From positions 1,032,726 through 1,096,725 of the forward strand of contig NZ_RJVI01000001.1 in NCBI RefSeq assembly GCF_003751635.1: a DNA stretch of 64,000 nucleotides, in the 5' to 3' direction. This document shows, piece after piece, positions 1 through 64,000 of the stretch (position 1 is its first letter; every line of letters begins with the position of its first letter). The notes beneath the pieces were generated by a model, which was not told where the DNA came from, did no database searches, and saw only the letters and a list, made by a program, of their open reading frames with translations. Position numbers and translations under genes: made by a program. This DNA is from Inmirania thermothiophila (lineage in GTDB: Bacteria; Pseudomonadota; Gammaproteobacteria; DSM-100275).

Positions 1-1
1 C

Positions 2-670
2 GGCGACAACGACAACCTCGCCGCGCTGGTGGCCAACCTGGTGGAGGCCGAGGTGCTGGTGATCCTCACCGACCAGGAGGGGCTGCACGAGCGCGACCCG
101 CGCCGCGACCCCCAGGCCCCGGTGGTGGAGGAGCGTGCGGTGGGGGATCCCGCCCTCGACGCCATGGCCTCGGGCGACGGCGGCGCCCTCGGCCGCGGCG
201 GCATGGCGACCAAGCTCGCCGCCGCCCGTCGCGCCGCCCGCTCCGGGACCGCCACGGTGATCGCCAGCGGCCGCCGCGAGGGGGTCCTGCGCGCCGTCGC
301 CGCGGGCGAGCGGATCGGCACCCTGCTGGTGCCGGACCAGGAGCCGGTGGCGGCGCGCAAGCGCTGGCTCGCGGGGCAGCTCCGGGTCGCCGGGCGGCTG
401 CACCTCGACGCCGGCGCCGTGCGGGTGCTGCGGGAGGCGGGGCGCAGCCTCCTGCCCGTGGGGGTGCACGGGGTGGAGGGGCGGTTCCGGCGCGGCGAGC
501 TGGTGGCCTGCCTCGACCCCGAGGGGCGCGAGGTGGCGCGGGGGCTGGTCAACTACGACGCCGACGAGGTGCGCCGGATCATGGGGCAGCCGAGCTCGCG
601 CATCGAGGCCATCCTGGGCTACGTGGACGAGCCCGAGCTCATCCACCGCGACAACCTCGTCCTCGTCTGA
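2..670 (+). CDS. proB: Glutamate 5-kinase, C-terminal part (5' end outside window)
   Basis: This is the 3' part of the ATP-dependent kinase that phosphorylates glutamate, the first step of proline synthesis in the cytoplasm. The frame is open from the window edge, so the start lies upstream. The visible part opens with [11 protein letters not shown], the conserved GDND(x)LAA segment of the amino-acid-kinase fold. It continues with [16 protein letters not shown], the ADP-binding region, and a [10 protein letters not shown] segment. The last 90 or so residues (roughly 375-660) look like the C-terminal PUA domain typical of bacterial ProB. It converges on rpsT, with a GC-rich hairpin between the two stops. 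Identification is firm; only the N-terminal half is missing. Confidence 0.95.
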
Positions 671-686
671 GGGGGGCCAAAGCAAG

Positions 687-715
687 CCGCCCGCACCGGC
701 GCGCGGTGCGGGCGG
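687..715. terminator. GC-rich hairpin between convergent proB and rpsT
   Basis: An 11-bp perfect stem pairs 687-697 with 705-715 around a 7-base loop. It lies between the proB stop (670) and the rpsT stop (740). No T-tract follows on either strand, so it is only a candidate bidirectional terminator or transcript-end stabiliser. Confidence 0.4.
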
Positions 716-739
716 GCGCGGCGGCGAGGCGTGGGCGGC

Positions 740-1024
740 TCAGGCGCCGGCCGACTGCTGCTCGCCGAGGGCCTTGATGTGGCGGTTGAGCCGGCTCTTG
801 TGACGGGCCGCCTTGTTCTTGTGGATCAGCCCCTTGGCCGCCATGCGGTCGATCACGGGCACCGCCGCCCGGTAGGCCTCGCGGGCGCGCTCGAGGTCGC
901 CGGCCTGGACGGCGCGGTAGACCTTCTTGATGTAGGTGCGGACCATCGAGCGCAGGCTGGCGTTGTGCCGGCGGCGCTTCTCCGCCTGGCGGGCGCGCTT
1001 TCTCGCTGACCGGGTGTTGGCCAA
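740..1024 (-). CDS. rpsT: 30S ribosomal protein S20
   Basis: Small basic protein of 94 residues that binds 16S rRNA early in 30S assembly. The sequence starts [20 protein letters not shown] and continues with [13 protein letters not shown] and a [18 protein letters not shown] block, the standard S20 pattern and full length. A strong sigma-70 promoter lies just upstream at 1066-1094. It is divergent from murJ and convergent with proB, as often seen around rpsT in gammaproteobacteria. E. coli S20 represses its own translation; no specific element for that could be identified here. Confidence 0.97.
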
Positions 1025-1065
1025 GGCCGTCTCTCCTGCTGGTCGTCCCGAACGAAAGGCCGCAT

Positions 1066-1094
1066 ACTATGCGGATTCTCCCGGGCCGTGTCAA
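1066..1094 (-). promoter_or_regulatory. Sigma-70 promoter for rpsT
   Basis: Reading the minus strand, a perfect -35 box TTGACA (1089-1094) is followed after exactly 17 bases by CATAGT (1066-1071), a 4/6 match to TATAAT. Transcription would start about 35 bases before the rpsT start codon. The -35 box overlaps the GTG at 1088, which argues against that GTG being the murJ start. Confidence 0.65.
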
Positions 1095-1129
1095 CGCGCG
1101 CGAGGGGCGCGCAGGGGGATCGCTCGCCG

Positions 1130-2671
1130 GTGGGACGGGATCTTGCGCGCTCCACCGCCGTGGTGGGGGGGATGACGCTCATCTCGCGCGTGCTGGGGTT
1201 CGCGCGCGACGTCACCATCGCGGCCCTGTTCGGCGCCGGTCCGGCCACCGACGCCTTCTTCGTCGCCTTCAAGATCCCCAACTTCTTCCGCCGCATGTTC
1301 GCCGAGGGGGCCTTCTCGCAGGCCTTCGTGCCGGTGCTGGCGGAGTACCGCACGCACCGGCCCGAGGCGGTGCGGGCGCTGGTGGGGCGCGTCGCCGGCA
1401 CCCTGGGGGCCTTTCTCCTCGCGCTGACGGTGCTGGCGCTGGTGGCGGCGCCGGCGGTGGTGGCGCTCTTCGCGCCGGGCTTTGCCGCCGACCCCGGGCG
1501 GCGCGGGCTCGCCGCCGCGCTCCTGCGCCTGACCTTTCCCTACCTACCCCTCATCGCCCTCACGGCCCTCGCCGCCGGGGTCCTCAACACCTGGGGCCGC
1601 TTCGCGGTGCCCGCGGCGACGCCGGTGCTGCTCAACCTCTCGCTGATCGGCTCGGCGCTGCTCCTTGCGCCGCGGCTCGACCCCCCGGTGGCGGCGCTCG
1701 CCGTGGGCGTGCTCCTCGCCGGCCTCACCCAGCTCGCCTTCCAGCTGCCCTTTCTCGCCCGCCTCGGCCTCCTCGCCTGGCCGCGGCCGGCGCCCCGCGA
1801 CCCCGGGGTGCGGCGCATCGTCCGCCTCATGGGCCCGGCCCTCTTCGGCGCCTCGGTGACCCAGATCAACCTCCTCGTGGACACCCTGATCGCCTCCTTC
1901 CTCGTCGCCGGCAGCATCTCCTGGCTCTACTACGCCGACCGCCTGGTGGAGTTCCCGCTGGGCGTCTTCGGCATCGCCCTGGCCACGGTGGTGCTGCCGC
2001 AGCTCGCCCGCCACCACGCCGCCGGCCGCGCCGACGCCTACGGCGCCACCCTGGACTGGGCGCTGCGCTGGGTCGCGCTGATCACGGTGCCTGCGGCGGC
2101 GGGGCTGGCGGCGCTGGCGGGCCCGATGCTCGCGACCCTTTTCCAGTACCGGGCCTTCGGCGGGCAGGACGTGGAGATGGCGGCGCGGGCACTGGTGGCC
2201 TATGCCGCGGGGCTGCCGGGCTTCGTCCTCGTCAAGGTGGCGGCACCGGGCTTCTACGCCCGCCAGGACACGCGCACGCCGGTGCGGGTGGCGCTGGTGG
2301 CGGTGGCGGTGAATCTCGCCCTCAGCCTCGCCCTGGTGCTGCCCCTGGCCCACGCCGGGCTGGCCGCGGCGACCTCGGCCGCGGCCAGCGTCAACGGGCT
2401 CGCCCTGGTGTGGCTGCTGCGCCGCCAGGGGCACTACCGGCCGGGCCCGGGCTGGCGGCGCCTGGGGCTGCAGGTGGCGGCGGCGACGGCGGCGATGACG
2501 GGGGTGGTGGCGGCCGGCGCCGGACCGCTCGAGGCGTGGCTCGCCCTGGATGCGGGCGGGCGGGCGCTGCGCCTCGCCCTCTGGATCGGGCTCGGGGCCG
2601 CGGTCTACGGCCTCGTGCTGTGGGTCCTGGGGCTTCGGCCGGCGGCGCTGCGCGCCCCCGCGGCGGCCTGA
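1130..2671 (+). CDS. murJ: Lipid II flippase MurJ (MviN)
   Basis: Integral inner-membrane protein of the MOP superfamily that moves lipid II across the membrane for peptidoglycan synthesis. The N-terminus carries the family segment RSTAVVGGMTLISRVLGFAR followed by DVTIAALFG and FKIPNFFRRMFAEGAFSQAFVP. Many hydrophobic segments run to the end. I chose the GTG at 1130 (513 residues, close to the usual 510 or so). A purine-rich AGGGGGA lies 10 bases upstream, and the alternative GTG at 1088 has no ribosome site and overlaps the rpsT promoter. The 1088 start would add 14 residues. ribF follows 52 bases downstream. Confidence 0.93.
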   Translation: MGRDLARSTAVVGGMTLISRVLGFARDVTIAALFGAGPATDAFFVAFKIPNFFRRMFAEGAFSQAFVPVLAEYRTHRPEAVRALVGRVAGTLGAFLLALTVLALVAAPAVVALFAPGFAADPGRRGLAAALLRLTFPYLPLIALTALAAGVLNTWGRFAVPAATPVLLNLSLIGSALLLAPRLDPPVAALAVGVLLAGLTQLAFQLPFLARLGLLAWPRPAPRDPGVRRIVRLMGPALFGASVTQINLLVDTLIASFLVAGSISWLYYADRLVEFPLGVFGIALATVVLPQLARHHAAGRADAYGATLDWALRWVALITVPAAAGLAALAGPMLATLFQYRAFGGQDVEMAARALVAYAAGLPGFVLVKVAAPGFYARQDTRTPVRVALVAVAVNLALSLALVLPLAHAGLAAATSAAASVNGLALVWLLRRQGHYRPGPGWRRLGLQVAAATAAMTGVVAAGAGPLEAWLALDAGGRALRLALWIGLGAAVYGLVLWVLGLRPAALRAPAAA

Positions 2672-2696
2672 AGCGGCCCGCGAACTCCCGTATAAT
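2668..2696 (+). promoter_or_regulatory. Promoter ahead of ribF
   Basis: A perfect -10 hexamer TATAAT lies at 2691-2696, with a weak -35 (CTGAAG, 2668-2673) at 17-base spacing. It sits across the murJ stop and 27 bases upstream of the ribF start, so ribF-ileS-lspA probably has its own promoter. Confidence 0.6.
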
Positions 2697-2723
2697 CGGC
2701 CCCTTTCCGGTCGCGGCGGTGCC

Positions 2724-3665
2724 ATGGAACTCATACGCGGACACTACAGCCTGCGTCCCCGGCACCGGGGGTGCGTCGCCACCATCGGCAAGTTCGACGG
2801 CGTCCACCTGGGCCACCAGGCGGTGCTCGGGCAGGTGGCGGAGAAGGCGGCGGAGCTGGGGCTGCCCGCGGTGGTGGTCACCTTCGAGCCGCTGCCCGAG
2901 GAGTACTTCGCGCCCGGCGAGGCGCCGCCGCGGCTCACCACCCTGCGGGAGAAGCTCAAGGCGCTGGCGCGCTTCGGCGTGCAGCGGGTGCTGTGCCTGC
3001 GCTTCAACCCGGGCCTTGCGGCGATGGAGGCGGAGGCCTTCATCGACGAGGTGCTGGTGGCGGGACTGGGGGTGCGCTACCTGGTGGTGGGCGACGACTT
3101 CCGCTTCGGCCGCGGCCGGCGTGGCGACTTCGCCATGCTGGAGCGGGCGGGGGCGCGGCACGGCTTCGCCGTGGCGCGGATGCACACGGTGCAGCTCGGC
3201 GGGCGGCGGGTGAGCTCGACGCGGGTGCGCGAGGCCCTCGCCGCCGGCGACATGGAGCTTGTGCAGGAGCTGCTGGGGCGGCCCTACCGCATCAGCGGCC
3301 GGGTCATGCCCGGGGACCGGCGCGGGCGCAGCATCGGCTTCCCCACCGCGAACGTGCCGCTGCGGCGCAAGGTGGCCCCGCTGCGGGGCGTCTACGCGGT
3401 GGAGGTCTTCGGCCTCGAGCACGAGCCGCTGTCGGGGGTGGCCAACGTCGGCAGCCGGCCCACGGTGGGCGGCGGCGCGGTGCTGCTGGAGGTGCATCTG
3501 TTCGACTTCGCCGGCGACATCTACCGGCGGGTCATCCACGTGGACTTCCTGCACAAGCTGCGCGAGGAGCGCCGCTTCGCCTCGCTGGCGGCGCTCAAGG
3601 CGCAGATCGCGCAGGACGCCCGGCAGGCGCGGGCCTACCTCGCGGCGGTGCGGGCGGGGGCCTGA
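2724..3665 (+). CDS. ribF: Bifunctional riboflavin kinase / FAD synthetase
   Basis: Makes FMN from riboflavin and then FAD, in the cytoplasm. The N-terminal adenylyltransferase half shows the nucleotidyl-transferase motif GKFDGVHLGHQ (about residues 23-33), VTFEPLPEEYF, and the VVGDDFRFGRGRRGD segment. The C-terminal kinase half has RRGRSIGFPTANV, GVYAV, GVANVGSRPTVGG and HVDFLHKLREERRF. Length is 313 residues, as expected. The ATG at 2724 starts the family-typical MELIRG segment. Gene order murJ-ribF-ileS-lspA is the classic gammaproteobacterial arrangement. Confidence 0.97.
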   Translation: MELIRGHYSLRPRHRGCVATIGKFDGVHLGHQAVLGQVAEKAAELGLPAVVVTFEPLPEEYFAPGEAPPRLTTLREKLKALARFGVQRVLCLRFNPGLAAMEAEAFIDEVLVAGLGVRYLVVGDDFRFGRGRRGDFAMLERAGARHGFAVARMHTVQLGGRRVSSTRVREALAAGDMELVQELLGRPYRISGRVMPGDRRGRSIGFPTANVPLRRKVAPLRGVYAVEVFGLEHEPLSGVANVGSRPTVGGGAVLLEVHLFDFAGDIYRRVIHVDFLHKLREERRFASLAALKAQIAQDARQARAYLAAVRAGA

Positions 3666-3698
3666 GCGGGCCGGACGAACCCGGGAGAAGAGGGGCCG

Positions 3699-6518
3699 AT
3701 GGCGGACTACAAGGACACGCTGAACCTTCCCAGGACCGAATTCCCCATGCGCGCCAACCTGCCGCGGCGCGAGCCCGAGATCCTCGCGCGCTGGGAGGCG
3801 ATGGGGCTGTATGCGCGCGTGCGCGAGGCGCGGCGGGGGCGGCCGAAGTTCATCCTCCACGACGGGCCGCCCTACGCCAACGGCGCGATCCATATCGGCC
3901 ACGCCGTGAACAAGGTCCTCAAGGACATCATCAACAAGTCGCGCCTGCTCGCCGGCTACGACGTCCCCTACGTGCCGGGCTGGGACTGCCACGGCCTGCC
4001 CATCGAGCTGCACGTGGAGCGCGAGATCGGCAAGGCGGGCGAGGCGGTGGATCCCCGCACCTTCCGCCGGGCCTGCCGCGCCTACGCCGCCGAGCAGGTG
4101 GAGCGGCAGAAGCGCGACTTCAAGCGCCTCGGCGTCTTCGGCGACTGGGAGCGGCCCTATCTCACCATGGATTTCCGCTGCGAGGCCGACATCGTGCGCG
4201 CGCTCGGGCGCGTCATCGCCAACGGCCACGTGGTGCGCGGCGCCAAGCCCGTGCACTGGTGCGCCGAGTGCCGCTCGGCCCTCGCGGAGGCGGAGGTGGA
4301 GTACGAGGAGCGCACCTCGCCCGCCATCGACGTGCGCTTCGCCGCCGTCGATGCGGCGGCCTTCGCCGCGCGCTGCGGCGCCGTCGACGAGGAGGCGCCG
4401 CTCGCGGTGCCCATCTGGACCACCACCCCCTGGACCCTGCCCGCCAATCAGGCGGTGGCGCTGCACCCCGAGGTGGACTACGTCCTCGTCGCGGCCGAGA
4501 TCGGCGGGCGGCGCGAGCGGCTGCTCCTCGCCGAGGCCCTGGCCGGCGCGGCGCTCGCACGCTACGGCGCCGACCGCCACGAGGTCCTCGGACGCTGCAA
4601 GGGGGCGGCGCTGGAGGGGCTGCGCCTGCGTCACCCCTTCCAGGCGCGCGAGGTCCCGGTGATCCTCGGCGAGCACGTCACCGTGGAGGCCGGCACCGGC
4701 GCGGTGCACACCGCCCCGGGCCACGGCCAGGAGGACTTCGAGGTGGGCCGGCGCTACGGCCTGCCGGTGGACAACCCGGTGGGCGACGACGGCCGCTTCC
4801 TCCCCGGCACGGAGCTCTTCGCCGGCGAGTTCGTCTTCGAGGCCAACGACCACGTGGTGGAGGTCCTGCGCGCGCGCGGCGCGCTCCTGGCCCACGAGCC
4901 GATCCGGCACAGCTACCCGCACTGCTGGCGCCACAAGACGCCCATCATCTTCCGCGCCACGCCGCAGTGGTTCATCGCCATGGACCGCAAGGGGCTGCGC
5001 GAGGCCGCCCTCGAGGCCATCCGCGGGGTGCGCTGGACCCCGGCCTGGGGCGAGTCGCGCATCGCCTCCATGGTGGCGACGCGCCCGGACTGGTGCATCT
5101 CGCGCCAGCGCTCCTGGGGCGTGCCCATCGCGCTCTTCGTCCACCGCGAGCACGGCGCGCTCCATCCGCGCACCCCGGAGCTCATCGAGGCCGTCGCGCG
5201 GCGCATCGAGGAGGCCGGCATCGACGCCTGGTACGACCTCGACCCGGCGGAGCTGCTGGGCGAGGAGGCGGCGGACTACGTCAAGGTGGACGACGCCCTC
5301 GACGTCTGGTTCGACTCCGGCGTCACCCACTACACGGTGCTGGAGCAGCGCGAGGAGCTGGGCTTCCCGGCCGATCTCTACCTCGAGGGCTCGGACCAGC
5401 ACCGCGGCTGGTTCCAGAGCTCGCTCCTCGCCTCGGTGGCGATGAACGGCGTCGCCCCCTACCGCGGGGTCCTCACCCACGGCTTCACCGTGGACGCCCA
5501 GGGGCGCAAGATGTCCAAGTCCCTGGGCAACGTCATCGCCCCCCAGGCGGTCATGGACCGCCTCGGTGCCGATGTGCTGCGGCTGTGGGTGGCGGCCACC
5601 GACTACCGCGGCGACATGGGGGTCTCGGACGAGATCCTCGACCGCATGGCCGATGCCTACCGGCGCATCCGCAACACCGCGCGCTTCCTCCTCGGCAACC
5701 TCCACGACTTCGACCCCGCGCGCGACGCGGTGCCGGTGGCCGAGCTCGTGGCCCTCGACCGCTGGGCCCTGGAGCGCACCCGCGCCCTGCAGGAGGAGGT
5801 GGTGCGGGCCTACGAGGCCTACGAGTTCCACCACATCTACCAGCGCGTGCACAACTTCTGCACCGTCGATCTGGGCAGCTTCTACCTCGACGTGCTCAAG
5901 GACCGCCTCTACACGGCGAAGGCCGCCGGGCACGCCCGCCGCTCGGCGCAGACCGTCCTTCACCACATCGCCGAGGCCATGGTGCGGTGGCTCGCGCCGA
6001 TCCTGAGCTTCACCGCCGAGGAGATCTGGCACCACCTGCCGGGCGAGCGCGCCGAGAGCGTCTTCCTCGCCACCTGGCACGAGATCCCCGTGGGACCGGC
6101 CGCCGACGAGGCCCTCGGCGAGCGGCTGTGGCAGGAGGTGCTGGCGCTGCGGGACGAGGTGGCGCGGGCCATCGAGCGGGCGCGCAACGCCGACGAGGTG
6201 GGCTCCTCGCTGGAGGCCGAGGTGGATCTCTACCTCGCCCCCGAGCGGCTGGAGCGGCTGGCCCCGGCCGGCGACGAGCTGCGCTTCGCCTTCCTGGTCT
6301 CGGCGCTGCGCCTGCATCCCCTGGAGCAGGCCCCCGACGAGGCCGCGCCCGGCGCGCTGGCGGGCGTGCGGGTGCACGTGCGGCGAAGCCCCCACCCCAA
6401 GTGCGTGCGCTGCTGGCACCGGCGGCCCGACGTGGGGGCCGATCCGGCCCACCCGGCGCTGTGCGGGCGCTGCGTGGAGAACGTCGCCGGCGCCGGCGAG
6501 CGGCGCCGCGTGGCCTGA
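3699..6518 (+). CDS. ileS: Isoleucyl-tRNA synthetase
   Basis: Class I aminoacyl-tRNA synthetase that charges tRNA-Ile and edits misacylated valine. It has 939 residues, the E. coli-type length. HIGH is at 65-68 and KMSKS at about 604-608. An editing (CP1) insertion lies between them with a [12 protein letters not shown] segment. The extreme C-terminus carries a zinc site with two CxxC pairs (CVRC and CGRC). ribF ends 33 bases upstream and lspA begins 15 bases downstream, so the genes are probably co-transcribed. The usual purine-rich ribosome site (GAGAAGAGGGG) precedes the ATG. Confidence 0.98.
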
Positions 6519-6533
6519 GGCGCGGCGGCGCCC

Positions 6534-7040
6534 GTGACCTGGAGCGGCGAGCGCATCCTGTGGCTTGCCACCGCGGCCATGGTGGTGCTGCTGGACCAGG
6601 CCGCCAAGGTGCTGGCGACGCTGCTGCTCGCGCCCGGCGAGGCGGTGGCGGTGGCGCCGGTGCTGAACCTCGTCCTCGTCCGCAACGAGGGGGCGGCCTT
6701 CTCGCTGCTGCGCGAGGCCGGCGGCTGGCAGCGCTGGCTCCTCGCCGCGGTGGCGGCGGCGGTCTCGCTCCTGCTCCTGCGCTGGCTGCTGCGGCTCGAG
6801 GCGGGGCACAGGGCCGAGGGGCTGGGGCTTGCGCTGGTCCTCGGCGGCGCCGTCGGCAACCTCGCCGACCGGCTCCGTCTGGGGCACGTCGTGGACTTCC
6901 TGGACCTGCACTGGCGGGGCTGGCACTGGCCGGCCTTCAACCTCGCCGACGCCGCCATCACCGCCGGCGTGGCGGTGCTGTTGGGGTGCGAGCTCTTCAG
7001 GCGATCCAGCCGCCGAGGGTCAGCAGCGCCACCGCCGTGA
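6534..7040 (+). CDS. lspA: Prolipoprotein signal peptidase (signal peptidase II)
   Basis: Inner-membrane aspartyl protease that cleaves lipoprotein signal peptides after lipid modification. The family blocks are all present: LLDQAAKVLA, VLVRNEGAAFSLL, GGAVGNLADRLRLGHVVDFLDLH with the first catalytic aspartate, and FNLADAAITAGV with the second. There are four hydrophobic segments in 168 residues. The start is a GTG 15 bases after ileS. The last 44 bases overlap the 3' end of convergent ampE. The fkpB-ispH genes that commonly follow lspA in gammaproteobacteria are absent here. Confidence 0.95.
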   Translation: MTWSGERILWLATAAMVVLLDQAAKVLATLLLAPGEAVAVAPVLNLVLVRNEGAAFSLLREAGGWQRWLLAAVAAAVSLLLLRWLLRLEAGHRAEGLGLALVLGGAVGNLADRLRLGHVVDFLDLHWRGWHWPAFNLADAAITAGVAVLLGCELFRRSSRRGSAAPPP

Positions 7041-7854
7041 CCCAGACCACGACGGCCCGGCGCACGAGGTCGCGGGCGCGCCGCACGGCCTCGGCCGAGG
7101 GGTCCGCCGTCACCTCGCCGTCGTCGCCCACGAGGCCGAGGGCGCCGCGCCCGGTGCAGACCAGCAGCTCCTCGGTGGCCCCGCGTCCCGGGTCGGCGCT
7201 GCGGCGGGCGAAGCAGCGCCACCCCGCCAGGGTCTCGTCGAAGCTGCCGGCGAGGGCGTAGGCGAGGGCGGTGCCCCGCGCCGGCAGCCAGTCCAGCAGC
7301 CACAGGAGCCGCCGCGCGGCCTCGCGCACCTCGGCCCCGGCGGTCCCGTCCGGCGCGCGCAGCGCGAGCCACCAGGCGCAGCGGTAGAGGGCCGCGCCCA
7401 CCGGGCCGAGGACGAGGAACCAGAGCAGGGGCGCGAACAGCCGTCGCACCGCCTCCACCAGGATCGTGTCCGCGACCGTCGCCTGCGGCAGGTCCCGCCC
7501 GAGCGCGGCGGCGGCCTCGGCGGCCCCCGCCTCGTCGCCGCAGGCGCGCGCCGCGAGCCAGCCGTCCACCTCGCGCCAGAGCGGGCCGGGTCCGAGGGCG
7601 AGGGCGAGGACGAGGGCGGCGAGGAGGAGGGAGGCGAGCCCGCCGAGGAGCCCCGCGAGCAGCCACTGTGCAAGCCCCACCGCGAGGGGCAGGGGCAGGA
7701 CCAGGAGCACGGCGCGGGCGGTGGGGTCCGCCGGCCACGGCAGGCGCGCCGCGGCGCCGGCGGCGGCCGCGAGCGGGACGCGCTCGCGCCAGGCGGGCAG
7801 CCGCAGCGACCAGGCATCCGCGGCCAGGGCGGCGAGCAGGGCGATGAGGTTCAT
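6997..7854 (-). CDS. ampE: AmpE-type inner-membrane protein
   Basis: Membrane protein of unclear biochemistry encoded with AmpD; in enterobacteria it is described as an inner-membrane sensor/modulator in ampC beta-lactamase induction. The 285-residue product matches the usual length. It starts MNLIALLAALA and has hydrophobic segments near the N-terminus, the middle and the C-terminus. Family-typical stretches include ATVADTILVEAVRRLFAPLL and LDWLPARGTALAYALAGSFD. The start overlaps the ampD stop (ATGA), pointing to translational coupling. Its 3' end overlaps lspA tail to tail. Confidence 0.88.
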   Translation of the reverse strand: MNLIALLAALAADAWSLRLPAWRERVPLAAAAGAAARLPWPADPTARAVLLVLPLPLAVGLAQWLLAGLLGGLASLLLAALVLALALGPGPLWREVDGWLAARACGDEAGAAEAAAALGRDLPQATVADTILVEAVRRLFAPLLWFLVLGPVGAALYRCAWWLALRAPDGTAGAEVREAARRLLWLLDWLPARGTALAYALAGSFDETLAGWRCFARRSADPGRGATEELLVCTGRGALGLVGDDGEVTADPSAEAVRRARDLVRRAVVVWVTAVALLTLGGWIA

Positions 7855-8429
7855 GCGACGCTCCCCTCCACGTCCAGGGCGCGGCGCACCCGCACCCAGT
7901 CGAAGCCGGCGCCCGGGTCGCGCTTGCGCCCCGGCGCGATGTCGGCGTGGCCCACGATCCGGTCCGCGGTGAGGGCGGGCCATGCCCGGCGCAGGCCGGC
8001 GAGGACCGCCTCCAGGGTGTGGTACTGGACGGGCTCGAAGGGGCCCTCCTCCGGGCCCTCCAGCTCGATCCCCACCGAGTAGTCGTTGCAGCGCGGGCGG
8101 CCGCGGAAGGCGGACTCGCCCGCGTGCCAGGCCCGCTCGTGCAGGGACACGTACTGGGTCAGGCCGCCGTCGCGGTGGATGAGCAGGTGCGCCGAGACCC
8201 GCAGGTGGGCGACGGCGGCGAAGTAGGGATGGGCCGCCGGGTCGAGGCGGTTGGTGAAGAGGCGGTCGATCCAGGGGCCCCCGTACTGGCCCGGCGGGAG
8301 GCTGATGGCGTGGATCACCACCAGCTCCACGTCGCACCCGGGCGGGCGCGCGTCGCGGTTGGGGCTCGGCAGCCAGCGGGCGCCGGCGACGCGGCCGCTG
8401 GCGCGGTCCACCTCGCCGAACCGGCTCAC
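7851..8429 (-). CDS. ampD: 1,6-anhydro-N-acetylmuramyl-L-alanine amidase AmpD
   Basis: Cytoplasmic zinc amidase that cuts the stem peptide from anhydro-muropeptides during cell-wall recycling. Zinc ligands are visible at H40, H161 and D171. The catalytic Glu and Lys are visible at E122 (in YSVGIELEG) and K169 (in HADIAPGRKRDPG). These match E. coli H34, H154, D164, E116 and K162 at a constant offset. Length is 192 residues. The GTG start overlaps the stop of the CBS gene by GTGA, so ampD is translated as part of the DUF1538/PII/CBS operon, not from its own leader. Confidence 0.96.
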   Translation of the reverse strand: MSRFGEVDRASGRVAGARWLPSPNRDARPPGCDVELVVIHAISLPPGQYGGPWIDRLFTNRLDPAAHPYFAAVAHLRVSAHLLIHRDGGLTQYVSLHERAWHAGESAFRGRPRCNDYSVGIELEGPEEGPFEPVQYHTLEAVLAGLRRAWPALTADRIVGHADIAPGRKRDPGAGFDWVRVRRALDVEGSVA

Positions 8430-8839
8430 CGCGCCGCCGCCGGGCCCATGCCGCGCAGGACGAGGTCCAGGAAGGTCACGAGGCCCACCACCTCGCCGCC
8501 CTCCACCACCGGCGCCTGGGAGATGCGGAAGCGGTCGAAGAGCCGCGCGCAGTAGCGGATGTTCATGTCGGCGTCCACGGTCAGGACCGGCTTGGCCATG
8601 ACCTCGTAGACGTTGACCCGCTCGGGGGCGCGGTCGGGGGCGAGCACCTTGCGCGCGATGTCGGAGGCGAGCAGCAGCCCGTACTCGTCGTCCGGGTGGC
8701 GCTTCTTCACCACCAGCGCGGTGAGCCCGCGGCGCTGCATCCGCTCCAGCGCCGCGGCCACCGTCTCCATCCCGTCGACCCAGTCGAACTCGCGGTGCAT
8801 GACGTCGCGTACGCGCACCAGTCTCTCCTCGCGCTCCAT
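8426..8839 (-). CDS. Small CBS-pair protein of the DUF1538 operon
   Basis: A 137-residue stand-alone CBS pair. The first CBS motif includes VRDVMHREFDWVDGMETVAAALERM and LTALVVKKR. The second includes VYEVMAKPVLTVDADMNIRYCARLFDRFRISQAPVVEGGEVVGLVTFLDLV. CBS pairs usually bind adenosyl ligands and act as regulators of enzymes or transporters. Here the neighbours are two DUF1538 membrane proteins and a PII-like protein, so regulation of that putative transporter is the natural inference. It begins 13 bases after the PII-like stop and overlaps ampD by 4 bases. The ligand cannot be told from sequence. Confidence 0.88.
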   Translation of the reverse strand: MEREERLVRVRDVMHREFDWVDGMETVAAALERMQRRGLTALVVKKRHPDDEYGLLLASDIARKVLAPDRAPERVNVYEVMAKPVLTVDADMNIRYCARLFDRFRISQAPVVEGGEVVGLVTFLDLVLRGMGPAAAR

Positions 8840-8852
8840 GGCCGTGCCCCCC

Positions 8853-9203
8853 TCAGATCCGCTCCTCCACCACCTGCGACAGCGCGCTCACCTGGTGGCT
8901 CACCCCCACCGCATCCTCCACGTCCAGGAGGAAGGCGATGCCCGTGCCGGGCTTGCTGTCGAACTCGCCGACGCGGGCGATGGTCTCGAGGATCTTCCGC
9001 GCCAGGTGCTCCTCCACGAGGAAGAGGACGGCGTCGCGCTGGGTCTCCAGGCTCAGCCCGAAGAAGGTCTTGGGCTGGCGCAGCCCCTCGCCGCGGGCGT
9101 TGGCGATGACCGTGCAGCCGGTGGCGCCGGCCTCGCGCGCCGCCTCCATCACCTCGTCGGTCTTGTGGTCCTCCACCAGCGCGATGATGAGCTTGAAGTG
9201 CAT
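8853..9203 (-). CDS. PII-like signalling protein
   Basis: 116-residue protein with the ferredoxin-like PII layout. It has a first strand MHFKLIIALV, a GATGCTVIANARGEG segment before the T-loop (about residues 38-57), and VLFLVEEHLARKILETIARVG. A C-terminal SKPGTGIAFLLDVEDAVGV replaces the canonical GKIGDGKIFV segment. The T-loop (RGEGLRQPKTFFGLSLETQR) has no tyrosine, so GlnB-style uridylylation at Tyr51 is not expected. It sits 3 bases after the second DUF1538 gene and precedes the CBS gene. Inference: it senses a nucleotide or small effector and gates the DUF1538 transporter, much as GlnK gates AmtB. Confidence 0.85.
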   Translation of the reverse strand: MHFKLIIALVEDHKTDEVMEAAREAGATGCTVIANARGEGLRQPKTFFGLSLETQRDAVLFLVEEHLARKILETIARVGEFDSKPGTGIAFLLDVEDAVGVSHQVSALSQVVEERI

Positions 9204-9206
9204 GGC

Positions 9207-9971
9207 TCAGCTCCTCCCCGGGCCGCGTCCTCGCGCCCGCCAGGCGCTGAGCTGAGCGTAGCCCATGACCGTGATCATCGGGAACAGGCTGGCGAAGGCG
9301 ATGAGGCCGAAGCCGTCGAGCAGCGGGCTGCGCCCGGGGACGTTGGAGGCGAGCCCGAGGCCGAGGGCGGCCACCAGAGGGACGGTCACGGTGGAGGTGG
9401 TCACGCCCCCCGAGTCGTAGGCCAGCGGCACGATCATGCGCGGGGCGTAGAGCGTCTGCACCACCACCACGATGTAGCCGGCGATGATGTAGTGGTGCAG
9501 CGGCGTGCCGGTGACGATGCGCAGGGTGCCCACGGCGAGCCCGGCCGCCACCCCGAGGGCGACCGCGACCCGCAGGCCCGTCACCCCGACGGCGCCGCCC
9601 GAGACCTCCCGCGCCTTGATCGCCACCGCCAGCAGCGCCGGCTCGGCCAGGGTGGTGGCGAAGCCGATGGCGGCGGCGAAGGCGTAGACCGGCCAGTAGC
9701 GCCACCACGCCGCCGCCTCGCCGCCGAGGAGGCGGGGATCGGTGAGCTGCGCCGCCATGGTGCGGCCGAGGGGGAACAGCGCCTGTTCGAGCCCCACGAG
9801 GAAGAGGCTCATGCCCACCATCACCCACAGGGTGCCGAGGAGGATGCGGCGCGGGTTGGGCAGCGGGCGGCGCAGCACCGCGAGCTGGAAGAAGGCCAGG
9901 ATCACGGCGATGGGGGCGACGTCGCGCAGGGTGCCGAGGAGCGCGCCGCCGAGGTCTGCAACCCAGCTCAT
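9207..9971 (-). CDS. DUF1538 membrane protein, second copy
   Basis: A 254-residue polytopic membrane protein of the DUF1538 family, with about six hydrophobic segments. It is clearly a paralogue of the next gene upstream. Both contain FFQL.VLR.PLP near the start, a G(F/L)TT.AEPAL segment in the middle, [10 protein letters not shown](V/I)TVPLV, and end [18 protein letters not shown]. The DSGGVTTS loop in a hydrophobic context resembles a substrate-binding re-entrant element, but that is inference. The ATG overlaps the stop of the first copy (ATGA), suggesting equal synthesis and a heteromer or a split two-repeat transporter. Substrate is unknown. Confidence 0.85.
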
Positions 9972-10693
9972 CCCACCAGCATCCCGTAGCCCATGACGAA
10001 GATCATGGGCGTGAGCGAGGCGAAGGCGATGAGGCCGAAGCCGTCCACCAGGGCGTTGCGGCCGCGGATGCTGGAGGCGAGGCCCACCCCCAGCGCCGTC
10101 ACCAGCGGCACCGTGATGGTGGAGGTGGTCACACCCCCCGAGTCGTAGGCGATGCCGATGATCTCGGGCGGGGCGAAGGCGGTCATGACCACGACGAGGA
10201 CGTAGCCTGCGGCGATCATGCGGTGGATGGGCCAGCCGCGCAGGATGCGCAGCACGCCGAGGACGAGGGCGACCCCCACCGAGAGCGCCACCGTCAGGCG
10301 CAGGCCGAGGGCGTAGCGGGCCTGGGCCTGCGCGCTGCCCTCGATGTGGCCCTCGGCCGCGGCCACCTTCGCGGCCTCGCCGGCGATGGCGATGAGGGCG
10401 GGCTCGGCCACGGTGGTGCCGAAGCCGAGGCAGAAGGCGAAGGCGAGCAGGGCGCCGAGGCCGCCGCGGCGGGCGAAGGCGTAGGCCATGGACTCGCCGA
10501 GGGGGAAGAGGCCGATCTCGAGGCCGCGCACGAAGAGCGCCAGTCCCGCGGCCACCAGGAGGGTCCCGCCGAGGAGGCGGCCGAGGTCGGGCAGCGGCTG
10601 GCGCAGCACCACGAGCTGGAAGAAGGCGACGACGGCGACGATGGGGACGAGGTCGCGCAGCGCCGCCCCCAGGGCCCGGATCGATCCCCCCAT
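9968..10693 (-). CDS. DUF1538 membrane protein, first copy
   Basis: 241-residue polytopic membrane protein and the first gene of the six-gene minus-strand operon. It shares the DUF1538 hallmarks with its downstream paralogue: [59 protein letters not shown] and [20 protein letters not shown]. In other genomes these domains also occur as tandem pairs, known only as DUF1538. No periplasmic binding protein or ATPase is encoded nearby, so a secondary carrier or channel is likelier than an ABC system. Substrate is unknown. It is divergent from nadC, with about 100 bases between. Confidence 0.85.
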
Positions 10694-10731
10694 ACCCCTC
10701 CCTCGCTGCAGGCCGCAAGCGGCGCACCACG

Positions 10732-10760
10732 TTACCGGAAAGGCGGGCGGCTGTTAAGAT
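10732..10760 (+). promoter_or_regulatory. Probable nadC promoter
   Basis: A TAAGAT -10 box (10755-10760) sits 17 bases after TTACCG (10732-10737, a weak -35). This is followed by a G-rich ribosome site (AGAGGGGG) before the nadC ATG at 10795. It is a reasonable but unproven sigma-70 promoter. Confidence 0.45.
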
Positions 10761-10794
10761 CGGGCGCCTTGGCCGCGAGGAGAGGGGGACGAGG

Positions 10795-11631
10795 ATGGTG
10801 CCAGGGCCGGATCCCGAGGCGGTGGCCGCCAACGTGGCCGCGGCGCTGGCCGAGGACGTGGGGCCGGGCGACCGCACCGCGGCGCTGCTGGATGCCGGCG
10901 TGCGCCTCGCCGCGGCGGTGGTCTGCCGCGAGGAGGCGGTGGTCTGCGGCCGCCCCTGGTTCGACGCCGTCTTCGCCCGCCTCGACCCGGCCGTCGCGGT
11001 GCGCTGGCGCGTGGCGGAGGGCGAGCGGGTGGGGCCGGGGACGGTGCTGTGCGAGCTCGAGGGGCCGGCGGCCCCGCTGCTCACCGGCGAGCGCACGGCC
11101 CTCAACTTCCTCCAGACCCTCTCCGGCACGGCCACCGTGACGCGCCGCTACGTCGACGCGGTGGCCGGCACGGGGGTGCGCATCCTGGACACCCGCAAGA
11201 CCCTGCCCGGCCTGCGCGCGGCGCAGAAGTACGCCGTGCGCGCCGGCGGCGGCCACAACCACCGCATGGGCCTCTACGACGCCGTCCTCGTCAAGGAGAA
11301 CCACATCGCCGCCCTCGGCTCGGTGGCCGAGGCGGTGCGCCGCGCCCTGGCGCGCAACCCCGGGCTCGAGGTGGAGGTGGAGGTGGAGGATCTCGGCCAG
11401 CTCGAGGAGGCGGTCGCCGCCGGCGCCCGCCGGGCGCTCCTCGACAACTTCCCGCTGGAGGGGCTGCGGGAGGCGGTGCGCATTGCGCGCGGGCGCTGCC
11501 GCCTGGAGGCCTCGGGGGACGTCACCCTCGAGCGCGTGCGCGCCGTGGCCGAGACCGGCGTCGACGACATCTCCGTCGGCGCCCTCACCAAGCATGTGCG
11601 CGCGGTGGACCTCTCGCTGCGCTACCGGTGA
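10795..11631 (+). CDS. nadC: Nicotinate-nucleotide pyrophosphorylase (carboxylating)
   Basis: Quinolinate phosphoribosyltransferase of de novo NAD synthesis, cytoplasmic, 278 residues. The diagnostic blocks are ERTALNFLQTLSGTAT, RILDTRKTLPGLRAAQKYAV followed by RAGGGHNHR, LYDAVLVKENHI, EVEVEDLGQLEEAV, LLDNFPLEGLREAV, and the terminal DDISVGALTKHVRAVDLSLR. nadC divergent from ampD-ampE is an old gammaproteobacterial arrangement; here four genes have come between nadC and ampD. The stop overlaps the convergent hemerythrin gene by 10 bases. Confidence 0.97.
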   Translation: MVPGPDPEAVAANVAAALAEDVGPGDRTAALLDAGVRLAAAVVCREEAVVCGRPWFDAVFARLDPAVAVRWRVAEGERVGPGTVLCELEGPAAPLLTGERTALNFLQTLSGTATVTRRYVDAVAGTGVRILDTRKTLPGLRAAQKYAVRAGGGHNHRMGLYDAVLVKENHIAALGSVAEAVRRALARNPGLEVEVEVEDLGQLEEAVAAGARRALLDNFPLEGLREAVRIARGRCRLEASGDVTLERVRAVAETGVDDISVGALTKHVRAVDLSLRYR

Positions 11632-12029
11632 GCGTCGGCGCGAAGCGCCGCGGCGAGCGGGCGGTCGCTCTCGAGGATGTGGTCGTCGAGCCAGTGGTGG
11701 AGGAAAGAGGCCAGCGGCGCCGGGTCCGGGTGGGGCTCGCGCGCCAGCTCCGCGCGCAGGTGCTCCAGCTCGTGGATCAGGTGGTCGTGCTGGAAGCGGT
11801 GCTGGACCTCGTCGGCATGGCCGAGCCGGTCCATCTCGCGCTCCTCCTTGTGGAAGTGGAGGCGGGCGTGGCGGATGAGCTCGTCGGCGACGGCGAGCAC
11901 CTGCGCCGGGGCGGTGTCGCCCGAGGCGGCGGCGAAGAGCCGGTCGGCGAGGCGGCGCAGGATCGCGTGGTCGCGGTCCATCCAGGCGATGCCGACGCGC
12001 CAGTCCGGGCGCCAGGGGATCTCCGTCAC
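11622..12029 (-). CDS. Bacteriohemerythrin
   Basis: 135-residue single-domain hemerythrin that binds O2 at a di-iron centre. With the GTG start at 12029, the iron ligands fall at the canonical places: H21, H58, E62, H77, H81, H117 and D122. The segments WRVGIAWMDRDH, HARLHFHKEEREM, HRFQHDH and WLDDHILESD are visible. The start was chosen because GGAGG lies just upstream and because the family begins with a W..D..VG..xxD..H segment; the longer upstream extension is unlike the family. Oxygen storage, delivery or sensing is possible. It is divergent from the LpxR-like gene. Confidence 0.93.
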   Translation of the reverse strand: MTEIPWRPDWRVGIAWMDRDHAILRRLADRLFAAASGDTAPAQVLAVADELIRHARLHFHKEEREMDRLGHADEVQHRFQHDHLIHELEHLRAELAREPHPDPAPLASFLHHWLDDHILESDRPLAAALRADAHR

Positions 12030-12120
12030 GACGCCTCCTTCCCCGCCTGCAGCGGCCCTGCAATCCGGTGTTTCCGAGGTTATCATTCGAATCGCTCGAT
12101 CATACGGGGGATTGAGGACG

Positions 12121-13185
12121 ATGCCAACGGCGCGCTGGACGGGGGTGGTGCTGCTCGGGCTCGCGGCGCTTGCGGCGCATGCCGACCCGGGGGACGTGGG
12201 CCGGCCCGAGCCCGGGGCGGTGCGCGCGGGCGGCTGGTCGTTCCACATCGACAACGACGCCTTCGGCCTGACCCCCAGCGACCGGGACTACACCGGCGGC
12301 TTCGCCTTCACCCTCTACGGCGACCGCGTCCTCGACCACCCCCTCTCCATCCACGCGCTGCTGCGCGGGTTCGACCGCCTCGTCGGCGTCGAGCGCCTGG
12401 CGCGGGCCGGGCGGACGCGCCGCCACGCCCTCGAGTTCGGCATCGCCGCCTTCACCCCGAGCGACATCACCCGCGCCGAGCCCGTCCCCGACGACCACCC
12501 CTACGGCTGCGTGATCTTCGTCGGGGCCACGACCGGCCGCCCGCTGCCGGCGCAGGGGGTGAGCTACGACACCAACCTCACCCTCGGCCTGCTCGGCACC
12601 TCCGTCTGCGAGACGATGCAGGAGGGCCTGCACGCCACCTTCAGCGGCGACGATCCGCGCGGCTGGGACCACCAGATCTCCGATGGCGGCGAGCCCACCT
12701 TCCGCTGGAGCCTCAACCGCAACGCGCTGCTGTGGGCGCGGCGCGGCGCGGGGGGCACCCGCGAGCTCGTGTGGACGGCGGAGGCGGCCCTCGGCGGCAT
12801 CACCGGCCTCGGGGTGGGCCTCGGCTGGCGCTCGGGGCGCATCGCGAGCCCGTGGTGGAGCTTCACGCCCCAGGAGGCCGAGTACATCGTCCTCGGCGGC
12901 GGCGGCACCGGCGATCGCGGCCGCGGCGACCGCTACCTGTGGGCCGGCCTCATGCTGCGTTACCGGCTCTACAACGTGCTCCTGCAGGGGCAGTTCCGCG
13001 ACAGCGACGTGACCTTCTCCCGCGACGAGCTCCGTCCCGTCGTGGGCGAGGCCTGGGTCGGCTACACCTTCCCGGGCCCGTGGGGGCTGGAGCTCAGCGT
13101 CGCCGTGCGCGCCCGCTCCCAGGAGATCGAGGCCCTGGACGACATCCCGGTCTGGGGCAGCCTCGTCATCCGCCGTCCCGACTGA
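12121..13185 (+). CDS. LpxR-family lipid A deacylase (DUF2219), outer membrane
   Basis: 354-residue protein with an N-terminal signal peptide (MPTARWTGVVLLGLAALAAH, cleavage near AHA). The rest is rich in alternating beta-barrel strands. After the signal comes FHIDNDAFGLTPSDRDYTGG, the (E/D)ND...TDR.YT.G block of the LpxR/DUF2219 family that carries the active-site Asn-Asp. Later stretches such as SYDTNLTLGLLGTSV and GWDHQI fit the same family. LpxR removes the 3'-acyloxyacyl group from lipid A in the outer membrane. Specificity is inferred from family only. It has a GGGGG-type ribosome site and converges on the molybdopterin oxidoreductase gene with a 20-base overlap. Confidence 0.85.
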   Translation: MPTARWTGVVLLGLAALAAHADPGDVGRPEPGAVRAGGWSFHIDNDAFGLTPSDRDYTGGFAFTLYGDRVLDHPLSIHALLRGFDRLVGVERLARAGRTRRHALEFGIAAFTPSDITRAEPVPDDHPYGCVIFVGATTGRPLPAQGVSYDTNLTLGLLGTSVCETMQEGLHATFSGDDPRGWDHQISDGGEPTFRWSLNRNALLWARRGAGGTRELVWTAEAALGGITGLGVGLGWRSGRIASPWWSFTPQEAEYIVLGGGGTGDRGRGDRYLWAGLMLRYRLYNVLLQGQFRDSDVTFSRDELRPVVGEAWVGYTFPGPWGLELSVAVRARSQEIEALDDIPVWGSLVIRRPD

Positions 13186-15256
13186 GCCGGGCGCCTCCGG
13201 GCGGCGGTGCCGGGCGCACCGCCACCGCGGTGTCGTGGAAGGCGGCGCCGCCGCGGGGCGCGGGGCGGTCGGCGGCCACCAGGGCGTTGGCGCCCAGGCC
13301 GTCGGCGAAGGCGGCGCCGGGCCAGATGCCCTCCAGGCAAACGGTCCCGGGGGCGAGGCCCTCGCGGATGCGGGCGCGCAGGCGGATGCGGCCGCGGCGG
13401 CTCGCCACCTCCACCCAGTCGCCATCGCCGATGCCGCAGGCGGCGGCGTCGTCGGGACGGATCTGCAGGCGCGGCGCCTCCTCGGCCGTGCGCGAGCCCG
13501 GCGTCTCGGTGAAGGTGGTGTTGAGGAAGCCGCGCGCCGGGGGCGTGACCAGGCGCAGGGGGTACGCCGCGTCCGCGGGCTCGTTCACCGCCCAGTGGTC
13601 GGGCAGCGGGGGCATGGCCGCCCCCTCCGGACCCAGCGCCGCCCACTCGGGGCGGAAGCGGAAGCGCCCGTCGGGCCAGGCGAAGCCGTCGAGGAAGCGC
13701 ATCCGCTCCGAGGGCAGGGCGCAGTCGTGGAGGCGGGTGCGCTCGAGCTCGGCAAGGGGCGGATAGCCCGAGCGCTCCAGGGTCGCGGCGATGAGCTCCA
13801 GCGCGCTCATGCCGAAGCCCGGGTGCTCGGCGCCGAGGCGCGCGGCGAGGGCGCACACCACCTCGTGGTTGGAGCGGCACGCGCCGGGCGGTTCCACCAC
13901 CTTGCGGCCGAGCTGCAGGAAGGTGTGGCCGTAGCTCTGGTAGAGGTCGTCGTGCTCCAGGAACATCGTGGCCGGCAGCACGATGTCGGCGAGGCGTGCG
14001 GTGGCGGTGAGGAACTGCTCGTGCACGCAGAGGAAGAGGTCCTCGCGGGCGAGCCCCGCCCGCACCCGCGCCGAGTCCGGCGCCACCTCCGCGGGATTGG
14101 TGTTCTGGATCAGCATCGCGGTCACGGGCGGTCCGCCCGCGAGCGCCTCGGGTTCGCCCGCCAGCACGGCCCCGATGCGGGACATGTCCAGGCTGCGCAC
14201 GCCGTCGCGGCGGGCGTCGAGGCCCTCGATGAGGGTCTTGTCGGTGTGGAAGACGCCGCTGGTGGCGAGCAGCGCCCCGCCGCCGCGGTGGCGCCAGGCC
14301 CCCGTGACCGCGGGCAGGCAGCTCACGGCGTGGACGTTGTGAGCGCCGTTGCGCTGGCGGCTCATGCCGAGCCCGAGGCGGATGAAGCTGCGGCGGGTGG
14401 CGCCGTAGAGGCGGGCGAAGGCCTCGATCTCGGCGGCGGGGACGCCGGTGATCGGCTCCGCCCAGGCGGGGCCGCGGTGGCGCAGGTGGGCCTCGAGGGC
14501 CTCGGCGTCGCGGGTGTAGCGGGCGAGGTAGTCGCGGTCGGCGAACCCGTCGCGGAAGAGGACGTGCATCACCGCGCAGGCCAGCGCGCCGTCGGTGCCC
14601 GGGCGGGGGGCGAGGTGCAGGTCCGCCTTCTCGGCGGTGGGCGTGCGCACCGGGTCCACCACCACCAGGCGGGCGCCGCGCCGGCGGGCGCGGGCGACGT
14701 GGGTCATGACGTTGACCTGGGTCGCCACCGCGTTGCAGCCCCAGATCACGATGAGCTCGCTCTCGGCCAGCTCCCGCGGGTCGGTGCCGCGCAGCGCCCC
14801 GGCGCCGGCGATCCAGCCCGGATAGCCGATGCCGGTGCAGATGTTGGTCTCCTGGCCCGACCAGCCCAGGCAGTGGCGCAGCCGGTTGATGCCGTCGCGC
14901 TGCACGAGCCCCATGGTGCCGGCGTAGTAGTAGGGCCAGACCGTCTCGGGCCCGTGGCGGGCGGCGGCCTCGGCCAGCCGTTCCGCCACCTCGTCCAGGG
15001 CCGCCTCCCACGAGACCGGCACGAAGCGCCCCTCGCCCTTGGCCCCGACGCGGCGCAGCGGCTGCACGAGGCGGTCTGGGTGGTGGAGGCGCTCGGCGTA
15101 GCGGGCCACCTTGGCGCAGATGACCCCGGCGGTGTAGGGGTTGCGGCGGCTGCCGCGGATCCGCCCGATGCGCCCGCCCGGGTGCACCTCCACCTCCAGG
15201 GCGCAGGCCGAGGGGCAGTCGTGGGGGCAGACGGCGGGCTCGACGCGGATGCTCAC
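13166..15256 (-). CDS. Molybdopterin oxidoreductase catalytic protein (single subunit)
   Basis: 696-residue member of the DMSO-reductase superfamily. An N-terminal [4Fe-4S] site is formed by C10, C14, C18 (CPHDCPSAC) and C47 (GVICAK). The Mo-bisPGD domains follow: ELIVIWGCNAVATQ, VVVDPVRTPTAEKADLHL, and a C-terminal MGD-binding domain with RGFLNTTFTETPGS and QIRPDDAAACGIGDGDWVEV. C140 (in ETNICTGIG) is a candidate molybdenum ligand. There is no Tat signal, so it is probably cytoplasmic. No FeS electron-transfer or membrane-anchor subunit is adjacent, so the substrate and electron donor are unknown. The GTG at 15256 was chosen because the family begins shortly before CPHDCP. Confidence 0.88.
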   Translation of the reverse strand: MSIRVEPAVCPHDCPSACALEVEVHPGGRIGRIRGSRRNPYTAGVICAKVARYAERLHHPDRLVQPLRRVGAKGEGRFVPVSWEAALDEVAERLAEAAARHGPETVWPYYYAGTMGLVQRDGINRLRHCLGWSGQETNICTGIGYPGWIAGAGALRGTDPRELAESELIVIWGCNAVATQVNVMTHVARARRRGARLVVVDPVRTPTAEKADLHLAPRPGTDGALACAVMHVLFRDGFADRDYLARYTRDAEALEAHLRHRGPAWAEPITGVPAAEIEAFARLYGATRRSFIRLGLGMSRQRNGAHNVHAVSCLPAVTGAWRHRGGGALLATSGVFHTDKTLIEGLDARRDGVRSLDMSRIGAVLAGEPEALAGGPPVTAMLIQNTNPAEVAPDSARVRAGLAREDLFLCVHEQFLTATARLADIVLPATMFLEHDDLYQSYGHTFLQLGRKVVEPPGACRSNHEVVCALAARLGAEHPGFGMSALELIAATLERSGYPPLAELERTRLHDCALPSERMRFLDGFAWPDGRFRFRPEWAALGPEGAAMPPLPDHWAVNEPADAAYPLRLVTPPARGFLNTTFTETPGSRTAEEAPRLQIRPDDAAACGIGDGDWVEVASRRGRIRLRARIREGLAPGTVCLEGIWPGAAFADGLGANALVAADRPAPRGGAAFHDTAVAVRPAPPPGGARLSRDGG

Positions 15257-15444
15257 GGGCGGGGTCTCCGGGGCGGGAAGCGGCCGGTGCGGGGGTGGTG
15301 CGGGTGCATGGCGCCAGTATACGCGGCCCGCGCCCCTTTTTCGCACCGGGCCGGTAAGGATCCGGGCGGAGGCCGGGTCTCATGGTGCGAGGGGCGGCGA
15401 TTGCACGCCCTGCAAGCGAAGCGAAGATCTGAGGAGAACGCGAG

Positions 15445-15693
15445 ATGAAGACTCACGAGATGCTGAAGGGTGTGCTGGGTGCGGTGCTGCTGTCGGGGCT
15501 GGCGATGACGGCGACGGCGGGGACGCTGGAGTACGGGCAGGACCGCAGCGGCGAGCCGGCGGTGGTGGCGAGCGTGTCGCAGCCGGGCGGCGGGCTGGTG
15601 GCGGCGGACGACCGCAGCGGCGAGCCGGCGGTGCGGGCGACGCGGGGCGTGATCGGCACGGCGGCGCTGGGCTTCGCCGACGACCGCAGCTGA
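15445..15693 (+). CDS. Small secreted repeat peptide (DRSGEPAV repeats), function unknown
   Basis: 82-residue product with a clear signal peptide (MKTHEMLKGVLGAVLLSGLA, then MTATAG). The mature part of about 55 residues contains DRSGEPAV twice and ends in DDRS, apparently a third copy cut by the stop. The two full repeats are identical for 24 bases (15541-15564 and 15609-15632). The third matches for 9 bases (15682-15690) before TGA. A GAGGAGAA ribosome site precedes the ATG, and a strong hairpin follows. Codon use matches the host. I do not recognise a family; it is exported and probably acts in the periplasm or outside. Confidence 0.75.
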   Translation: MKTHEMLKGVLGAVLLSGLAMTATAGTLEYGQDRSGEPAVVASVSQPGGGLVAADDRSGEPAVRATRGVIGTAALGFADDRS

Positions 15694-15725
15694 GCGGAAC
15701 GGAGCCCGCCTGCGGGCGGGTGCCC

Positions 15726-15758
15726 CGCGAAGGCCCGGCCCTGCGCCGGGCCTTCGCG
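15726..15758. terminator. Strong hairpin between the secreted peptide gene and phoU
   Basis: A perfect 14-bp stem pairs 15726-15739 with 15745-15758 around a 5-base loop. It lies 33 bases after the small peptide stop and 12 bases before the phoU stop on the other strand. No T-run follows on either side, so it is a candidate bidirectional terminator. Confidence 0.55.
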
Positions 15759-15769
15759 CGTCGGCGCCG

Positions 15770-16477
15770 CTACTCGCGGTGCTCCAGGGGGGCGGGGTGG
15801 GTGTGGCGGATGTCCTTGCCCTCCACGAGGTAGATCACGTACTCGCAGATGTTCTTCGCGTGGTCGCCGATGCGCTCCAGCGCCCGCGCGCACCAGATGA
15901 CGTCGAGGACGCGCTTGATCGTGCGCGGGTCCTCCATCATGTAGGTGATGAGCTGGCGCAGGACCGCCTCGTACTCCTTGTCGACGCGCTCGTCGGCGGC
16001 CGCCACCTCGTAGGCGGCCCGGGTGTCGGTGCGGGCGAAGGCGTCCAGCGCCCCGTGCAGGACCTGCTGCACCCGCTCGCCCAGGGTTTCCACCTCGCCG
16101 TAGTAGCGCGCCGGGTCGGAGACCTCGGCGAGACGGACCGCCATGCGGCCGATCTTCTCGGCCTCGTCGCCGATGCGCTCGAGGTCGGTGATGGTCTTGA
16201 TGATGGCCACGATGAAGCGCAGGTCGGAGGCCGCCGGCTGGCGCAGGGCGATGATCTTGCTGCACTCGTCGTCGATGGCCACCTCGAGGGCGTTGACCTT
16301 GGCGTCGTTGGCGATGACGTGCTCGCCGAGGGCGCCGTCGCCCTCGGCCAGCGCCCGCAGGGCGTCGCGCAGCTGCTCCTCCACCAGCCCGCCCATGGCG
16401 AGGACGCGGTTGCGCACGTCCTCGAGCTCCTCGTCGAAGCGGTGGGAGATGTGGTGTCCGATCTCGGGCTTCCTCAT
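15770..16477 (-). CDS. phoU: Phosphate signalling regulator PhoU
   Basis: 235-residue all-helical cytoplasmic protein that links the Pst transporter to PhoR and keeps the Pho response off when phosphate is plentiful. Two PhoU repeats are visible, with the metal-binding-type segments [22 protein letters not shown] followed by [13 protein letters not shown] in the first repeat, and [28 protein letters not shown] in the second. It is the last gene of the pst-phoU cluster, 16 bases after pstB. Confidence 0.97.
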
Positions 16478-16493
16478 GACGGCTTCCTCCGCC

Positions 16494-17324
16494 TCAGCCG
16501 AAGCGGCCGGTGATGTAGTCCTCGGTGCGCTTCTCGCGCGGCCGCGTGAAGATCTCCTCGGTGGGGCCGAACTCCACCAGCTCGCCGAGGTGCATGAAGG
16601 CCGTGTAGTCGGAGACGCGGGCGGCCTGCTGCATGTTGTGGGTGACGATGAGGATGGTGAGCCGCTCGCGCAGCTCCGTCACCAGCTCCTCGATGCTGGC
16701 GGTGGCGATGGGGTCGAGGGCCGAGGTGGGCTCGTCGAGGAGCAGCATCTCCGGCTCCGTCGCCAGCGCCCGGGCGATGCAGAGCCGCTGCTGCTGGCCG
16801 CCGGAGAGGTCGAAGGCGGAGCGGTGCAGCCGGTCCTTGACCTCGTCCCACAGCGCCGCCTGGCGCAGCGCCCGCTCCACCCGCTCGTCCAGGACGCGCC
16901 GGCGCGAGATGCCGCGGATGCGCAGCCCGTAGGCGACGTTCTCGTAGATGGACTTGGGGAACGGGTTCGGCTTCTGGAACACCATGCCGATGCGCATGCG
17001 CACCGTGATGGGGTCGACGCGGCGGTCGATGATGTTGATGTCGTCGGGGAAGAGGCGGATCTCGCCCTCGTAGCGGGCGCCCTCGACGAGGTCGTGCATG
17101 CGGTTGAAGCAGCGCAGGAAGGTGCTCTTGCCGCAGCCCGAGGCCCCGATCAGGGCCGTGACCCGGCGCTCGCGGATGACCATGGAGACGCCGCGCAGGG
17201 CGTGGAACTCGCCGTAGTGGAAGTTGAGGTCGCGGACCTCGACCTTGGGCGGCGCATCGTCCTGGGCCTGCGCAGGGGCGCGACCCGAGAGGTCGAGGGC
17301 GGGCATGGTGGTCGGCTGCTCCAT
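16494..17324 (-). CDS. pstB: Phosphate ABC transporter ATP-binding protein
   Basis: 276-residue ATPase of the high-affinity phosphate importer, on the cytoplasmic face of the inner membrane. Walker A is GASGCGKST, the Q-loop is in [21 protein letters not shown], the signature is [15 protein letters not shown], Walker B is [12 protein letters not shown], and the switch histidine is in [20 protein letters not shown]. The ATG at 17324 gives the usual N-terminus plus a short Pro/Ala-rich lead. pstA ends 17 bases upstream. Confidence 0.97.
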
Positions 17325-17341
17325 GGGGCGGCTCCTCGGGC

Positions 17342-18268
17342 TCACCAGCGCACGCGCCGGCGGAAGCGGTTGCGGATGACGATGGCGGCCGCGTTCATGG
17401 CCAGGGTCATGACGATGAGGACGACGCCGGCGGCGGCGGCGTTGACCGCGAAGGCGGCCTGGGGGCGCGAGACCCAGTTGAACATCTGGATCGGCATCAC
17501 CGTGAAGGGGGCGGTCAGCCACTCGAAGGAGACGAAGGGGAACTCGGCCTTGAAGGGCGGATCGGGCAGGAAGGCGATGAAGGTCAGCGCGCCGATGGTG
17601 ATCACCGGGGCGGTCTCGCCGATGGCCCGCGCCAGGCCCATGATCACCCCCGTGAGGATGCCGCCGGTGGAGTAGGGCAGGATGTGGTGCCACATCACCT
17701 GCCACTTGGTGGCGCCGAGGGCATAGACGGCCTCGCGCACCGCCGACGGGATGGCGCGCAGCGCCTCGCGGGTGGCGACGATGATCATGGGCAGGATCAG
17801 CAGGGCGAGGGTGATGCCGGCGGCGAGGATGCTCTCGCCGAGGCGGAACTGGTGCACCAGCAGGCCGAGGGCGAGCAGGCCGTAGATGATGGAAGGGACT
17901 CCGGCGAGGTTGTTGATGTTGATCTCGATCACGGTGGTGAGCCAGTTGCGGGGAGCGTACTCCTCGAGATAGACACCAGAGAGGACCCCCACCGGGACCG
18001 CTGCCGCGGCCGTGACCAGCATCACCGCGAAGGTGCCCACGATGGCGGGGAGGATGCCCGCGCGGTGGGCGAAGCGCGAGGGGTAGCCGGTGAGGAACTC
18101 CCAGTTCAGGCGCGGCCAGCCGTCGATGAGCAGATCGACGAACAGCGCCGTCAGCACCAGCAGCGCGACGAAGAGCACGAGCAGACCCAGCACCGCGAAG
18201 GCGGCGTCGCGCCGCTCGTTGGCGCGCGCGATGCGCTCGATGGCGCGGGGGTCGGCGGCGACGGACAT
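17342..18268 (-). CDS. pstA: Phosphate ABC transporter permease PstA
   Basis: 308-residue inner-membrane permease with an N-terminal membrane anchor, a periplasmic stretch, and then the permease core. The core includes [17 protein letters not shown] and an [12 protein letters not shown]-type coupling loop followed by [18 protein letters not shown]. It forms the channel with PstC. The start codon shares one base with the pstC stop (TGATG), so translation is coupled. The start at 18268 begins [21 protein letters not shown], a plausible short cytoplasmic tail. Confidence 0.96.
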
Positions 18269-19215
18269 CAGTAGACCTCCCGGATCCTTGCCCGCAGCAT
18301 GTAGCCGAGGATGTTGAAGGCGAGGGTGACGAGGAACAGTGTCAGCCCCGCGGCGAAGATGGTCTGGTAGCCGATGCTGCCGTGGGGCACGTCCCCGAGG
18401 CTCACCTGGACGATGTAGGCGGTGATGGTGGCCGCCCCCTCGAGGGGGTTGAAGGTGAAGTTCGGCTGCTGTCCGGCGGCCACCGCCACCACCATGGTCT
18501 CGCCCACGGCGCGGGACATGCCGAGGATGTAGGCGCCGGCGATGCCCGAGAAGGCCCCCGGCACCACCACCCGCAGCGCCGTCTGCAGCCGCGTCGCCCC
18601 CATGGCGTAGGAGCCCTCGCGCATGGCCTTGGGCACGGCGCGCATGGCGTCCTCGCTGATGGAGGCCACGTACGGGATGATCATGATCCCCATCACGAGG
18701 CCCGCCGAGAGCATGTTGAAGGTGGGCAGGTTCGGGTGGATCCGCTGCAGCAGCGGGGTGAGGAAGAGCAGGGCGAAGTAGCCGAAGACCACGGTGGGCA
18801 CCCCCGCGAGCAGCTCCAGCACGGGCTTGACCGCCTCGCGCACGCGCGCGCCGGCGAACTCGCTGAGGTAGATGGCGCTGATGGTGCCGCCCGGGATCGC
18901 CACCACGAGGGCCACCGCCGAGGTGACCAGCGTGCCCGCGAGCAGCGGCAGGATCCCGTAGTGGGCGTCGGCGAAGAGCGGGGTCCACTGGGTGTCGGTG
19001 AAGAAGTCCGAGAGCGGCACGTGGCGGAAGAAGGCCACCGACTCCTTCACCAGGACGTAGACGATGCCGAGGGTGACGAGGATCGAGAAGGCCGCGGCGG
19101 CGAAGAGGACCGCGCGCATGACGGCGTCGGCGGCCTTCGCCCGGCGCAGGTGGACGGCCTCGCGCCGGCGCAGCTCGGCGGCCGAGAGGGCGGCCTCCTC
19201 GGTGCTCACGTTCAT
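18268..19215 (-). CDS. pstC: Phosphate ABC transporter permease PstC
   Basis: 315-residue inner-membrane permease. It has an N-terminal charged cytoplasmic tail, a first membrane helix, and a periplasmic loop ([13 protein letters not shown]). The conserved core follows, with [44 protein letters not shown] and [17 protein letters not shown]. It pairs with PstA. A Pho box 54 bases upstream of the ATG gives pstCAB-phoU its own phosphate-controlled promoter, separate from that of pstS. Confidence 0.96.
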
Positions 19216-19254
19216 GGCGGACAGGCTCCCGGTGCGACGGCTACGGCGGGCGCA

Positions 19255-19288
19255 AGCCTAGGCGCCGAATGTGACAGGACGATGACAG
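19255..19288 (-). promoter_or_regulatory. Pho box and -10 for pstCAB-phoU
   Basis: On the minus strand, 19288-19270 reads CTGTCATCGTCCTGTCACA, two 7-base CTGTCAT/C repeats at 11-base period, a near-consensus PhoB site. Nine bases later comes TAGGCT (19255-19260), a candidate -10. The pstC ATG follows at 19215. PhoB replaces a -35 box in such promoters. Confidence 0.8.
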
Positions 19289-19334
19289 CCCCTCCCCCGC
19301 CCTCCCCGCAGCGCGGGGAGGGCGGGGGAGGGGC
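19288..19334. repeat. Long palindromic (REP-like) hairpin between pstS and pstC
   Basis: A perfect 22-bp stem (19288-19309 with 19313-19334) has a 3-base loop AGC. It lies between the pstS stop and the pstC Pho box and shares its outermost base with that box. Its core, CCCTCCCCGC-NNN-GCGGGGAGGG, recurs at 49024-49046. It may end or stabilise the abundant pstS transcript. Confidence 0.75.
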
Positions 19335-19342
19335 CCGGGCGG

Positions 19343-20356
19343 TCAGTCCCTGCGCTCCCGTCGCAGCAGCTCCTCGATGCGGATCCCCACGTGGGAACCT
19401 TCCTCGAAGACGGTGCCGGTGACGCCGCGGCGGAAGTGCTCGAGGGCGAGGTCGTAGGCCTGCTCGGGCAGGGGCACGTATCCCACGTCCCGGACGAGCT
19501 GCGGCGCCACCGCCTTGTCCAGGTACATCTCCACGAACTGCCGCACCTCGGGGCGCCGCGCCGCCTCGGCGTTGACGTAGATGAACATCGGGCGCGACAG
19601 CGGCTGGTAGGTGCCGTTGCGGGCGGTCTCCAGCGACGGGGCCACGGGCGGGCGGTCGCCGTGCCGGATGGGCACCGCCCGCAGCCTGCCGCGGTTCTCC
19701 TCGTAGTAGGCGAGCCCGAAGTAGCCCAGCGCCCCGCGGTCGCCCGCGACCCCCTGGACGAGGACGTTGTCGTCCTCGCTGGGGGTGTAGTCGCCGCGGC
19801 TCGCCCCGGCCTCGCCCACCACCGCCTCGGTGAAGTAGTCGAAGGTGCCGGAGTCCGAGCCGGGGCCGTAGAGGCGCAGCGGCACGTCGGGCCAGCCGGG
19901 CCGCACCTGGCTCCAGCGCAGGATCCTGCCCTGGGCCGCGGGCTCCCAGATCCGGCGCAGCTCCTCCACGGTCAGGTGGTCGACCCAGTCGTTGCGCGGG
20001 TTGACCACCACGGTGAGGGCGTCGAAGGCCACGGGCAGCTCGATGAAGCGCACGCCGTTTTCGGCGCAGGCCTTGCGCTCCTTGGGGCGGATGGGGCGGG
20101 AGGCGTCGGCGATGTCGATCTCGCCGCGGCAGAACTTCTTGAACCCGCCCCCGGTGCCCGAGATCCCCACCGTGACCCGGATCCGGCCCCGGTGGGCGAT
20201 CTGGAACTCCTCCGCCACCGCCTCGGTGATGGGGTAGACGGTGGAGGAGCCGTCGATGCGGATCAGTTCGGCGGCCGCGGCGGGGCCCGGCAGCGCGGCC
20301 GCGGCCAGGGCGAGGGCCGCGAGCGCCCCGAGGGCACGATGGCTCGGTGCGGTCAT
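19343..20356 (-). CDS. pstS: Periplasmic phosphate-binding protein PstS
   Basis: 337-residue secreted protein with a signal peptide ([20 protein letters not shown], cleavage near AAAAE). Phosphate-contact segments are visible: [43 protein letters not shown], and [21 protein letters not shown]. It delivers phosphate to PstCAB. It is of the larger PstS type that has a C-terminal [19 protein letters not shown] tail. The start at 20356 is the only one giving a proper signal peptide. A Pho box lies 52 bases upstream, and a REP-like hairpin follows the stop. Confidence 0.96.
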
Positions 20357-20393
20357 GTCGCTCCTGCTCCTCTTCTCGTGGGAACCGGCGCCC

Positions 20394-20427
20394 ACCCTAG
20401 CAGGCGGGTGTGACGGTTTCGTGACAG
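20394..20427 (-). promoter_or_regulatory. Pho box and -10 for pstS
   Basis: On the minus strand, 20427-20409 reads CTGTCACGAAACCGTCACA, two 7-base repeats at 11-base period. It is followed after 9 bases by TAGGGT (20394-20399). The pstS ATG is at 20356. The box lies just after the phoR stop. Confidence 0.8.
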
Positions 20428-20434
20428 CCCCGGT

Positions 20435-21751
20435 TCAGCCTGCGGCCTCCGCCTCGGCGCGGCGGCGCACGCGCGCGGCGTCGAAGCGGCAGCGGAAGGT
20501 GGAGCCCCGGCCCACGGCGCTCTCGATCTCGAGCCTCGCGCCGTGGCGGGCGAGGACGTGGCGGACGATGGCAAGCCCCAGGCCGGTGCCGCCGCTCTCG
20601 CGCGAGCGGGCGACATCCACGCGGTAGAAGCGCTCGGTCAGGCGCGGGATGTGGGGGGCGGGGATGCCGATGCCGGTGTCGGTGACCACGAAGACGGCGC
20701 CGTCGCCCTCGGCCCCCCAGCGGATGGTGATGCGCCCGCCGTCCGGGGTGTACTGCACGGCGTTGTGGACGAGGTTGGCGAAGGCGCTTCGCAGCTCGCC
20801 CTCGGCGCCGAGGAGGACGAGCCCCTCGTCCGCCTCCACCTCGATCCGGTGCCGGCGCGGCCCCGAGAGCAGGCGCGCCTCGCGGGCGAGCTCCGCCGCC
20901 AGCGCCGCCACCGCCACCGGCCGCTCGGGCGGGGGGCGGCGGTCGCCCTCGAGGCGCGACAGCTCCAGCAGGTCCTCGACCAGGTGGCGCATGCGCGTGG
21001 TCTGCTCGGCCACGGCCTGGATCTCGGCCCGCCAGGCGCCCAGGGTGTCGCCGTCGGGGGCCTCGGACAGCGCCTCCACGTGGCCGGTCATGACGGTGAG
21101 GGGCGTGCGCAGCTCGTGGGAGACGTTGGCCACGAAGTCGCGCCGGATCCGCTCGAGCCGCTTGAGGCGGGTCACGTCGCGGGCCATGAGGAGGCGGCGG
21201 CGCTTGGCGATGGGGATGGCGACGACGCTCAGCGTGCGCGCGGGGTCGGCGGGGGCGGGGATCTCCACCGGCTCGTCGAAGGCGCCCCGCTGCAGGTAGG
21301 CCACCAGGTCCGGGTGGCGCAGCAGGGCGTTGACGTGGGCCCCGAGATCGCGGCTCTTGAGCCCCAGGAGGCGGCCGGCGGCGTCGTTGAACCACTCGAT
21401 CTCGCCCCCGGGGGAGACCACCACGGTGGCGTCGGGGATGGCGCGGGTCGATTCCTGGAAGCGGCGGATGATCTTGGCAAGCTTCTTCTTGCGCTTGCGG
21501 TTGCGGCCCTGGAGGCGGTGCAGGCCGTCGAAGACCTCGCCCCACAGGCCGGGGGCCTCCGGCGGCTCGGCCTTGCGCCCGTCGGCGAGCCAGGCGAGGA
21601 GGCGGGCGATCTGGACCAGGTGCCAGCCGAGATAGAGCAGAAGCCCCGTGCCCACGGCGGCGCCGGCGCGCTCCAGCGGCGCCGCCGCGGCGGCGAGGAG
21701 GGCGAGGCCTGCCGCCACCCACAGCAGCTCGCGCAGGAGCGGGCCCGCCAT
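20435..21751 (-). CDS. phoR: Phosphate regulon sensor kinase PhoR
   Basis: 438-residue inner-membrane histidine kinase. Two hydrophobic segments fill the first 50 residues, followed by a basic linker (GRNRKRKKKLAKIIRRFQES). A PAS domain follows (AIPDATVVVSPGGEIEWFND with AAGRLLG). The H-box is RRDFVANVSHELRTPLTVMT with the phosphorylated histidine. The ATPase domain has N (FANLVHNAVQYTP), G1 (DTGIGIP) and G2 (GGTGLGLAIV) boxes. There is no large periplasmic domain, as in E. coli PhoR, which senses through PstSCAB-PhoU. It begins 5 bases after phoB. Confidence 0.95.
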   Translation of the reverse strand: MAGPLLRELLWVAAGLALLAAAAAPLERAGAAVGTGLLLYLGWHLVQIARLLAWLADGRKAEPPEAPGLWGEVFDGLHRLQGRNRKRKKKLAKIIRRFQESTRAIPDATVVVSPGGEIEWFNDAAGRLLGLKSRDLGAHVNALLRHPDLVAYLQRGAFDEPVEIPAPADPARTLSVVAIPIAKRRRLLMARDVTRLKRLERIRRDFVANVSHELRTPLTVMTGHVEALSEAPDGDTLGAWRAEIQAVAEQTTRMRHLVEDLLELSRLEGDRRPPPERPVAVAALAAELAREARLLSGPRRHRIEVEADEGLVLLGAEGELRSAFANLVHNAVQYTPDGGRITIRWGAEGDGAVFVVTDTGIGIPAPHIPRLTERFYRVDVARSRESGGTGLGLAIVRHVLARHGARLEIESAVGRGSTFRCRFDAARVRRRAEAEAAG

Positions 21752-21756
21752 GCCCC

Positions 21757-22446
<690 letters not shown>

Positions 22447-22508
22447 GGAGACGTCCCTCGGCGGTGCCGGGCCCGCCGCCGGTGGCGGACATGGTACAAC
22501 GGGCGCCC

Positions 22509-23501
22509 ATGCGGCCGAGAGTCTCGGTGGTGATGCCGGTGCGCGACGGCGGGGCGGCCCTGGCCGCCGCGGTGGAGAGCATCCTCGCCCAGACCCTGGG
22601 CGAGCTCGAGCTCATCGTGGTGGACGACGGCAGCCGCGACGGCGCGCCCGGGCGCCTGCCGCGCGACGCCCGCCTGCGCGTGGTGCCGGCGGCGGGGCGC
22701 GGCATCGTCGCCGCGCTCAACACCGGGATCGCCCTTGCGCGGGCGCCGCTGGTGGCGCGCATGGACGCCGACGACCTCGCCCATCCCGAGCGGCTCGCGC
22801 GCCAGCTCGCCTGGCTCGAGGCCTGCCCGGAGGCGGGCATCTGCGGCGCGCAGGTGGAGATCGTCACCGACGCCGGCCCCCCCGGCGGGGGCTTCCGCCG
22901 CTACCGGGACTGGCTCAACGGCCTGCGCAGCCCCGCCGCCATCGCGCGCGAGATCTTCGTCGAGAGCCCGATCCCCCATCCCACCGCGGTGATCCGGCGC
23001 GCGGTGCTCGAGCGTCTCGGCGGCTACCGCGAGGTCCCCTGGCCCGAGGACTACGACCTGTGGCTGCGGGCGTGGGCGGCCGGCGTACCCATGGGCAAGC
23101 CCGAGGGGGTGCTGCTCGCCTGGCGCGATCGCCCCGGGCGGTTGTCGCGGTGCGATCCGCGCTGCAGCCCCGCCGCCTTCCGCGCGGCACGGGCGCACTT
23201 CCTCGCGCGCACCGTGCTCGCCGCCGGGCGCTGCGTGATCTGGGGTGCGGGCCCCACGGGGGCGCGGCTCGCCGACGCCCTCGCCGCCGAGGGGGTCGCG
23301 GTGGCCGCCTTCGTCGACATCGACCCGCGCAAGATCGGGCGCACCCGTCGCGGGCGCCCGATCCGCCCGGTCTCGGCGCTGGCCCGCGCGAACCTCCCGG
23401 TGGTGGTGGCGGTGGGCGCGGCGGGGGCGCGCGAGACCATCCGCGCCGCACTCCCCGGGCTCGGGCGGCGCGAGGGACGCGATCTCTGGTTCGCGGCCTG
23501 A
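22509..23501 (+). CDS. Family 2 glycosyltransferase with C-terminal Rossmann-like domain
   Basis: 330 residues. The first 220 or so form a GT-A glycosyltransferase: VSVVMPVRDGGAALAAAVES, LIVVDDGSRDG, the DxD-type motif ARMDADDLAHPERLARQ, and a PEDYDLWLRA acceptor/base region. The last 100 residues (GRCVIWGAGPTGARLADALA, then FVDIDPRKIGRT) look like an added nucleotide- or sugar-binding Rossmann module. This fusion is less common. The enzyme probably acts on a surface glycan but lies apart from the EPS locus. The ATG at 22509 was chosen because it directly precedes the RPRVSVVMPV strand. Confidence 0.85.
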   Translation: MRPRVSVVMPVRDGGAALAAAVESILAQTLGELELIVVDDGSRDGAPGRLPRDARLRVVPAAGRGIVAALNTGIALARAPLVARMDADDLAHPERLARQLAWLEACPEAGICGAQVEIVTDAGPPGGGFRRYRDWLNGLRSPAAIAREIFVESPIPHPTAVIRRAVLERLGGYREVPWPEDYDLWLRAWAAGVPMGKPEGVLLAWRDRPGRLSRCDPRCSPAAFRAARAHFLARTVLAAGRCVIWGAGPTGARLADALAAEGVAVAAFVDIDPRKIGRTRRGRPIRPVSALARANLPVVVAVGAAGARETIRAALPGLGRREGRDLWFAA

Positions 23502-23509
23502 GACGCGGC

Positions 23510-23556
23510 TGCACCATCCCGGTGCACGCCGGCCCCGTCTGCACCGTCGCGGTGCC
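23510..23556 (+). promoter_or_regulatory. Two NtrC binding sites upstream of amt
   Basis: TGCACCATCCCGGTGCA (23510-23526) is a perfect TGCACC-N5-GGTGCA palindrome, the NtrC consensus. TGCACCGTCGCGGTGCC (23540-23556) is a second copy with one mismatch, exactly 30 bases further on, so both face the same side of the helix. They lie about 85-115 bases before the sigma-54 element, a normal enhancer distance. Confidence 0.8.
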
Positions 23557-23608
23557 CATGGGCGGTGCCCAGGCCCTTGGGATCGGGGACCGCCGGCACC
23601 GCCCGAGC

Positions 23609-23624
23609 TGGCCCGATGTTTGCA
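23609..23624 (+). promoter_or_regulatory. Sigma-54 promoter for amt
   Basis: TGGCCCGATGTTTGCA has the invariant GG (23610-23611) and GC (23622-23623) separated by 10 bases, with TTGCA as in the -12 consensus. Transcription would start near 23635, leaving a leader of about 33 bases with an AGGGGG ribosome site before the amt ATG at 23668. Confidence 0.8.
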
Positions 23625-23667
23625 ATTGCGGTCTCCGTTCGGTTTCCGGAGACAGGGGGATCGTGCC

Positions 23668-24891
23668 ATGCCCAAGGGGCCCGTCGCGGGGGACGTGCTG
23701 TTCATCCTCATCGGTGCCGTCATGGTGCTCGCCATGCACGCCGGGTTCGCCTTCCTCGAGCTCGGGACGGTGCGCGCCAAGAACCAGGTCAATGCCCTGA
23801 CGAAGATCCTGGCCGACCTCTGCGTCTCGGCGGTGGCCTATTTCCTCGTCGGCTACGGTATCGCCTACGGTGTCGGCTTCTGGCGCGGCGCGGCGGCCCT
23901 GAGCGCGGACCACGGCTACGAGCTGGTGCGCTTCTTCTTCCTCTTCACCTTCGCCGCGGCGATCCCGGCCATCGTCTCCGGCGGCATCGCCGAGCGCGCC
24001 CGCTTCTACCCCCAGCTTGCCGCCACCTTCCTCCTCGTGGCCCTGGTCTATCCGTTCTTCGAGGGTGTGGTCTGGAACGGCAACCTCGGCCTGCAGGCCT
24101 GGCTGGAGGCCACCTTCGGGGCTCCGTTCCACGACTTCGCAGGCTCCGTGGTGGTGCACGCGGTGGGCGGCTGGATCGGGCTCGCCGCGGTCCTGCACCT
24201 GGGGGCGCGCCGCGGCCGCTACGGCCGCGACGGGCGCGTCGCCGCCCACCCTCCGTCGAGCATCCCCTTCCTCGCCCTCGGCGCCTGGGTGCTGATCGTG
24301 GGCTGGTTCGGCTTCAACGTGATGTCGGCCCAGCGCCTGGAGGCGGTCTCGGGGCTCGTGGCCCTCAACAGCCTCATGGCCATGGTCGGGGGGACGCTGG
24401 CCGCGCTGCTGGCCGGCCGCAACGATCCGGGCTTCCTCTACAACGGCCCGCTGGCCGGGCTGGTGGCGGTGTGCGCGGGCTCCGATCTCATGCACCCGGC
24501 CGGGGCCTTCGTGACCGGTGCGGTGGCCGGCGGGCTCTTCGTCTGGACCTTCACCCTGGCGCAGAACCGGTGGCGCATCGACGACGTCCTCGGCGTGTGG
24601 CCGCTGCACGGGCTCTGCGGCGCCTGGGGCGGCATCGCCGCCGGGCTCTTCGGGGCCGAGGCCCTGGGCGGCCTCGGCGGGGTGAGCCTGGCGGCGCAGG
24701 CGGCGGGTACCGCGGCCGGGGTCGCGATCGGCTTTGCCGGCGGCTTCGTGGTCTACGGGCTGCTCAAGGCCGCCGTGGGCATCCGCCTTGGCGAGGAAGA
24801 GGAGTTCGCCGGGGCCGATCTCGCCATCCACCGCATCAGCGCGACACCCGAGCTGGACACCGGACTCGGCCGCAGCCTCGGCGAAGGCTGA
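23668..24891 (+). CDS. amt: Ammonium transporter (Amt family)
   Basis: 407-residue inner-membrane ammonium channel with about 11 hydrophobic segments. It starts directly in the membrane domain (GDVLFILIGAVMVLAMHAGF), with no cleavable signal. Typical blocks are FAFLELGTVRAKNQVNAL, FAAAIPAIVSGGIAERA, and DFAGSVVVHAVGGWIGLAAV, which carries the conserved Asp and the first pore histidine. DDVLGVWPLHGLCGAWGG carries the second pore histidine. The C-terminal tail is cytoplasmic. No glnK is adjacent. The upstream NtrC sites and sigma-54 promoter say it is switched on by nitrogen limitation. Confidence 0.95.
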   Translation: MPKGPVAGDVLFILIGAVMVLAMHAGFAFLELGTVRAKNQVNALTKILADLCVSAVAYFLVGYGIAYGVGFWRGAAALSADHGYELVRFFFLFTFAAAIPAIVSGGIAERARFYPQLAATFLLVALVYPFFEGVVWNGNLGLQAWLEATFGAPFHDFAGSVVVHAVGGWIGLAAVLHLGARRGRYGRDGRVAAHPPSSIPFLALGAWVLIVGWFGFNVMSAQRLEAVSGLVALNSLMAMVGGTLAALLAGRNDPGFLYNGPLAGLVAVCAGSDLMHPAGAFVTGAVAGGLFVWTFTLAQNRWRIDDVLGVWPLHGLCGAWGGIAAGLFGAEALGGLGGVSLAAQAAGTAAGVAIGFAGGFVVYGLLKAAVGIRLGEEEEFAGADLAIHRISATPELDTGLGRSLGEG

Positions 24892-24997
24892 CCCCGCTGC
24901 CGCGGGCGCCCGCCGGCCGCGGTGATCCACCGGAATTTCCAGTCGAATCTATCAGGAATGATCAGTTCCTTGCCGTTCCCCTCCAGCGGCGGGCAGA

Positions 24998-27900
24998 ATG
25001 CACACAGGAGGGCAAGAGAGGGCCGGCGGGACCGTGGACGGGGCACGCGCGGGATGGCGCGCCTGGATCGCCGGGGGCGCTGCGGCGCTGGCGGCGGCGG
25101 CGCTCGTCCTCGCCGCGGCCTGGCGGCTCGAGCGCATCGAGGCGGAGCAGGCCCGCGCGCGGGCGCGGGTCGCGGTGTGGGAGACGGCCTCGCACCTCAG
25201 GGTCCGCCTCGAGCAGGCGGTGAACGAGCGCCTGCACCTCGCCACCGGGCTCGCCGCCTTCGTCCGCGCCGAGCCCGGCTTGACCCCCGAGGCCTTCCGC
25301 CTCTACGCCGCCGCGCTGCACCGGATCTATCCCGACGTGCGCAGTCTGCAGCTCGCCCCGGGCGCGGTGGTGCGCCACGTCTACCCCCTGGCCGGCAACG
25401 AGGCCGCCCTCGGCCATGATCTGCTGGCCGACCCGGCGCGGCGCGAGGCGGCCGAGCGGGCCATCCGCGAGCACTCGATGGTGGTCGCGGGGCCGGTGCA
25501 GCTGCGCCAGGGCGGGGTCGGCATCATCGCCCGCCTGCCTGTGTACCTGCCCGCCGCCGCCGGCGGGGAGCGCTTCTGGGGCTTCGCCATCGTCCTCCTG
25601 GACCTGGAGCCGGTGCTGCGGGCCGGGGGGCTGGTGCCGCCGCCCGCGGGGCTGATGGTGGCCCTGCGCGGGCGCGACGGCCTCGGCGCGCGCGGGGAGG
25701 TCTTTTACGGGCCGCCGGAGCTCTTCCGGCGGGACGCGGTGCGGTTCGAGATCGCGCTGCCGCACGGGAGCTGGCAGCTTGCGGCGGCGCCCGCCGGGGG
25801 CTGGCCGGCGGCGCGGCAGGAGCGGGCGCGGTTCTGGCTGGTGGCGGCGCTGCTCGCGGCGGCCCTGGGGGCGGCCGCCGGGCTGCTGGTGGCCTGGCCG
25901 CTGCGGCTGCGCTGGCGGGTGGGGCAGGCCACCGCGGCGGTGGAGGAGCAGCTCCTGTTCCAGCGGGCGCTGCTGGAGGCGGTGCCGCTGCCGGTCTTCC
26001 ACAAGGGCCTGGACGGGCGCTTACTGGGCGGCAACGCGGCCGCCGAGCGCCTCTTCGGGGTGGGTCCCGGCGGGCTTGCGGGGCGGCGCATCGCCGAGCT
26101 CCTGCCCCAGCAGGCGGCCGAGTGCGAGGCGACCGAGGAGGCGCTGCTTGCGGCCGGCGAGGCGCGGGCGATGCCGCTGCGGCTGCCGGGGCCCGGGGGC
26201 CGGGGGCGTGAGCTCGTGGTGCACAAGGCCCCCTGGCGCGACCACGAGGGGCGCCTCAGGGGCCTCATCGGCGTGGCGGTGGAGGTCACGCGCGAGCGCC
26301 GCCTGGAGCGGATGCTCGAGACCGCGGCCGTGGGTTTCTCCGGCGCCTCCGGGAGGGCCTGGCATCGCTGCCTCGTGCGCTACCTGCGCGAGGTCTTGGA
26401 GGCCGATTGGGTCTACGTCGGCGAGCTGGAGGAGGGGGGCGGCGAGGCCCGCATCCGCGCTGTGGCCGTGGCCGGGTCGGAGGGCGACGGCCCCCTCTTC
26501 GCCTATCCCCTGCGGGGTGCGCCCTGCGAGCAGGCCCTCGCGGCCCGCCGCCCGGTGCTGATCGAGGACGTGACGGAGCGCTTCCCGGGCGCGATCCTGC
26601 TGCGGCGGCTCGGGGTCGGCACCTACGCCGGCGAGCCGCTGCTGGACGCCGACGGCTCGCCCATGGGGATGCTGGTGGTGCTTCACGCGGGCCGCCCGCG
26701 CGATCCGGAGGAGGTGAGCTGGGCGCTGCGGATCTTCGCCCCGCGCGCCGCGGGCGAACTCGTGCGGGCGCGGCGGGAGGAGGCCCTGCGCGTGGGGGCG
26801 GCGGTCTTCGAGGCGAGCGGCGAGGCGATCATGGTCACCGACGCCGAGGGACGCATCCGCGCCGTCAACCCCGCCTTCACCCGCATCACCGGCTACAGCG
26901 CCGAGGAGGCGGTGGGCCAGACCCCGGCGATCCTCAAGTCCGGCCGCCACGCCGAGGACTTCTACCGGGCCATGTGGGAGGCGCTGGAACGAGAGGGGCG
27001 CTGGGAGGGCGAGATCTGGAACCGGCGCAGGAACGGGGAGGTGTTCCCCGAGTGGCTGTCCATCGCCGCGGTGCGCGACGCCGCCGGCCGGACCACCGAG
27101 TACGTCGCCGTCTTCGCCGACATCACCCGGCGCAAGGAGGACGAGGCCCGCATCTGGCGCCAGGCCAACTACGACGCGCTGACGGGGCTGCCCAACCGGA
27201 CCCTCTTCTTCGACCGCCTCGCGCGCGCGGTCTCCACCGCGCGGCGCATCGGCGGGCGGCTGGCGGTGCTGTTCGTGGACCTCGACCGCTTCAAGTGGGT
27301 CAACGACACCCTCGGGCACGCCGCGGGCGATGCGCTGCTGCAGGAGGCGGCGCGCAGGCTCGCCCGCTGCGTGCGCGAGAGCGACACCGTGGCGCGCCTT
27401 GCGGGGGACGAGTTCACCGTCGTGCTGGCCGAGATCCGGCGCGCGGCCGACGCCGAGCGGGTGGCGCGGGCGATCCTCGCCGAGCTCGAGCGCCCCTACG
27501 TCCTCGAGGGCCAGGAGGTGCAGATCTCGGGCAGCGTCGGCATCGCCATCTTCCCGGAGGACGGGGAGGACGCCGAGACCCTCCTGCGCCACGCCGACGC
27601 CGCCATGTACCGGGCCAAGGAGGCCGGGCGCAACGCCTACGGCTTCTTCACCCCGGAGATGGACGCCGAGGCGGCCGAGCGCGCGGCGGTGGAGCAGGCC
27701 CTGCGCGCCGCGCTTGCGCGCGAGGAGCTCGCGCTGGTCTACCAGCCGGTGTGGGACCTCGCCGGGGAGGGCCTCGCCGGCCTCGAGGCCCTGCTGCGCT
27801 GGCACCACCCGGAGCGCGGCCTGCTCGCCCCCGAGGCCTTCCTCGCCGTCGCCGAGGAGGCGGGGCTGCTGGGGCCGCTCACGCGCTGGGTCCTCGCGCG

Positions 27901-28465
27901 GCTTGTCCGCGACGCCGCGCGCTGGGGCGAGGCGGGGCTTGCGCCGCTGCCGGTGGGGGTCAACCTCGCCGCCCGGCTGCTCCGCGACGGCGCCCTCCTG
28001 CACGAGGTGGTGGAGGCGGCGGGGCGCTGCGCGCCGGCCTGGCGCCTCGCGGTGGAGGTGCGCGAGGCGGCGGGCGAGGAGGGCCCGCGGGGGGCGGCCG
28101 CGCGCCTCGGCTGGCTGCAGGCCCACGGCATCGGCGTCATCCTCGACGACTTCGGCACCGGCAACGCCTCGCTGACGCGGCTGCGCAGCATGCCGCTCGA
28201 GGCGGTGAAGGTGGACGGCTCGCTCCTGCGGGAGGCGGCGGCGACACCGGCGGCGGCGCGGGTGGTGGAGGCCCTGGTGGACCTCGCCCACGGCCTCGGC
28301 CTGACCGTGATCGCCGAGCAGGCGGAGGACGAGGCGCTGGTGGCCCTCGCCCGCCGCCTCGGCTTCGACCGCGCCCAGGGCTTCGCCCTCGCCGCCCCGA
28401 TGGAGCTCGAGGCCCTGCTGCGGTTCGCCTCGCGGGGCGGGGAGGCCGGTCAGGCGGGGCGGTAG
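24998..28465 (+). CDS. Membrane c-di-GMP protein: CHASE-PAS-GAF-PAS-GGDEF-EAL
   Basis: 1155 residues. Two membrane helices (about 20-45 and 280-305) bracket a periplasmic CHASE-type sensor. Then follow a PAS domain (about 320-430), a GAF-like domain (about 440-590) and a second PAS with FTRITGYSAEEAVGQTP. The GGDEF domain (YDALTGLPNRTLFFDRLARA) has AGDEF at 802-806 and an inhibitory RESD site just before it. The EAL domain has EAL at 930-932, VNLAAR, DDFGTG (1050-1055), a VKVD lysine and QGF. The key residues of both catalytic domains are present, so it may both make and degrade c-di-GMP. The GTG at 25034 is an alternative start. It overlaps convergent queD by 16 bases. Confidence 0.92.
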   Translation: MHTGGQERAGGTVDGARAGWRAWIAGGAAALAAAALVLAAAWRLERIEAEQARARARVAVWETASHLRVRLEQAVNERLHLATGLAAFVRAEPGLTPEAFRLYAAALHRIYPDVRSLQLAPGAVVRHVYPLAGNEAALGHDLLADPARREAAERAIREHSMVVAGPVQLRQGGVGIIARLPVYLPAAAGGERFWGFAIVLLDLEPVLRAGGLVPPPAGLMVALRGRDGLGARGEVFYGPPELFRRDAVRFEIALPHGSWQLAAAPAGGWPAARQERARFWLVAALLAAALGAAAGLLVAWPLRLRWRVGQATAAVEEQLLFQRALLEAVPLPVFHKGLDGRLLGGNAAAERLFGVGPGGLAGRRIAELLPQQAAECEATEEALLAAGEARAMPLRLPGPGGRGRELVVHKAPWRDHEGRLRGLIGVAVEVTRERRLERMLETAAVGFSGASGRAWHRCLVRYLREVLEADWVYVGELEEGGGEARIRAVAVAGSEGDGPLFAYPLRGAPCEQALAARRPVLIEDVTERFPGAILLRRLGVGTYAGEPLLDADGSPMGMLVVLHAGRPRDPEEVSWALRIFAPRAAGELVRARREEALRVGAAVFEASGEAIMVTDAEGRIRAVNPAFTRITGYSAEEAVGQTPAILKSGRHAEDFYRAMWEALEREGRWEGEIWNRRRNGEVFPEWLSIAAVRDAAGRTTEYVAVFADITRRKEDEARIWRQANYDALTGLPNRTLFFDRLARAVSTARRIGGRLAVLFVDLDRFKWVNDTLGHAAGDALLQEAARRLARCVRESDTVARLAGDEFTVVLAEIRRAADAERVARAILAELERPYVLEGQEVQISGSVGIAIFPEDGEDAETLLRHADAAMYRAKEAGRNAYGFFTPEMDAEAAERAAVEQALRAALAREELALVYQPVWDLAGEGLAGLEALLRWHHPERGLLAPEAFLAVAEEAGLLGPLTRWVLARLVRDAARWGEAGLAPLPVGVNLAARLLRDGALLHEVVEAAGRCAPAWRLAVEVREAAGEEGPRGAAARLGWLQAHGIGVILDDFGTGNASLTRLRSMPLEAVKVDGSLLREAAATPAAARVVEALVDLAHGLGLTVIAEQAEDEALVALARRLGFDRAQGFALAAPMELEALLRFASRGGEAGQAGR

Positions 28466-28863
28466 CGGGCGCAGGAGGCCTCGCCCTCCCACACCGCCAC
28501 CTCCACCACCGGCAGGCCCGCGCCGCGCAGCCGCTCGCAGATGAGCCGTGCGATGTTCTCGGCCGTGGGCGGGGCCTCCATCACGAACACCCGCTCGCCC
28601 GCCTCCTGCAGCGTCGGCAGCACGGGGTCGCCCGCCTGCAAAAGCAGGTTGTGGTCGAGCTCGGCGTCGATGAAGGCGTCCGCGGCGCGCTGGATCTCGC
28701 CGAAGTCGGCGACCATGCCGAGGGCGTCGAGGCCGTCGGCGGCGAGCGTGATCTCGGCGCGGGCGCTGTGCCCGTGCAGATGGCGGCAGCGGCCGGGGTG
28801 GCCCAGGAGGCGGTGGCCGTAGCAGAAGTGCACCGTGCGGGTGACCCGGTAGCGGCTGTTCAT
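28450..28863 (-). CDS. queD: 6-carboxy-5,6,7,8-tetrahydropterin synthase
   Basis: 137-residue T-fold enzyme of queuosine/7-deazaguanine synthesis that converts dihydroneopterin triphosphate. The zinc histidines are H17, H30 and H32 (FCYGHRLL and CRHLHGH), with the catalytic C26 in the CxxxHGH motif that marks QueD. FGEIQ, LDHNLLL and PTAENIARLI are also present. The start overlaps the stop of the FlhB-C-like gene (ATGA), so it is the last gene of a three-gene minus-strand set. Confidence 0.95.
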   Translation of the reverse strand: MNSRYRVTRTVHFCYGHRLLGHPGRCRHLHGHSARAEITLAADGLDALGMVADFGEIQRAADAFIDAELDHNLLLQAGDPVLPTLQEAGERVFVMEAPPTAENIARLICERLRGAGLPVVEVAVWEGEASCARYRPA

Positions 28864-29168
28864 GGGCCCATTGTCCCCGATCCGCGCCGGCGCGGCGAGA
28901 CGGGCGGCTCGCGCCCCGCCACCAGATAGGCGTAGGCGAGCACCGCCGCCACCGCGCGGTAGAGGGCCTCGGGGATCTCCTCCCCCAGCGGCACCCCGGC
29001 GAGGATCCGCACCAGGGCGGGGTCGTGGCGCAGCGGCACCCCCGCCTCGCGGGCGAGCGCCACGATGCGCTCGGCGAGCGCGTCGCGCCCCTTGGCCGTG
29101 ACCCGCGGCGCCCCGCTGCCGTCCCAGCGCAGGGCCACGGCGCGCCGCGGCGGCGTCCGCCCCGGCAT
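28860..29168 (-). CDS. Orphan FlhB C-terminal-domain protein (EscU/YscU/HrcU family)
   Basis: 102-residue soluble protein matching only the cytoplasmic export-switch domain of FlhB. It has AVALRWDGSGAPRVTAKGRD, LAREAGVPLRHDPALVRILAG, and VPLGEEIPEALYRAVAAVLAYAYLV. The NPTH self-cleavage site that precedes this domain in full FlhB is absent, as are all membrane helices. It overlaps the FliK-like gene by one base (TGATG) and queD by four. No other flagellar gene is in the window. It may be an accessory or displaced substrate-specificity factor. Confidence 0.85.
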   Translation of the reverse strand: MPGRTPPRRAVALRWDGSGAPRVTAKGRDALAERIVALAREAGVPLRHDPALVRILAGVPLGEEIPEALYRAVAAVLAYAYLVAGREPPVSPRRRGSGTMGP

Positions 29169-30169
29169 CAGGCCTCCTCGTCCACCACCGGCCCCGGCGG
29201 CCGGGCCTGCGGCAGCGGCGGCGCCGGCTCGGCGCGCACGTGGATCCCCCCCGCGGCGAGCCCCGCGGCCTCGAGCTGCGCCCGAAGCAGCGCCTCGGTG
29301 TCGGCCAGGCGACGCCGGGTGGCCTCGCGCTCGGCCCACAGGGTCACCGCCGCATCGTCCCCGCGCAGGCGGATGCGGGCCCAGACCGGGCCGAGCTCGG
29401 GAAGCTCGATCCCTACCGTCACCGACCATCCCTCCCCGGCCGCCATGCCCGGGCGCGCCTCGCGCTCGAAGCGCAGCGTCAGCGGCGCAAGCCCCTCCCC
29501 CTGCGGGAGCGGGAGCTCCACCGCGAGCACCACAGGCTCCCCCGCGCGGGGCAGGGCGCCGAGCTGCGCCGTCTCGATCCGCGCAAGCGCCCCCTCCAGC
29601 GCCTCGGCCGCCCCGCCCTCGGGGAGGTGGGCGGCGAGGCGGAGCAGCGCCGCCTTGAGATCGTCCTGCGGCGGCGGGCGTCCCTCGGCCGCGGCGCGGG
29701 CGAGGCGCGCCTCCAGGAACGGCCCGGCCGCAAGCACCGCGCGCCGCAGCCCCTCGGGGTCGCGCGGCGCCGCAAGATGCGCCCGCAGGGCCGCCGCCGC
29801 CTCCCGCGCCGGCGGGGCGAGCCGCTCCCCGGAGAGGAGCCGCAGCAGGCGCCCGAGGGCCTCGGCGAGGGGAAGCTGCCGCGGCAGCGCCGCCCGCGCA
29901 AGCGCCGCCGTCAGGACCCCGTCGTCGGCCCCCCGGAGGAGCCGCAGCACCGGCGGCGGCCCGGGCTCGGCCACCTCGAGGGCGAGCTCCTGGCCGGCGG
30001 GGAGCGGCGGCGCGCCCTCGGCGCGGTAGAGCGCCCCGCCGATGCGCAGCAGCGTCAGCTCCCCCTCGCGGCCCTCGACGCGGGCGAGGAGCACCTGTCC
30101 TGCCTGCCAGGCCCGCGGGGCCTGGGGCAGCGCACGCCCCGGTATCGTCGGCAGAAGATCGACCCGCAT
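29168..30169 (-). CDS. FliK-like hook-length control domain protein
   Basis: 333-residue Ala/Leu/Pro/Arg-rich protein. The first 230 residues are of low complexity with no recognisable domain, as usual for FliK. The last 100 residues fit the FliK C-terminal domain: LTLRFEREARPGM, VGIELPELGPVWARIRLRGDDAAVTLWAERE, LRAQLEAAGLAAGGIHV. It is coupled to the FlhB-C protein downstream. In flagella, FliK and FlhB-C together switch export specificity, so the pair is meaningful even without other flagellar genes nearby. The start at 30169 (MRVDLLPTIPG) fits the FliK-like family better than the longer upstream extension. Confidence 0.75.
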   Translation of the reverse strand: MRVDLLPTIPGRALPQAPRAWQAGQVLLARVEGREGELTLLRIGGALYRAEGAPPLPAGQELALEVAEPGPPPVLRLLRGADDGVLTAALARAALPRQLPLAEALGRLLRLLSGERLAPPAREAAAALRAHLAAPRDPEGLRRAVLAAGPFLEARLARAAAEGRPPPQDDLKAALLRLAAHLPEGGAAEALEGALARIETAQLGALPRAGEPVVLAVELPLPQGEGLAPLTLRFEREARPGMAAGEGWSVTVGIELPELGPVWARIRLRGDDAAVTLWAEREATRRRLADTEALLRAQLEAAGLAAGGIHVRAEPAPPLPQARPPGPVVDEEA

Positions 30170-30248
30170 TGGCTCGCCCTCGGTACCGTCCGCCAGTATA
30201 GCGGCCGCAACGCTCGTGCCCCCGGGCGGCCTCCGGCATACTGGCGCC

Positions 30249-31121
30249 ATGGAACGGCCCCCGCACGCCCTCTGGTACACCCGCCGCGGCGGCGCGGTGC
30301 GCGGTCCCTTTCCCACCGGGCTCGTGCGCCGCTTCGTCCTCCTCGGCAGGCTGCGCCCGGAGGACGAGGTGAGCCTCGACCGCGTGGCGTGGTCGCGGCT
30401 CGGCGAGCACCCGGAGCTGGTGCCGGAGGAGCTGCGGCTCAGGGACACCCCCGAGGGACGCGAGCGCTACCTGCTCGCGCTTCGGCGCGAGGACGAGCGG
30501 CGCGGCGTCGAGCGGCGCCGCGGGCCGGGAAGGGGCGGGCGGCGGCGCGGCGAGCGCCGCGCCGAAGAGCCCGAGGCGCTGCGCCGCGCGCGGGCGCTGC
30601 GCCCGCAGGTGGTGGCCGGCGGCCGGCTGCAGCGGCTCGGGCTCGCCGTGGCGGTGCTCCTCGCCGGCGTCATCGTCGCCCTCTATGCCGTCGCCCCGGT
30701 GCGAAGCCCCCAGCCATCGCTCCGCTGCGACGCACCGCCCGCCCCCGGTGTCGACTGGCGCGACTGCGTCTTCGACGGCGTTCGGCTCGGTGCGGTGGAT
30801 CTTGCGCGGGCGCGGCTGCGCTCGGCCCGCCTGGCCCGTGCCGATCTCGCAGGGGCGCGCCTGACCGCCGCGGACCTCTCCTTCGCCGCCCTGGGCGGCG
30901 CCCGCCTCGCCCACGCCGACCTGCGCGGGGCGCGTCTCGTGGGAGCGGACCTCGCGGGCGCCGATCTCGCCGGCGCCGACCTCGAGGGCGCCGACCTCGC
31001 CTACGCCAACCTCACCGGCGCGCGCCTGGCCGGGGCCCACCTGGACGGGGCCCGTCTCGACAAGGCGGTGTGGGTCGATCGGCGCATCTGCGCCGTGGGC
31101 TCGCGCGGCGCGTGCCGGTAG
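30249..31121 (+). CDS. GYF-like / pentapeptide-repeat membrane protein
   Basis: 290 residues in three parts. Residues 1-60 (ALWYTRRGGAVRGPFPTGLV, then LRPEDEVSLDRVAWSRLGEHPEL) resemble a GYF_2-type domain. Residues 65-125 are a strongly basic, low-complexity linker. One membrane helix lies near 127-147 (LGLAVAVLLAGVIVALYAVA). The C-terminal 120 residues carry about 15 A(D/R)LxxA pentapeptide repeats, a right-handed beta-helix, presumably in the periplasm. Two cysteines near the repeat ends could form a disulfide. Function is unknown. It is divergent from the FliK-like gene. Confidence 0.8.
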   Translation: MERPPHALWYTRRGGAVRGPFPTGLVRRFVLLGRLRPEDEVSLDRVAWSRLGEHPELVPEELRLRDTPEGRERYLLALRREDERRGVERRRGPGRGGRRRGERRAEEPEALRRARALRPQVVAGGRLQRLGLAVAVLLAGVIVALYAVAPVRSPQPSLRCDAPPAPGVDWRDCVFDGVRLGAVDLARARLRSARLARADLAGARLTAADLSFAALGGARLAHADLRGARLVGADLAGADLAGADLEGADLAYANLTGARLAGAHLDGARLDKAVWVDRRICAVGSRGACR

Positions 31122-31184
31122 GGTCCGGACCGAAGGCCGCTCGCGCTTGACAGGACCGCTCCGCGGGGGCGGAATAGCGCGGTT

Positions 31185-31201
31185 CGTTCACGGCCTGAAC
31201 G
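31185..31201 (+). promoter_or_regulatory. Palindromic operator candidate before the EPS regulator
   Basis: CGTTCA-CGGCC-TGAACG is a 6-bp inverted repeat with 5-base spacer, 8 bases before the regulator ATG at 31210. A TTGACA (31147-31152) lies 32 bases upstream as a possible -35, though no good -10 follows. Position suggests autoregulation by the MarR-type protein; this is inference. Confidence 0.5.
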
Positions 31202-31209
31202 GGTGTCGG

Positions 31210-31572
31210 ATGCTCACGGACGAGATGCGCTACCGGATCCTCAAGCTCCTCGAGGAGGATCCCGGGCTCAGCCAGCGCGAGCTCGCGCGCCGTCTCGGCG
31301 TGAGCCTCGGCAAGGCCCACTACTGCCTGCGCGCCCTCATCGACAAGGGCCTCGTCAAGGCCGGCAACTTCCGCCGTAACCCAGACAAGCGCGTCTATGC
31401 CTACCTCCTCACCCCGCGCGGGATCGAGGAGAAGGCGCGCGCCGCGCGCCGGTTCCTGCAGCGCAAGCTGGCCGAATACGAGGCCCTCGAGCGCGAGATC
31501 GAGGCGTTGCGGAGGGAGGTCCGACGTCCGTCGGAGGCGGGGGAGGGGCCGGCTGCCGAGCCGACGGAGTGA
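31210..31572 (+). CDS. MarR-family EPS-associated transcriptional regulator
   Basis: 120-residue protein with a winged helix-turn-helix: [20 protein letters not shown], then [53 protein letters not shown]-terminal coiled coil follows ([23 protein letters not shown]). This is the pattern of the small MarR-like regulators that head exopolysaccharide loci in proteobacteria. It stands directly before gmd, 35 bases apart, and so probably controls the whole locus. Its final residues are acidic and unstructured. Confidence 0.9.
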
Positions 31573-31607
31573 AGGCGGATCTCGAGCAGAAAACAACGAG
31601 GGGTGCG

Positions 31608-32690
31608 ATGACCAAGAAGGCGCTGATCACGGGAGTCACCGGGCAGGACGGGGCGTACCTTGCCGAGTTCCTCCTCGGCAAGGGTTACGAAGTCCACGGC
31701 GTCAAGCGGCGCACGTCGTTGTTCAACACCGATCGCATCGATCATCTCTACCGGGATCCGCATGAGGAGGGTGTGCGCTTCTTTCTGCATCACGGGGACA
31801 TGACGGACTCCTCCAGCCTGATTCGCATCATCCAGCAGGTGCAGCCGGACGAGATCTACAACCTCGCGGCGCAATCGCATGTGGCGGTCTCCTTCGAGGA
31901 GCCTGAGTACACAGCCGATTCCGATGCGCTGGGCACGCTCAGGATTCTCGAGGCGATCCGGATCCTGGGTTTGGAGAAGAAGACGCGCTTCTATCAGGCC
32001 TCGACCTCGGAGCTTTACGGTTCCACGCCGCCGCCGCAGAACGAGGAGTCGCCGTTTCACCCGCGTAGCCCCTATGCAGTGGCCAAGCTCTACGCCTACT
32101 GGATCACGGTGAACTACCGCGAGGCCTACGGGCTTTTCGCCTGCAACGGCATCCTGTTCAACCACGAATCGCCGATCCGGGGTGAAACCTTCGTCACGCG
32201 CAAGATCACGCGGGCGCTGGCGCGCATCAAGCTGGGGCTTCAGGATCGTCTGTATCTGGGCAACCTGAACGCCAAGCGGGACTGGGGCCATGCCCGCGAT
32301 TACGTGGAAGCCCAGTGGCTGATGCTGCAGCAGGATGAGCCGGAGGATTTCGTGATTGCCACGGGCGAGCAGCATTCGGTGCGGGAGTTCGTCGAGGCCG
32401 CGGCCCGCGAGGTGGGCATCGAGATCGAATGGCGCGGCAGCGGTATCGATGAGAAGGGGTACGATCAGCATGGGCGCTGCATCGTCGAGGTCGATCCGCG
32501 CTATTTCCGGCCCGCCGAGGTGGAATCCCTGCTCGGCGATCCCAGCAAGGCCAAGGCGAAGCTCGGCTGGGAGCCGAAGGTCGGCTTCGAGGCGTTGGTG
32601 GCCGAGATGATGCGCGAGGATCTCAAGGAGGCGGAGAAGCATCTGCTCGTGAAGAACCACGGCTACCGGGTGCTGAGTCAACATGAATAA
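31608..32690 (+). CDS. gmd: GDP-mannose 4,6-dehydratase
   Basis: 360-residue short-chain dehydrogenase that makes GDP-4-keto-6-deoxymannose, the first step to GDP-L-fucose and related sugars. The Rossmann start is [19 protein letters not shown]. The catalytic region has [11 protein letters not shown] and [12 protein letters not shown] (YxxxK). The Gmd-specific [17 protein letters not shown] is intact. G+C is clearly below that of the housekeeping genes. It overlaps fcl by 8 bases, as in a coupled GDP-fucose pair. Confidence 0.97.
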
Positions 32691-33732
32691 GACGGATCGA
32701 ATCTATGTCGCCGGCCATCGGGGACTGGTGGGCTCTGCGATCGTGCGCAAGCTGCGGGCGGAAGGGTTTCACGACCTGGTGCTGCGCACATCCGAGGAAC
32801 TTGATCTGCGCGATCAGGCTGCGGTGGACCGCTTCTTTGCCGAGGAGCGGCCGGACTACGTGTTTCTTGCTGCAGCGAAGGTGGGCGGCATCCATGCCAA
32901 CAATACCTATCCTGCCGATTTCATCCGGGACAATCTGCAGATCCAGACCAACGTGATCGACGCGGCCCGGCGGCATGGCGTGAAGAAGCTGCTGTTCCTT
33001 GGCTCCTCCTGCATCTATCCGCGGGAATGCCCGCAGCCGATCCGGGAGGAATACCTGCTCACGGGCCCCTTGGAGAAGACCAATGAGTGGTATGCGATCG
33101 CGAAGATCGCGGGCATCAAGATGTGCCAAGCCTATCGCAGGCAGTACGGCTTTGACGCCATTTGCTTGATGCCGACGAACCTCTATGGGCCCGATGACAA
33201 CTTCGATCTCGAGACCTCGCACGTGCTGCCGGCGATGATCCGGAAATTCCACCTGGCGAAGCTGGCGGAACGCGGCGATCTGGAGGCGATCGCGAAAGAC
33301 GAGCGGCGCTTCGGCAGGATCCCGGAGGACATCCTCGAGGCCTTGGGCCTCGAACGCACGGCCACAGGCTTTCGACGCATCGGCAAAGCGCCGGTGGTGC
33401 GCCTTTGGGGCACGGGCAGCCCCCGCCGGGAGTTTCTGCACGTGGACGACTTGGCCGATGCCTGCCTGTTTCTGATGCAGCGCTACAGCGATGAGGAGAT
33501 CATCAACGTCGGCGTGGGCGAGGACGTGACGATCCGGGAGCTTGCGGAGATGGTGAAAGGCATCGTCGGCTTCGAGGGCGAGGTGATCTGGGACACCTCA
33601 AAACCTGACGGCACGCCGAGGAAGCTGTTGGATGTCTCGAAGCTAAGAGGCCTGGGTTGGACGCATCAGATCAAATTAGAAGACGGCATTCGACGCGTTG
33701 CGGAACGCACCGACCGGGAGCGGGAAACTTGA
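32683..33732 (+). CDS. fcl: GDP-L-fucose synthase
   Basis: Epimerase/reductase converting the Gmd product to GDP-L-fucose. It has [17 protein letters not shown] (NADP site), [50 protein letters not shown] (YxxxK) and [13 protein letters not shown]. At 349 residues it is longer than the usual 320 or so because of an insert (about 198-235: [20 protein letters not shown] and following) before [18 protein letters not shown]. The insert is in frame and probably a subfamily trait. It is coupled to gmd upstream and to the flippase downstream. Confidence 0.95.
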
Positions 33733-35000
33733 AACCCTCTCGATGGCTCTCGTGGGGAAGGAAGGGTGCCCTGGCCGTCCTGGACCAGGGGCTCTTCTCC
33801 GGGGCCAACTTCCTGGTGAACATCCTGCTGGCGCGCTGGCTTCCCCCTGAGGAGTACGGGGCCTTCGCCGTAGCGCTCTCGGTCTTCTACCTCCTGGCCG
33901 GATTCCACACGGCGGTACTCACCGAGCCCATGATGATCTTCGGGGCGGGGAAGTACCGGGAGCACTTCCGCAAGTATCTGGGCATGGTGCTGTGGGGCCA
34001 CTGGGGTGTGAGCGCGCTCATCGCCCTGGGGCTGGGCATCGCTGCTTGGGTCTTCCACCGCCTGGGCTCGACCCCCATGGCGCAGGCTCTCTTCGGACTC
34101 GCCGTTACTTCTCCCTTCTTGCTCCTCCTCTGGCTCACCCGCAGGGCGTGCTACGCGCAGCTCAGGCCGATATGGGCGGTGGTGGGGAGCGGGGTGAACT
34201 TTCTTGTCGTGCTGGGCGGTCTCTTTCTGCTCTGGCGGTGGCGGGAGATTTCCTCCTTCAACGGTTTTCTGGCTCTGGGAGCGGGGGCGCTACTTGCCTC
34301 GCTTTTCATCGCTACGATCTTGAAGCCGCAGGTGGCGGGGTATGTGGGAACCCCGACGGCTTCTATGGTGGTTGGGGACCACCGGGAATACGGAAAGTGG
34401 AACATTCTGGCTTTTTCCCTCTACTGGGCTTCCGGGCAGATCTTAATGGTGCTCATACCCATTTTTCTGGGACTTGAGGCAAGTGCCGCGGTGGCGGCGA
34501 CCTTGACTCTTTACCGGCCCGTACAACAGACCGTCCAGGCGCTCGGTTCACTGGTACTGCCGGTGTTTTCGCGTACTGTCTCAGGGCCAGGCGGCCGGGA
34601 GCGATTACGCAAGGAAGCTACTTTTGTAGCGTTGCTCTTTGGAGGCGGAGTCGGCCTTTACAGCCTCATTGTCAGCGTGTTTTCCAGGCCGATATTGCAT
34701 TTGCTTTATGGTGGGAAATACGATGAGCACTGGGTGCTCATCGTTCTTTTGGGAGTTGCCCTCTCTTTTTCTGCTGTCACAGGAGCATTTGTATCAGTTC
34801 TCAAAGCATCTGGCAATGTCGCGGATGTTACAAAGATATGGACTATCTCCACATTGGTTACCAGCGCATTGGCGATTCCTCTTATGCAGATTTTGAATGT
34901 GAAGGGAGCTGTATTTGCATTATTGGTTGGTTATGCTTTGGCGACGTTTGGCTCTTTCCGCTATTTTATTAAAAAGGTTGGCCATGAAGGAAAACGTTAG
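33729..35000 (+). CDS. Polysaccharide flippase (Wzx/MATE-type)
   Basis: 423-residue inner-membrane protein with about 12 hydrophobic segments, in the oligosaccharide-flippase family. The N-terminus ([20 protein letters not shown], then [20 protein letters not shown]) and the pairing of two six-helix halves fit. It would move lipid-linked repeat units across the membrane. The start proposed is TTG at 33729, overlapping the fcl stop; a longer in-frame extension exists but runs inside fcl. G+C falls along the gene and is low in its last 400 bases. Confidence 0.85.
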
Positions 35001-35559
35001 AATTCTTCTCAAAACGAGTTCAAAGATTTTTGCTTTGATCATCTACTATATGATAGCTATTCGTTTCCCTACCCAGCCAATGCCGGGGTACAAATTTGGT
35101 TATTGGTTGCGTAGAGTGTTAATGAAGTTCATTGCTGACAAATGCGGAAAAAATATAATTATAAAACAAGGAGCCTATATTGGTAGCGGAAAAGGATTAC
35201 AAATTGGTGATAGGGCTCAAATCGGGCATAATGCAAGAATAGATCAATATGTAACAATTGGTAATGATGTCGTAATGGGGCCAGACGTAGTTATTATGAC
35301 CAATCACCACGCTTTTGAACGATTGGATATCCCTATAAATCAACAGGGGAAGATGCCAGTTCGCCCTGTAGTTATTGGGAATGATGTATGGATAGGCACT
35401 CGGGCAATCGTTCTGCCGGGCGTAAAAATAGGCGATCAGGCTGTTATAGGCGCCGGCGCTGTTGTTACAAAGGATGTTCCTCCTAAAGCAATTGTAGGAG
35501 GAAACCCTGCAAGAGTTATTCGTTATCGTGGAGATCGTTTGAAACAAGGAAAAAAATAA
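34984..35559 (+). CDS. Hexapeptide-repeat acyltransferase (WcaF/LacA-like)
   Basis: 191-residue left-handed beta-helix acetyltransferase. Hexapeptide repeats run from [12 protein letters not shown] through [20 protein letters not shown] to [19 protein letters not shown] and [20 protein letters not shown]. The active-site region is VIMTNHHAF, with the catalytic histidine. It ends [11 protein letters not shown] as in the NodL/LacA group. It probably O-acetylates an EPS sugar. The gene is strikingly AT-rich (38 % G+C in 35161-35220 by count) and overlaps the flippase by 17 bases, so it arrived from a different source from most of the chromosome. Confidence 0.9.
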
Positions 35560-35562
35560 GCA

Positions 35563-38013
35563 GTGTTCAACTTAACCGCAATTTTTACAAAAAAACGATA
35601 CTGTTGTTTGACTGGTTGGCAAGGACTTCCGGAGCATCTGCCATCGGATCTGGATATTGTGGTCGCAACGGAGGACCTGCCGAGGCTGGAGGCGGAGCTT
35701 GTGAATCGCTCCGATGCCCGGCTGGTCAACCTGCTCCAGCACGAATCCACCTGCTACTACTTCGTCCTTGCTTTCTGGAAGGACGGTAAACCCAAGTTTC
35801 TGCCTGTAGATGCTGCCACGGACTACCGCCGTAATGGGCGGGTCTGGTTTTCCGCCGAAGAACTTTTGAAAGGACGCCGGCGCTGGAAGGATTTCTGGGT
35901 GGCCTCCCTGGAGGTGGAGTTCAGGTATCTCCTGGTCAAAAAGCTCCTCAAGGGCGCGGTGCCGGAGTATTCGGCAAGAAGGATCCAGGAACTAGCAGAG
36001 GAGTTAGACGGGAAAGCCCTGGAGTTTTGCGATGAACTCCTGGGTGAGGCGCTCGGTGAGCAGGTCTTCCGCTGGATTCGGGATGGCAACTGGGGTGCGT
36101 TTGAAAAACACCTCTCCCGACTTCAGAAAGCCCTCAAGCGGGAGCGGCTCCGGAAGGACCCGCTAAATCCCCTCCGTTACTGGCTTCCCGAGGGCAGGCG
36201 TATCTTCCGGCGCTGGCGCTATCCAACCGGGCTCTTTGTGGTCGTTCTGGGACCCGACGGTTCCGGCAAAAGCACGCTCCTTGAACGCCTGGAGAGGGAC
36301 CTCGCCGGCGCTTTCCGCCGCACGGCCCGCTTTCACCTAATGCCTGGAATTCTCAGAAAGAAGGGCGATGGCGGCCCGGTGACTGATCCCCACGGGAAGG
36401 CCCCGCGTTCCTGGCTCGCTTCGGTACTGAAACTGGTATACTACCTGCTGGATTACAATCTGGGCTACTGGCTCAAAGTCCGCCCGGCGCTGGTGCGCTC
36501 CACCCTGGTGCTCTTTGACCGCTACTACGACGACCTTCTGGTGGACCCGAAACGCTACCGCTACGGCGGTCCGATGGAGCTTGCCCGGAGGCTGCGCCGT
36601 TTCATCCCAAGGCCCGACCTGTGGTTCATCCTGGATGTGCCCGAAGAGGAACTCCTGCGCCGAAAGCAGGAGGTGCCTCTGGATGAACTGCGCCGCCAGC
36701 GAGAAGCTTACCGTAATCTGGCAGGCGAACTCCCCAACGCCGTGCTCCTGGACGGCTCTCTTCCGCCTGAGGAAGTAGCCCGCCAGGCGGAGGAGGTGAT
36801 TCTGGAGTATCTGCACGAACGCTACCTTTCCCGGCGCTCCCTCTGGTTCCCCGGCGCTTCCTTGGAGGAGGAACAGGGGTACCTCCAGAAAGCCCTCGGG
36901 GCTATCGCCTCCAATCCGGGGCAGGCTTTTTTGCGTCTCGCCCTTCCCGACGGAAGGGGCTTTCTCCTTCCCGCAAACGCCCGCCGGGCTGCTGTGAGGG
37001 GGCTCTCCCTCTACGCACCCCAGAAGCCGAAGGCAAAGGCGCTCAGAAAGGCCCTGGAGACAGGGCTCCGCCTGGGAGTTGCCCGGCATATGCTTCCAAA
37101 AGTTCAGTTGGGTACACGGGAGTTGGAAGGATTCCTGGCGGAGATTTTAGGGGAGCGTGACCTCTCCCTGGCGGTCTCCCTCGGCACACCCGGACCCCAC
37201 CGCAAGCCGGTGGTGCAGGTGATGAACTTCAGCGGTGAAGTGCTGGGTTATGTGAAGATTGGGTGGAACGAGGCGACCCGCCGGCTGGTGGAGAACGAAG
37301 CCCGAACCCTGCAGCGCCTGCAAGGTGAGAACCTGTCCTTCCTCATCCCCGAGGTGCTCTTTTCGGGCGAGTGGCAGGGGCGCTACCTCTGCGTGCAATC
37401 GGCTCCTCCCGCCGGAGCCGCTCCCGCGCCTTCGGAATGGCATCCCCTCTATGAAGAGGCCCTCCAGGGCCTGGCTTCCCTCGGCGTCCGGCGCTACCGG
37501 CTCAAGGAGAGCCCCTTCTGGAAAGAACTGACCGGCTGTATCTCCGGGATAGAAGCGGGTTACCGGCGGCATATGGTGGAACAAGCCATGGACGAGATTC
37601 TCAACCGATGGGGAAATGTGGAACTACACTTCCATCCCGCCCACGGCGACTTCGCCCCCTGGAACGCCCTTCGGGTGAACGGCCGGCTCTACCTCTACGA
37701 CTGGGAGTATGCCTTGGAGAGTGCCCCTGCGGGCTACGACCTCTTTCACTTCGTCGTGCAGCGGGCGTGGCTGGTGGATGGGAAAGCAATGAGAGAAATC
37801 TTGAGATTGAGTGAGAGGAACCTTCCGCGAGTTTTAACTGATAGAAACTCGTTAGAAATTGACGATGATGAATTAATTACGCTATTGTTCAGTCTGTCTT
37901 TGCTCGGCAAAGCAGTACTCAAGAGGGAAATCAATGATCTGAAATCTGCCTATAGGCTTATCAAGTTTATGAATCCATGCGAAGGAGAATTGATGATATG
38001 CCGGAAAATCTGA
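35563..38013 (+). CDS. Three-domain EPS protein: NTase-like / thymidylate-kinase-like / aminoglycoside-phosphotransferase-like
   Basis: 816 residues. Residues 10-180 resemble a minimal nucleotidyltransferase (LTGWQGLPEHLPSDLDIVV, with D29 and D31). Residues 225-430 are a P-loop kinase of thymidylate-kinase type (VVVLGPDGSGKSTLLERL at about 225-242, then LVLFDRYYDDLLVDPKRYRY and DLWFILDVPEEELLRRK). Residues 520-740 form a phosphotransferase/choline-kinase-like fold with a VKIG lysine, an NEARTL glutamate, HGDFAPWN at 694-701 and DWEYA at 713. The GTG start has a weak ribosome site. The last 74 or so residues are encoded by much AT-richer DNA. It might phosphorylate or nucleotidylate a glycan or lipid precursor; substrate is unknown. 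Confidence 0.75.
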   Translation: MFNLTAIFTKKRYCCLTGWQGLPEHLPSDLDIVVATEDLPRLEAELVNRSDARLVNLLQHESTCYYFVLAFWKDGKPKFLPVDAATDYRRNGRVWFSAEELLKGRRRWKDFWVASLEVEFRYLLVKKLLKGAVPEYSARRIQELAEELDGKALEFCDELLGEALGEQVFRWIRDGNWGAFEKHLSRLQKALKRERLRKDPLNPLRYWLPEGRRIFRRWRYPTGLFVVVLGPDGSGKSTLLERLERDLAGAFRRTARFHLMPGILRKKGDGGPVTDPHGKAPRSWLASVLKLVYYLLDYNLGYWLKVRPALVRSTLVLFDRYYDDLLVDPKRYRYGGPMELARRLRRFIPRPDLWFILDVPEEELLRRKQEVPLDELRRQREAYRNLAGELPNAVLLDGSLPPEEVARQAEEVILEYLHERYLSRRSLWFPGASLEEEQGYLQKALGAIASNPGQAFLRLALPDGRGFLLPANARRAAVRGLSLYAPQKPKAKALRKALETGLRLGVARHMLPKVQLGTRELEGFLAEILGERDLSLAVSLGTPGPHRKPVVQVMNFSGEVLGYVKIGWNEATRRLVENEARTLQRLQGENLSFLIPEVLFSGEWQGRYLCVQSAPPAGAAPAPSEWHPLYEEALQGLASLGVRRYRLKESPFWKELTGCISGIEAGYRRHMVEQAMDEILNRWGNVELHFHPAHGDFAPWNALRVNGRLYLYDWEYALESAPAGYDLFHFVVQRAWLVDGKAMREILRLSERNLPRVLTDRNSLEIDDDELITLLFSLSLLGKAVLKREINDLKSAYRLIKFMNPCEGELMICRKI

Positions 38014-38777
38014 ATTCCTGTCCATTTTGTCACAGTAACAGCGTACATCGTATATGGGACGGTCCGCGTTGGGACTACTGTCAGGAATGCGGTCTTTACT
38101 TCCGTAATCCCATGCCAACCCAACAGGAACTTGACACTCTTTACGAATCCTCCTGGACTGATCCCGAACAATGCACTTCGGAAACAGGAGGCACTTCTCT
38201 TGCACTCGCAAGGGTATACGCGAATCGTCTTTTGCGCGCTCTGGGGCTCTCCTCATTCCAGGGGCTTCGCATTTTGGACTTTGGCGCCGGGCGGGGAAAT
38301 ATGCTCAAAGCATTACAGGAGCTGGGTGCTGAAGTGGTTGGCGTAGAAACATACGGGAAGGTCTATTTGGAATCCCAGGGGTTTGAGGGGTATGAGCAAC
38401 TTTCTGAGGTTGTGGGTAGGTTTGATGGGATTGTCACCATAGATGTGGTTGAGCACCTCCATTCTCCATGGGATACATTGAAAACTTTAAATGTGCTGCT
38501 CAAAGAAAAGGGATGGCTGTATGTGGCAACAGGCAATCCCCTAGGGCTGAATGCAAGAGTTAATGGCAGTAATTGGCGAGAAGCGAAAAAAGCAGGCCAT
38601 CTGGTTTTCCCTTCCCCGAGGACATTGGAAAAGATGCTCCTCGAAGCCGGCTTTTTAAAGGTGGAAAGATTGAAATGGCTGATTCGGTTTCACCGTAACC
38701 CTGTACGAATAATCTTAAACTACGGTATGCAGATGCTCGGAGTAGATGGTGAGTTACGCTATCTCGGTTGGAAATGA
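37998..38777 (+). CDS. Zinc-ribbon class I methyltransferase
   Basis: 259-residue SAM-dependent methyltransferase. It opens with a zinc-binding segment (CPFCHSNSVHRIW, then YCQECGLYF). The SAM domain follows: LRILDFGAGRGNMLKALQEL (motif I), VVGVETYGK, and FDGIVTIDVVEHLHSPWDTL with LKTLN. This type is common in polysaccharide loci, methylating sugars. The ATG at 37998 has a GAAGGAGAA ribosome site; it overlaps the previous gene by 16 bases. G+C is below 50 %. Confidence 0.88.
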   Translation: MPENLNSCPFCHSNSVHRIWDGPRWDYCQECGLYFRNPMPTQQELDTLYESSWTDPEQCTSETGGTSLALARVYANRLLRALGLSSFQGLRILDFGAGRGNMLKALQELGAEVVGVETYGKVYLESQGFEGYEQLSEVVGRFDGIVTIDVVEHLHSPWDTLKTLNVLLKEKGWLYVATGNPLGLNARVNGSNWREAKKAGHLVFPSPRTLEKMLLEAGFLKVERLKWLIRFHRNPVRIILNYGMQMLGVDGELRYLGWK

Positions 38778-38790
38778 ACTCAAGGATGAG

Positions 38791-40023
38791 ATGAAAGTCC
38801 TCATCTCGGCCTATGCCTGTGAGCCGGGGAAGGGTTCGGAGCCCGGGGTGGGGTGGAACTGGGTGCGCCAGAGCGCCCGCCTTGCCGAGGAGGTATGGGT
38901 CATCACCCGGGCGAACAACCGGGAAGCGATAGAGAAGGCGCTGGCGGAGGAGCCCCTCCCGAATGTGCGCTGGGTCTATTTTGACCTCCCCCGCTGGGCG
39001 CGTTTCTGGAAGAAGGGCCAGCGGGGCGTGCACCTTTACTACTACCTCTGGCAGATCGGCAATTATTTCCTCGCCCGCCGGCTCCACCGGCAGGTGGGCT
39101 TTGACCTGGTTCATCATGTGACCTTTGTCAACTACTGGATGCCCAGTTTCCTTGCTCTTCTTCCCTCGCCCTTCATCTGGGGGCCGGTGGGCGGCGGAGA
39201 GTCGGCGCCGAAGGCTTTCTACCAGACCTTCTCGCTGCGAGGAAAGATTTACGAGACCCTGCGGGACCTGGCCCGCTGGCTCGGGGAGCATGACCCTTTC
39301 ACCCGGATGACGGCAAGGAAGAGTGCCCTTGCCCTGGCCACAACGGAGGAGACGGCCCAAAGGCTGGCAAAGCTTGGGGCGCGCAACGTTCAGGTTCTCT
39401 CCCAGGTGGCCCTTGCCTCTGATGAGATCGCCCGGCTCGGGGCCATCCCGCCGCGTCAGGGCAATCCGTTTCGGCTTGTGAGCATGGGAAATTTACTTCA
39501 TTTGAAGGGTTTCCATCTGGGCATGGAGGCCTTTGCCCGGCTGGTGAAAGAAGTTCCGCAGAGCGAGTACTGGCTGGTGGGCGATGGTCCGGAGAGGAAA
39601 AATCTGGAGCGGCTCGCCCGAAGGCTGGGGGTGGCGGAAAAGGTGAAGTTCTGGGGCGCTCTCCGTCGCCACGAGGCTCTACAGAAACTGGCTGAGTGCG
39701 ATGTGCTGGTGCATCCCAGCCTGCACGACTCGGGCGGATGGGTCTGTGTGGAGGCGATGGCCGCCGGAAAGCCTGTCATCTGTCTCGACCTGGGCGGTCC
39801 TGCCCTGCAGGTGACCGGGGAGACCGGCTTCAAGATCCCCGCCCGCACGCCGGAGCAGGCGGTGGAGGAGATGGCGAAGGCGATGCGCAAGCTGGCCGAA
39901 GACCCCGAGCTTCGCCGGAGAATGGGCGAGGCGGCAAGAAAGAGGGTGAAGGAAGCCTTCAGCTGGGAGCGGCGTGGGGAAGAGATTCAAAAGGTATACA
40001 AGTGGGTGCTAAAAAATGCGTGA
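38791..40023 (+). CDS. GT4-type glycosyltransferase
   Basis: 410-residue GT-B enzyme. The N-domain starts MKVLISAYACEPGKGSEPGV, typical of one GT4 subgroup, and contains FDLVHHVTFVNYWMPSFL and WGPVGGGESAP. The donor-binding C-domain has FRLVSMGNLLHLKGFHLGMEAF, LVGDGPERKNLERLARRLGV, and the E-x7-E motif region (HPSLHDSGGWVCVEAMAAGKPVICLD). It would add a sugar to the lipid-linked EPS unit. ATG at 38791 has an AAGGATGAG site just upstream. It overlaps the polymerase gene by 8 bases. Confidence 0.9.
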   Translation: MKVLISAYACEPGKGSEPGVGWNWVRQSARLAEEVWVITRANNREAIEKALAEEPLPNVRWVYFDLPRWARFWKKGQRGVHLYYYLWQIGNYFLARRLHRQVGFDLVHHVTFVNYWMPSFLALLPSPFIWGPVGGGESAPKAFYQTFSLRGKIYETLRDLARWLGEHDPFTRMTARKSALALATTEETAQRLAKLGARNVQVLSQVALASDEIARLGAIPPRQGNPFRLVSMGNLLHLKGFHLGMEAFARLVKEVPQSEYWLVGDGPERKNLERLARRLGVAEKVKFWGALRRHEALQKLAECDVLVHPSLHDSGGWVCVEAMAAGKPVICLDLGGPALQVTGETGFKIPARTPEQAVEEMAKAMRKLAEDPELRRRMGEAARKRVKEAFSWERRGEEIQKVYKWVLKNA

Positions 40024-41482
40024 CCTGTCCGTGCCGCAGCGTTTTTCGTTTTGGATTCCCTTCGTGATTTTCTCCATGGCGGTGGGAGTGGCGCTGGCCG
40101 TCGTAGCGGATGATGTGGGCTATGCGTTTCTGGTCGCTGGCGTACTTATCATTCCCATTGGAGTGGGGATTCTCATCTCCGTGCCTGCCGGGTGGTCGAA
40201 GGTCAAGCGCCTTAGCCGACGACTAGGGTGGTGGCACGTTTTTTGGGCTTTATACTTTCTCGGCGGCCTGACGTTTCGGGTCAGGGACACGGAAAGCACT
40301 GTTGAGAACCCGCTGGATGCGGCGGCATTTTATCGTGTTGCCCTGGTTGGCATTGTTGGAATTATTTTGTTAGGGGCTTTGACGCTCCGTCGCGGGCTTG
40401 GACTTAACCGTGTGTTTGGGGGGCTTATCGGATTATTGTCATTATATGCCTTCGTTTGTATCGCGAGCACCCTGTGGTCCGTGTATCCCTCGTGGACCTT
40501 GTACAAATCGCTGGAGTACGTGCTGGGCGTGGTCCTCATTGGGGTAATTGTGGCCAGCATGCGTTCAGAGGTGCAATTCAAGAGCCTTTTTGATTGGACA
40601 TGGCTTTTGGTGGGGCTTGAAACTTTAAGCGTATGGGTAGGAGTCATATTACGGCCTGAGGAAGCGATCTCCCAGGGAGTTGGGTTACTGGGCATTCAGA
40701 TTCACGGACTCTTCCCCAGAGTCGCAGCAAACGGTGTCGGTGACCTTGGAGCACTATTGGGCATTGTGACAATGGTTCGTTTATTCTTTGCAAAGGGGGT
40801 TTCCCGTCGACTTTACCTTGCAGTGTTTGTTATCGGCATGGTTACACTGGCCCTTTCCCAGAGCCGGTCCCCCTTGGCGGGCTTTTTGCTGGCGATGTTA
40901 ATCATTCTTTTCGCAGCGGGGAAAATTGGGTTGGTCGCCTTTCTCGGCCTGCTCCTTCTGGGAGCGGGGCTACTTTCTCCTCTGGGCGCCTACTTTTGGC
41001 AGTTCTTCCTGCGTGGCCAGTCGCAGGAGCTCTTCTTTTCTCTTTCAGGAAGAGTTTACTACTGGGAGGCGGCTTTGCAATTTATTCTCGAAAATCCGCT
41101 TCTCGGATACGGCGCGTACGCTGGGGGTAGATTTCTTGTTGCAACCGAGTTTGGCTCTACGTTGAGTAGTCTCCACGGGACTTGGCCGGAAGTGTTGATT
41201 GGTACAGGTGTTTTAGGCCTCATCCCCTTGATCGCTGCAGTAGTCAGTACGTGGTTTGTTTTAGTCAGGGCTCGCACGTCTCAGAGTAGAACACTACGTG
41301 AACAACTCCGTTTAGAGGCCGTTGGGGTCATGACACTGCTCAGCGTGCGCTCCATTTTTTCTGTATCGTTTATATGGCATCCGGCCCTCACATGGCTTTT
41401 AGCGCTGGGCTATGCCGAGTTCTTGAGGCGGCATTATGCGCATCCTTCTCATCCACAACCGCTACACCCAGCCCGGCGGTGA
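40016..41482 (+). CDS. O-antigen ligase / EPS polymerase (Wzy_C family)
   Basis: 488-residue membrane protein with about 12 hydrophobic segments and one large periplasmic loop before the last helices. The Wzy_C signature is SLSGRVYYWEAALQFILENP, then LLGYGAYAGG, with the conserved Arg/Trp and Gly-Tyr-Gly. LALSQSRSPLAGFLLAML precedes it. It either polymerises repeat units or ligates them to an acceptor; sequence alone does not decide. It overlaps the next glycosyltransferase by 47 bases. Confidence 0.87.
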   Translation: MRDLSVPQRFSFWIPFVIFSMAVGVALAVVADDVGYAFLVAGVLIIPIGVGILISVPAGWSKVKRLSRRLGWWHVFWALYFLGGLTFRVRDTESTVENPLDAAAFYRVALVGIVGIILLGALTLRRGLGLNRVFGGLIGLLSLYAFVCIASTLWSVYPSWTLYKSLEYVLGVVLIGVIVASMRSEVQFKSLFDWTWLLVGLETLSVWVGVILRPEEAISQGVGLLGIQIHGLFPRVAANGVGDLGALLGIVTMVRLFFAKGVSRRLYLAVFVIGMVTLALSQSRSPLAGFLLAMLIILFAAGKIGLVAFLGLLLLGAGLLSPLGAYFWQFFLRGQSQELFFSLSGRVYYWEAALQFILENPLLGYGAYAGGRFLVATEFGSTLSSLHGTWPEVLIGTGVLGLIPLIAAVVSTWFVLVRARTSQSRTLREQLRLEAVGVMTLLSVRSIFSVSFIWHPALTWLLALGYAEFLRRHYAHPSHPQPLHPARR

Positions 41483-42608
41483 GGACGCCGTCTTCGAGGC
41501 GGAGAGGGCCCTGCTGGAGCGCATGGGCCACCGGGTGGTGACCTTCGTGGAGGACAATGCCCGGCTGGACGGGGTGAATCCCCTCAAAGCGGCGGTGGAG
41601 GCGGTGTGGTCCAGGGAAACGCAGCGGCGCCTAAAGCGGCTCATTGAAAAAACCCGGCCCGATGTGGTCCACTTCCACAACACCTTCCTGCGCATCTCGC
41701 CCGCGGCCTACTACACGGTGAAGGCGATGGGGCTTCCGGTGGTGCAGACCCTGCACAACTACCGCCTGGTCTGCCCCGGGGCGCTCCTCATGCGGGACGG
41801 GCGGGTGTGTGAGACGTGCGTGGGCAGGAAGGTGCCCTGGCCCGGGGCGGTGCACGGCTGCTGGCGGGGGTCGCGGGCGCAGACGGCGGTTGTGGCCGCG
41901 ATGGTTGCGGTGCATCGGGCGTTGGGGACGTGGGAGAGAAAGGTCGATCGCTACATCGCGCTGACCGAGGTCGCTAGAAGGAGGTTTGCGGAGGGGGGGG
42001 TGCCCGCGGACCGTATCGCAGTGAAACCGAACTTTGTGGATCCGGACCCGGGAGCGGGGGCGCACGACGGGGGGTACGCGCTCTTCGTGGGGCGACTGTC
42101 GGCGGAGAAAGGGGTCCGGACGTTGCTTGAGGCGTGGAAGGGGTTGCGGGGGATCCCGCTGCGGGTGGTTGGGGACGGGCCTCTGCGGGGGGAGATGGAG
42201 GAGCGCGCCCGGGACGGCGGGGTCGAGGTGGAGTTCATGGGCCGGCGGGGGCGCGAGGAGGTGCTGCGGCTCATGAAGGACGCCCGGGTGCTGGTGTTTC
42301 CGTCGGTCTGGTACGAGGGATTCCCTGTGACACTGGCCGAGGCCTTCGCATGCGGACTGCCGGTGGTGGCATCGCGGCTTGGGGCGATGGCGGAGATCGT
42401 GGAAGACGGCCGGACGGGCTTGCTGTTCAAGCCGGGAGATGCGCAGGGCCTTGCCGAGACGGTGGCGGCCCTTTGGGGGGACCGGAGGCGGTGCGAAGAG
42501 ATGGGACGGGAGGCGCGGAGCGCGTATCTCGCGCGCTACACGGCGGATGCCAACTACGAGCGTCTGATGGCGATCTACCGGCAGGCGATCGCAGAGGCAC
42601 GCGCTTGA
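41436..42608 (+). CDS. GT4-type glycosyltransferase
   Basis: 390-residue GT-B enzyme starting MRILLIHNRYTQPGGEDAVF. It has DVVHFHNTFLRISPAAYYTVKA and PVVQTLHNYRLVCPGALLMRDGRVCETCVG, the Cys-containing variant of this subgroup. The C-domain includes FVGRLSAEKGVRTLLEAW, VVGDGPLRGEM and FPSVWYEGFPVTLAEAFACG (E-x7-E type). G+C returns to host-like values in this gene. It is part of the EPS assembly line; donor and acceptor are unknown. Confidence 0.9.
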   Translation: MRILLIHNRYTQPGGEDAVFEAERALLERMGHRVVTFVEDNARLDGVNPLKAAVEAVWSRETQRRLKRLIEKTRPDVVHFHNTFLRISPAAYYTVKAMGLPVVQTLHNYRLVCPGALLMRDGRVCETCVGRKVPWPGAVHGCWRGSRAQTAVVAAMVAVHRALGTWERKVDRYIALTEVARRRFAEGGVPADRIAVKPNFVDPDPGAGAHDGGYALFVGRLSAEKGVRTLLEAWKGLRGIPLRVVGDGPLRGEMEERARDGGVEVEFMGRRGREEVLRLMKDARVLVFPSVWYEGFPVTLAEAFACGLPVVASRLGAMAEIVEDGRTGLLFKPGDAQGLAETVAALWGDRRRCEEMGREARSAYLARYTADANYERLMAIYRQAIAEARA

Positions 42609-42648
42609 CCGTCGACGGGACGAGGCAGGTGAGACGGGGGAAGGCTAC

Positions 42649-43428
42649 GTGAGGACAGGGAGCGCCGCGGCGGGGAGGCAGACGCGAGGGGTGCTCGGCG
42701 TTCGGGTGGACGCGACGTCCTATGACGATGCCACGGAGCGGGTGCTGACCTGGGCGCGGCGGAAGGAGAGCCGGTACGTGTGCCTCGCCAACGTCCACAT
42801 GGTCATGGAGGCTCGCGACGATCCCGCGTTTCGGGCGGTGGTGAACGGGGCGGACCTTGTGACACCGGACGGCATGCCGCTGGCATGGATGCTGCGGCGG
42901 CAGGGCGTGCGAGGTCAGGACCGGGTGTGCGGCCCCGATCTCATGCCGGCGATCTGCGCCGCGGCTGCGGCGGAAGGCGTGGGGGTCGGGTTCTTTGGCG
43001 GGCGCAGCGAAGTCCTTGACCGCCTGGTGGCAAGAGTCCGCGAGCGGTTTCCGGGCCTCGAGATCCCCTACGCGTGGAGCCCACCGTTCCGGGAACTGTC
43101 CTCAGAGGAAGACGAGCGGGAGGTCCGCAGGATCAATGACAGCGGGGCGGGGATCCTGTTCGTCGGCCTCGGATGCCCGAAGCAGGAGTGGTGGATGGCA
43201 AGACACCGCGGCCGGGTCCGCGCGGTCATGCTCGGGGTCGGGGCGGCCTTCGACTTTCACGCGGGGACGGTGCGCCGTGCGCCGCGCTGGATGCGCGAGG
43301 CGGGGCTGGAGTGGGTGCATCGCCTGGTCCAGGAGCCGCGGCGACTGTGGCGCCGTTATCTCCGGCACAACCTGCGGTTTGCCGCCCTCGCAGCCGCCCA
43401 GCTCATGAGCGGGGGAATCCGCGACTGA
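42649..43428 (+). CDS. WecG/TagA/CpsF-family glycosyltransferase
   Basis: 259-residue GT26-type enzyme that usually adds the second sugar to an undecaprenyl-linked intermediate. Family blocks are CLANVHMVMEARDDPAF, ADLVTPDGMPLAWMLR, RVCGPDLMPAIC, VGFFGGRSEVLDRLVARV, ILFVGLGCPKQEWWMA, and GVGAAFDFHAGTVRRAPRWM, which ends in REAGLEWVHRLVQEPRRLWRRYL. The start is GTG with GGGGGAAGG upstream. It is the last plus-strand gene of the EPS locus, ending 16 bases from the stop of the convergent WcaJ-type gene. Confidence 0.92.
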   Translation: MRTGSAAAGRQTRGVLGVRVDATSYDDATERVLTWARRKESRYVCLANVHMVMEARDDPAFRAVVNGADLVTPDGMPLAWMLRRQGVRGQDRVCGPDLMPAICAAAAAEGVGVGFFGGRSEVLDRLVARVRERFPGLEIPYAWSPPFRELSSEEDEREVRRINDSGAGILFVGLGCPKQEWWMARHRGRVRAVMLGVGAAFDFHAGTVRRAPRWMREAGLEWVHRLVQEPRRLWRRYLRHNLRFAALAAAQLMSGGIRD

Positions 43429-43444
43429 GCCCGCGTGGTCGGGT

Positions 43445-44854
43445 TTAGTACGCGTGCCGGTGGACAAACCCACGGAAGAGTGTCAAGAAAATGATCTTGA
43501 GGTCGAACCAGAGCGACCAGTTCTCGATGTAGTAGAGGTCGTACTCGACGCGCTTGCGCATCTTGTCGATGGTATCCGTCTCGCCGCGCCAGCCGTTCAC
43601 CTGCGCCCACCCGGTGATGCCCGGCTTCACCTTGTGGCGGAGCATGTAGGCCTCGACGAGCTCCTTGTACTGCTCGTTGTGCTCCACGGCGTGGGGGCGC
43701 GGGCCGACGATGGACATGCGCCCCTGGAGGACGTTGAAGAACTGCGGCAGCTCGTCGAGGCTGGTGCGGCGCAGAAAAGCGCCGAAGCGGGTGACGCGCG
43801 GATCGTCGCGCCGGGCCTGGGTGAGCTTTCCGGGCGGCTCCTCGTGGACCACCATGGTACGGAACTTGTAGACCTTGATGGGGCGGCCGTCCCAGCCGTG
43901 GCGGCGCTGCTTGAAGAGGACGGGGCCGGGCGAGGAGAGCTTGACGCCGATGGCGATGAGCAGCATCAGGGGGCTTACGAGCACCAGGATCACGGCGGCG
44001 AGGACGCGGTCCTCCACGGCCTTCACGAGGCGGTTGATGCCGCTCATGGGGGTGACGCTCAGGTCGAGGACCGGCAGCCCGGCGATCTCGGTGACGGCGT
44101 GGTTGAGCAGCCGGAAGCCGAAGAGGTCGGGGAAGTAGCGGATGTTGGCGGTGCAGTGGCGAAGCTCGTGCAGGATCTGCTGCAGCCGCTCCTCGGCGCG
44201 CAGGGGAAGGGCGATCCAGACCTCGTCCACCGGGCGCTCGGCGACGAGGGCGCCGAGGCGGTCGATACGGCCGAGGATGGGGTGGCCGTCCAGGGTTCCG
44301 GAGCCCGGGCCGCCGTTCTCGGCGACGAAGCCCACGAGGTCGATCCCGACCCAGGGGTTTTCCCGCAGCCGTCGGGCGATCTCGCGGGCCTGGCGGCCGG
44401 TGCCGACGATGAGGGCGCGGCGGTGGTTGAGGCCGCGGGCGCGCATGAGGCGCAGGACGTAGGTGAGGACGAGGCGGAAAAGCAGGAGCATCGCGAAGCC
44501 TCCCGCGCCCCACATCCACATCCAGTGGCGCGAGAAGAGGACGGAGGTCTTGGTCGCGGTGCCGAGGATCACGAGCCCCGCCGCCACCGCCGCCCAGGCG
44601 AGGGCCACCTGGCGCAGGTGGGCGAAGGCGCTGCGCCCGCGCCAGGACTGGTAGACGTGGAAGTAGGGGAAGACCACCAGGGTCAGGAGCGCGCCGACGA
44701 CGAGGGCGATCTGGTAGTGCCGGGGGAGATGGAGCTCGCCGAAGCGGAGCCCGTATGCGGCAAGGGCCGCAAGGACCACCGCGAGCGCATCCAGCGTGCG
44801 GGCGACGACCGACAGCGTCCGCGCGTACTCGCGCAGCAGACCCCTTGCCCTCAT
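43445..44854 (-). CDS. Undecaprenyl-phosphate hexose-1-phosphate transferase (WcaJ/PssY type)
   Basis: 469-residue initiating enzyme of EPS synthesis, in the inner membrane. It has four N-terminal membrane helices, then a Rossmann-like CoA-binding-type domain (RRALIVGTGRQAREIARRL), a re-entrant helix (VEDRVLAAVILVLVSPLML) and the catalytic PNPT domain. That domain has KQRRHGWDGRPIKVYKFRTM, RFGAFLRRTSLDELPQFFNV followed by LQGRMSIVGPRPHAVEHNE, and PGITGWAQVNGWRGET. It loads the first sugar phosphate onto undecaprenyl phosphate. It is convergent with the rest of the locus and native-like in G+C. Confidence 0.93.
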   Translation of the reverse strand: MRARGLLREYARTLSVVARTLDALAVVLAALAAYGLRFGELHLPRHYQIALVVGALLTLVVFPYFHVYQSWRGRSAFAHLRQVALAWAAVAAGLVILGTATKTSVLFSRHWMWMWGAGGFAMLLLFRLVLTYVLRLMRARGLNHRRALIVGTGRQAREIARRLRENPWVGIDLVGFVAENGGPGSGTLDGHPILGRIDRLGALVAERPVDEVWIALPLRAEERLQQILHELRHCTANIRYFPDLFGFRLLNHAVTEIAGLPVLDLSVTPMSGINRLVKAVEDRVLAAVILVLVSPLMLLIAIGVKLSSPGPVLFKQRRHGWDGRPIKVYKFRTMVVHEEPPGKLTQARRDDPRVTRFGAFLRRTSLDELPQFFNVLQGRMSIVGPRPHAVEHNEQYKELVEAYMLRHKVKPGITGWAQVNGWRGETDTIDKMRKRVEYDLYYIENWSLWFDLKIIFLTLFRGFVHRHAY

Positions 44855-44926
44855 GCTGACCCTCCCGTGGTCGGCGTACCCCGGCGCGCGCCGTGCGCCG
44901 TTCGCGGCGGTGCGTTATGGCCGCCT

Positions 44927-44955
44927 ATTATGGCGGAATCCGTGGGCCCCGATAA
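44927..44955 (-). promoter_or_regulatory. Candidate promoter for the WcaJ-type gene
   Basis: On the minus strand, CATAAT (44927-44932) lies 17 bases after TTATCG (44950-44955). It stands about 70 bases before the ATG at 44854, in the gap after convergently unrelated ettA. Confidence 0.4.
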
Positions 44956-44997
44956 GCGGCACCGCGTGCGCGGCACGCGCCCCCTGGCCCGCGCCCC

Positions 44998-46665
<1,668 letters not shown>

Positions 46666-46807
46666 GCCGACCTCGTCTGCTGCGGCGCGTGCGCGCCCCG
46701 GGGCGCGCATTATAGCCGTCGCCGGACCGGCCCCGGTGCAAAGCGCCTCCGCTCCCGCTATCATTCGCTCACCCCTGGAAGGCGCCATGCGCGGAGGCGG
46801 AACCGGA

Positions 46808-47113
46808 ATGCCGCTTACCAGCAGCGTGTCGGAGGACGGCAAGGTCGTGACCATCGCCGTCAGCGGCCGCTTCGACTTCAACCTGCACCGCGAATTCCGC
46901 GAGGCCTACGAGCAGGCGCCGGCGGAGGGCGTGCGCTACGTGGTGGACCTCGCCGGCACGGAGTACATCGACAGCTCCGCGCTGGGCATGCTGCTGCTGC
47001 TGCGCGAGCGGGCGGGGGGCGACCAGGCCGACGTGGAGATCCGCAACTGCTCCCCCGAGATCAAGCGGATCCTGACCATCTCCAACTTCCACCACCTCTT
47101 CAAGATCTCCTGA
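46808..47113 (+). CDS. STAS-domain anti-sigma-factor antagonist (HsbA-like)
   Basis: 101-residue single STAS domain: VVTIAVSGRFDFNLHREFRE, then VRYVVDLAGTEYIDSSALGMLLLLRERA. The phosphorylatable serine is in the DSSALG motif. The ATG at 46808 has GGAGGCGG seven bases upstream; ATG 46787 is an alternative adding seven residues. The gene lies 25 bases before a response regulator with phosphatase and kinase-like domains, the arrangement of the Pseudomonas HsbA/HsbR pair. It probably binds or releases an anti-sigma factor (FlgM in the Pseudomonas case) or a diguanylate cyclase. Confidence 0.88.
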   Translation: MPLTSSVSEDGKVVTIAVSGRFDFNLHREFREAYEQAPAEGVRYVVDLAGTEYIDSSALGMLLLLRERAGGDQADVEIRNCSPEIKRILTISNFHHLFKIS

Positions 47114-47138
47114 CCCCGCCCGCGGCGGGGGCGCGCCC

Positions 47139-48836
47139 GTGAAGATCCTCATCGCCGACGACGACCGCACCAACCGCCTGCTGCTGGCGGCGCAGCTGCG
47201 CCGCGACGGCTGGGACGTGGTCACCGCCCAGGACGGGCGCGAGGCGGTGCTGGTCTACGAGGCCGAGCAGCCGGACCTCGTCCTCATGGACGTGCTGATG
47301 CCGGTGATGGACGGCTACGAGGCCACGCGGCGGATCAAGGAGCGGGCGAGCGAGCGGTTCGTGCCCGTGATCTTCCTCACCGCCCTCGACGACGACGAGA
47401 CCCTGGCCCAGGCCATCGAGGCCGGGGGCGACGACGTCCTCACCAAGCCCTTCAGCCGCTTCGCCCTCCTGCGCAAGATCACCGCCTTCGCGCGCATGCG
47501 CCAGCTCCACGCCACGGTGCAGGCGCAGCGCGACGAGCTCGCCATGCACCAGCGCCACCTGGAGCGCGAGCAGGAGCTCGCCGAGCGCATCTTCTCCGGG
47601 ATCCTCCATCCCGGGCGGATCGAGCTGCCCCAGGTGCGCTTCCACGTCTCGCCCCAGTCGGTCTTCAACGGCGACCTCGTGCTCGCGGCGCGCCGGCCCA
47701 ACGGCGGCCTGCACCTGCTGGTGGGCGACTTCACCGGCCACGGCCTCTCGGCCGCCATCGGGGCCCTGCCGGTCTCGGGCATCTTCCACGGCATGACCGA
47801 GAAGGGCTTCGATCTGCCGGACATCGTCGAGGAGCTGCACCGCAAGCTGCAGGCGCTGCTGCCGGTGGAGATCTTCCTCGCCGCCACCCTCATCGCGGTG
47901 GACGCGCGCGGCCGGCGGGTGGCGGTCTGGAACGGCGGGCTGCCCGACGTGCTGCTGGTGCGGGGCAGCGGTGCGGTGGAGCGCTTCCCCTCGCGGCACC
48001 TGCCCCTGGGCGTCGGCGGCGCGGCGCGCTGGGCGCCGGTGCCGGAGGTGGGGGCGCTGGAGGAGGGGGATCGCCTCTACGCCTACACCGACGGCGTGGT
48101 GGAGGCGGTGGGCGCCGGCGGCGAGGCCTTCGGCGAGCAGCGGGTGGTGGACGCGCTCGCCGCGGGCGGGGGGCTCGATGCCCTGCGCGAGGCCCTGGAG
48201 CGCTTCCGCGGCGGGCGGCCGCAGCGGGACGACCTCACCATGGTGGAGTTCGTCGCCGACGGGGCCCTGGGGCCTCTGGCCGAGGCCCCGCCCGCGGCGC
48301 AGGGACTGGGGCTGCCGTGGTCGATGCGCGTCGAGCTCGACGCCGACGCCCTGCGTCGGCTCGACCCCGTGCCGCGCCTGGTGGACGCGGCGGTGGAGGT
48401 GCTCGGGCTGCACACCCACCGGGTGCGGCTCTACGTCGTCCTCGCCGAGCTCTTCGCCAACGCCCTCGAGCACGGGCTGCTCCGGCTCGACTCCGGGCTC
48501 AAGGCCGACGCCGAGGGCTTCGCCCGCTACTACCGCGCGCGCGAGGCGGGGCTCGCCGGGCTCACCGAGGGGCGCATCGTCGTCGCCATGCGCCACGAGG
48601 CCGCCCCCGACGGCGGGGTGCTGGAGATCACGGTGGAGGACAGCGGGCCCGGCTTCGAGCCCGCGCGGGCGGAGGGGCTGCCGGACGATCCGCACCGGCT
48701 CGCCGGCCGCGGCATCGCCCTGGTGCGCGCCCTGTGCGAGGCGGTGCGCTACGAGGACGGCGGGCGCAGGGTGGTGGCGCGGTACCGCTGGCATCGTGCC
48801 GCCGATGAGCCGGCTGGGGGTTCGGACGCAGGCTGA
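47139..48836 (+). CDS. Response regulator - PP2C/SpoIIE phosphatase - HATPase partner-switching protein (HsbR-like)
   Basis: 565 residues. The receiver domain (1-120) has the acidic pair DDD, phospho-acceptor D in DLVLMDVLMPVMDGYEAT, and the LTKPF lysine. A coiled linker follows. The PP2C/SpoIIE phosphatase (about 145-375) has FNGDLVLAARRPNGGLHLLV with GDFTGHGLSA, and YTDGVVEA. The C-terminal GHKL anti-sigma-type ATPase has VLAELFANALEHGLL, EDSGPGF and GRGIALVRALC. It would dephosphorylate and phosphorylate the STAS partner under receiver control. The last 19 codons lie in the first copy of a 58-bp repeat, so the natural C-terminus may have been replaced. Confidence 0.9.
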   Translation: MKILIADDDRTNRLLLAAQLRRDGWDVVTAQDGREAVLVYEAEQPDLVLMDVLMPVMDGYEATRRIKERASERFVPVIFLTALDDDETLAQAIEAGGDDVLTKPFSRFALLRKITAFARMRQLHATVQAQRDELAMHQRHLEREQELAERIFSGILHPGRIELPQVRFHVSPQSVFNGDLVLAARRPNGGLHLLVGDFTGHGLSAAIGALPVSGIFHGMTEKGFDLPDIVEELHRKLQALLPVEIFLAATLIAVDARGRRVAVWNGGLPDVLLVRGSGAVERFPSRHLPLGVGGAARWAPVPEVGALEEGDRLYAYTDGVVEAVGAGGEAFGEQRVVDALAAGGGLDALREALERFRGGRPQRDDLTMVEFVADGALGPLAEAPPAAQGLGLPWSMRVELDADALRRLDPVPRLVDAAVEVLGLHTHRVRLYVVLAELFANALEHGLLRLDSGLKADAEGFARYYRAREAGLAGLTEGRIVVAMRHEAAPDGGVLEITVEDSGPGFEPARAEGLPDDPHRLAGRGIALVRALCEAVRYEDGGRRVVARYRWHRAADEPAGGSDAG

Positions 48837-48837
48837 G
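48780..48837 (+). repeat. 58-bp direct repeat, copy 1 (inside 3' end of the HsbR-like gene)
   Basis: Bases 48780-48837 are identical to 48916-48973. Copy 1 encodes the final 19 residues (ARYRWHRAADEPAGGSDAG) and the stop of the response-regulator gene. The period is 136 bases. Confidence 0.9.
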
Positions 48838-48915
48838 GCCGGGGGGGCGGTGCCCCGGGGGCGCGGTACGCCGGCCGTCCCCGCGACTGGGTGCTTCGCA
48901 CCCCCGTGGTCCGGC

Positions 48916-48973
48916 CGGTACCGCTGGCATCGTGCCGCCGATGAGCCGGCTGGGGGTTCGGACGCAGGCTGAG
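48916..48973 (+). repeat. 58-bp direct repeat, copy 2 (intergenic)
   Basis: Second exact copy of the 58-bp unit, in the 246-base gap between the HsbR-like gene and prmB. The 78 bases between the copies are G/C-rich and include the stretch GACTGGGTGCTTCGCACCCC, which can form a small hairpin. No gene is seen here. Confidence 0.9.
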
Positions 48974-49023
48974 CCTACGGGGGCGTGGTAGGCTGCGAGC
49001 GCCCGCGGCCGCACCGGAAGACC

Positions 49024-49046
49024 CCCTCCCCGCACCGCGGGGAGGG
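49024..49046. repeat. REP-like palindrome before prmB
   Basis: A 10-bp perfect stem (49024-49033 with 49037-49046) has loop ACC and the core CCCTCCCCGC-NNN-GCGGGGAGGG. This core is the same as in the longer hairpin at 19288-19334. It lies 37 bases before the prmB ATG, followed by a GGAGGAGG ribosome site. Confidence 0.7.
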
Positions 49047-49082
49047 TCGGGGAGGGGCCAACAGGGCAAAGGAGGAGGCGCC

Positions 49083-50033
49083 ATGTCGCTGGGTGTGCCG
49101 CCGGAGCTTCGCACGGCGCGGGATTTCATCCGCTGGGCGGTGAGCCGCTTCGAGGAGGCCGGCGTGGTCTACGGCCACGGCACCGACAACGCGGTGGACG
49201 AGGCGGTGGCCCTGGTCCTGCCGCTGCTGCACCTGCCCTACGGGGTGCCGGACGCGCTGCTCGACGGGGCGCTCACGGCCGAGGAGCGGGTGCGGCTCGC
49301 CGAGGCGGTGGACCGGCGCGTGCGCGAGCGGGTGCCGGTGGCCTATCTCACCCGCCAGGCCTGGTTCGCCGGCCACCGCTTCTACGTGGACGAGCGGGTG
49401 CTGGTGCCGCGCTCGCCGGTGGCCGAGCTCATCGAGCGGGGCTTCTCGCCCTGGCTCGACGAGGTGGAGGTGCGCCGCGCGCTGGATCTCTGCACCGGCT
49501 CGGGCTGCATCGCGGTGGCGCTCGCCCACGCCTTCCCCGAGGCCGAGGTGGACGCCACGGAGCTCTCGCGCGAGGCCCTGGAGGTGGCGCGCATCAACGT
49601 GCGCGAGCACGGCCTCGAGGGGCGGGTGCGGCTGCACGAGGGCGACCTCTTCGAGCCGCTGCCGGCGCAGGCGCGCTACGAGCTCATCGTCGCCAATCCG
49701 CCGTACGTGGACGCGGCGGCGATGGCGGCGCTGCCGCCGGAGCACCGGCACGAGCCGGCCCTCGGGCTCGCCGCGGGCGAGGACGGCCTCGACTGCGTGG
49801 TGCGCATCCTCGCCGGCGCCTCCGGCCGGCTCGCCCCCGGTGGTATCCTTGTGGTGGAGGTGGGTGCGGGCGCGGCGGCGCTGGAGCGGCTCTTCCCCGG
49901 CGTGCCCTTCCTCTGGCCGGCGTTCGAGCGCGGGGGCGAGGGCGTCTTCCTCCTGCGCGCGGCCGAGGTCGCCGAGCACGCCGAGGCCTTCGCCGCGGAG
50001 GCGCGGCGCCGCGCCGGGATGGAGAGGTCATGA
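49083..50033 (+). CDS. prmB: 50S ribosomal protein L3 glutamine methyltransferase
   Basis: 316-residue SAM methyltransferase that N5-methylates a glutamine of ribosomal protein L3. The N-terminal helical part includes TARDFIRWAVSRFEEAGVVY, then GHGTDNAVDEAVALVL and RVPVAYLTRQAWFAG. VLVPRSPVAELI precedes motif I (ALDLCTGSGCIAVALAHAFP). The glutamine-binding NPPYV is followed by DAAAMAALPPEHRHEPALGL with AAGEDGLD. The PRSP..EL segment and overall form distinguish PrmB from PrmC. It overlaps the next small gene by four bases (ATGA). Confidence 0.95.
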   Translation: MSLGVPPELRTARDFIRWAVSRFEEAGVVYGHGTDNAVDEAVALVLPLLHLPYGVPDALLDGALTAEERVRLAEAVDRRVRERVPVAYLTRQAWFAGHRFYVDERVLVPRSPVAELIERGFSPWLDEVEVRRALDLCTGSGCIAVALAHAFPEAEVDATELSREALEVARINVREHGLEGRVRLHEGDLFEPLPAQARYELIVANPPYVDAAAMAALPPEHRHEPALGLAAGEDGLDCVVRILAGASGRLAPGGILVVEVGAGAAALERLFPGVPFLWPAFERGGEGVFLLRAAEVAEHAEAFAAEARRRAGMERS

Positions 50034-50371
50034 GCGATCTGCGGCCGCCGCGGCGGGCGCGCACCGCCGAGGAGTACATCGACTGGGTGAAGCAGGCCCG
50101 CTTCGAGGCGCGGGAGCTTCGCGCCTGCTTCGAGTACGAGCTCGACGACGACGCCGAGCTGGTGGCGCGGCGCTTCCCCTTCGTGCCCGAGCTGGAGCAG
50201 GCGGTGGAGGCGCTCTACCAGGCGATGGCGGAGGGGCGCTACCAGTTCGCCACCGGGGAGCTGCCCTTCATGGCCATCGTGCGGCGCCACGGCGCCTCGA
50301 TCCCCTTCGCCGACCTGCTCGAGCGCATCAACGAGACCCACATGCACGGGCTCGACGTGGAGGAGCCCTGA
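50030..50371 (+). CDS. Conserved-looking small protein of unknown function
   Basis: 113-residue soluble acidic protein. I do not recognise a domain. The sequence looks real: host-like codon use, ATGA coupling to prmB, 22 bases to hemN, and no low-complexity stretches. It is mostly helical by pattern (TAEEYIDWVKQARFEARELR, then FVPELEQAVEALYQAMAEGR). A central YQFATGELPFMAIVRRHGAS segment and a THMHGLDVEEP tail stand out; the two histidines near the end could bind metal, but that is a guess. Context gives no clear role. Confidence 0.75.
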   Translation: MSDLRPPRRARTAEEYIDWVKQARFEARELRACFEYELDDDAELVARRFPFVPELEQAVEALYQAMAEGRYQFATGELPFMAIVRRHGASIPFADLLERINETHMHGLDVEEP

Positions 50372-50393
50372 GCCGCGGGGCCGGGAGGCCGCC

Positions 50394-51782
50394 ATGCAGC
50401 AGACACTGATCTTCGACGAGGACCTCATCCGGCGCTACGACCGCTCCGGGCCGCGCTACACGTCCTACCCGACGGCGGTGCAGTTCCACGAGGGCTTCGG
50501 CGAGGCCCGCTACCGCGAGCTCGCCGCCGCCAGCAACGAGGCGCGCCCGCCGCGGCCGCTCTCGCTCTACTTCCACATCCCCTTCTGCGACACGGTCTGC
50601 TACTACTGCGCCTGCAACAAGGTGGTGACCAAGGACCGCGGCCTCGCCGCGCCCTATCTGGCCCGGCTGCACCGGGAGATCGCGCTGCAGGGGGCGCTCT
50701 TCGACGAGGCGCGCACGGTGGACCAGCTCCACTGGGGCGGCGGCACGCCCACCTTCATCAGCCCGGCGCAGATGCGGGAGCTGATGGCGGTGACGCGGCG
50801 CCACTTCCGCCTGCGCGACGACGACACCGGCGAGTACTCCATCGAGGTGGACCCGCGCGAGGCCGACGCCGGCACCATCGCGCTGCTGCGCGAGATCGGC
50901 TTCAACCGCCTCAGCCTCGGGGTGCAGGACTTCGACGAACGGGTGCAGCGGGCGGTCAACCGCATCCAGCCCGAGGCGCAGACCGTCGCCGTGCTGGAGG
51001 CGGCGCGGCGCGAGGGCTTCCGCTCGGTGAGCGTGGACCTCATCTACGGCCTGCCCTTCCAGAGCGTCGAGAGCTGGGGGCGGACCCTGGATCGGATCCT
51101 CGCCCTCGCCCCGGACCGGCTCTCGGTCTTCAACTACGCGCACCTGCCGGAGCTGTTCAAGCCGCAGCGGCGCATCCACGCCGAGGACCTGCCGAGCCCG
51201 GCGGAGAAGCTGGCGATCCTTGCGCTCACCATCGAGCGGCTCACCCAGGCGGGCTACGTCTACATCGGCATGGACCACTTCGCCCGCCCCGACGACGAGC
51301 TTGCGGTCGCCCAGCGCGAGGGCACCCTCTACCGCAACTTCCAGGGCTACTCGACCCACGCCCACTGCGACCTGGTGGGCCTCGGCGCCACCTCCATCAG
51401 CATGGTGGGGCCGAGCTACGCCCAGAACCGGCGCGATCTCGAGGGCTACTACGCCGCCATCGACGCGGGCCGCCTCGCGGTCTTCCGCGGCGTCGAGCTG
51501 GACGCCGACGACCGCCTGCGCCGCGACGTCATCATGCGCCTCATCTGCCACTTCCGGCTCGCCTTCGCCGACATCGAGACGGCCCACGGGATCCGCTTCA
51601 CCGAGTACTTCGCGCCGGAGCTGGAGGAGATCCGCGCCATGGAGGCGGACGGGCTGCTGCACCTCGGTGACGACGGCATCGAGGTGGCGCCGCGCGGGCG
51701 CCTCCTCATCCGCAACATCTGCATGGTCTTCGACCGCTACCTGCGCGAGAGCCGCGGGCAGCGTTTCTCCAAGGTGATCTGA
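50394..51782 (+). CDS. hemN: Oxygen-independent coproporphyrinogen III oxidase
   Basis: 462-residue radical-SAM enzyme of heme synthesis that works without O2, in the cytoplasm. The cluster motif is C65-x3-C69-x2-C72-x-C74 (FCDTVCYYCACNK). RYTSYPTAVQFHE, WGGGTPTFIS, EVDPREAD, RLSLGVQDFDERVQRAVNRI and DLIYGLPFQ are all typical of true HemN, not the HemW relatives, as is the extra fourth cysteine. It suggests life at least partly under low oxygen. No FNR-like site was recognised in the short gap upstream. Confidence 0.96.
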   Translation: MQQTLIFDEDLIRRYDRSGPRYTSYPTAVQFHEGFGEARYRELAAASNEARPPRPLSLYFHIPFCDTVCYYCACNKVVTKDRGLAAPYLARLHREIALQGALFDEARTVDQLHWGGGTPTFISPAQMRELMAVTRRHFRLRDDDTGEYSIEVDPREADAGTIALLREIGFNRLSLGVQDFDERVQRAVNRIQPEAQTVAVLEAARREGFRSVSVDLIYGLPFQSVESWGRTLDRILALAPDRLSVFNYAHLPELFKPQRRIHAEDLPSPAEKLAILALTIERLTQAGYVYIGMDHFARPDDELAVAQREGTLYRNFQGYSTHAHCDLVGLGATSISMVGPSYAQNRRDLEGYYAAIDAGRLAVFRGVELDADDRLRRDVIMRLICHFRLAFADIETAHGIRFTEYFAPELEEIRAMEADGLLHLGDDGIEVAPRGRLLIRNICMVFDRYLRESRGQRFSKVI

Positions 51783-51797
51783 GCCGGGGGTTTCCGA

Positions 51798-52406
51798 TCA
51801 GGGCCCCGGGCGGCGCGCCACGAGCAGGGTGAAGCGGCGGGCGGTGCCGTCCTCGGCGGTGGCGGCCACGGCCTCCTCCGCCTCCGGGACGAGCCCCGCC
51901 GCGGCGAGGTGGGCGCGCAGGGCCCGCGGCGGCTCGACGCCGTCGGCGGGCAGGCGCCAGTGTGCCGCGATCCAGGCGTCCCCCGGCCGGTAGGCGGCGA
52001 GCACCAGCCGTCCGCCCGGGCGCAGGATGCGGCGGGCCTCGCGCAGGATGGCGCGCTTTCCGGCGGCGTCGTAGTCGTCGAGGACGAAGAGGAGGGCGGC
52101 GCAGGCGAAGGCCGCCCCCGCAAGCGGCAGCGCCCGCAGGTCGGCACGCACGGCCGCGGCCAGGCGGGGGCGGGCCGCCGCCAGAAGCCCCGCGGCGCGG
52201 TCCACGCCCACGAGGTCGGTGCGTCCGCAGACCGCGGCGAGCAGCCCGCTGCCGCAGCCGAGGTCGACGCAGGGCGATGCGGGCGGCAGCCGCGCCGCCG
52301 CCCGGGCGAGCGCCCGGATGCGCCCGCCGCTGCGGGCGCGTGCCTCGAGCTCGGCGGCGGGCTTGGCCGCCCAGTGGGCGGCGACGCGCTGGGGATCCGC
52401 CGTCAG
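51798..52406 (-). CDS. Class I methyltransferase with apparent CTG start
   Basis: 202-residue SAM-dependent methyltransferase. Motif I is ASPCVDLGCGSGLLAAVCGR, followed by LVGVDRAAGLLAAARPRL, AVRADLRALPLAG, LLFVLDDYDAAGKRAILREA and RILRPGGRLVLAAYRPGD. In this frame no ATG, GTG or TTG lies between the upstream FKBP-gene region and motif I. The only sensible start is CTG at 52406, whose last two bases begin the FKBP stop (CTGA), so re-initiation by coupling is likely. Substrate is unknown. Confidence 0.75.
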   Translation of the reverse strand: MTADPQRVAAHWAAKPAAELEARARSGGRIRALARAAARLPPASPCVDLGCGSGLLAAVCGRTDLVGVDRAAGLLAAARPRLAAAVRADLRALPLAGAAFACAALLFVLDDYDAAGKRAILREARRILRPGGRLVLAAYRPGDAWIAAHWRLPADGVEPPRALRAHLAAAGLVPEAEEAVAATAEDGTARRFTLLVARRPGP

Positions 52407-53074
52407 CGGCCCTTCACCTCCAGGAGCTGGATGTCGAAGACGAGGGTGGCGTTGGGGCCGATGACGTTGCCCGCGCCGCGCGCCCCGTAGGCGAGCTCCG
52501 GCGGGATCACCACCTCCCATTCGGAGCCGGCCGGCATGCGCTGCAGCGCCTCCTGCCACCCCGGGATCACCTGGTCGAGACGGAAGGTGGCGGGCTCGCC
52601 GCGGCGGAAGGAGCTGTCGAACTCGGTGCCGTCGACGAGACGGCCCCGGTAGTGCACCACCACCGTGTCCTGGGGGCCGGGCGTGGGGCCCTTGCCCTCC
52701 TTGATCACGCGCCAGGCGAGCCCGTTGTCGAGGCGGGTCACGCCGGCCTTGCTCGCGAAGGCCTCCTGGAACGCCTTGCCGGCGGCGGCGTTGTCCTCCG
52801 CCGCCTGGGCGCGCCGCTGCGCCATGCGCTGCTGCAGCACCTGCAGGGAGGCGCCCATCTCCTCGCCGGAGACCTGCGGCGGCTTGCCCTCGAGGGCGTC
52901 GCGCAGTCCGGCGGCGGCCGCCGCCGGATCCAGCGGCAGGCCGTCGCGCTTGAGGCCCTGCCCGATGCGGTAGCCGACGGCGTAGCCGGCCTTCTCGTCC
53001 TCGCCGCCGGGCGCGGCCGCCCATGCGCCTGCCGCCGCGAGGACGGCGGCGGCCAATGCCAGATGTCTCGTCAC
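52403..53074 (-). CDS. FKBP-type peptidyl-prolyl isomerase (Mip/FkpA type), exported
   Basis: 223-residue protein with a signal peptide (MTRHLALAAAVLAAAGAWAA), a helical dimerisation domain (YAVGYRIGQGLKRDGLPLD, then LQVLQQRMAQRRAQ) and a C-terminal FKBP domain. The FKBP domain has VVVHYRGRLVDGTEFDSSF, VIPGWQEALQRMPAGSEWEV, IPPELAYGARGAGNVIGPNA and TLVFDIQLLEV. It would assist folding of periplasmic or outer-membrane proteins. The GTG at 53074 was chosen because it gives a clean signal peptide and has GGAG eight bases upstream. Confidence 0.92.
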   Translation of the reverse strand: MTRHLALAAAVLAAAGAWAAAPGGEDEKAGYAVGYRIGQGLKRDGLPLDPAAAAAGLRDALEGKPPQVSGEEMGASLQVLQQRMAQRRAQAAEDNAAAGKAFQEAFASKAGVTRLDNGLAWRVIKEGKGPTPGPQDTVVVHYRGRLVDGTEFDSSFRRGEPATFRLDQVIPGWQEALQRMPAGSEWEVVIPPELAYGARGAGNVIGPNATLVFDIQLLEVKGR

Positions 53075-53189
53075 GCGGGTGACTCCTTCGGTGGGTCCTG
53101 ACTCGGCCACGTCGGGCGCGGAGGGCTGCTGCCTCCTCCGGGGCCGCCATGGCGCCCGCCCGTGCAGGCACGGGCCGGGGGCTATCTTT

Positions 53190-54518
53190 TCACACCGTGG
53201 CGACGGGGCCAAGGCCGGCGGCGGCCGGCCTCGGTCCCTCGAGGGCGAGCGTCTTGAGGGTCTGGGTCTCGAGGCGGCGCCGGGCGGCGGCCTCGGCCTC
53301 GTCGAGGAGCTGCGCCGCGGGCGGCGGAAGCGGCACCGGCGGCCCGCCCGCGGGATGGCGCACCGCCGCCCACACCTCGGCCACGGAGGTCTCCTCCGGG
53401 GGGCGGGCCGGGAGGAGGGCGCCGTCCTCGGCGCGCCCCACGAGGCCCGCCGCGGCGAGGGCCTCGACGGTGCGCTCCACCAGGGCCGCGGGCAGGCCCA
53501 GCGCCGGGGCGAGCTCCTCGGGCCGCGTGCGCCGTCCCCCGTACCAGGCCCGCGCCACCGCCACCGCTACCGCGAGGGCGAGACGCTCCCGCGCCGCCGG
53601 CCCCAGCGGCGCGCGCTCCACGGTGGGGTGCCGGTACTCCGGGTGCTGGTGGTAGAAGGCGATGCTGGCGCCCACGAGCAGGATCAGCCACGCCACGTAG
53701 AGCCAGATCATGAACAGGACCAGGGTGGCGAAGGCGGAGTAGATGGCGGTGTACTTGGTGGAGCCCACGACGAAGCCGGCGAAGGCCCAGCCGGCGCTCT
53801 CCCACAGGAAGCCGGCGACGGCGGCGCCGACGAGGGCCGAGCGCAGGCGCACGCGGGTGTTGGGCACGAAGACGTAGACGAAGGCGAAGGCGGCCATGAT
53901 GAGGAGGTAGGGAAGGAGGCGCGCGGCCTCGTCCAGCAGGCCCGCCACCCCCGGCAGCGCCTGCACCCCGGCGAGCCAGTCGGAGGCGCGGATGGTGGCG
54001 GTGAGGCCGAGGGCCGAGAAGGCCAGCACCGGTCCCACCAGGATCACCGACAGGTAGTCGGCGAAGCGCCGGCCGAGGGGGCGCGCGCGGCGCACGCGCC
54101 AGGTCTCGTTGAAGGCCCGCTCGATCTTGTTCACCAGCGAGACCACGGTGTAGAGCAGGAGGCCGAGGCCCACCGAGCCCAGCACGCCGACGCGCACGTT
54201 CTCCACGAAGCCGACGATGCGGGCGGCGATCTCCGCCCCCTTGGGTCCGAGGGGGGCGAGAAGGTTGAGCAGCGTCGGCTCGATCTGGTTGTGGACCCCG
54301 AAGGCCTTGAGGACGGAGAAGCTCACCGCCAGCAGCGGCACCAGCGAAAGCAGCGTGGTGTAGACGAGCCCCATGGCCTGGAGGGTGAGCCGGCCCTCGG
54401 CGAGGTCCCGCCCCACGAGCCAGAGGATGCGGGCGGCCTCGCGCAGGTGCGCGGCCCCCCGCGGCAGGGGCTGCCGCCCCCAGACCCAGCGCTCGAGCCA
54501 CGCGATCAGGCGCCCCAT
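53190..54518 (-). CDS. YihY/BrkB-family inner-membrane protein with C-terminal extension
   Basis: 442 residues. The first 290 are the YihY (formerly RNase BN) membrane domain with six helices and the family stretches QAMGLVYTTLLSLVPLLAVS, NKIERAFNETWRVRRARPL, RSALVGAAVAGFLWESAGWA and YSAFATLVLFMIWLYVAWLI. The last 140 residues are cytoplasmic and contain a winged-helix-like segment (PEELAPALGLPAALVERTVE with ALAAAGLVGR) and an Ala/Pro-rich tail, seen in the longer members. Molecular function of the family is not settled. The gene stands alone on the minus strand. Confidence 0.9.
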   Translation of the reverse strand: MGRLIAWLERWVWGRQPLPRGAAHLREAARILWLVGRDLAEGRLTLQAMGLVYTTLLSLVPLLAVSFSVLKAFGVHNQIEPTLLNLLAPLGPKGAEIAARIVGFVENVRVGVLGSVGLGLLLYTVVSLVNKIERAFNETWRVRRARPLGRRFADYLSVILVGPVLAFSALGLTATIRASDWLAGVQALPGVAGLLDEAARLLPYLLIMAAFAFVYVFVPNTRVRLRSALVGAAVAGFLWESAGWAFAGFVVGSTKYTAIYSAFATLVLFMIWLYVAWLILLVGASIAFYHQHPEYRHPTVERAPLGPAARERLALAVAVAVARAWYGGRRTRPEELAPALGLPAALVERTVEALAAAGLVGRAEDGALLPARPPEETSVAEVWAAVRHPAGGPPVPLPPPAAQLLDEAEAAARRRLETQTLKTLALEGPRPAAAGLGPVATV

Positions 54519-54603
54519 GGGGCGATGGTAGCACCGGGGATGCGACCGCGGTCACGCAAGAAAGGCGCCGGGCTGCCGATCCTGTATCCGGGAGGTGATG
54601 CCG

Positions 54604-55374
54604 ATGCGCGAGCGGACGCGAAGGATCCTGCGGCGGACGGGGCGGGCGCTGCGGCGCCGCCGCGATCTCCTCTGGGCCGGCGGGGTCGCCGCGGGCGGGG
54701 GGCTACTCTACCTCGCGGCCGGGCGCACCGCCTACGAGACCGCCTTCGTGCTGGCGCTGGAGCCGGGCGGGATGCGTGCCGCGGCCGCGGGCCTCGGCGC
54801 CACGCTGCTCGTGCTCGCCGCGGGCGAGCCGCTGGTGCGGGCGGGGCTCGCCCCGTGGACCGGGCGGCGCTCGCCGACCCTCGCCCGCGCCGGTGCGGTG
54901 GCGGCCCCCCTCACGGGGGCGGTGCCGGTGGGGCTGGCCGCGCTCTGGAGCGCGGGGCCGCTGATGGCGCTGGGGCTGGTGCTGGCGCTTGCGGCGGCGC
55001 TCGCCGGGGCGGTGCACCGGCTGGCGGTGCGGTGGGGGGGCGAGGCCGGGGCCGCCGCGCGGCCCGCGGCGCCGCCGACGCCCCCCGCACCGGTGCCGCA
55101 CGCCCCGCCGCGGGCGCCCGCGGGACCTGCGCTCGAGCCGGTCTGCGCCCGCTTCCTGCGCGCCGCGGGGGTGCGCGTGGACATCGCGGCGCGCCTTGCC
55201 GCGGCCGGCTACCGCAGCCTCGCCGCCCTCGCCGCGGCCGGCGACGAGGAGCTGCTGGCCATCCGCGGCGTCGGTCCCGCCACCGTGCGGCGCATCCGCG
55301 CCCGCCTGGGGCCCCCGCTCAGCGGCGGTGCAGCGGCTCGATCAGGGCCGGCTCGTCGACATCGGCGCGGTTGA
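54604..55374 (+). CDS. Membrane protein with C-terminal helix-hairpin-helix domain
   Basis: 256 residues: a very basic N-terminus (MRERTRRILRRTGRALRRRR), four hydrophobic segments between about 25 and 140, and a Pro/Ala-rich linker. A C-terminal helical-HhH module follows (FLRAAGVRVDIAARLAAAGY, then LAAAGDEELLAIRGVGPATVRRIRARL), like the helix-hairpin-helix pair that binds DNA non-specifically. A membrane-tethered HhH suggests DNA binding at the membrane (uptake or nucleoid contact), but this is inference. ATG at 54604 is preferred because GGAGG lies eight bases upstream; GTG 54595 lies within that site. It overlaps the convergent SRAP gene by 56 bases. Confidence 0.7.
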   Translation: MRERTRRILRRTGRALRRRRDLLWAGGVAAGGGLLYLAAGRTAYETAFVLALEPGGMRAAAAGLGATLLVLAAGEPLVRAGLAPWTGRRSPTLARAGAVAAPLTGAVPVGLAALWSAGPLMALGLVLALAAALAGAVHRLAVRWGGEAGAAARPAAPPTPPAPVPHAPPRAPAGPALEPVCARFLRAAGVRVDIAARLAAAGYRSLAALAAAGDEELLAIRGVGPATVRRIRARLGPPLSGGAAARSGPARRHRRG

Positions 55375-55990
55375 CCCGCCCCGCCACGGGCCAGGCCTCG
55401 AGGGCCTCCTCCGGGGCCGGCACCAGGAGGTCGGCGACGAGGGCGGGGTCGCGCAGGTCCGGATCGAGCCAGCGGGCGTAGGCGTCGGGCGGCACGATCA
55501 CCGGCATGCGCTCGTGGATCCGCGCCACCAGCCGGTTGGCGGGCACGGTGAGGACGGCCACCGAGTCGACAAGCCCGCCGGCAGGGTCCCGCCAGCGCTC
55601 CCACAGCCCGGCGAGCCCCAGCGGGCGGCCGTCGCGCGCGCGCACGTACCAGGGCTGGCGCCGCCCGCCGGCGCGGCGCCACTCGTAGAACCCGCTCGCG
55701 GGCACGAGGCAGCGGCGCAGGCGCAGGGCGTTGCGGAAGGCCGGGCGGGCGGCGGCGGTCTCGGCGCGGGCGTTGATCATGGCGTAGCGGCGGTCCGGGC
55801 CCGCCGACCAGGCGGGGATCAGCCCCCAGCGCAGCCACGCCGCCTCGCGCCCGTCGGGGCCCGCGCGCACCGCCAGCACCGGCTGGGTGGGGGCGATGTT
55901 GTAGCGCGGCGCCAGCCCCTCGGGCGGCGCGACGCCGAAGCGCTCGGCGATCTCGGCCGGCGCGGCGTGCAGCGCGAAGCGCCCGCACAC
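55319..55990 (-). CDS. SRAP-domain protein (YedK/HMCES family)
   Basis: 223-residue protein that forms a thiazolidine crosslink with abasic sites in single-stranded DNA to shield them. The catalytic Cys2 (MCGRFAL), the NIAPTQPV loop, NARAET, SGFYEW (Glu) and ARIHERMPVIV (His) are all present. LRWGLIPAWS is also typical. Full length. It is convergent with the HhH membrane protein gene. Confidence 0.95.
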   Translation of the reverse strand: MCGRFALHAAPAEIAERFGVAPPEGLAPRYNIAPTQPVLAVRAGPDGREAAWLRWGLIPAWSAGPDRRYAMINARAETAAARPAFRNALRLRRCLVPASGFYEWRRAGGRRQPWYVRARDGRPLGLAGLWERWRDPAGGLVDSVAVLTVPANRLVARIHERMPVIVPPDAYARWLDPDLRDPALVADLLVPAPEEALEAWPVAGRVNRADVDEPALIEPLHRR

Positions 55991-56015
55991 GCTCAGCCCG
56001 CCCCCGGATCGGGCC

Positions 56016-56642
56016 TCACGGCCGCAGCGCCGGATTGAGGCTGTAGCGCCCCGTCACCCGGGCCTGGTCGAGGACGTGGCCGCGGATCGCCGCGAGCACC
56101 TCCGGTCCGCCGAAGCGGCCCTCCACCGGGCAGCGGTCGAGGTCGAGGGCGTAGAGGGTGAAGACGTAGCGGTGCATGCGCTCGTCGTTCCACGGCGGGC
56201 AGGGTCCGTCGTAGCCGTAGTAGTCGCCCTCCATCTCGGCGTCGCCGCGGAACCAGTCGGTGTAGTTGTTGATCCCCTGGCGGGTGCCGAAGGGGCCCTC
56301 GGGACCGGGCTTGCCGCGCGGGGTGACGCCGTCGGAGAAGGCCCCCTCGGGAAGCTCGCCGAGCCCCGGCGGGATGTCCACCAGGACCCAGTGGTAGAAG
56401 TCCACCCGCGGCAGGTCGGCGGGCACCACGCGGCCCTCCTGGTTGACGTCGTCGGGGCGGCTCGGCACGTCGGGATCGTGGCAGAGGAGCACCAGCGAGC
56501 GGGTGTCGCCGGGAAGCCCGGACCAGGCCACGCGCGGGTTGCGGTTGGGCCCGAGGACGATGTGGGTGCGCGGATCGGGGTTGCCGAAGCAGTAGACGTC
56601 GGGGATGAAGGCCTCGTCGTCGAAGCTCAGGCGAAGCTCCAT
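56016..56642 (-). CDS. YbhB/YbcL (Raf-kinase-inhibitor-like, PEBP) family protein
   Basis: 208-residue PEBP-fold protein: VLGPNRNPRVAWSGLPGDTR, SLVLLCHDPDVPSRPDD, VDFYHWVLVDIPPGLGEL, DGPCPPWNDERMHRYVFTLY and ALDLDR. The DPD..P, HW and PPWND-H.Y segments line the anion-binding pocket. There is no signal peptide. It is longer than E. coli YbhB because of an extra loop (GINNYTDWFRGDAEMEGDYYGY). Biochemical role in bacteria is unclear. ATG at 56642 has GGAGGT six bases upstream. Confidence 0.9.
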   Translation of the reverse strand: MELRLSFDDEAFIPDVYCFGNPDPRTHIVLGPNRNPRVAWSGLPGDTRSLVLLCHDPDVPSRPDDVNQEGRVVPADLPRVDFYHWVLVDIPPGLGELPEGAFSDGVTPRGKPGPEGPFGTRQGINNYTDWFRGDAEMEGDYYGYDGPCPPWNDERMHRYVFTLYALDLDRCPVEGRFGGPEVLAAIRGHVLDQARVTGRYSLNPALRP

Positions 56643-56708
56643 GGGTGCACCTCCCTCGATGGTGGACGGTGCCTCCATGATAGGCGCTTCGGCCGCCGCG
56701 CGCGGCCC

Positions 56709-58547
56709 TCAGCCCGCCGGCTGCGCCGCCGCCTGCGCGGCCCTGCGCGCCGCCTCCTCGGCCTCGCCCGCGCGGGGCACGCCGGCGCACTCCTCGAAGA
56801 TGCGCGCCTCGCAGCGGGCGCAGACCTCGCGGTCGAGGCGCTCGAAGATGAAGCGGATGGCCTCGCCCTTGTTGCGGAAGCAGTGGGCCTCGCCGATGGC
56901 CTCCAGGTAGCCGCCGCGGCGCAGGACCTCCAGCACCCCCTCCTTGGGCCGGTAGAGGTAGAGCCCCCCGCCGCGGGCGCGGCGCTTCTCCGCCTCGTGG
57001 GCGAGGAACTCGGCGCCCGCGACGTCGGCGAAGTTGACCCCCTGCATGAGGAGGAGCAGGTGGCGCTGGGAGGGGCGGGCCGCCTCGAAGGCGGCCAGGG
57101 TCTCCTGCACGTGGGAGACGGCGCCGAAGAAGAGCGAGCCGTCGATGCGCACCATCTTCATCTGCGGGCACTCGGGCAGGGCGGGATCGGTGTTGAAGCG
57201 CCGCCCGGGCAGGCGCGGGTCCGGCACCCGCGGCACCACCCGCGGGCGCGAGGTGCGCATCAGGTAGAAGAGGAGCGAGAGGATGACGCCGGCGAGGATG
57301 GCGAACTCGAGGTCCAGGAACAGCGCGCCGAGGAAGGTCACCACGAGCACGACGGCTTCTTCCCGGCTTGCGCGCAGGATCCGCCGGATGTGGTGGAAGT
57401 CGATGAGGCTCCAGGCGACGATGAACAGGATCGCCGCCATGGCGGCGTTGGGGAGGTAGGCCGCCAGCGGTGCCACCACCACCACCACGACCATGAGGAA
57501 CAGCCCGGCGAGGACGGCGGCGACGGGGGTGCGGGCGCCGGCGGCGTAGTTGAGGGCGCTGCGGTTGAAGGAGCCGGTGGCGACGTAGCCGGAGAAGAAG
57601 CTGCCGGCGAGGTTGGACAGCCCCTGGCCGATGAACTCCTGGTTGCCGTCGATGTGCTGGCCGGCCCGGGCGGCGAGCGAGCGGGCGATGGAGACCGCCT
57701 CGGTCAGCGCGAACAGCGTCATCGCCAGCGCCGCCGGGGCGAGCTGGCGCAGGGTCTCCACCGAGAGGTCGGGCGCGGACAGCGGCGGAAGCGACGCCGG
57801 CAGCGCCCCCACCGTGCGGATGCCCGTGCGCTCGGGGCCGAGCCAGGCGTTGAGGAGGACCGAGAAGAGGCTGCCCGCGATCATCGCCACCAGCATGTAG
57901 GGCAGGCGCGGCCAGCGCCTGCGCACCACCAGCCCGCTCGCCAGCGTCAGCGCACCCACCGCGGTGACGTAGGGGTTGATGTCGCCGAGGTGGCCGAGGA
58001 AGCGGGCGATGATCTCGTAGAAGTGCAGCCCGCGCGGCAGGTCGAGGCCGAAGAAGTTCTGGATCTGCTTGGTGGCGATGAGGATCGCCGCGCCGGCGGT
58101 GAAGCCGACGACGACGGAGTGGGAGATGAAGTTGACCAGGGTCCCGAGGCGGGCGAGCCCCATCACCAGCTCGATCACGCCGACCATGAAGGTCAGGGTC
58201 AGGGCGAGCCGGACGTATTCGGTGGAGCCGGGCTCGGCGAGGGCGCTCAGGGCCGAGAAGAGGACGATAGAGGCGGCCGTGGTGGGGCCGGAGACCAGGT
58301 GCCAGGAGGAGCCGAAGAGCGCCGCCACGATGGCCGGGATCATGCCGGCGTAGAGGCCGTACTCGGGCGGCATGCCGGCGATGGTGGCGAAGGCCACGCC
58401 CTGGGGTAGGACGACGATGGCGCCGGTGAGGCCGGCGAGGAAGTCGGCGCGCAGGGTCTCGCGGTTGACCAGGTGCCACCAGCGGATGGGCGGGAAGAGG
58501 CGGGCCAGCCAGATCGGGCAGCTTGCCGGGGTGATGGCGTGGTTCAA
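56709..58547 (-). CDS. SulP/SLC26-family anion transporter with STAS domain
   Basis: 612-residue inner-membrane carrier. The SulP signature region is RADFLAGLTGAIVVLPQGVA, then FATIAGMPPEYGLYAGMIPAI. About 12-14 hydrophobic segments follow, including GQGLSNLAGSFFSGYVATGS with FNRSALNY. The C-terminal STAS domain (VRIDGSLFFGAVSHVQETLA, then LLLMQGVNFADVAGAEFLAHEA) is followed by a Cys-bearing Ala-rich tail. It could import sulfate, bicarbonate or another inorganic anion; sequence does not decide. It is transcribed alone, with a candidate promoter upstream. Confidence 0.92.
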   Translation of the reverse strand: MNHAITPASCPIWLARLFPPIRWWHLVNRETLRADFLAGLTGAIVVLPQGVAFATIAGMPPEYGLYAGMIPAIVAALFGSSWHLVSGPTTAASIVLFSALSALAEPGSTEYVRLALTLTFMVGVIELVMGLARLGTLVNFISHSVVVGFTAGAAILIATKQIQNFFGLDLPRGLHFYEIIARFLGHLGDINPYVTAVGALTLASGLVVRRRWPRLPYMLVAMIAGSLFSVLLNAWLGPERTGIRTVGALPASLPPLSAPDLSVETLRQLAPAALAMTLFALTEAVSIARSLAARAGQHIDGNQEFIGQGLSNLAGSFFSGYVATGSFNRSALNYAAGARTPVAAVLAGLFLMVVVVVVAPLAAYLPNAAMAAILFIVAWSLIDFHHIRRILRASREEAVVLVVTFLGALFLDLEFAILAGVILSLLFYLMRTSRPRVVPRVPDPRLPGRRFNTDPALPECPQMKMVRIDGSLFFGAVSHVQETLAAFEAARPSQRHLLLLMQGVNFADVAGAEFLAHEAEKRRARGGGLYLYRPKEGVLEVLRRGGYLEAIGEAHCFRNKGEAIRFIFERLDREVCARCEARIFEECAGVPRAGEAEEAARRAAQAAAQPAG

Positions 58548-58586
58548 GGCGCGCGATCCCTTGCGAGACGACGGAACGGGCCGCGG

Positions 58587-58615
58587 ATTCTACCATGCGG
58601 CCGCGTCGGCCTCGA
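58587..58615 (-). promoter_or_regulatory. Candidate promoter for the SulP transporter
   Basis: On the minus strand, TAGAAT (58587-58592) follows a weak -35 TCGAGG (58610-58615) at 17-base spacing. It stands 39 bases before the ATG at 58547. Confidence 0.35.
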
Positions 58616-58646
58616 TCGAACCCTTTGATCTGTGGCTCAAATCCGG

Positions 58647-60254
58647 TTATGAGGCGAGGTCACGGCCCGGCAGCCGGTGGCGCAGCAGCAGGTAGGTGAT
58701 GCTGTCGTAGAGGGCGTGGAAGGAGGCGTCGATGACGTTGCCCGAGACCCCCACCGTGTTCCAGTGCTCGCCGCGGCCGTCGGTGCTCTCGATCATCACC
58801 CGGGTGACCGCGGCGGTGCCGGCCTCGGGGGTGAGGATGCGCACCTTGTAGTCGACGAGGCGCAGCTCGGCGAGCTCGGGATAGACAGGGGTGAGCACCT
58901 TGCGCAGCGCCGCGTCGAGGGCGTTGACGGGGCCGTTGCCCTCGGCCACGGTCATGTAGGTCTCGCCCTCCACCTCGAGCTTGACCGTGGCCTCGGAGAG
59001 GGTGACGAGGCGGCCGTGGTCGTCCCAGCGCCGCTCGTCGATGACGCGGAAGGTGGTGATGCGGAAGAACTCGGGCACATCGCCCAGGACACGGCGGGCG
59101 AGGAGCTCGAAGCTCGCCTCGGCGCCGTCGTAGGCGTAGCCGTCGCCCTCGCGCTCCTTGACGATGCGCACCATCTGGGCCAGGCGCGGATCGTCGGCCT
59201 CGAGCTCGAGGCCGATCTCGCGCAGGCGCGCGAGCACGTTGGAGCGCCCGGCCTGGTCGGAGACGATGATGTGGCGGCGGTTGCCCACGAGCTCCGGGGC
59301 GATGTGCTCGTAGCAGCGCGGGTCCTTCTCCACCGCCGAGACGTGCAGCCCCCCCTTGTGGGCGAAGGCCGACTCGCCCACGTACGGGGCGCGGCGGTTG
59401 GGCTGGCGGTTGAGGCGCTCGTCGAGCAGGCGCGAGACGTGGGTCAGGCGCGTCAGGTCCGTCGGGGTGACCCCGGTGGTGAAGCCCATCTTGAGGATGA
59501 GGCTCGGCAGGATGGAGACCAGGTTGGCGTTGCCGCAGCGCTCGCCGAGGCCGTTGAGGGTCCCCTGGACGTGGCGCACGCCGGCGCGCACCGCCAGCAG
59601 CGAGTTGGCGACCGCGTTGCCGGTGTCGTCGTGGCAGTGGATGCCGAGGCGCTCGCCGGGGACGTGGGCGAGCACCTCGCCGACGATGCGCTCCACCTCG
59701 TGCGGCAGGGTGCCGCCGTTGGTGTCGCAGAGCACGATCCAGCGCGCACCGGCCTCCAGGGCGGCGCGGACGCAGTCCAGGGCGTAGCCGGGGTTGGCCT
59801 TGTAGCCGTCGAAGAAGTGCTCGGCGTCGAAGATTACCTCCTCGCAGCGGGCGGCGGCGTGCGCGATGCTCTCGCCGATCATGTCCACGTTCTCGGCGAG
59901 GCCGACGCCGAGGGCCACCTCGGCATGGAAGTCCCAGGTCTTGCCCACCAGGGTCACCACCGGGGCGCCGGCGGCGAGGACCGCGGCGAGCCCGGGGTCG
60001 TCGGCCGCGCAGCGGCCCGAGCGGCGGGTCATGCCGAAGGCGGCGAGCCGCGCCCGGTGCAGGGCCGGAGGGGCGCCGAAGAAGGCGTCGTCGGTGGGGT
60101 TCGCGCCGGGCCAGCCGCCCTCCACGTAGTCGATGCCGAGCCGGTCGAGGGCCTCGGCGATGGCCGCCTTGTCGGCGGGGGTGAAGTCCACGCCCTGGGT
60201 CTGGGCGCCGTCGCGCAGGGTGCTGTCGTAGAGGTAGACGCGTTCGCCGCTCAT
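58647..60254 (-). CDS. cimA: (R)-citramalate synthase
   Basis: 535-residue enzyme condensing pyruvate with acetyl-CoA, which opens a threonine-independent route to isoleucine. The isopropylmalate-synthase-like barrel has [63 protein letters not shown] and [20 protein letters not shown]. The C-terminal LeuA-type regulatory domain has LVDYKVRIL and [20 protein letters not shown]. The DSTLRDGAQ start, the GGWPG motif and overall length are those of CimA, not LeuA. It is divergent from rpsF. Confidence 0.93.
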
Positions 60255-60304
60255 GGTCCCGTCCCGTGGCCGAGAGGGCGATTGTAGCGGCTCGGGCCGC
60301 CGCG

Positions 60305-60333
60305 TTGCCCCCTGCCTGCCGCGCGCCTATAAT
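60305..60333 (+). promoter_or_regulatory. Sigma-70 promoter of the rpsF operon
   Basis: TTGCCC (60305-60310), a 17-base spacer, and a perfect TATAAT (60328-60333) lie about 85 bases before the rpsF ATG. The leader of about 80 bases may hold a regulatory structure for ribosomal-protein feedback; I could not identify one with certainty. Confidence 0.75.
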
Positions 60334-60417
60334 CGCCCGCCTTGCCGCCGCGGCGGCAGGGTGCTCCTTGCCTCACCGGCCGGGTCCGGGAGGCTTCGAA
60401 CCGCAAGGAGATCATCG

Positions 60418-60813
60418 ATGCGACACTACGAGATCGTCTTCCTGGTCCACCCGGACCAGAGCGAGCAGGTTCCTGCCATGATCGAGCGCTACCGCGGCAG
60501 CATCGAGGGCCGCGGCGGGCGCATCCACCGCCTGGAGGACTGGGGGCGGCGCCAGCTCGCCTACCCGATCCAGAAGGTGCACAAGGCCCACTACGTGCTC
60601 ATGAACATCGAGTGCGACGGCGAGACCCTGGAGGAGCTCACCAACGCCTTCCGCTTCAACGACGCCGTCCTGCGCCACCTGGTGGTGCGGCGCAAGGAGG
60701 CGGTCACCGAGCCGTCGCCCATGGCCAAGAAGGACAAGGAGCGCGAGCGCGCGCGTCCGCGGGACGACGAGGAGGCCGCGGAGGCGGCCGAGGACGAGAC
60801 CGGGGCCGCGTGA
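60418..60813 (+). CDS. rpsF: 30S ribosomal protein S6
   Basis: 131-residue ribosomal protein that pairs with S18 on the 30S platform. It opens [20 protein letters not shown] and has [20 protein letters not shown], the standard S6 segment, followed by [18 protein letters not shown]. The C-terminal tail is rich in charged residues and ends [12 protein letters not shown], like the acidic tail extended by RimK in E. coli. First gene of the rpsF-rpsR-DUF2232-rplI-dnaB-alr set. The site AAGGAG lies 7 bases before the ATG. Confidence 0.97.
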
Positions 60814-60844
60814 GCGCGCCGGGCCTGCCGGAGGAGATCCAGTC

Positions 60845-61069
60845 ATGAGCAAGGGCTTTCGCCGCAAGAAGTTCTGCCGGTTCACGGCCGAGGGGGTCCA
60901 GGAGATCGACTACAAGGACGTGGCGACCCTCAAGACCTACATCACCGAGACCGGCAAGATCGTCCCCAGCCGCATCACGGGGACCAGCGCCAAGTACCAG
61001 CGCCAGCTCGCCCGTGCCATCAAGCGCGCGCGCTATCTGGCGCTGCTTCCCTACTGCGACCGCCACTGA
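60845..61069 (+). CDS. rpsR: 30S ribosomal protein S18
   Basis: 74 residues: [20 protein letters not shown], then [26 protein letters not shown] and [20 protein letters not shown]. Complete and normal. It carries one cysteine (C11) in KKFCRF, so it is not the four-cysteine zinc form. Follows rpsF by 31 bases with a GGAGGAG site in the gap. Confidence 0.98.
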
Positions 61070-61108
61070 GCGGCGGCGGGCGGCGCCGCCGCCGGGACGC
61101 GTGCCGCG

Positions 61109-62044
61109 GTGCGGGCGCTTGCCGGATTCGTGATGGCAGGCCGGGCGCAGGCGGTGCTGGTCACCGCCGGCGCCGCCGTGCTCTCGTTCCTCGCCCCGCC
61201 CCTGAGTTGGATCAGCGGCGCGGCGCTGGCGCTGGTGACGCTGCGCCGCGGGGCGGTGGAGGGGGCGTGGGTCGGCCTCCTCGGGGCGCTGGCGGTGGCG
61301 CTCCTCACCGGGCTCTGGCTGGGGACGCCGGCGCCGGCGGCGAGCCTCGCCGCGGTGCTGTGGCTGCCGCTCTGGATCCTCGGGCAGGTGCTGCGGGCGA
61401 CCGTCTCCTGGAGCGCAGCCCTGGGGGCGGCGGCGGCCCTGGCGGCGGTCCAGGTCGCGGCCTTCTACGTCCTCGTGGGCGGCGACGCGGCCGGGTTCTG
61501 GCGCGCCGTCCTCGCCACGGGGGCGGGGCCGCTGCTCGAGCGCATGGGGGTGCGCGACGTGGACGAGGCCGTCGCCGCGGTGGCGCCGGCGATGACCGGG
61601 CTGGTGGCGGCGGGCGCGGTGCTGAGCCAGACCGCCTGTCTGGCGCTTGCGCGCTGGTGGCAGGCGATGCTCTACAACCCCGGCGGCTTCCAGGCCGAGT
61701 TCCACGCCCTGCGCCTGCCGCGCTGGATGGCCTGGGCGACGGTGGTGCTGGCGGTGGCCGCCTGGGCCCTGCCGGGGGGGGCGGGGGCGCTGGCGCGCGA
61801 CCTGGTGGCGGTCTGCATCGCCCTGCAGATGGTGCAGGGCCTGGCGGTGGTGCACGGGGCGGCGGCCATCGCCCGCCTGCCCTGGCCGTGGCTGGGGCTG
61901 TTCTATCTGCTCGCGCTGCTGGTGCTGCCCCAGGTGGGGATGGTGCTGGCGGCGCTCGGGTTTGCCGATCAGTGGGTCGACCTGCGCCGGCGGCTGCGGG
62001 CGCGGCGCGGGACGGACGGTGACGACGACAGCGACGGGGAGTGA
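61109..62044 (+). CDS. DUF2232 membrane protein
   Basis: 311-residue polytopic membrane protein with about eight hydrophobic segments. Family DUF2232 proteins lie between rpsR and rplI in many gammaproteobacteria, as here. A conserved-looking piece is WWQAMLYNPGGFQAEFHALR, followed by LPRWMAW. The C-terminus is short and highly acidic (GTDGDDDSDGE). Function is unknown; the fixed position in a ribosomal operon suggests a housekeeping role. The start is an ATG 39 bases after rpsR or possibly a nearby GTG. Confidence 0.88.
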   Translation: MRALAGFVMAGRAQAVLVTAGAAVLSFLAPPLSWISGAALALVTLRRGAVEGAWVGLLGALAVALLTGLWLGTPAPAASLAAVLWLPLWILGQVLRATVSWSAALGAAAALAAVQVAAFYVLVGGDAAGFWRAVLATGAGPLLERMGVRDVDEAVAAVAPAMTGLVAAGAVLSQTACLALARWWQAMLYNPGGFQAEFHALRLPRWMAWATVVLAVAAWALPGGAGALARDLVAVCIALQMVQGLAVVHGAAAIARLPWPWLGLFYLLALLVLPQVGMVLAALGFADQWVDLRRRLRARRGTDGDDDSDGE

Positions 62045-62049
62045 CGACG

Positions 62050-62502
62050 ATGGAAGTGATCCTGCTCGAGCGGGTGGAGAACCTGGGGCGCATCGGCGAC
62101 CGCGTGCGGGTGCGCCCGGGCTATGCGCGCAACTACCTCATTCCCAAGGGCAAGGCGGCCCCGGCGACGCCGGAGAACATCGCCGAGTTCGAGAAGCGGC
62201 GGGCGGAGCTGGAGGCCCGCGAGGCCGAGATCGTGGCCGCCGCCAGGGCGCGCGCCGAGCGGCTCGAGGGGCAGGTGGTGCGGGTGCAGGCGCGGGTCGG
62301 GGGCGAGGGCAAGCTCTTCGGCTCGGTGGGCACCGCCGACATCGCCGAGGCCGCCAGCGCGCAGCTCGGCGTCGAGGTGGAGCGGCGCGAGGTGCTGCTG
62401 CCGGAGGGGCCGTTCCGCACCATCGGCGAGTTCGAGGTGGAGCTGCGGCTGCACTCGGAGGTCAGCGCCACCATCCGGCTGGTGATCGAGCCTGAGGCCT
62501 GA
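62050..62502 (+). CDS. rplI: 50S ribosomal protein L9
   Basis: 150-residue two-domain protein. The N-domain (MEVILLERVENLGRIGDRVR with VRPGYARNYLIPKGKA) binds 23S rRNA. A long connecting helix (AEFEKRRAELEAREAEIVAA) leads to the C-domain (GEGKLFGSVGTADIAEA). ATG at 62050 matches the family start and has GGGGAG eight bases upstream; GTG at 62041 would add three unneeded residues and lies in that site. Confidence 0.97.
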   Translation: MEVILLERVENLGRIGDRVRVRPGYARNYLIPKGKAAPATPENIAEFEKRRAELEAREAEIVAAARARAERLEGQVVRVQARVGGEGKLFGSVGTADIAEAASAQLGVEVERREVLLPEGPFRTIGEFEVELRLHSEVSATIRLVIEPEA

Positions 62503-62551
62503 GCCGCCTGTGCTATCCTCGACGGCGCCCGACGCGCCGGGAGGAGGCCCG

Positions 62552-63943
62552 ATGGAGTCGACGGCGACGCGCCCGGCCGCCCGCCGCGCCGATGCGCTGC
62601 GGGTCGCGCCGCACTCGGTGGAGGCCGAGCAGTCGCTGCTCGGCGCCCTCATGGTGGACAACCGGGCCTGGGACGAGGTCGCCGACCGCGTCGGCCCCGA
62701 CGACTTCTACCGCCGCGAGCATCGGCTCGTCTACGAGGCGATCCAGGCCCTGGCCGAGGCCGGCGAGCCCTTCGACGCCGTCACCGTCAGCGACCGCCTG
62801 CGCGAGCGCGGCGAGCTCGAGGCGGTCGGGGGGCTCGCCTATCTCGCCGCCCTCGTGGAGGGCACGCCCACCGCGGCCAACGTCCGCGCCTATGCGCAGA
62901 TCGTGCGCGACCGCTCGGTGCTGCGCCAGCTCATCCACGTGGGCACCCGCATCGCCGACGCCGGCTTCAACCCCGAGGGGCGCGACACCCGCGAGCTCCT
63001 CGACTACGCCGAGCGGCTCGTGTTCGAGATCGCCGAGCAGGGCAGCCGCATCCAGGCCGGCTTCACGCCGCTCAAGGACCTGCTCACCGCCGCGGTGGAG
63101 CGCATCGAGCGCCTCTACGAAGAGGGCAGCGCCATCACCGGCGTGGCCACGGGCTTTGCCGACTTCGACGAGCTGACCTCGGGGCTGCAGCCCTCGGACC
63201 TGGTGGTGGTGGCGGGGCGCCCGTCCATGGGCAAGACCACCTTCGCCCTCAACATCGCCGAGCACGTGGCGATCAAGGGGGGGCGGCCGGTGGCGGTCTT
63301 CAGCATGGAGATGCCGGGCGAGCAGCTCGCCCTGCGCCTGATGTCCTCGCTGGGGCGGGTCAACCAGCAGCGGGTGCGCACCGGGCGGCTCGAGGACGAG
63401 GACTGGCCGCGCATCACCTCGGCGGTGACCCTGCTCGCCCAGGCGCCCATCTACATCGACGACACCCCGGCCCTGAGCCCGACGGAGCTGCGGGCGCGGG
63501 CGCGGCGGCTGCAGCGCCAGTTCGACGGCGGGCTCGGGCTGGTGGTGGTGGACTACCTGCAGCTGATGCAGGTGCCGGGCGGGAGCGAGAACCGGGCCAC
63601 GGAGATCTCGGAGATCTCCCGCTCGCTCAAGGCCCTGGCCAAGGAGCTGCACGTGCCCGTGATCGCGCTGTCGCAGCTCAACCGCAATCTCGAGCAGCGG
63701 CCCAACAAGCGCCCGGTGATGTCGGACCTGCGCGAGTCGGGCTCCATCGAGCAGGACGCCGACCTCGTGGTCTTCATCTACCGCGACGAGGTCTACAACC
63801 CGGAGAGCCCCGACAAGGGCACCGCCGAGATCATCGTCGCCAAGCAGCGCAACGGCCCCACCGGGACGGTGCGGCTGACCTTCCTCGGCCAGTACACCCG
63901 CTTCGAGAACTTCGCCCACGACCCCTACGCCGACGAGGCATGA
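62552..63943 (+). CDS. dnaB: Replicative DNA helicase DnaB
   Basis: 463-residue hexameric helicase of the replication fork. The N-terminal domain has PHSVEAEQSLLGALMVDNRA. The RecA-type domain has Walker A GRPSMGKTTFALNIA, FSMEMPGEQLALRLMSSLGR, Walker B LVVVDYLQLM, and ALSQLNRNLEQRPNKRPVMS with DLRESGSIEQDADLV. No intein or other insert is present. GGGAGGAGG precedes the ATG. It overlaps alr by ATGA. Confidence 0.98.
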   Translation: MESTATRPAARRADALRVAPHSVEAEQSLLGALMVDNRAWDEVADRVGPDDFYRREHRLVYEAIQALAEAGEPFDAVTVSDRLRERGELEAVGGLAYLAALVEGTPTAANVRAYAQIVRDRSVLRQLIHVGTRIADAGFNPEGRDTRELLDYAERLVFEIAEQGSRIQAGFTPLKDLLTAAVERIERLYEEGSAITGVATGFADFDELTSGLQPSDLVVVAGRPSMGKTTFALNIAEHVAIKGGRPVAVFSMEMPGEQLALRLMSSLGRVNQQRVRTGRLEDEDWPRITSAVTLLAQAPIYIDDTPALSPTELRARARRLQRQFDGGLGLVVVDYLQLMQVPGGSENRATEISEISRSLKALAKELHVPVIALSQLNRNLEQRPNKRPVMSDLRESGSIEQDADLVVFIYRDEVYNPESPDKGTAEIIVAKQRNGPTGTVRLTFLGQYTRFENFAHDPYADEA

Positions 63944-64000
63944 GCCGCGGCGCCCGGATCACCGTCGATCTCGCCGCCGTCCGGCACAACCTCGCGCGCG
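63940..64000 (+). CDS. alr: Alanine racemase, N-terminal fragment (cut by window end)
   Basis: The first 20 residues (MSRGARITVDLAAVRHNLAR) match the start of PLP-dependent alanine racemase, whose family begins R...IDL.AL..N. The ATG overlaps the dnaB stop (ATGA). dnaB-alr adjacency is usual in gammaproteobacteria. Only 61 bases are in the window. Confidence 0.8.
   Translation, partial: MSRGARITVDLAAVRHNLAR

Follow-up and report, generated by a model that had tools for sequence, protein, structure and literature searches.

A three-domain fusion of nucleotidyltransferase-like, thymidylate-kinase-derived and APH-fold parts in an exopolysaccharide locus of Inmirania, and its relatives encoded by neighboring genes

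Introduction

Two multidomain proteins provide precedents for the phosphorylation of bacterial polysaccharides. The kinase domain of K. pneumoniae O7 ORF6-N, which is AmiN-like by AlphaFold modeling and DALI comparison, phosphorylates a mimic of the repeat unit, and the D441A substitution abolishes this activity (PMC11231755). In E. coli O9a, the kinase of WbdD phosphorylates the terminal mannose of the glycan (PMC3482155). ORF6-N also contains a fused methyltransferase and a coiled-coil ruler and belongs to an ABC-transporter O-antigen system (PMC11231755). WbdD joins a eukaryotic-type protein-kinase fold to a methyltransferase and acts as the chain terminator of an ABC-dependent pathway (PMC3482155).

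We analyzed a 64,000-nt stretch of the Inmirania thermothiophila genome (the window), which encodes a fusion protein that can be compared with both. Like ORF6-N, whose catalytic Asp is essential, it places an APH-fold kinase within a multidomain polysaccharide enzyme, although neither a nucleotidyltransferase (NTase) nor a thymidylate kinase (TMK)-like domain has been reported for ORF6-N (PMC11231755). Like WbdD, it is a multidomain enzyme of a polysaccharide locus with a kinase part (PMC3482155). The methyltransferase domain typical of the WbdD/O7-type terminators is absent from the fusion ORF, and a separate methyltransferase gene lies downstream. The two precedents terminate chains of ABC-transporter-dependent O antigens rather than acting in Wzx/Wzy exopolysaccharide (EPS) production. 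Genes for a Wzy-family and a Wzx-like protein lie in the Inmirania locus.

The constituent folds are known, but their combination, their phylogenetic spread, and the opposite orders of fusion seem not to have been described before. In open-access sources, searched also for NTP_transf_5 and thymidylate-kinase-family proteins in EPS loci, we found no paper on an NTase/TMK-like/APH module, a search result that does not amount to proof of absence. Annotated records that we examined label proteins of the module "hypothetical protein" or "phosphotransferase."

Results and Discussion

Organization of the Inmirania locus

In the ORF list of the window, the 816-residue fusion ORF lies on the plus strand, with a GTG start at 35563 and its stop at 38013. 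It begins 4 bp after an acyltransferase ORF, and its 3' end overlaps a methyltransferase ORF. Neighbor clusters (c1 and so forth) are Louvain groupings of BLAST matches, and c1 serves as a working label that does not prove orthology. The surrounding genes are as follows:

31147–31572, plus: MarR_EPS transcriptional regulator (TIGR04176)
31569–32690, plus: GDP-mannose 4,6-dehydratase (fold from a Pfam-type match)
32683–33732, plus: NAD-dependent epimerase, probably a GDP-fucose synthase judging from gene order
33657–35000, plus: Wzx-like flippase, cluster c3 (no Pfam match of its own; a clustered relative matches MatE)
34915–35559, plus: hexapeptide acyltransferase, cluster c2, found near the module in 22 loci
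37977–38777, plus: class I methyltransferase (Methyltransf_23), overlapping the 3' end of the fusion ORF
38746–40023, plus: GT4 glycosyltransferase, cluster c1, found in 32 of 43 module loci
40016–41482, plus: Wzy-like polymerase/O-antigen ligase family protein
41436–42608, plus: GT4 glycosyltransferase
42649–43428, plus: WecG/TagA/CpsF glycosyltransferase
43445–44854, minus: WcaJ-type undecaprenyl-phosphate glucose phosphotransferase, the initiating enzyme

An earlier note on this DNA had placed the fusion in an EPS setting, and the gene content bears this out, with Wzx and Wzy proteins, GT4 enzymes, WecG, WcaJ, and MarR_EPS in one exopolysaccharide locus. Directly upstream of the regulator gene, a 359-residue ORF (30042–31121, plus) appears by eye to combine a GYF_2-like N-terminal part with pentapeptide repeats.

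Domain architecture of the fusion protein

The earlier note had also described the protein as a three-domain fusion with key residues kept in every part. Both statements hold: Pfam, phmmer, AlphaFold models with PDB matches, and motif alignments agree on the architecture, and the key residues persist in the fusion protein and in nearly all homologues. Degraded motifs, which would have spoken against activity, were not seen; the active-site motifs are conserved across 24 to 30 homologues per domain, so their presence is not a matter of chance. To the features in that note our analysis adds D83, the third carboxylate of the NTase, and, at about residues 426–514, a region specific to the family. 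The features of the ORF, all on the plus strand, are:

35563–38013, plus: NT-TMK-MID-APH fusion ORF, 816 residues (ORF call, homologues)
35563–36198, plus: NT, a Pol-beta-superfamily nucleotidyltransferase-fold domain, residues 1–212 (model, PDB matches)
35647, 35653, and 35809, plus: NT Asp positions D29, D31, and D83, putatively metal-binding or catalytic (homologue alignment)
36199–36837, plus: TMK-like P-loop kinase domain, residues 213–425 (Pfam, PDB sequences, alignment)
36250–36276, 36517–36534, and 36658–36672, plus: TMK-like motifs (P-loop, DRYYDD, and RRKQE, respectively)
36838–37180, plus: MID, the family-specific region and the start of the APH N-lobe, residues 426–539 (separate APH genes, model)
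37181–38013, plus: APH/choline-kinase-fold domain, residues 540–816 (model, PDB matches, alignment)
37183, 37255, 37642–37665, and 37699–37707, plus: APH motifs (GTPGP, Lys565, HGDFAPWN, and DWE, respectively)

The NT part was recognized through its structure. In sequence it has diverged too far for curated models, and it gave no Pfam profile match in the fusion protein; NTP_transf_5 (PF14907) is matched by 3 of 30 NT homologues (best 5.4e-8) and not by the fusion protein itself, and an NT profile gave no meaningful match among PDB sequences. Structure prediction, a check that the earlier note had proposed, yielded an NTase fold: the AlphaFold model of residues 1–224, made with a homologue alignment, is confident (pLDDT 91.7), and its matches among PDB structures include ANT(2'')-Ia (Z 10.3, 152 aligned residues, 3.5 Å), MenT1 (10.0), and JHP933 (9.8), with TglT also among the relatives alongside MenT1 (Z 9–10). 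All 30 homologues have D31 and D83, and at least 90% have D29; the fusion protein keeps all three. The domain thus has the fold, the DxD motif, and the third carboxylate of the Pol-beta NTase superfamily, features common to NTP_transf_5, ANT(2'')-Ia, MenT, and JHP933, but unlike these it is fused to a P-loop kinase.

For the central part, the designation "thymidylate-kinase-like" proved apt for descent and not for substrate. PF02223 matches the P-loop part (E 6e-8), and in a phmmer search of PDB sequences thymidylate kinases match residues 223–410 (E 2e-9). The domain has the GxDGxGK[ST]T P-loop (GPDGSGKST, residues 230–238), the DR motif (DRY, 319–321), and the whole-domain alignment that define the TMK-like P-loop superfamily, together with a basic LID-like motif (RRKQE, 366–370). 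Thirty homologues show no variation at the P-loop residues, D319-R320, D324, R367, or E370 and almost none at K368, and the fusion protein carries all of these residues; in the H/RxRP segment after the P-loop, the Arg kept by most members is a Met in the fusion protein. The second Asp of the DRY motif region sets the family apart: DRYxxD occurs in 30 of 30 family members and 0 of 37 controls, whereas DRYxxS (27 of 37 control loci) and AYQ (28 of 37) are found in 0 of 30. These two missing motifs are specific for dTMP, and the domain is not a dTMP kinase. Its TIGR00041 score is 40.1 bits for the domain alone, under the curated cut-off of 83.25, and a true tmk scoring 165.9 bits lies elsewhere in the genome (G000:C2:726628). 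In the tree, the family is a clade apart from true tmk (SH-aLRT 100). Judged by sequence, then, the P-loop domain is a descendant of thymidylate kinase with a predicted different substrate. It shares with thymidylate kinase (PF02223/TIGR00041) the P-loop, DRY, the LID-like Arg, and common descent, and differs in its universal DRYxxD and RKxE motifs, its separate clade, and its fusion or linkage to an NTase and an APH protein. A second dTMP-kinase-like match in the genome (G000:C2:1011347) has by eye panB/folK/CCA-adding-type neighbors; it gave no match to the family profiles and was set aside as a nonmember.

The C-terminal part has an APH/choline-kinase fold. The full chain gave no match to PF01636 in Pfam, and residues 426–816 alone reached E 1.3e-3 (19 bits, under the curated cut-off of 23.2); among APH homologues, 18 of 24 match this family. 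The AlphaFold model of residues 426–816, again made with a homologue alignment (pLDDT 82.9), showed the fold with intact catalytic residues and matches the PDB structure of LicA (Z 17.2, 258 aligned residues, 3.3 Å). Further matches include ethanolamine and choline kinases, 25-hydroxysteroid kinase (Z 17.2), AmiN (Z 16.3), and APH(4)-Ia, with glucosamine kinase and maltokinase also close. In alignment positions converted to fusion-protein numbering, P596, H694, D696, N701, D713, and D726 are invariant in 24 homologues, and K565, G695, P699, W700, and E715 nearly so. The fusion protein has every one of them, including K565, HGDFAPWN (694–701), and D713-W-E. The fold, HGDxxxxN, D(W)E, and the N-lobe Lys place the domain in the APH/choline-kinase superfamily with predicted phosphotransferase activity, and their intactness argues for phosphoryl transfer to a hydroxyl. 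These features are common to LicA, APH(4)-Ia, AmiN, and glucosamine kinase (PF01636, PF01633), from which the domain differs in its own N-terminal region, a GTPGPxRK loop, the EPS locus, and the partner P-loop kinase. The family-specific region (about residues 426–514) precedes most of the structure-matched part and is kept in separate APH genes; when the model of 426–816 was compared with the PDB, this region had no established structural match.

Homologous loci and fusion orders

A single-sequence search of genome contigs with the fusion protein returned no match, and an alignment-based query of genome contigs returned 72 loci. Taken from a class-wide genome search, plasmids, and the alignment-based scan, more than 40 loci contain the module, spread over Pseudomonadota, Binatota, Acidobacteriota, Nitrospirota, Planctomycetota, Verrucomicrobiota, Thermodesulfobacteriota, Bacteroidota, Balneolota, and Actinomycetota; members from Nanoarchaeota are more divergent and lack the APH part. 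The survey of homologues suggested by the earlier note shows that NT-TMK and APH are usually separate neighboring genes in EPS loci, across at least eight bacterial phyla. NT-TMK is mostly one gene with APH beside it, adjacent in 15 loci and within about 10 kb in 10.

Fusion occurs in both orders. APH is C-terminal in two loci (the Inmirania fusion ORF and L028) and N-terminal in eight, all from Bacteroidota or Balneolota (L023, L043, L045, L047, L048, L054, L055, and L068), with G352 a further N-terminal case. In the tree, the two fusions with C-terminal APH group together with support, and those with N-terminal APH fall within Bacteroidota/Balneolota. With APH at opposite ends, fusion must have occurred at least twice.

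The three parts are not strictly bound to one another, since some members lack one of them. Nine loci have no APH, although several of these end at contig ends and one genome (that of L029) has an APH gene on another contig. L027 encodes a P-loop protein without NT, and TMK without APH was found in G060, G087, G184, and G463. In the G184 locus (L019, 7216–12420), separate NT and TMK genes flank a GT4 gene, three methyltransferase genes lie nearby, and the stretch examined contains no APH gene. G292 (L152, 7239–9140) encodes an APH-NT fusion without the TMK domain, followed directly by a c1 GT4; this natural loss of one domain is handy for separating domain roles. The control loci (L059–L067 and L069–L099), mostly ordinary tmk, have no APH gene nearby.

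Genes for Wzc, Wzx, Wzy, GT4, and acyltransferase proteins flank the module across phyla. Many Bacteroidota loci run from Wzc through Wzx, GT4, and Wzy to APH and NT-TMK and continue with an acyltransferase, c1 GT4, GT4, and a DUF1972-type glycosyltransferase, after which a WecA-like enzyme sometimes follows. The acyltransferase, fusion, c1 GT4, and Wzy genes of Inmirania have a similar arrangement, and a c1 GT4 is the direct neighbor of the module (<400 bp) in 14 loci.

Co-occurrence of the two kinase families

Profiles for each kinase family (A5 and A6), built from the Inmirania fusion, genome-contig, and viral loci, were searched separately in 274 genomes of the class and 296 Bacteroidota genomes. 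In the class sample, the TMK family was found in 10 genomes and the APH family in 9, with 7 in common (p about 2e-10), or 6 in common once the Inmirania genome is left out (p 4e-9), both values being indicative and uncorrected for relatedness. Bacteroidota gave 8 and 8, with 7 in common (p 1.7e-12) and 6 without the seed genome (p 6e-11), to be read with the same reservation about relatedness. In every shared genome, the TMK-like and APH genes are on the same contig and no more than 3.2 kb separates them. The module is a locus-specific accessory, present in only about 3% of sampled genomes, and its two kinases are near-obligate partners in EPS loci across many bacterial phyla. Such pairing within EPS clusters points to an uncharacterized phosphorylation step in polysaccharide making.

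Proposed function

That the two kinases serve one pathway, as the earlier note had supposed, is backed by gene-pair co-occurrence and by the independent fusions. We hold it highly probable that they act in one EPS pathway and that both are active. More specifically, we give about an even chance to the proposal that an intermediate, either a glycan or a lipid-linked glycan, is what the unit phosphorylates. From folds, motifs, context, and co-occurrence, we infer catalytic activities, acceptor, order of steps, and NTase role as follows. The fusion ORF would join, in a single cytoplasmic unit for EPS assembly, enzymes that normally act as neighboring genes in Wzx/Wzy-dependent exopolysaccharide loci. 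With ATP or GTP donating the gamma-phosphate, the APH domain would phosphorylate a sugar hydroxyl, either on a building block of the glycan or on the lipid-linked repeat unit while this still faces the cytoplasm, before flipping. The TMK-derived domain would be a second kinase on the same intermediate, plausibly phosphorylating the phosphomonoester made by APH. NMP-kinase-like enzymes typically phosphorylate a phosphomonoester, which makes the order APH then TMK-like a natural one. The NTase domain, which is only rarely separate from the P-loop domain, may place a nucleotidyl or phosphoryl-alcohol group on that same intermediate, and the neighboring c1 GT4 and c2 acyltransferase may act on the same repeat unit. 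By analogy, O7/WbdD-type chemistry in a Wzx/Wzy locus would modify the repeat unit or else a precursor of it.

Where the NTase would fit into a simple two-step phosphorylation is not obvious. A bolder version, which we consider rather unlikely, is a widespread and so far undescribed pathway in which two kinases and an NTase, sometimes fused in either order, put a diphosphate- or nucleotide-bearing substituent on the repeat unit before export. If the module does phosphorylate EPS repeat units, it offers a concrete enzyme for assay, and its genes could serve as a marker set for matrix polysaccharides that bear phosphate, wastewater biofilm organisms included; its carriers include Accumulibacter, Brocadia, Saprospiraceae, and Hymenobacter.

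The acceptor could instead be a small metabolite, as the closest APH-fold matches include small-alcohol kinases (choline, fructosamine, steroid). One such scheme, possible if doubtful, has APH phosphorylate a free sugar, polyol, or amino-alcohol, from which the NTase and P-loop domains make a nucleotide- or diphosphate-activated donor for the neighboring GT4. The small-molecule kinases LicA, glucosamine kinase, and maltokinase among the structural matches, the recurrence of a GT4 from one sequence cluster (c1), and the plausibility of an NTase and a kinase as an activation pair all suit this scheme. To our knowledge, however, Pol-beta-fold NTases (ANT, MenT, LicD) transfer to hydroxyls and do not make NDP-sugars; the locus gives no hint of a dedicated free sugar, and no LicD-type transferase was recognized among the scanned neighbors in the 64-kb window.

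That the fused form keeps one or more of its domains as inactive scaffolds is very unlikely, as the catalytic positions are all kept in the three domains; the fusion NT does lack the first ~20 residues that most homologues have, and Pfam does not recognize its divergent sequence.

The earlier note had named glycans or lipid carriers as substrates. The glycan option gains from the K. pneumoniae O7 precedent (PMC11231755), and the lipid carrier was rejected as the main reading because the fusion chain has no hydrophobic or membrane segment (maximum 19-residue Kyte-Doolittle value, 1.2). Action of the kinases on undecaprenol or undecaprenyl phosphate is highly improbable on further grounds, even though the APH fold does include kinases that act on lipophilic alcohols (25-hydroxysteroid kinase) and conversion of an alcohol to a phosphate and then a diphosphate by two kinases is known logic. 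Cells already recycle the Und-P on which the pathway draws, a kinase for the carrier should accompany far more EPS loci than the module's share of genomes allows, and we know of no such kinase required by the Wzx/Wzy pathway.

Mobility of the locus

The genes from gmd to Wzy (31569–41482) have a GC content of 0.40–0.63 (0.405 for the acyltransferase gene, 34915–35559) within flanks mostly at about 0.70–0.79, so the core of the EPS locus was probably acquired horizontally. The module also occurs on Hymenobacter and Leisingera plasmids (L023 and L024), consistent with mobile EPS loci. Although such variable islands, and the nearness of the NT model to MenT1 and TglT, led us to consider an NTase/kinase system for regulation or defence, comparable to MenT toxins with their antitoxins and carried as cargo, we rejected it on synteny as highly improbable. 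The conserved placement inside EPS operons of many phyla, the GT4/acyltransferase linkage, and the joining of three domains, a metabolic-type P-loop kinase among them, fit biosynthesis and not a toxin-antitoxin pair.

One IMG/VR contig filed as viral (L100) carries an NT-TMK gene at 4748–6061, with no APH partner in the 14-kb stretch examined; the gene may be cargo, or the contig may be misassigned.
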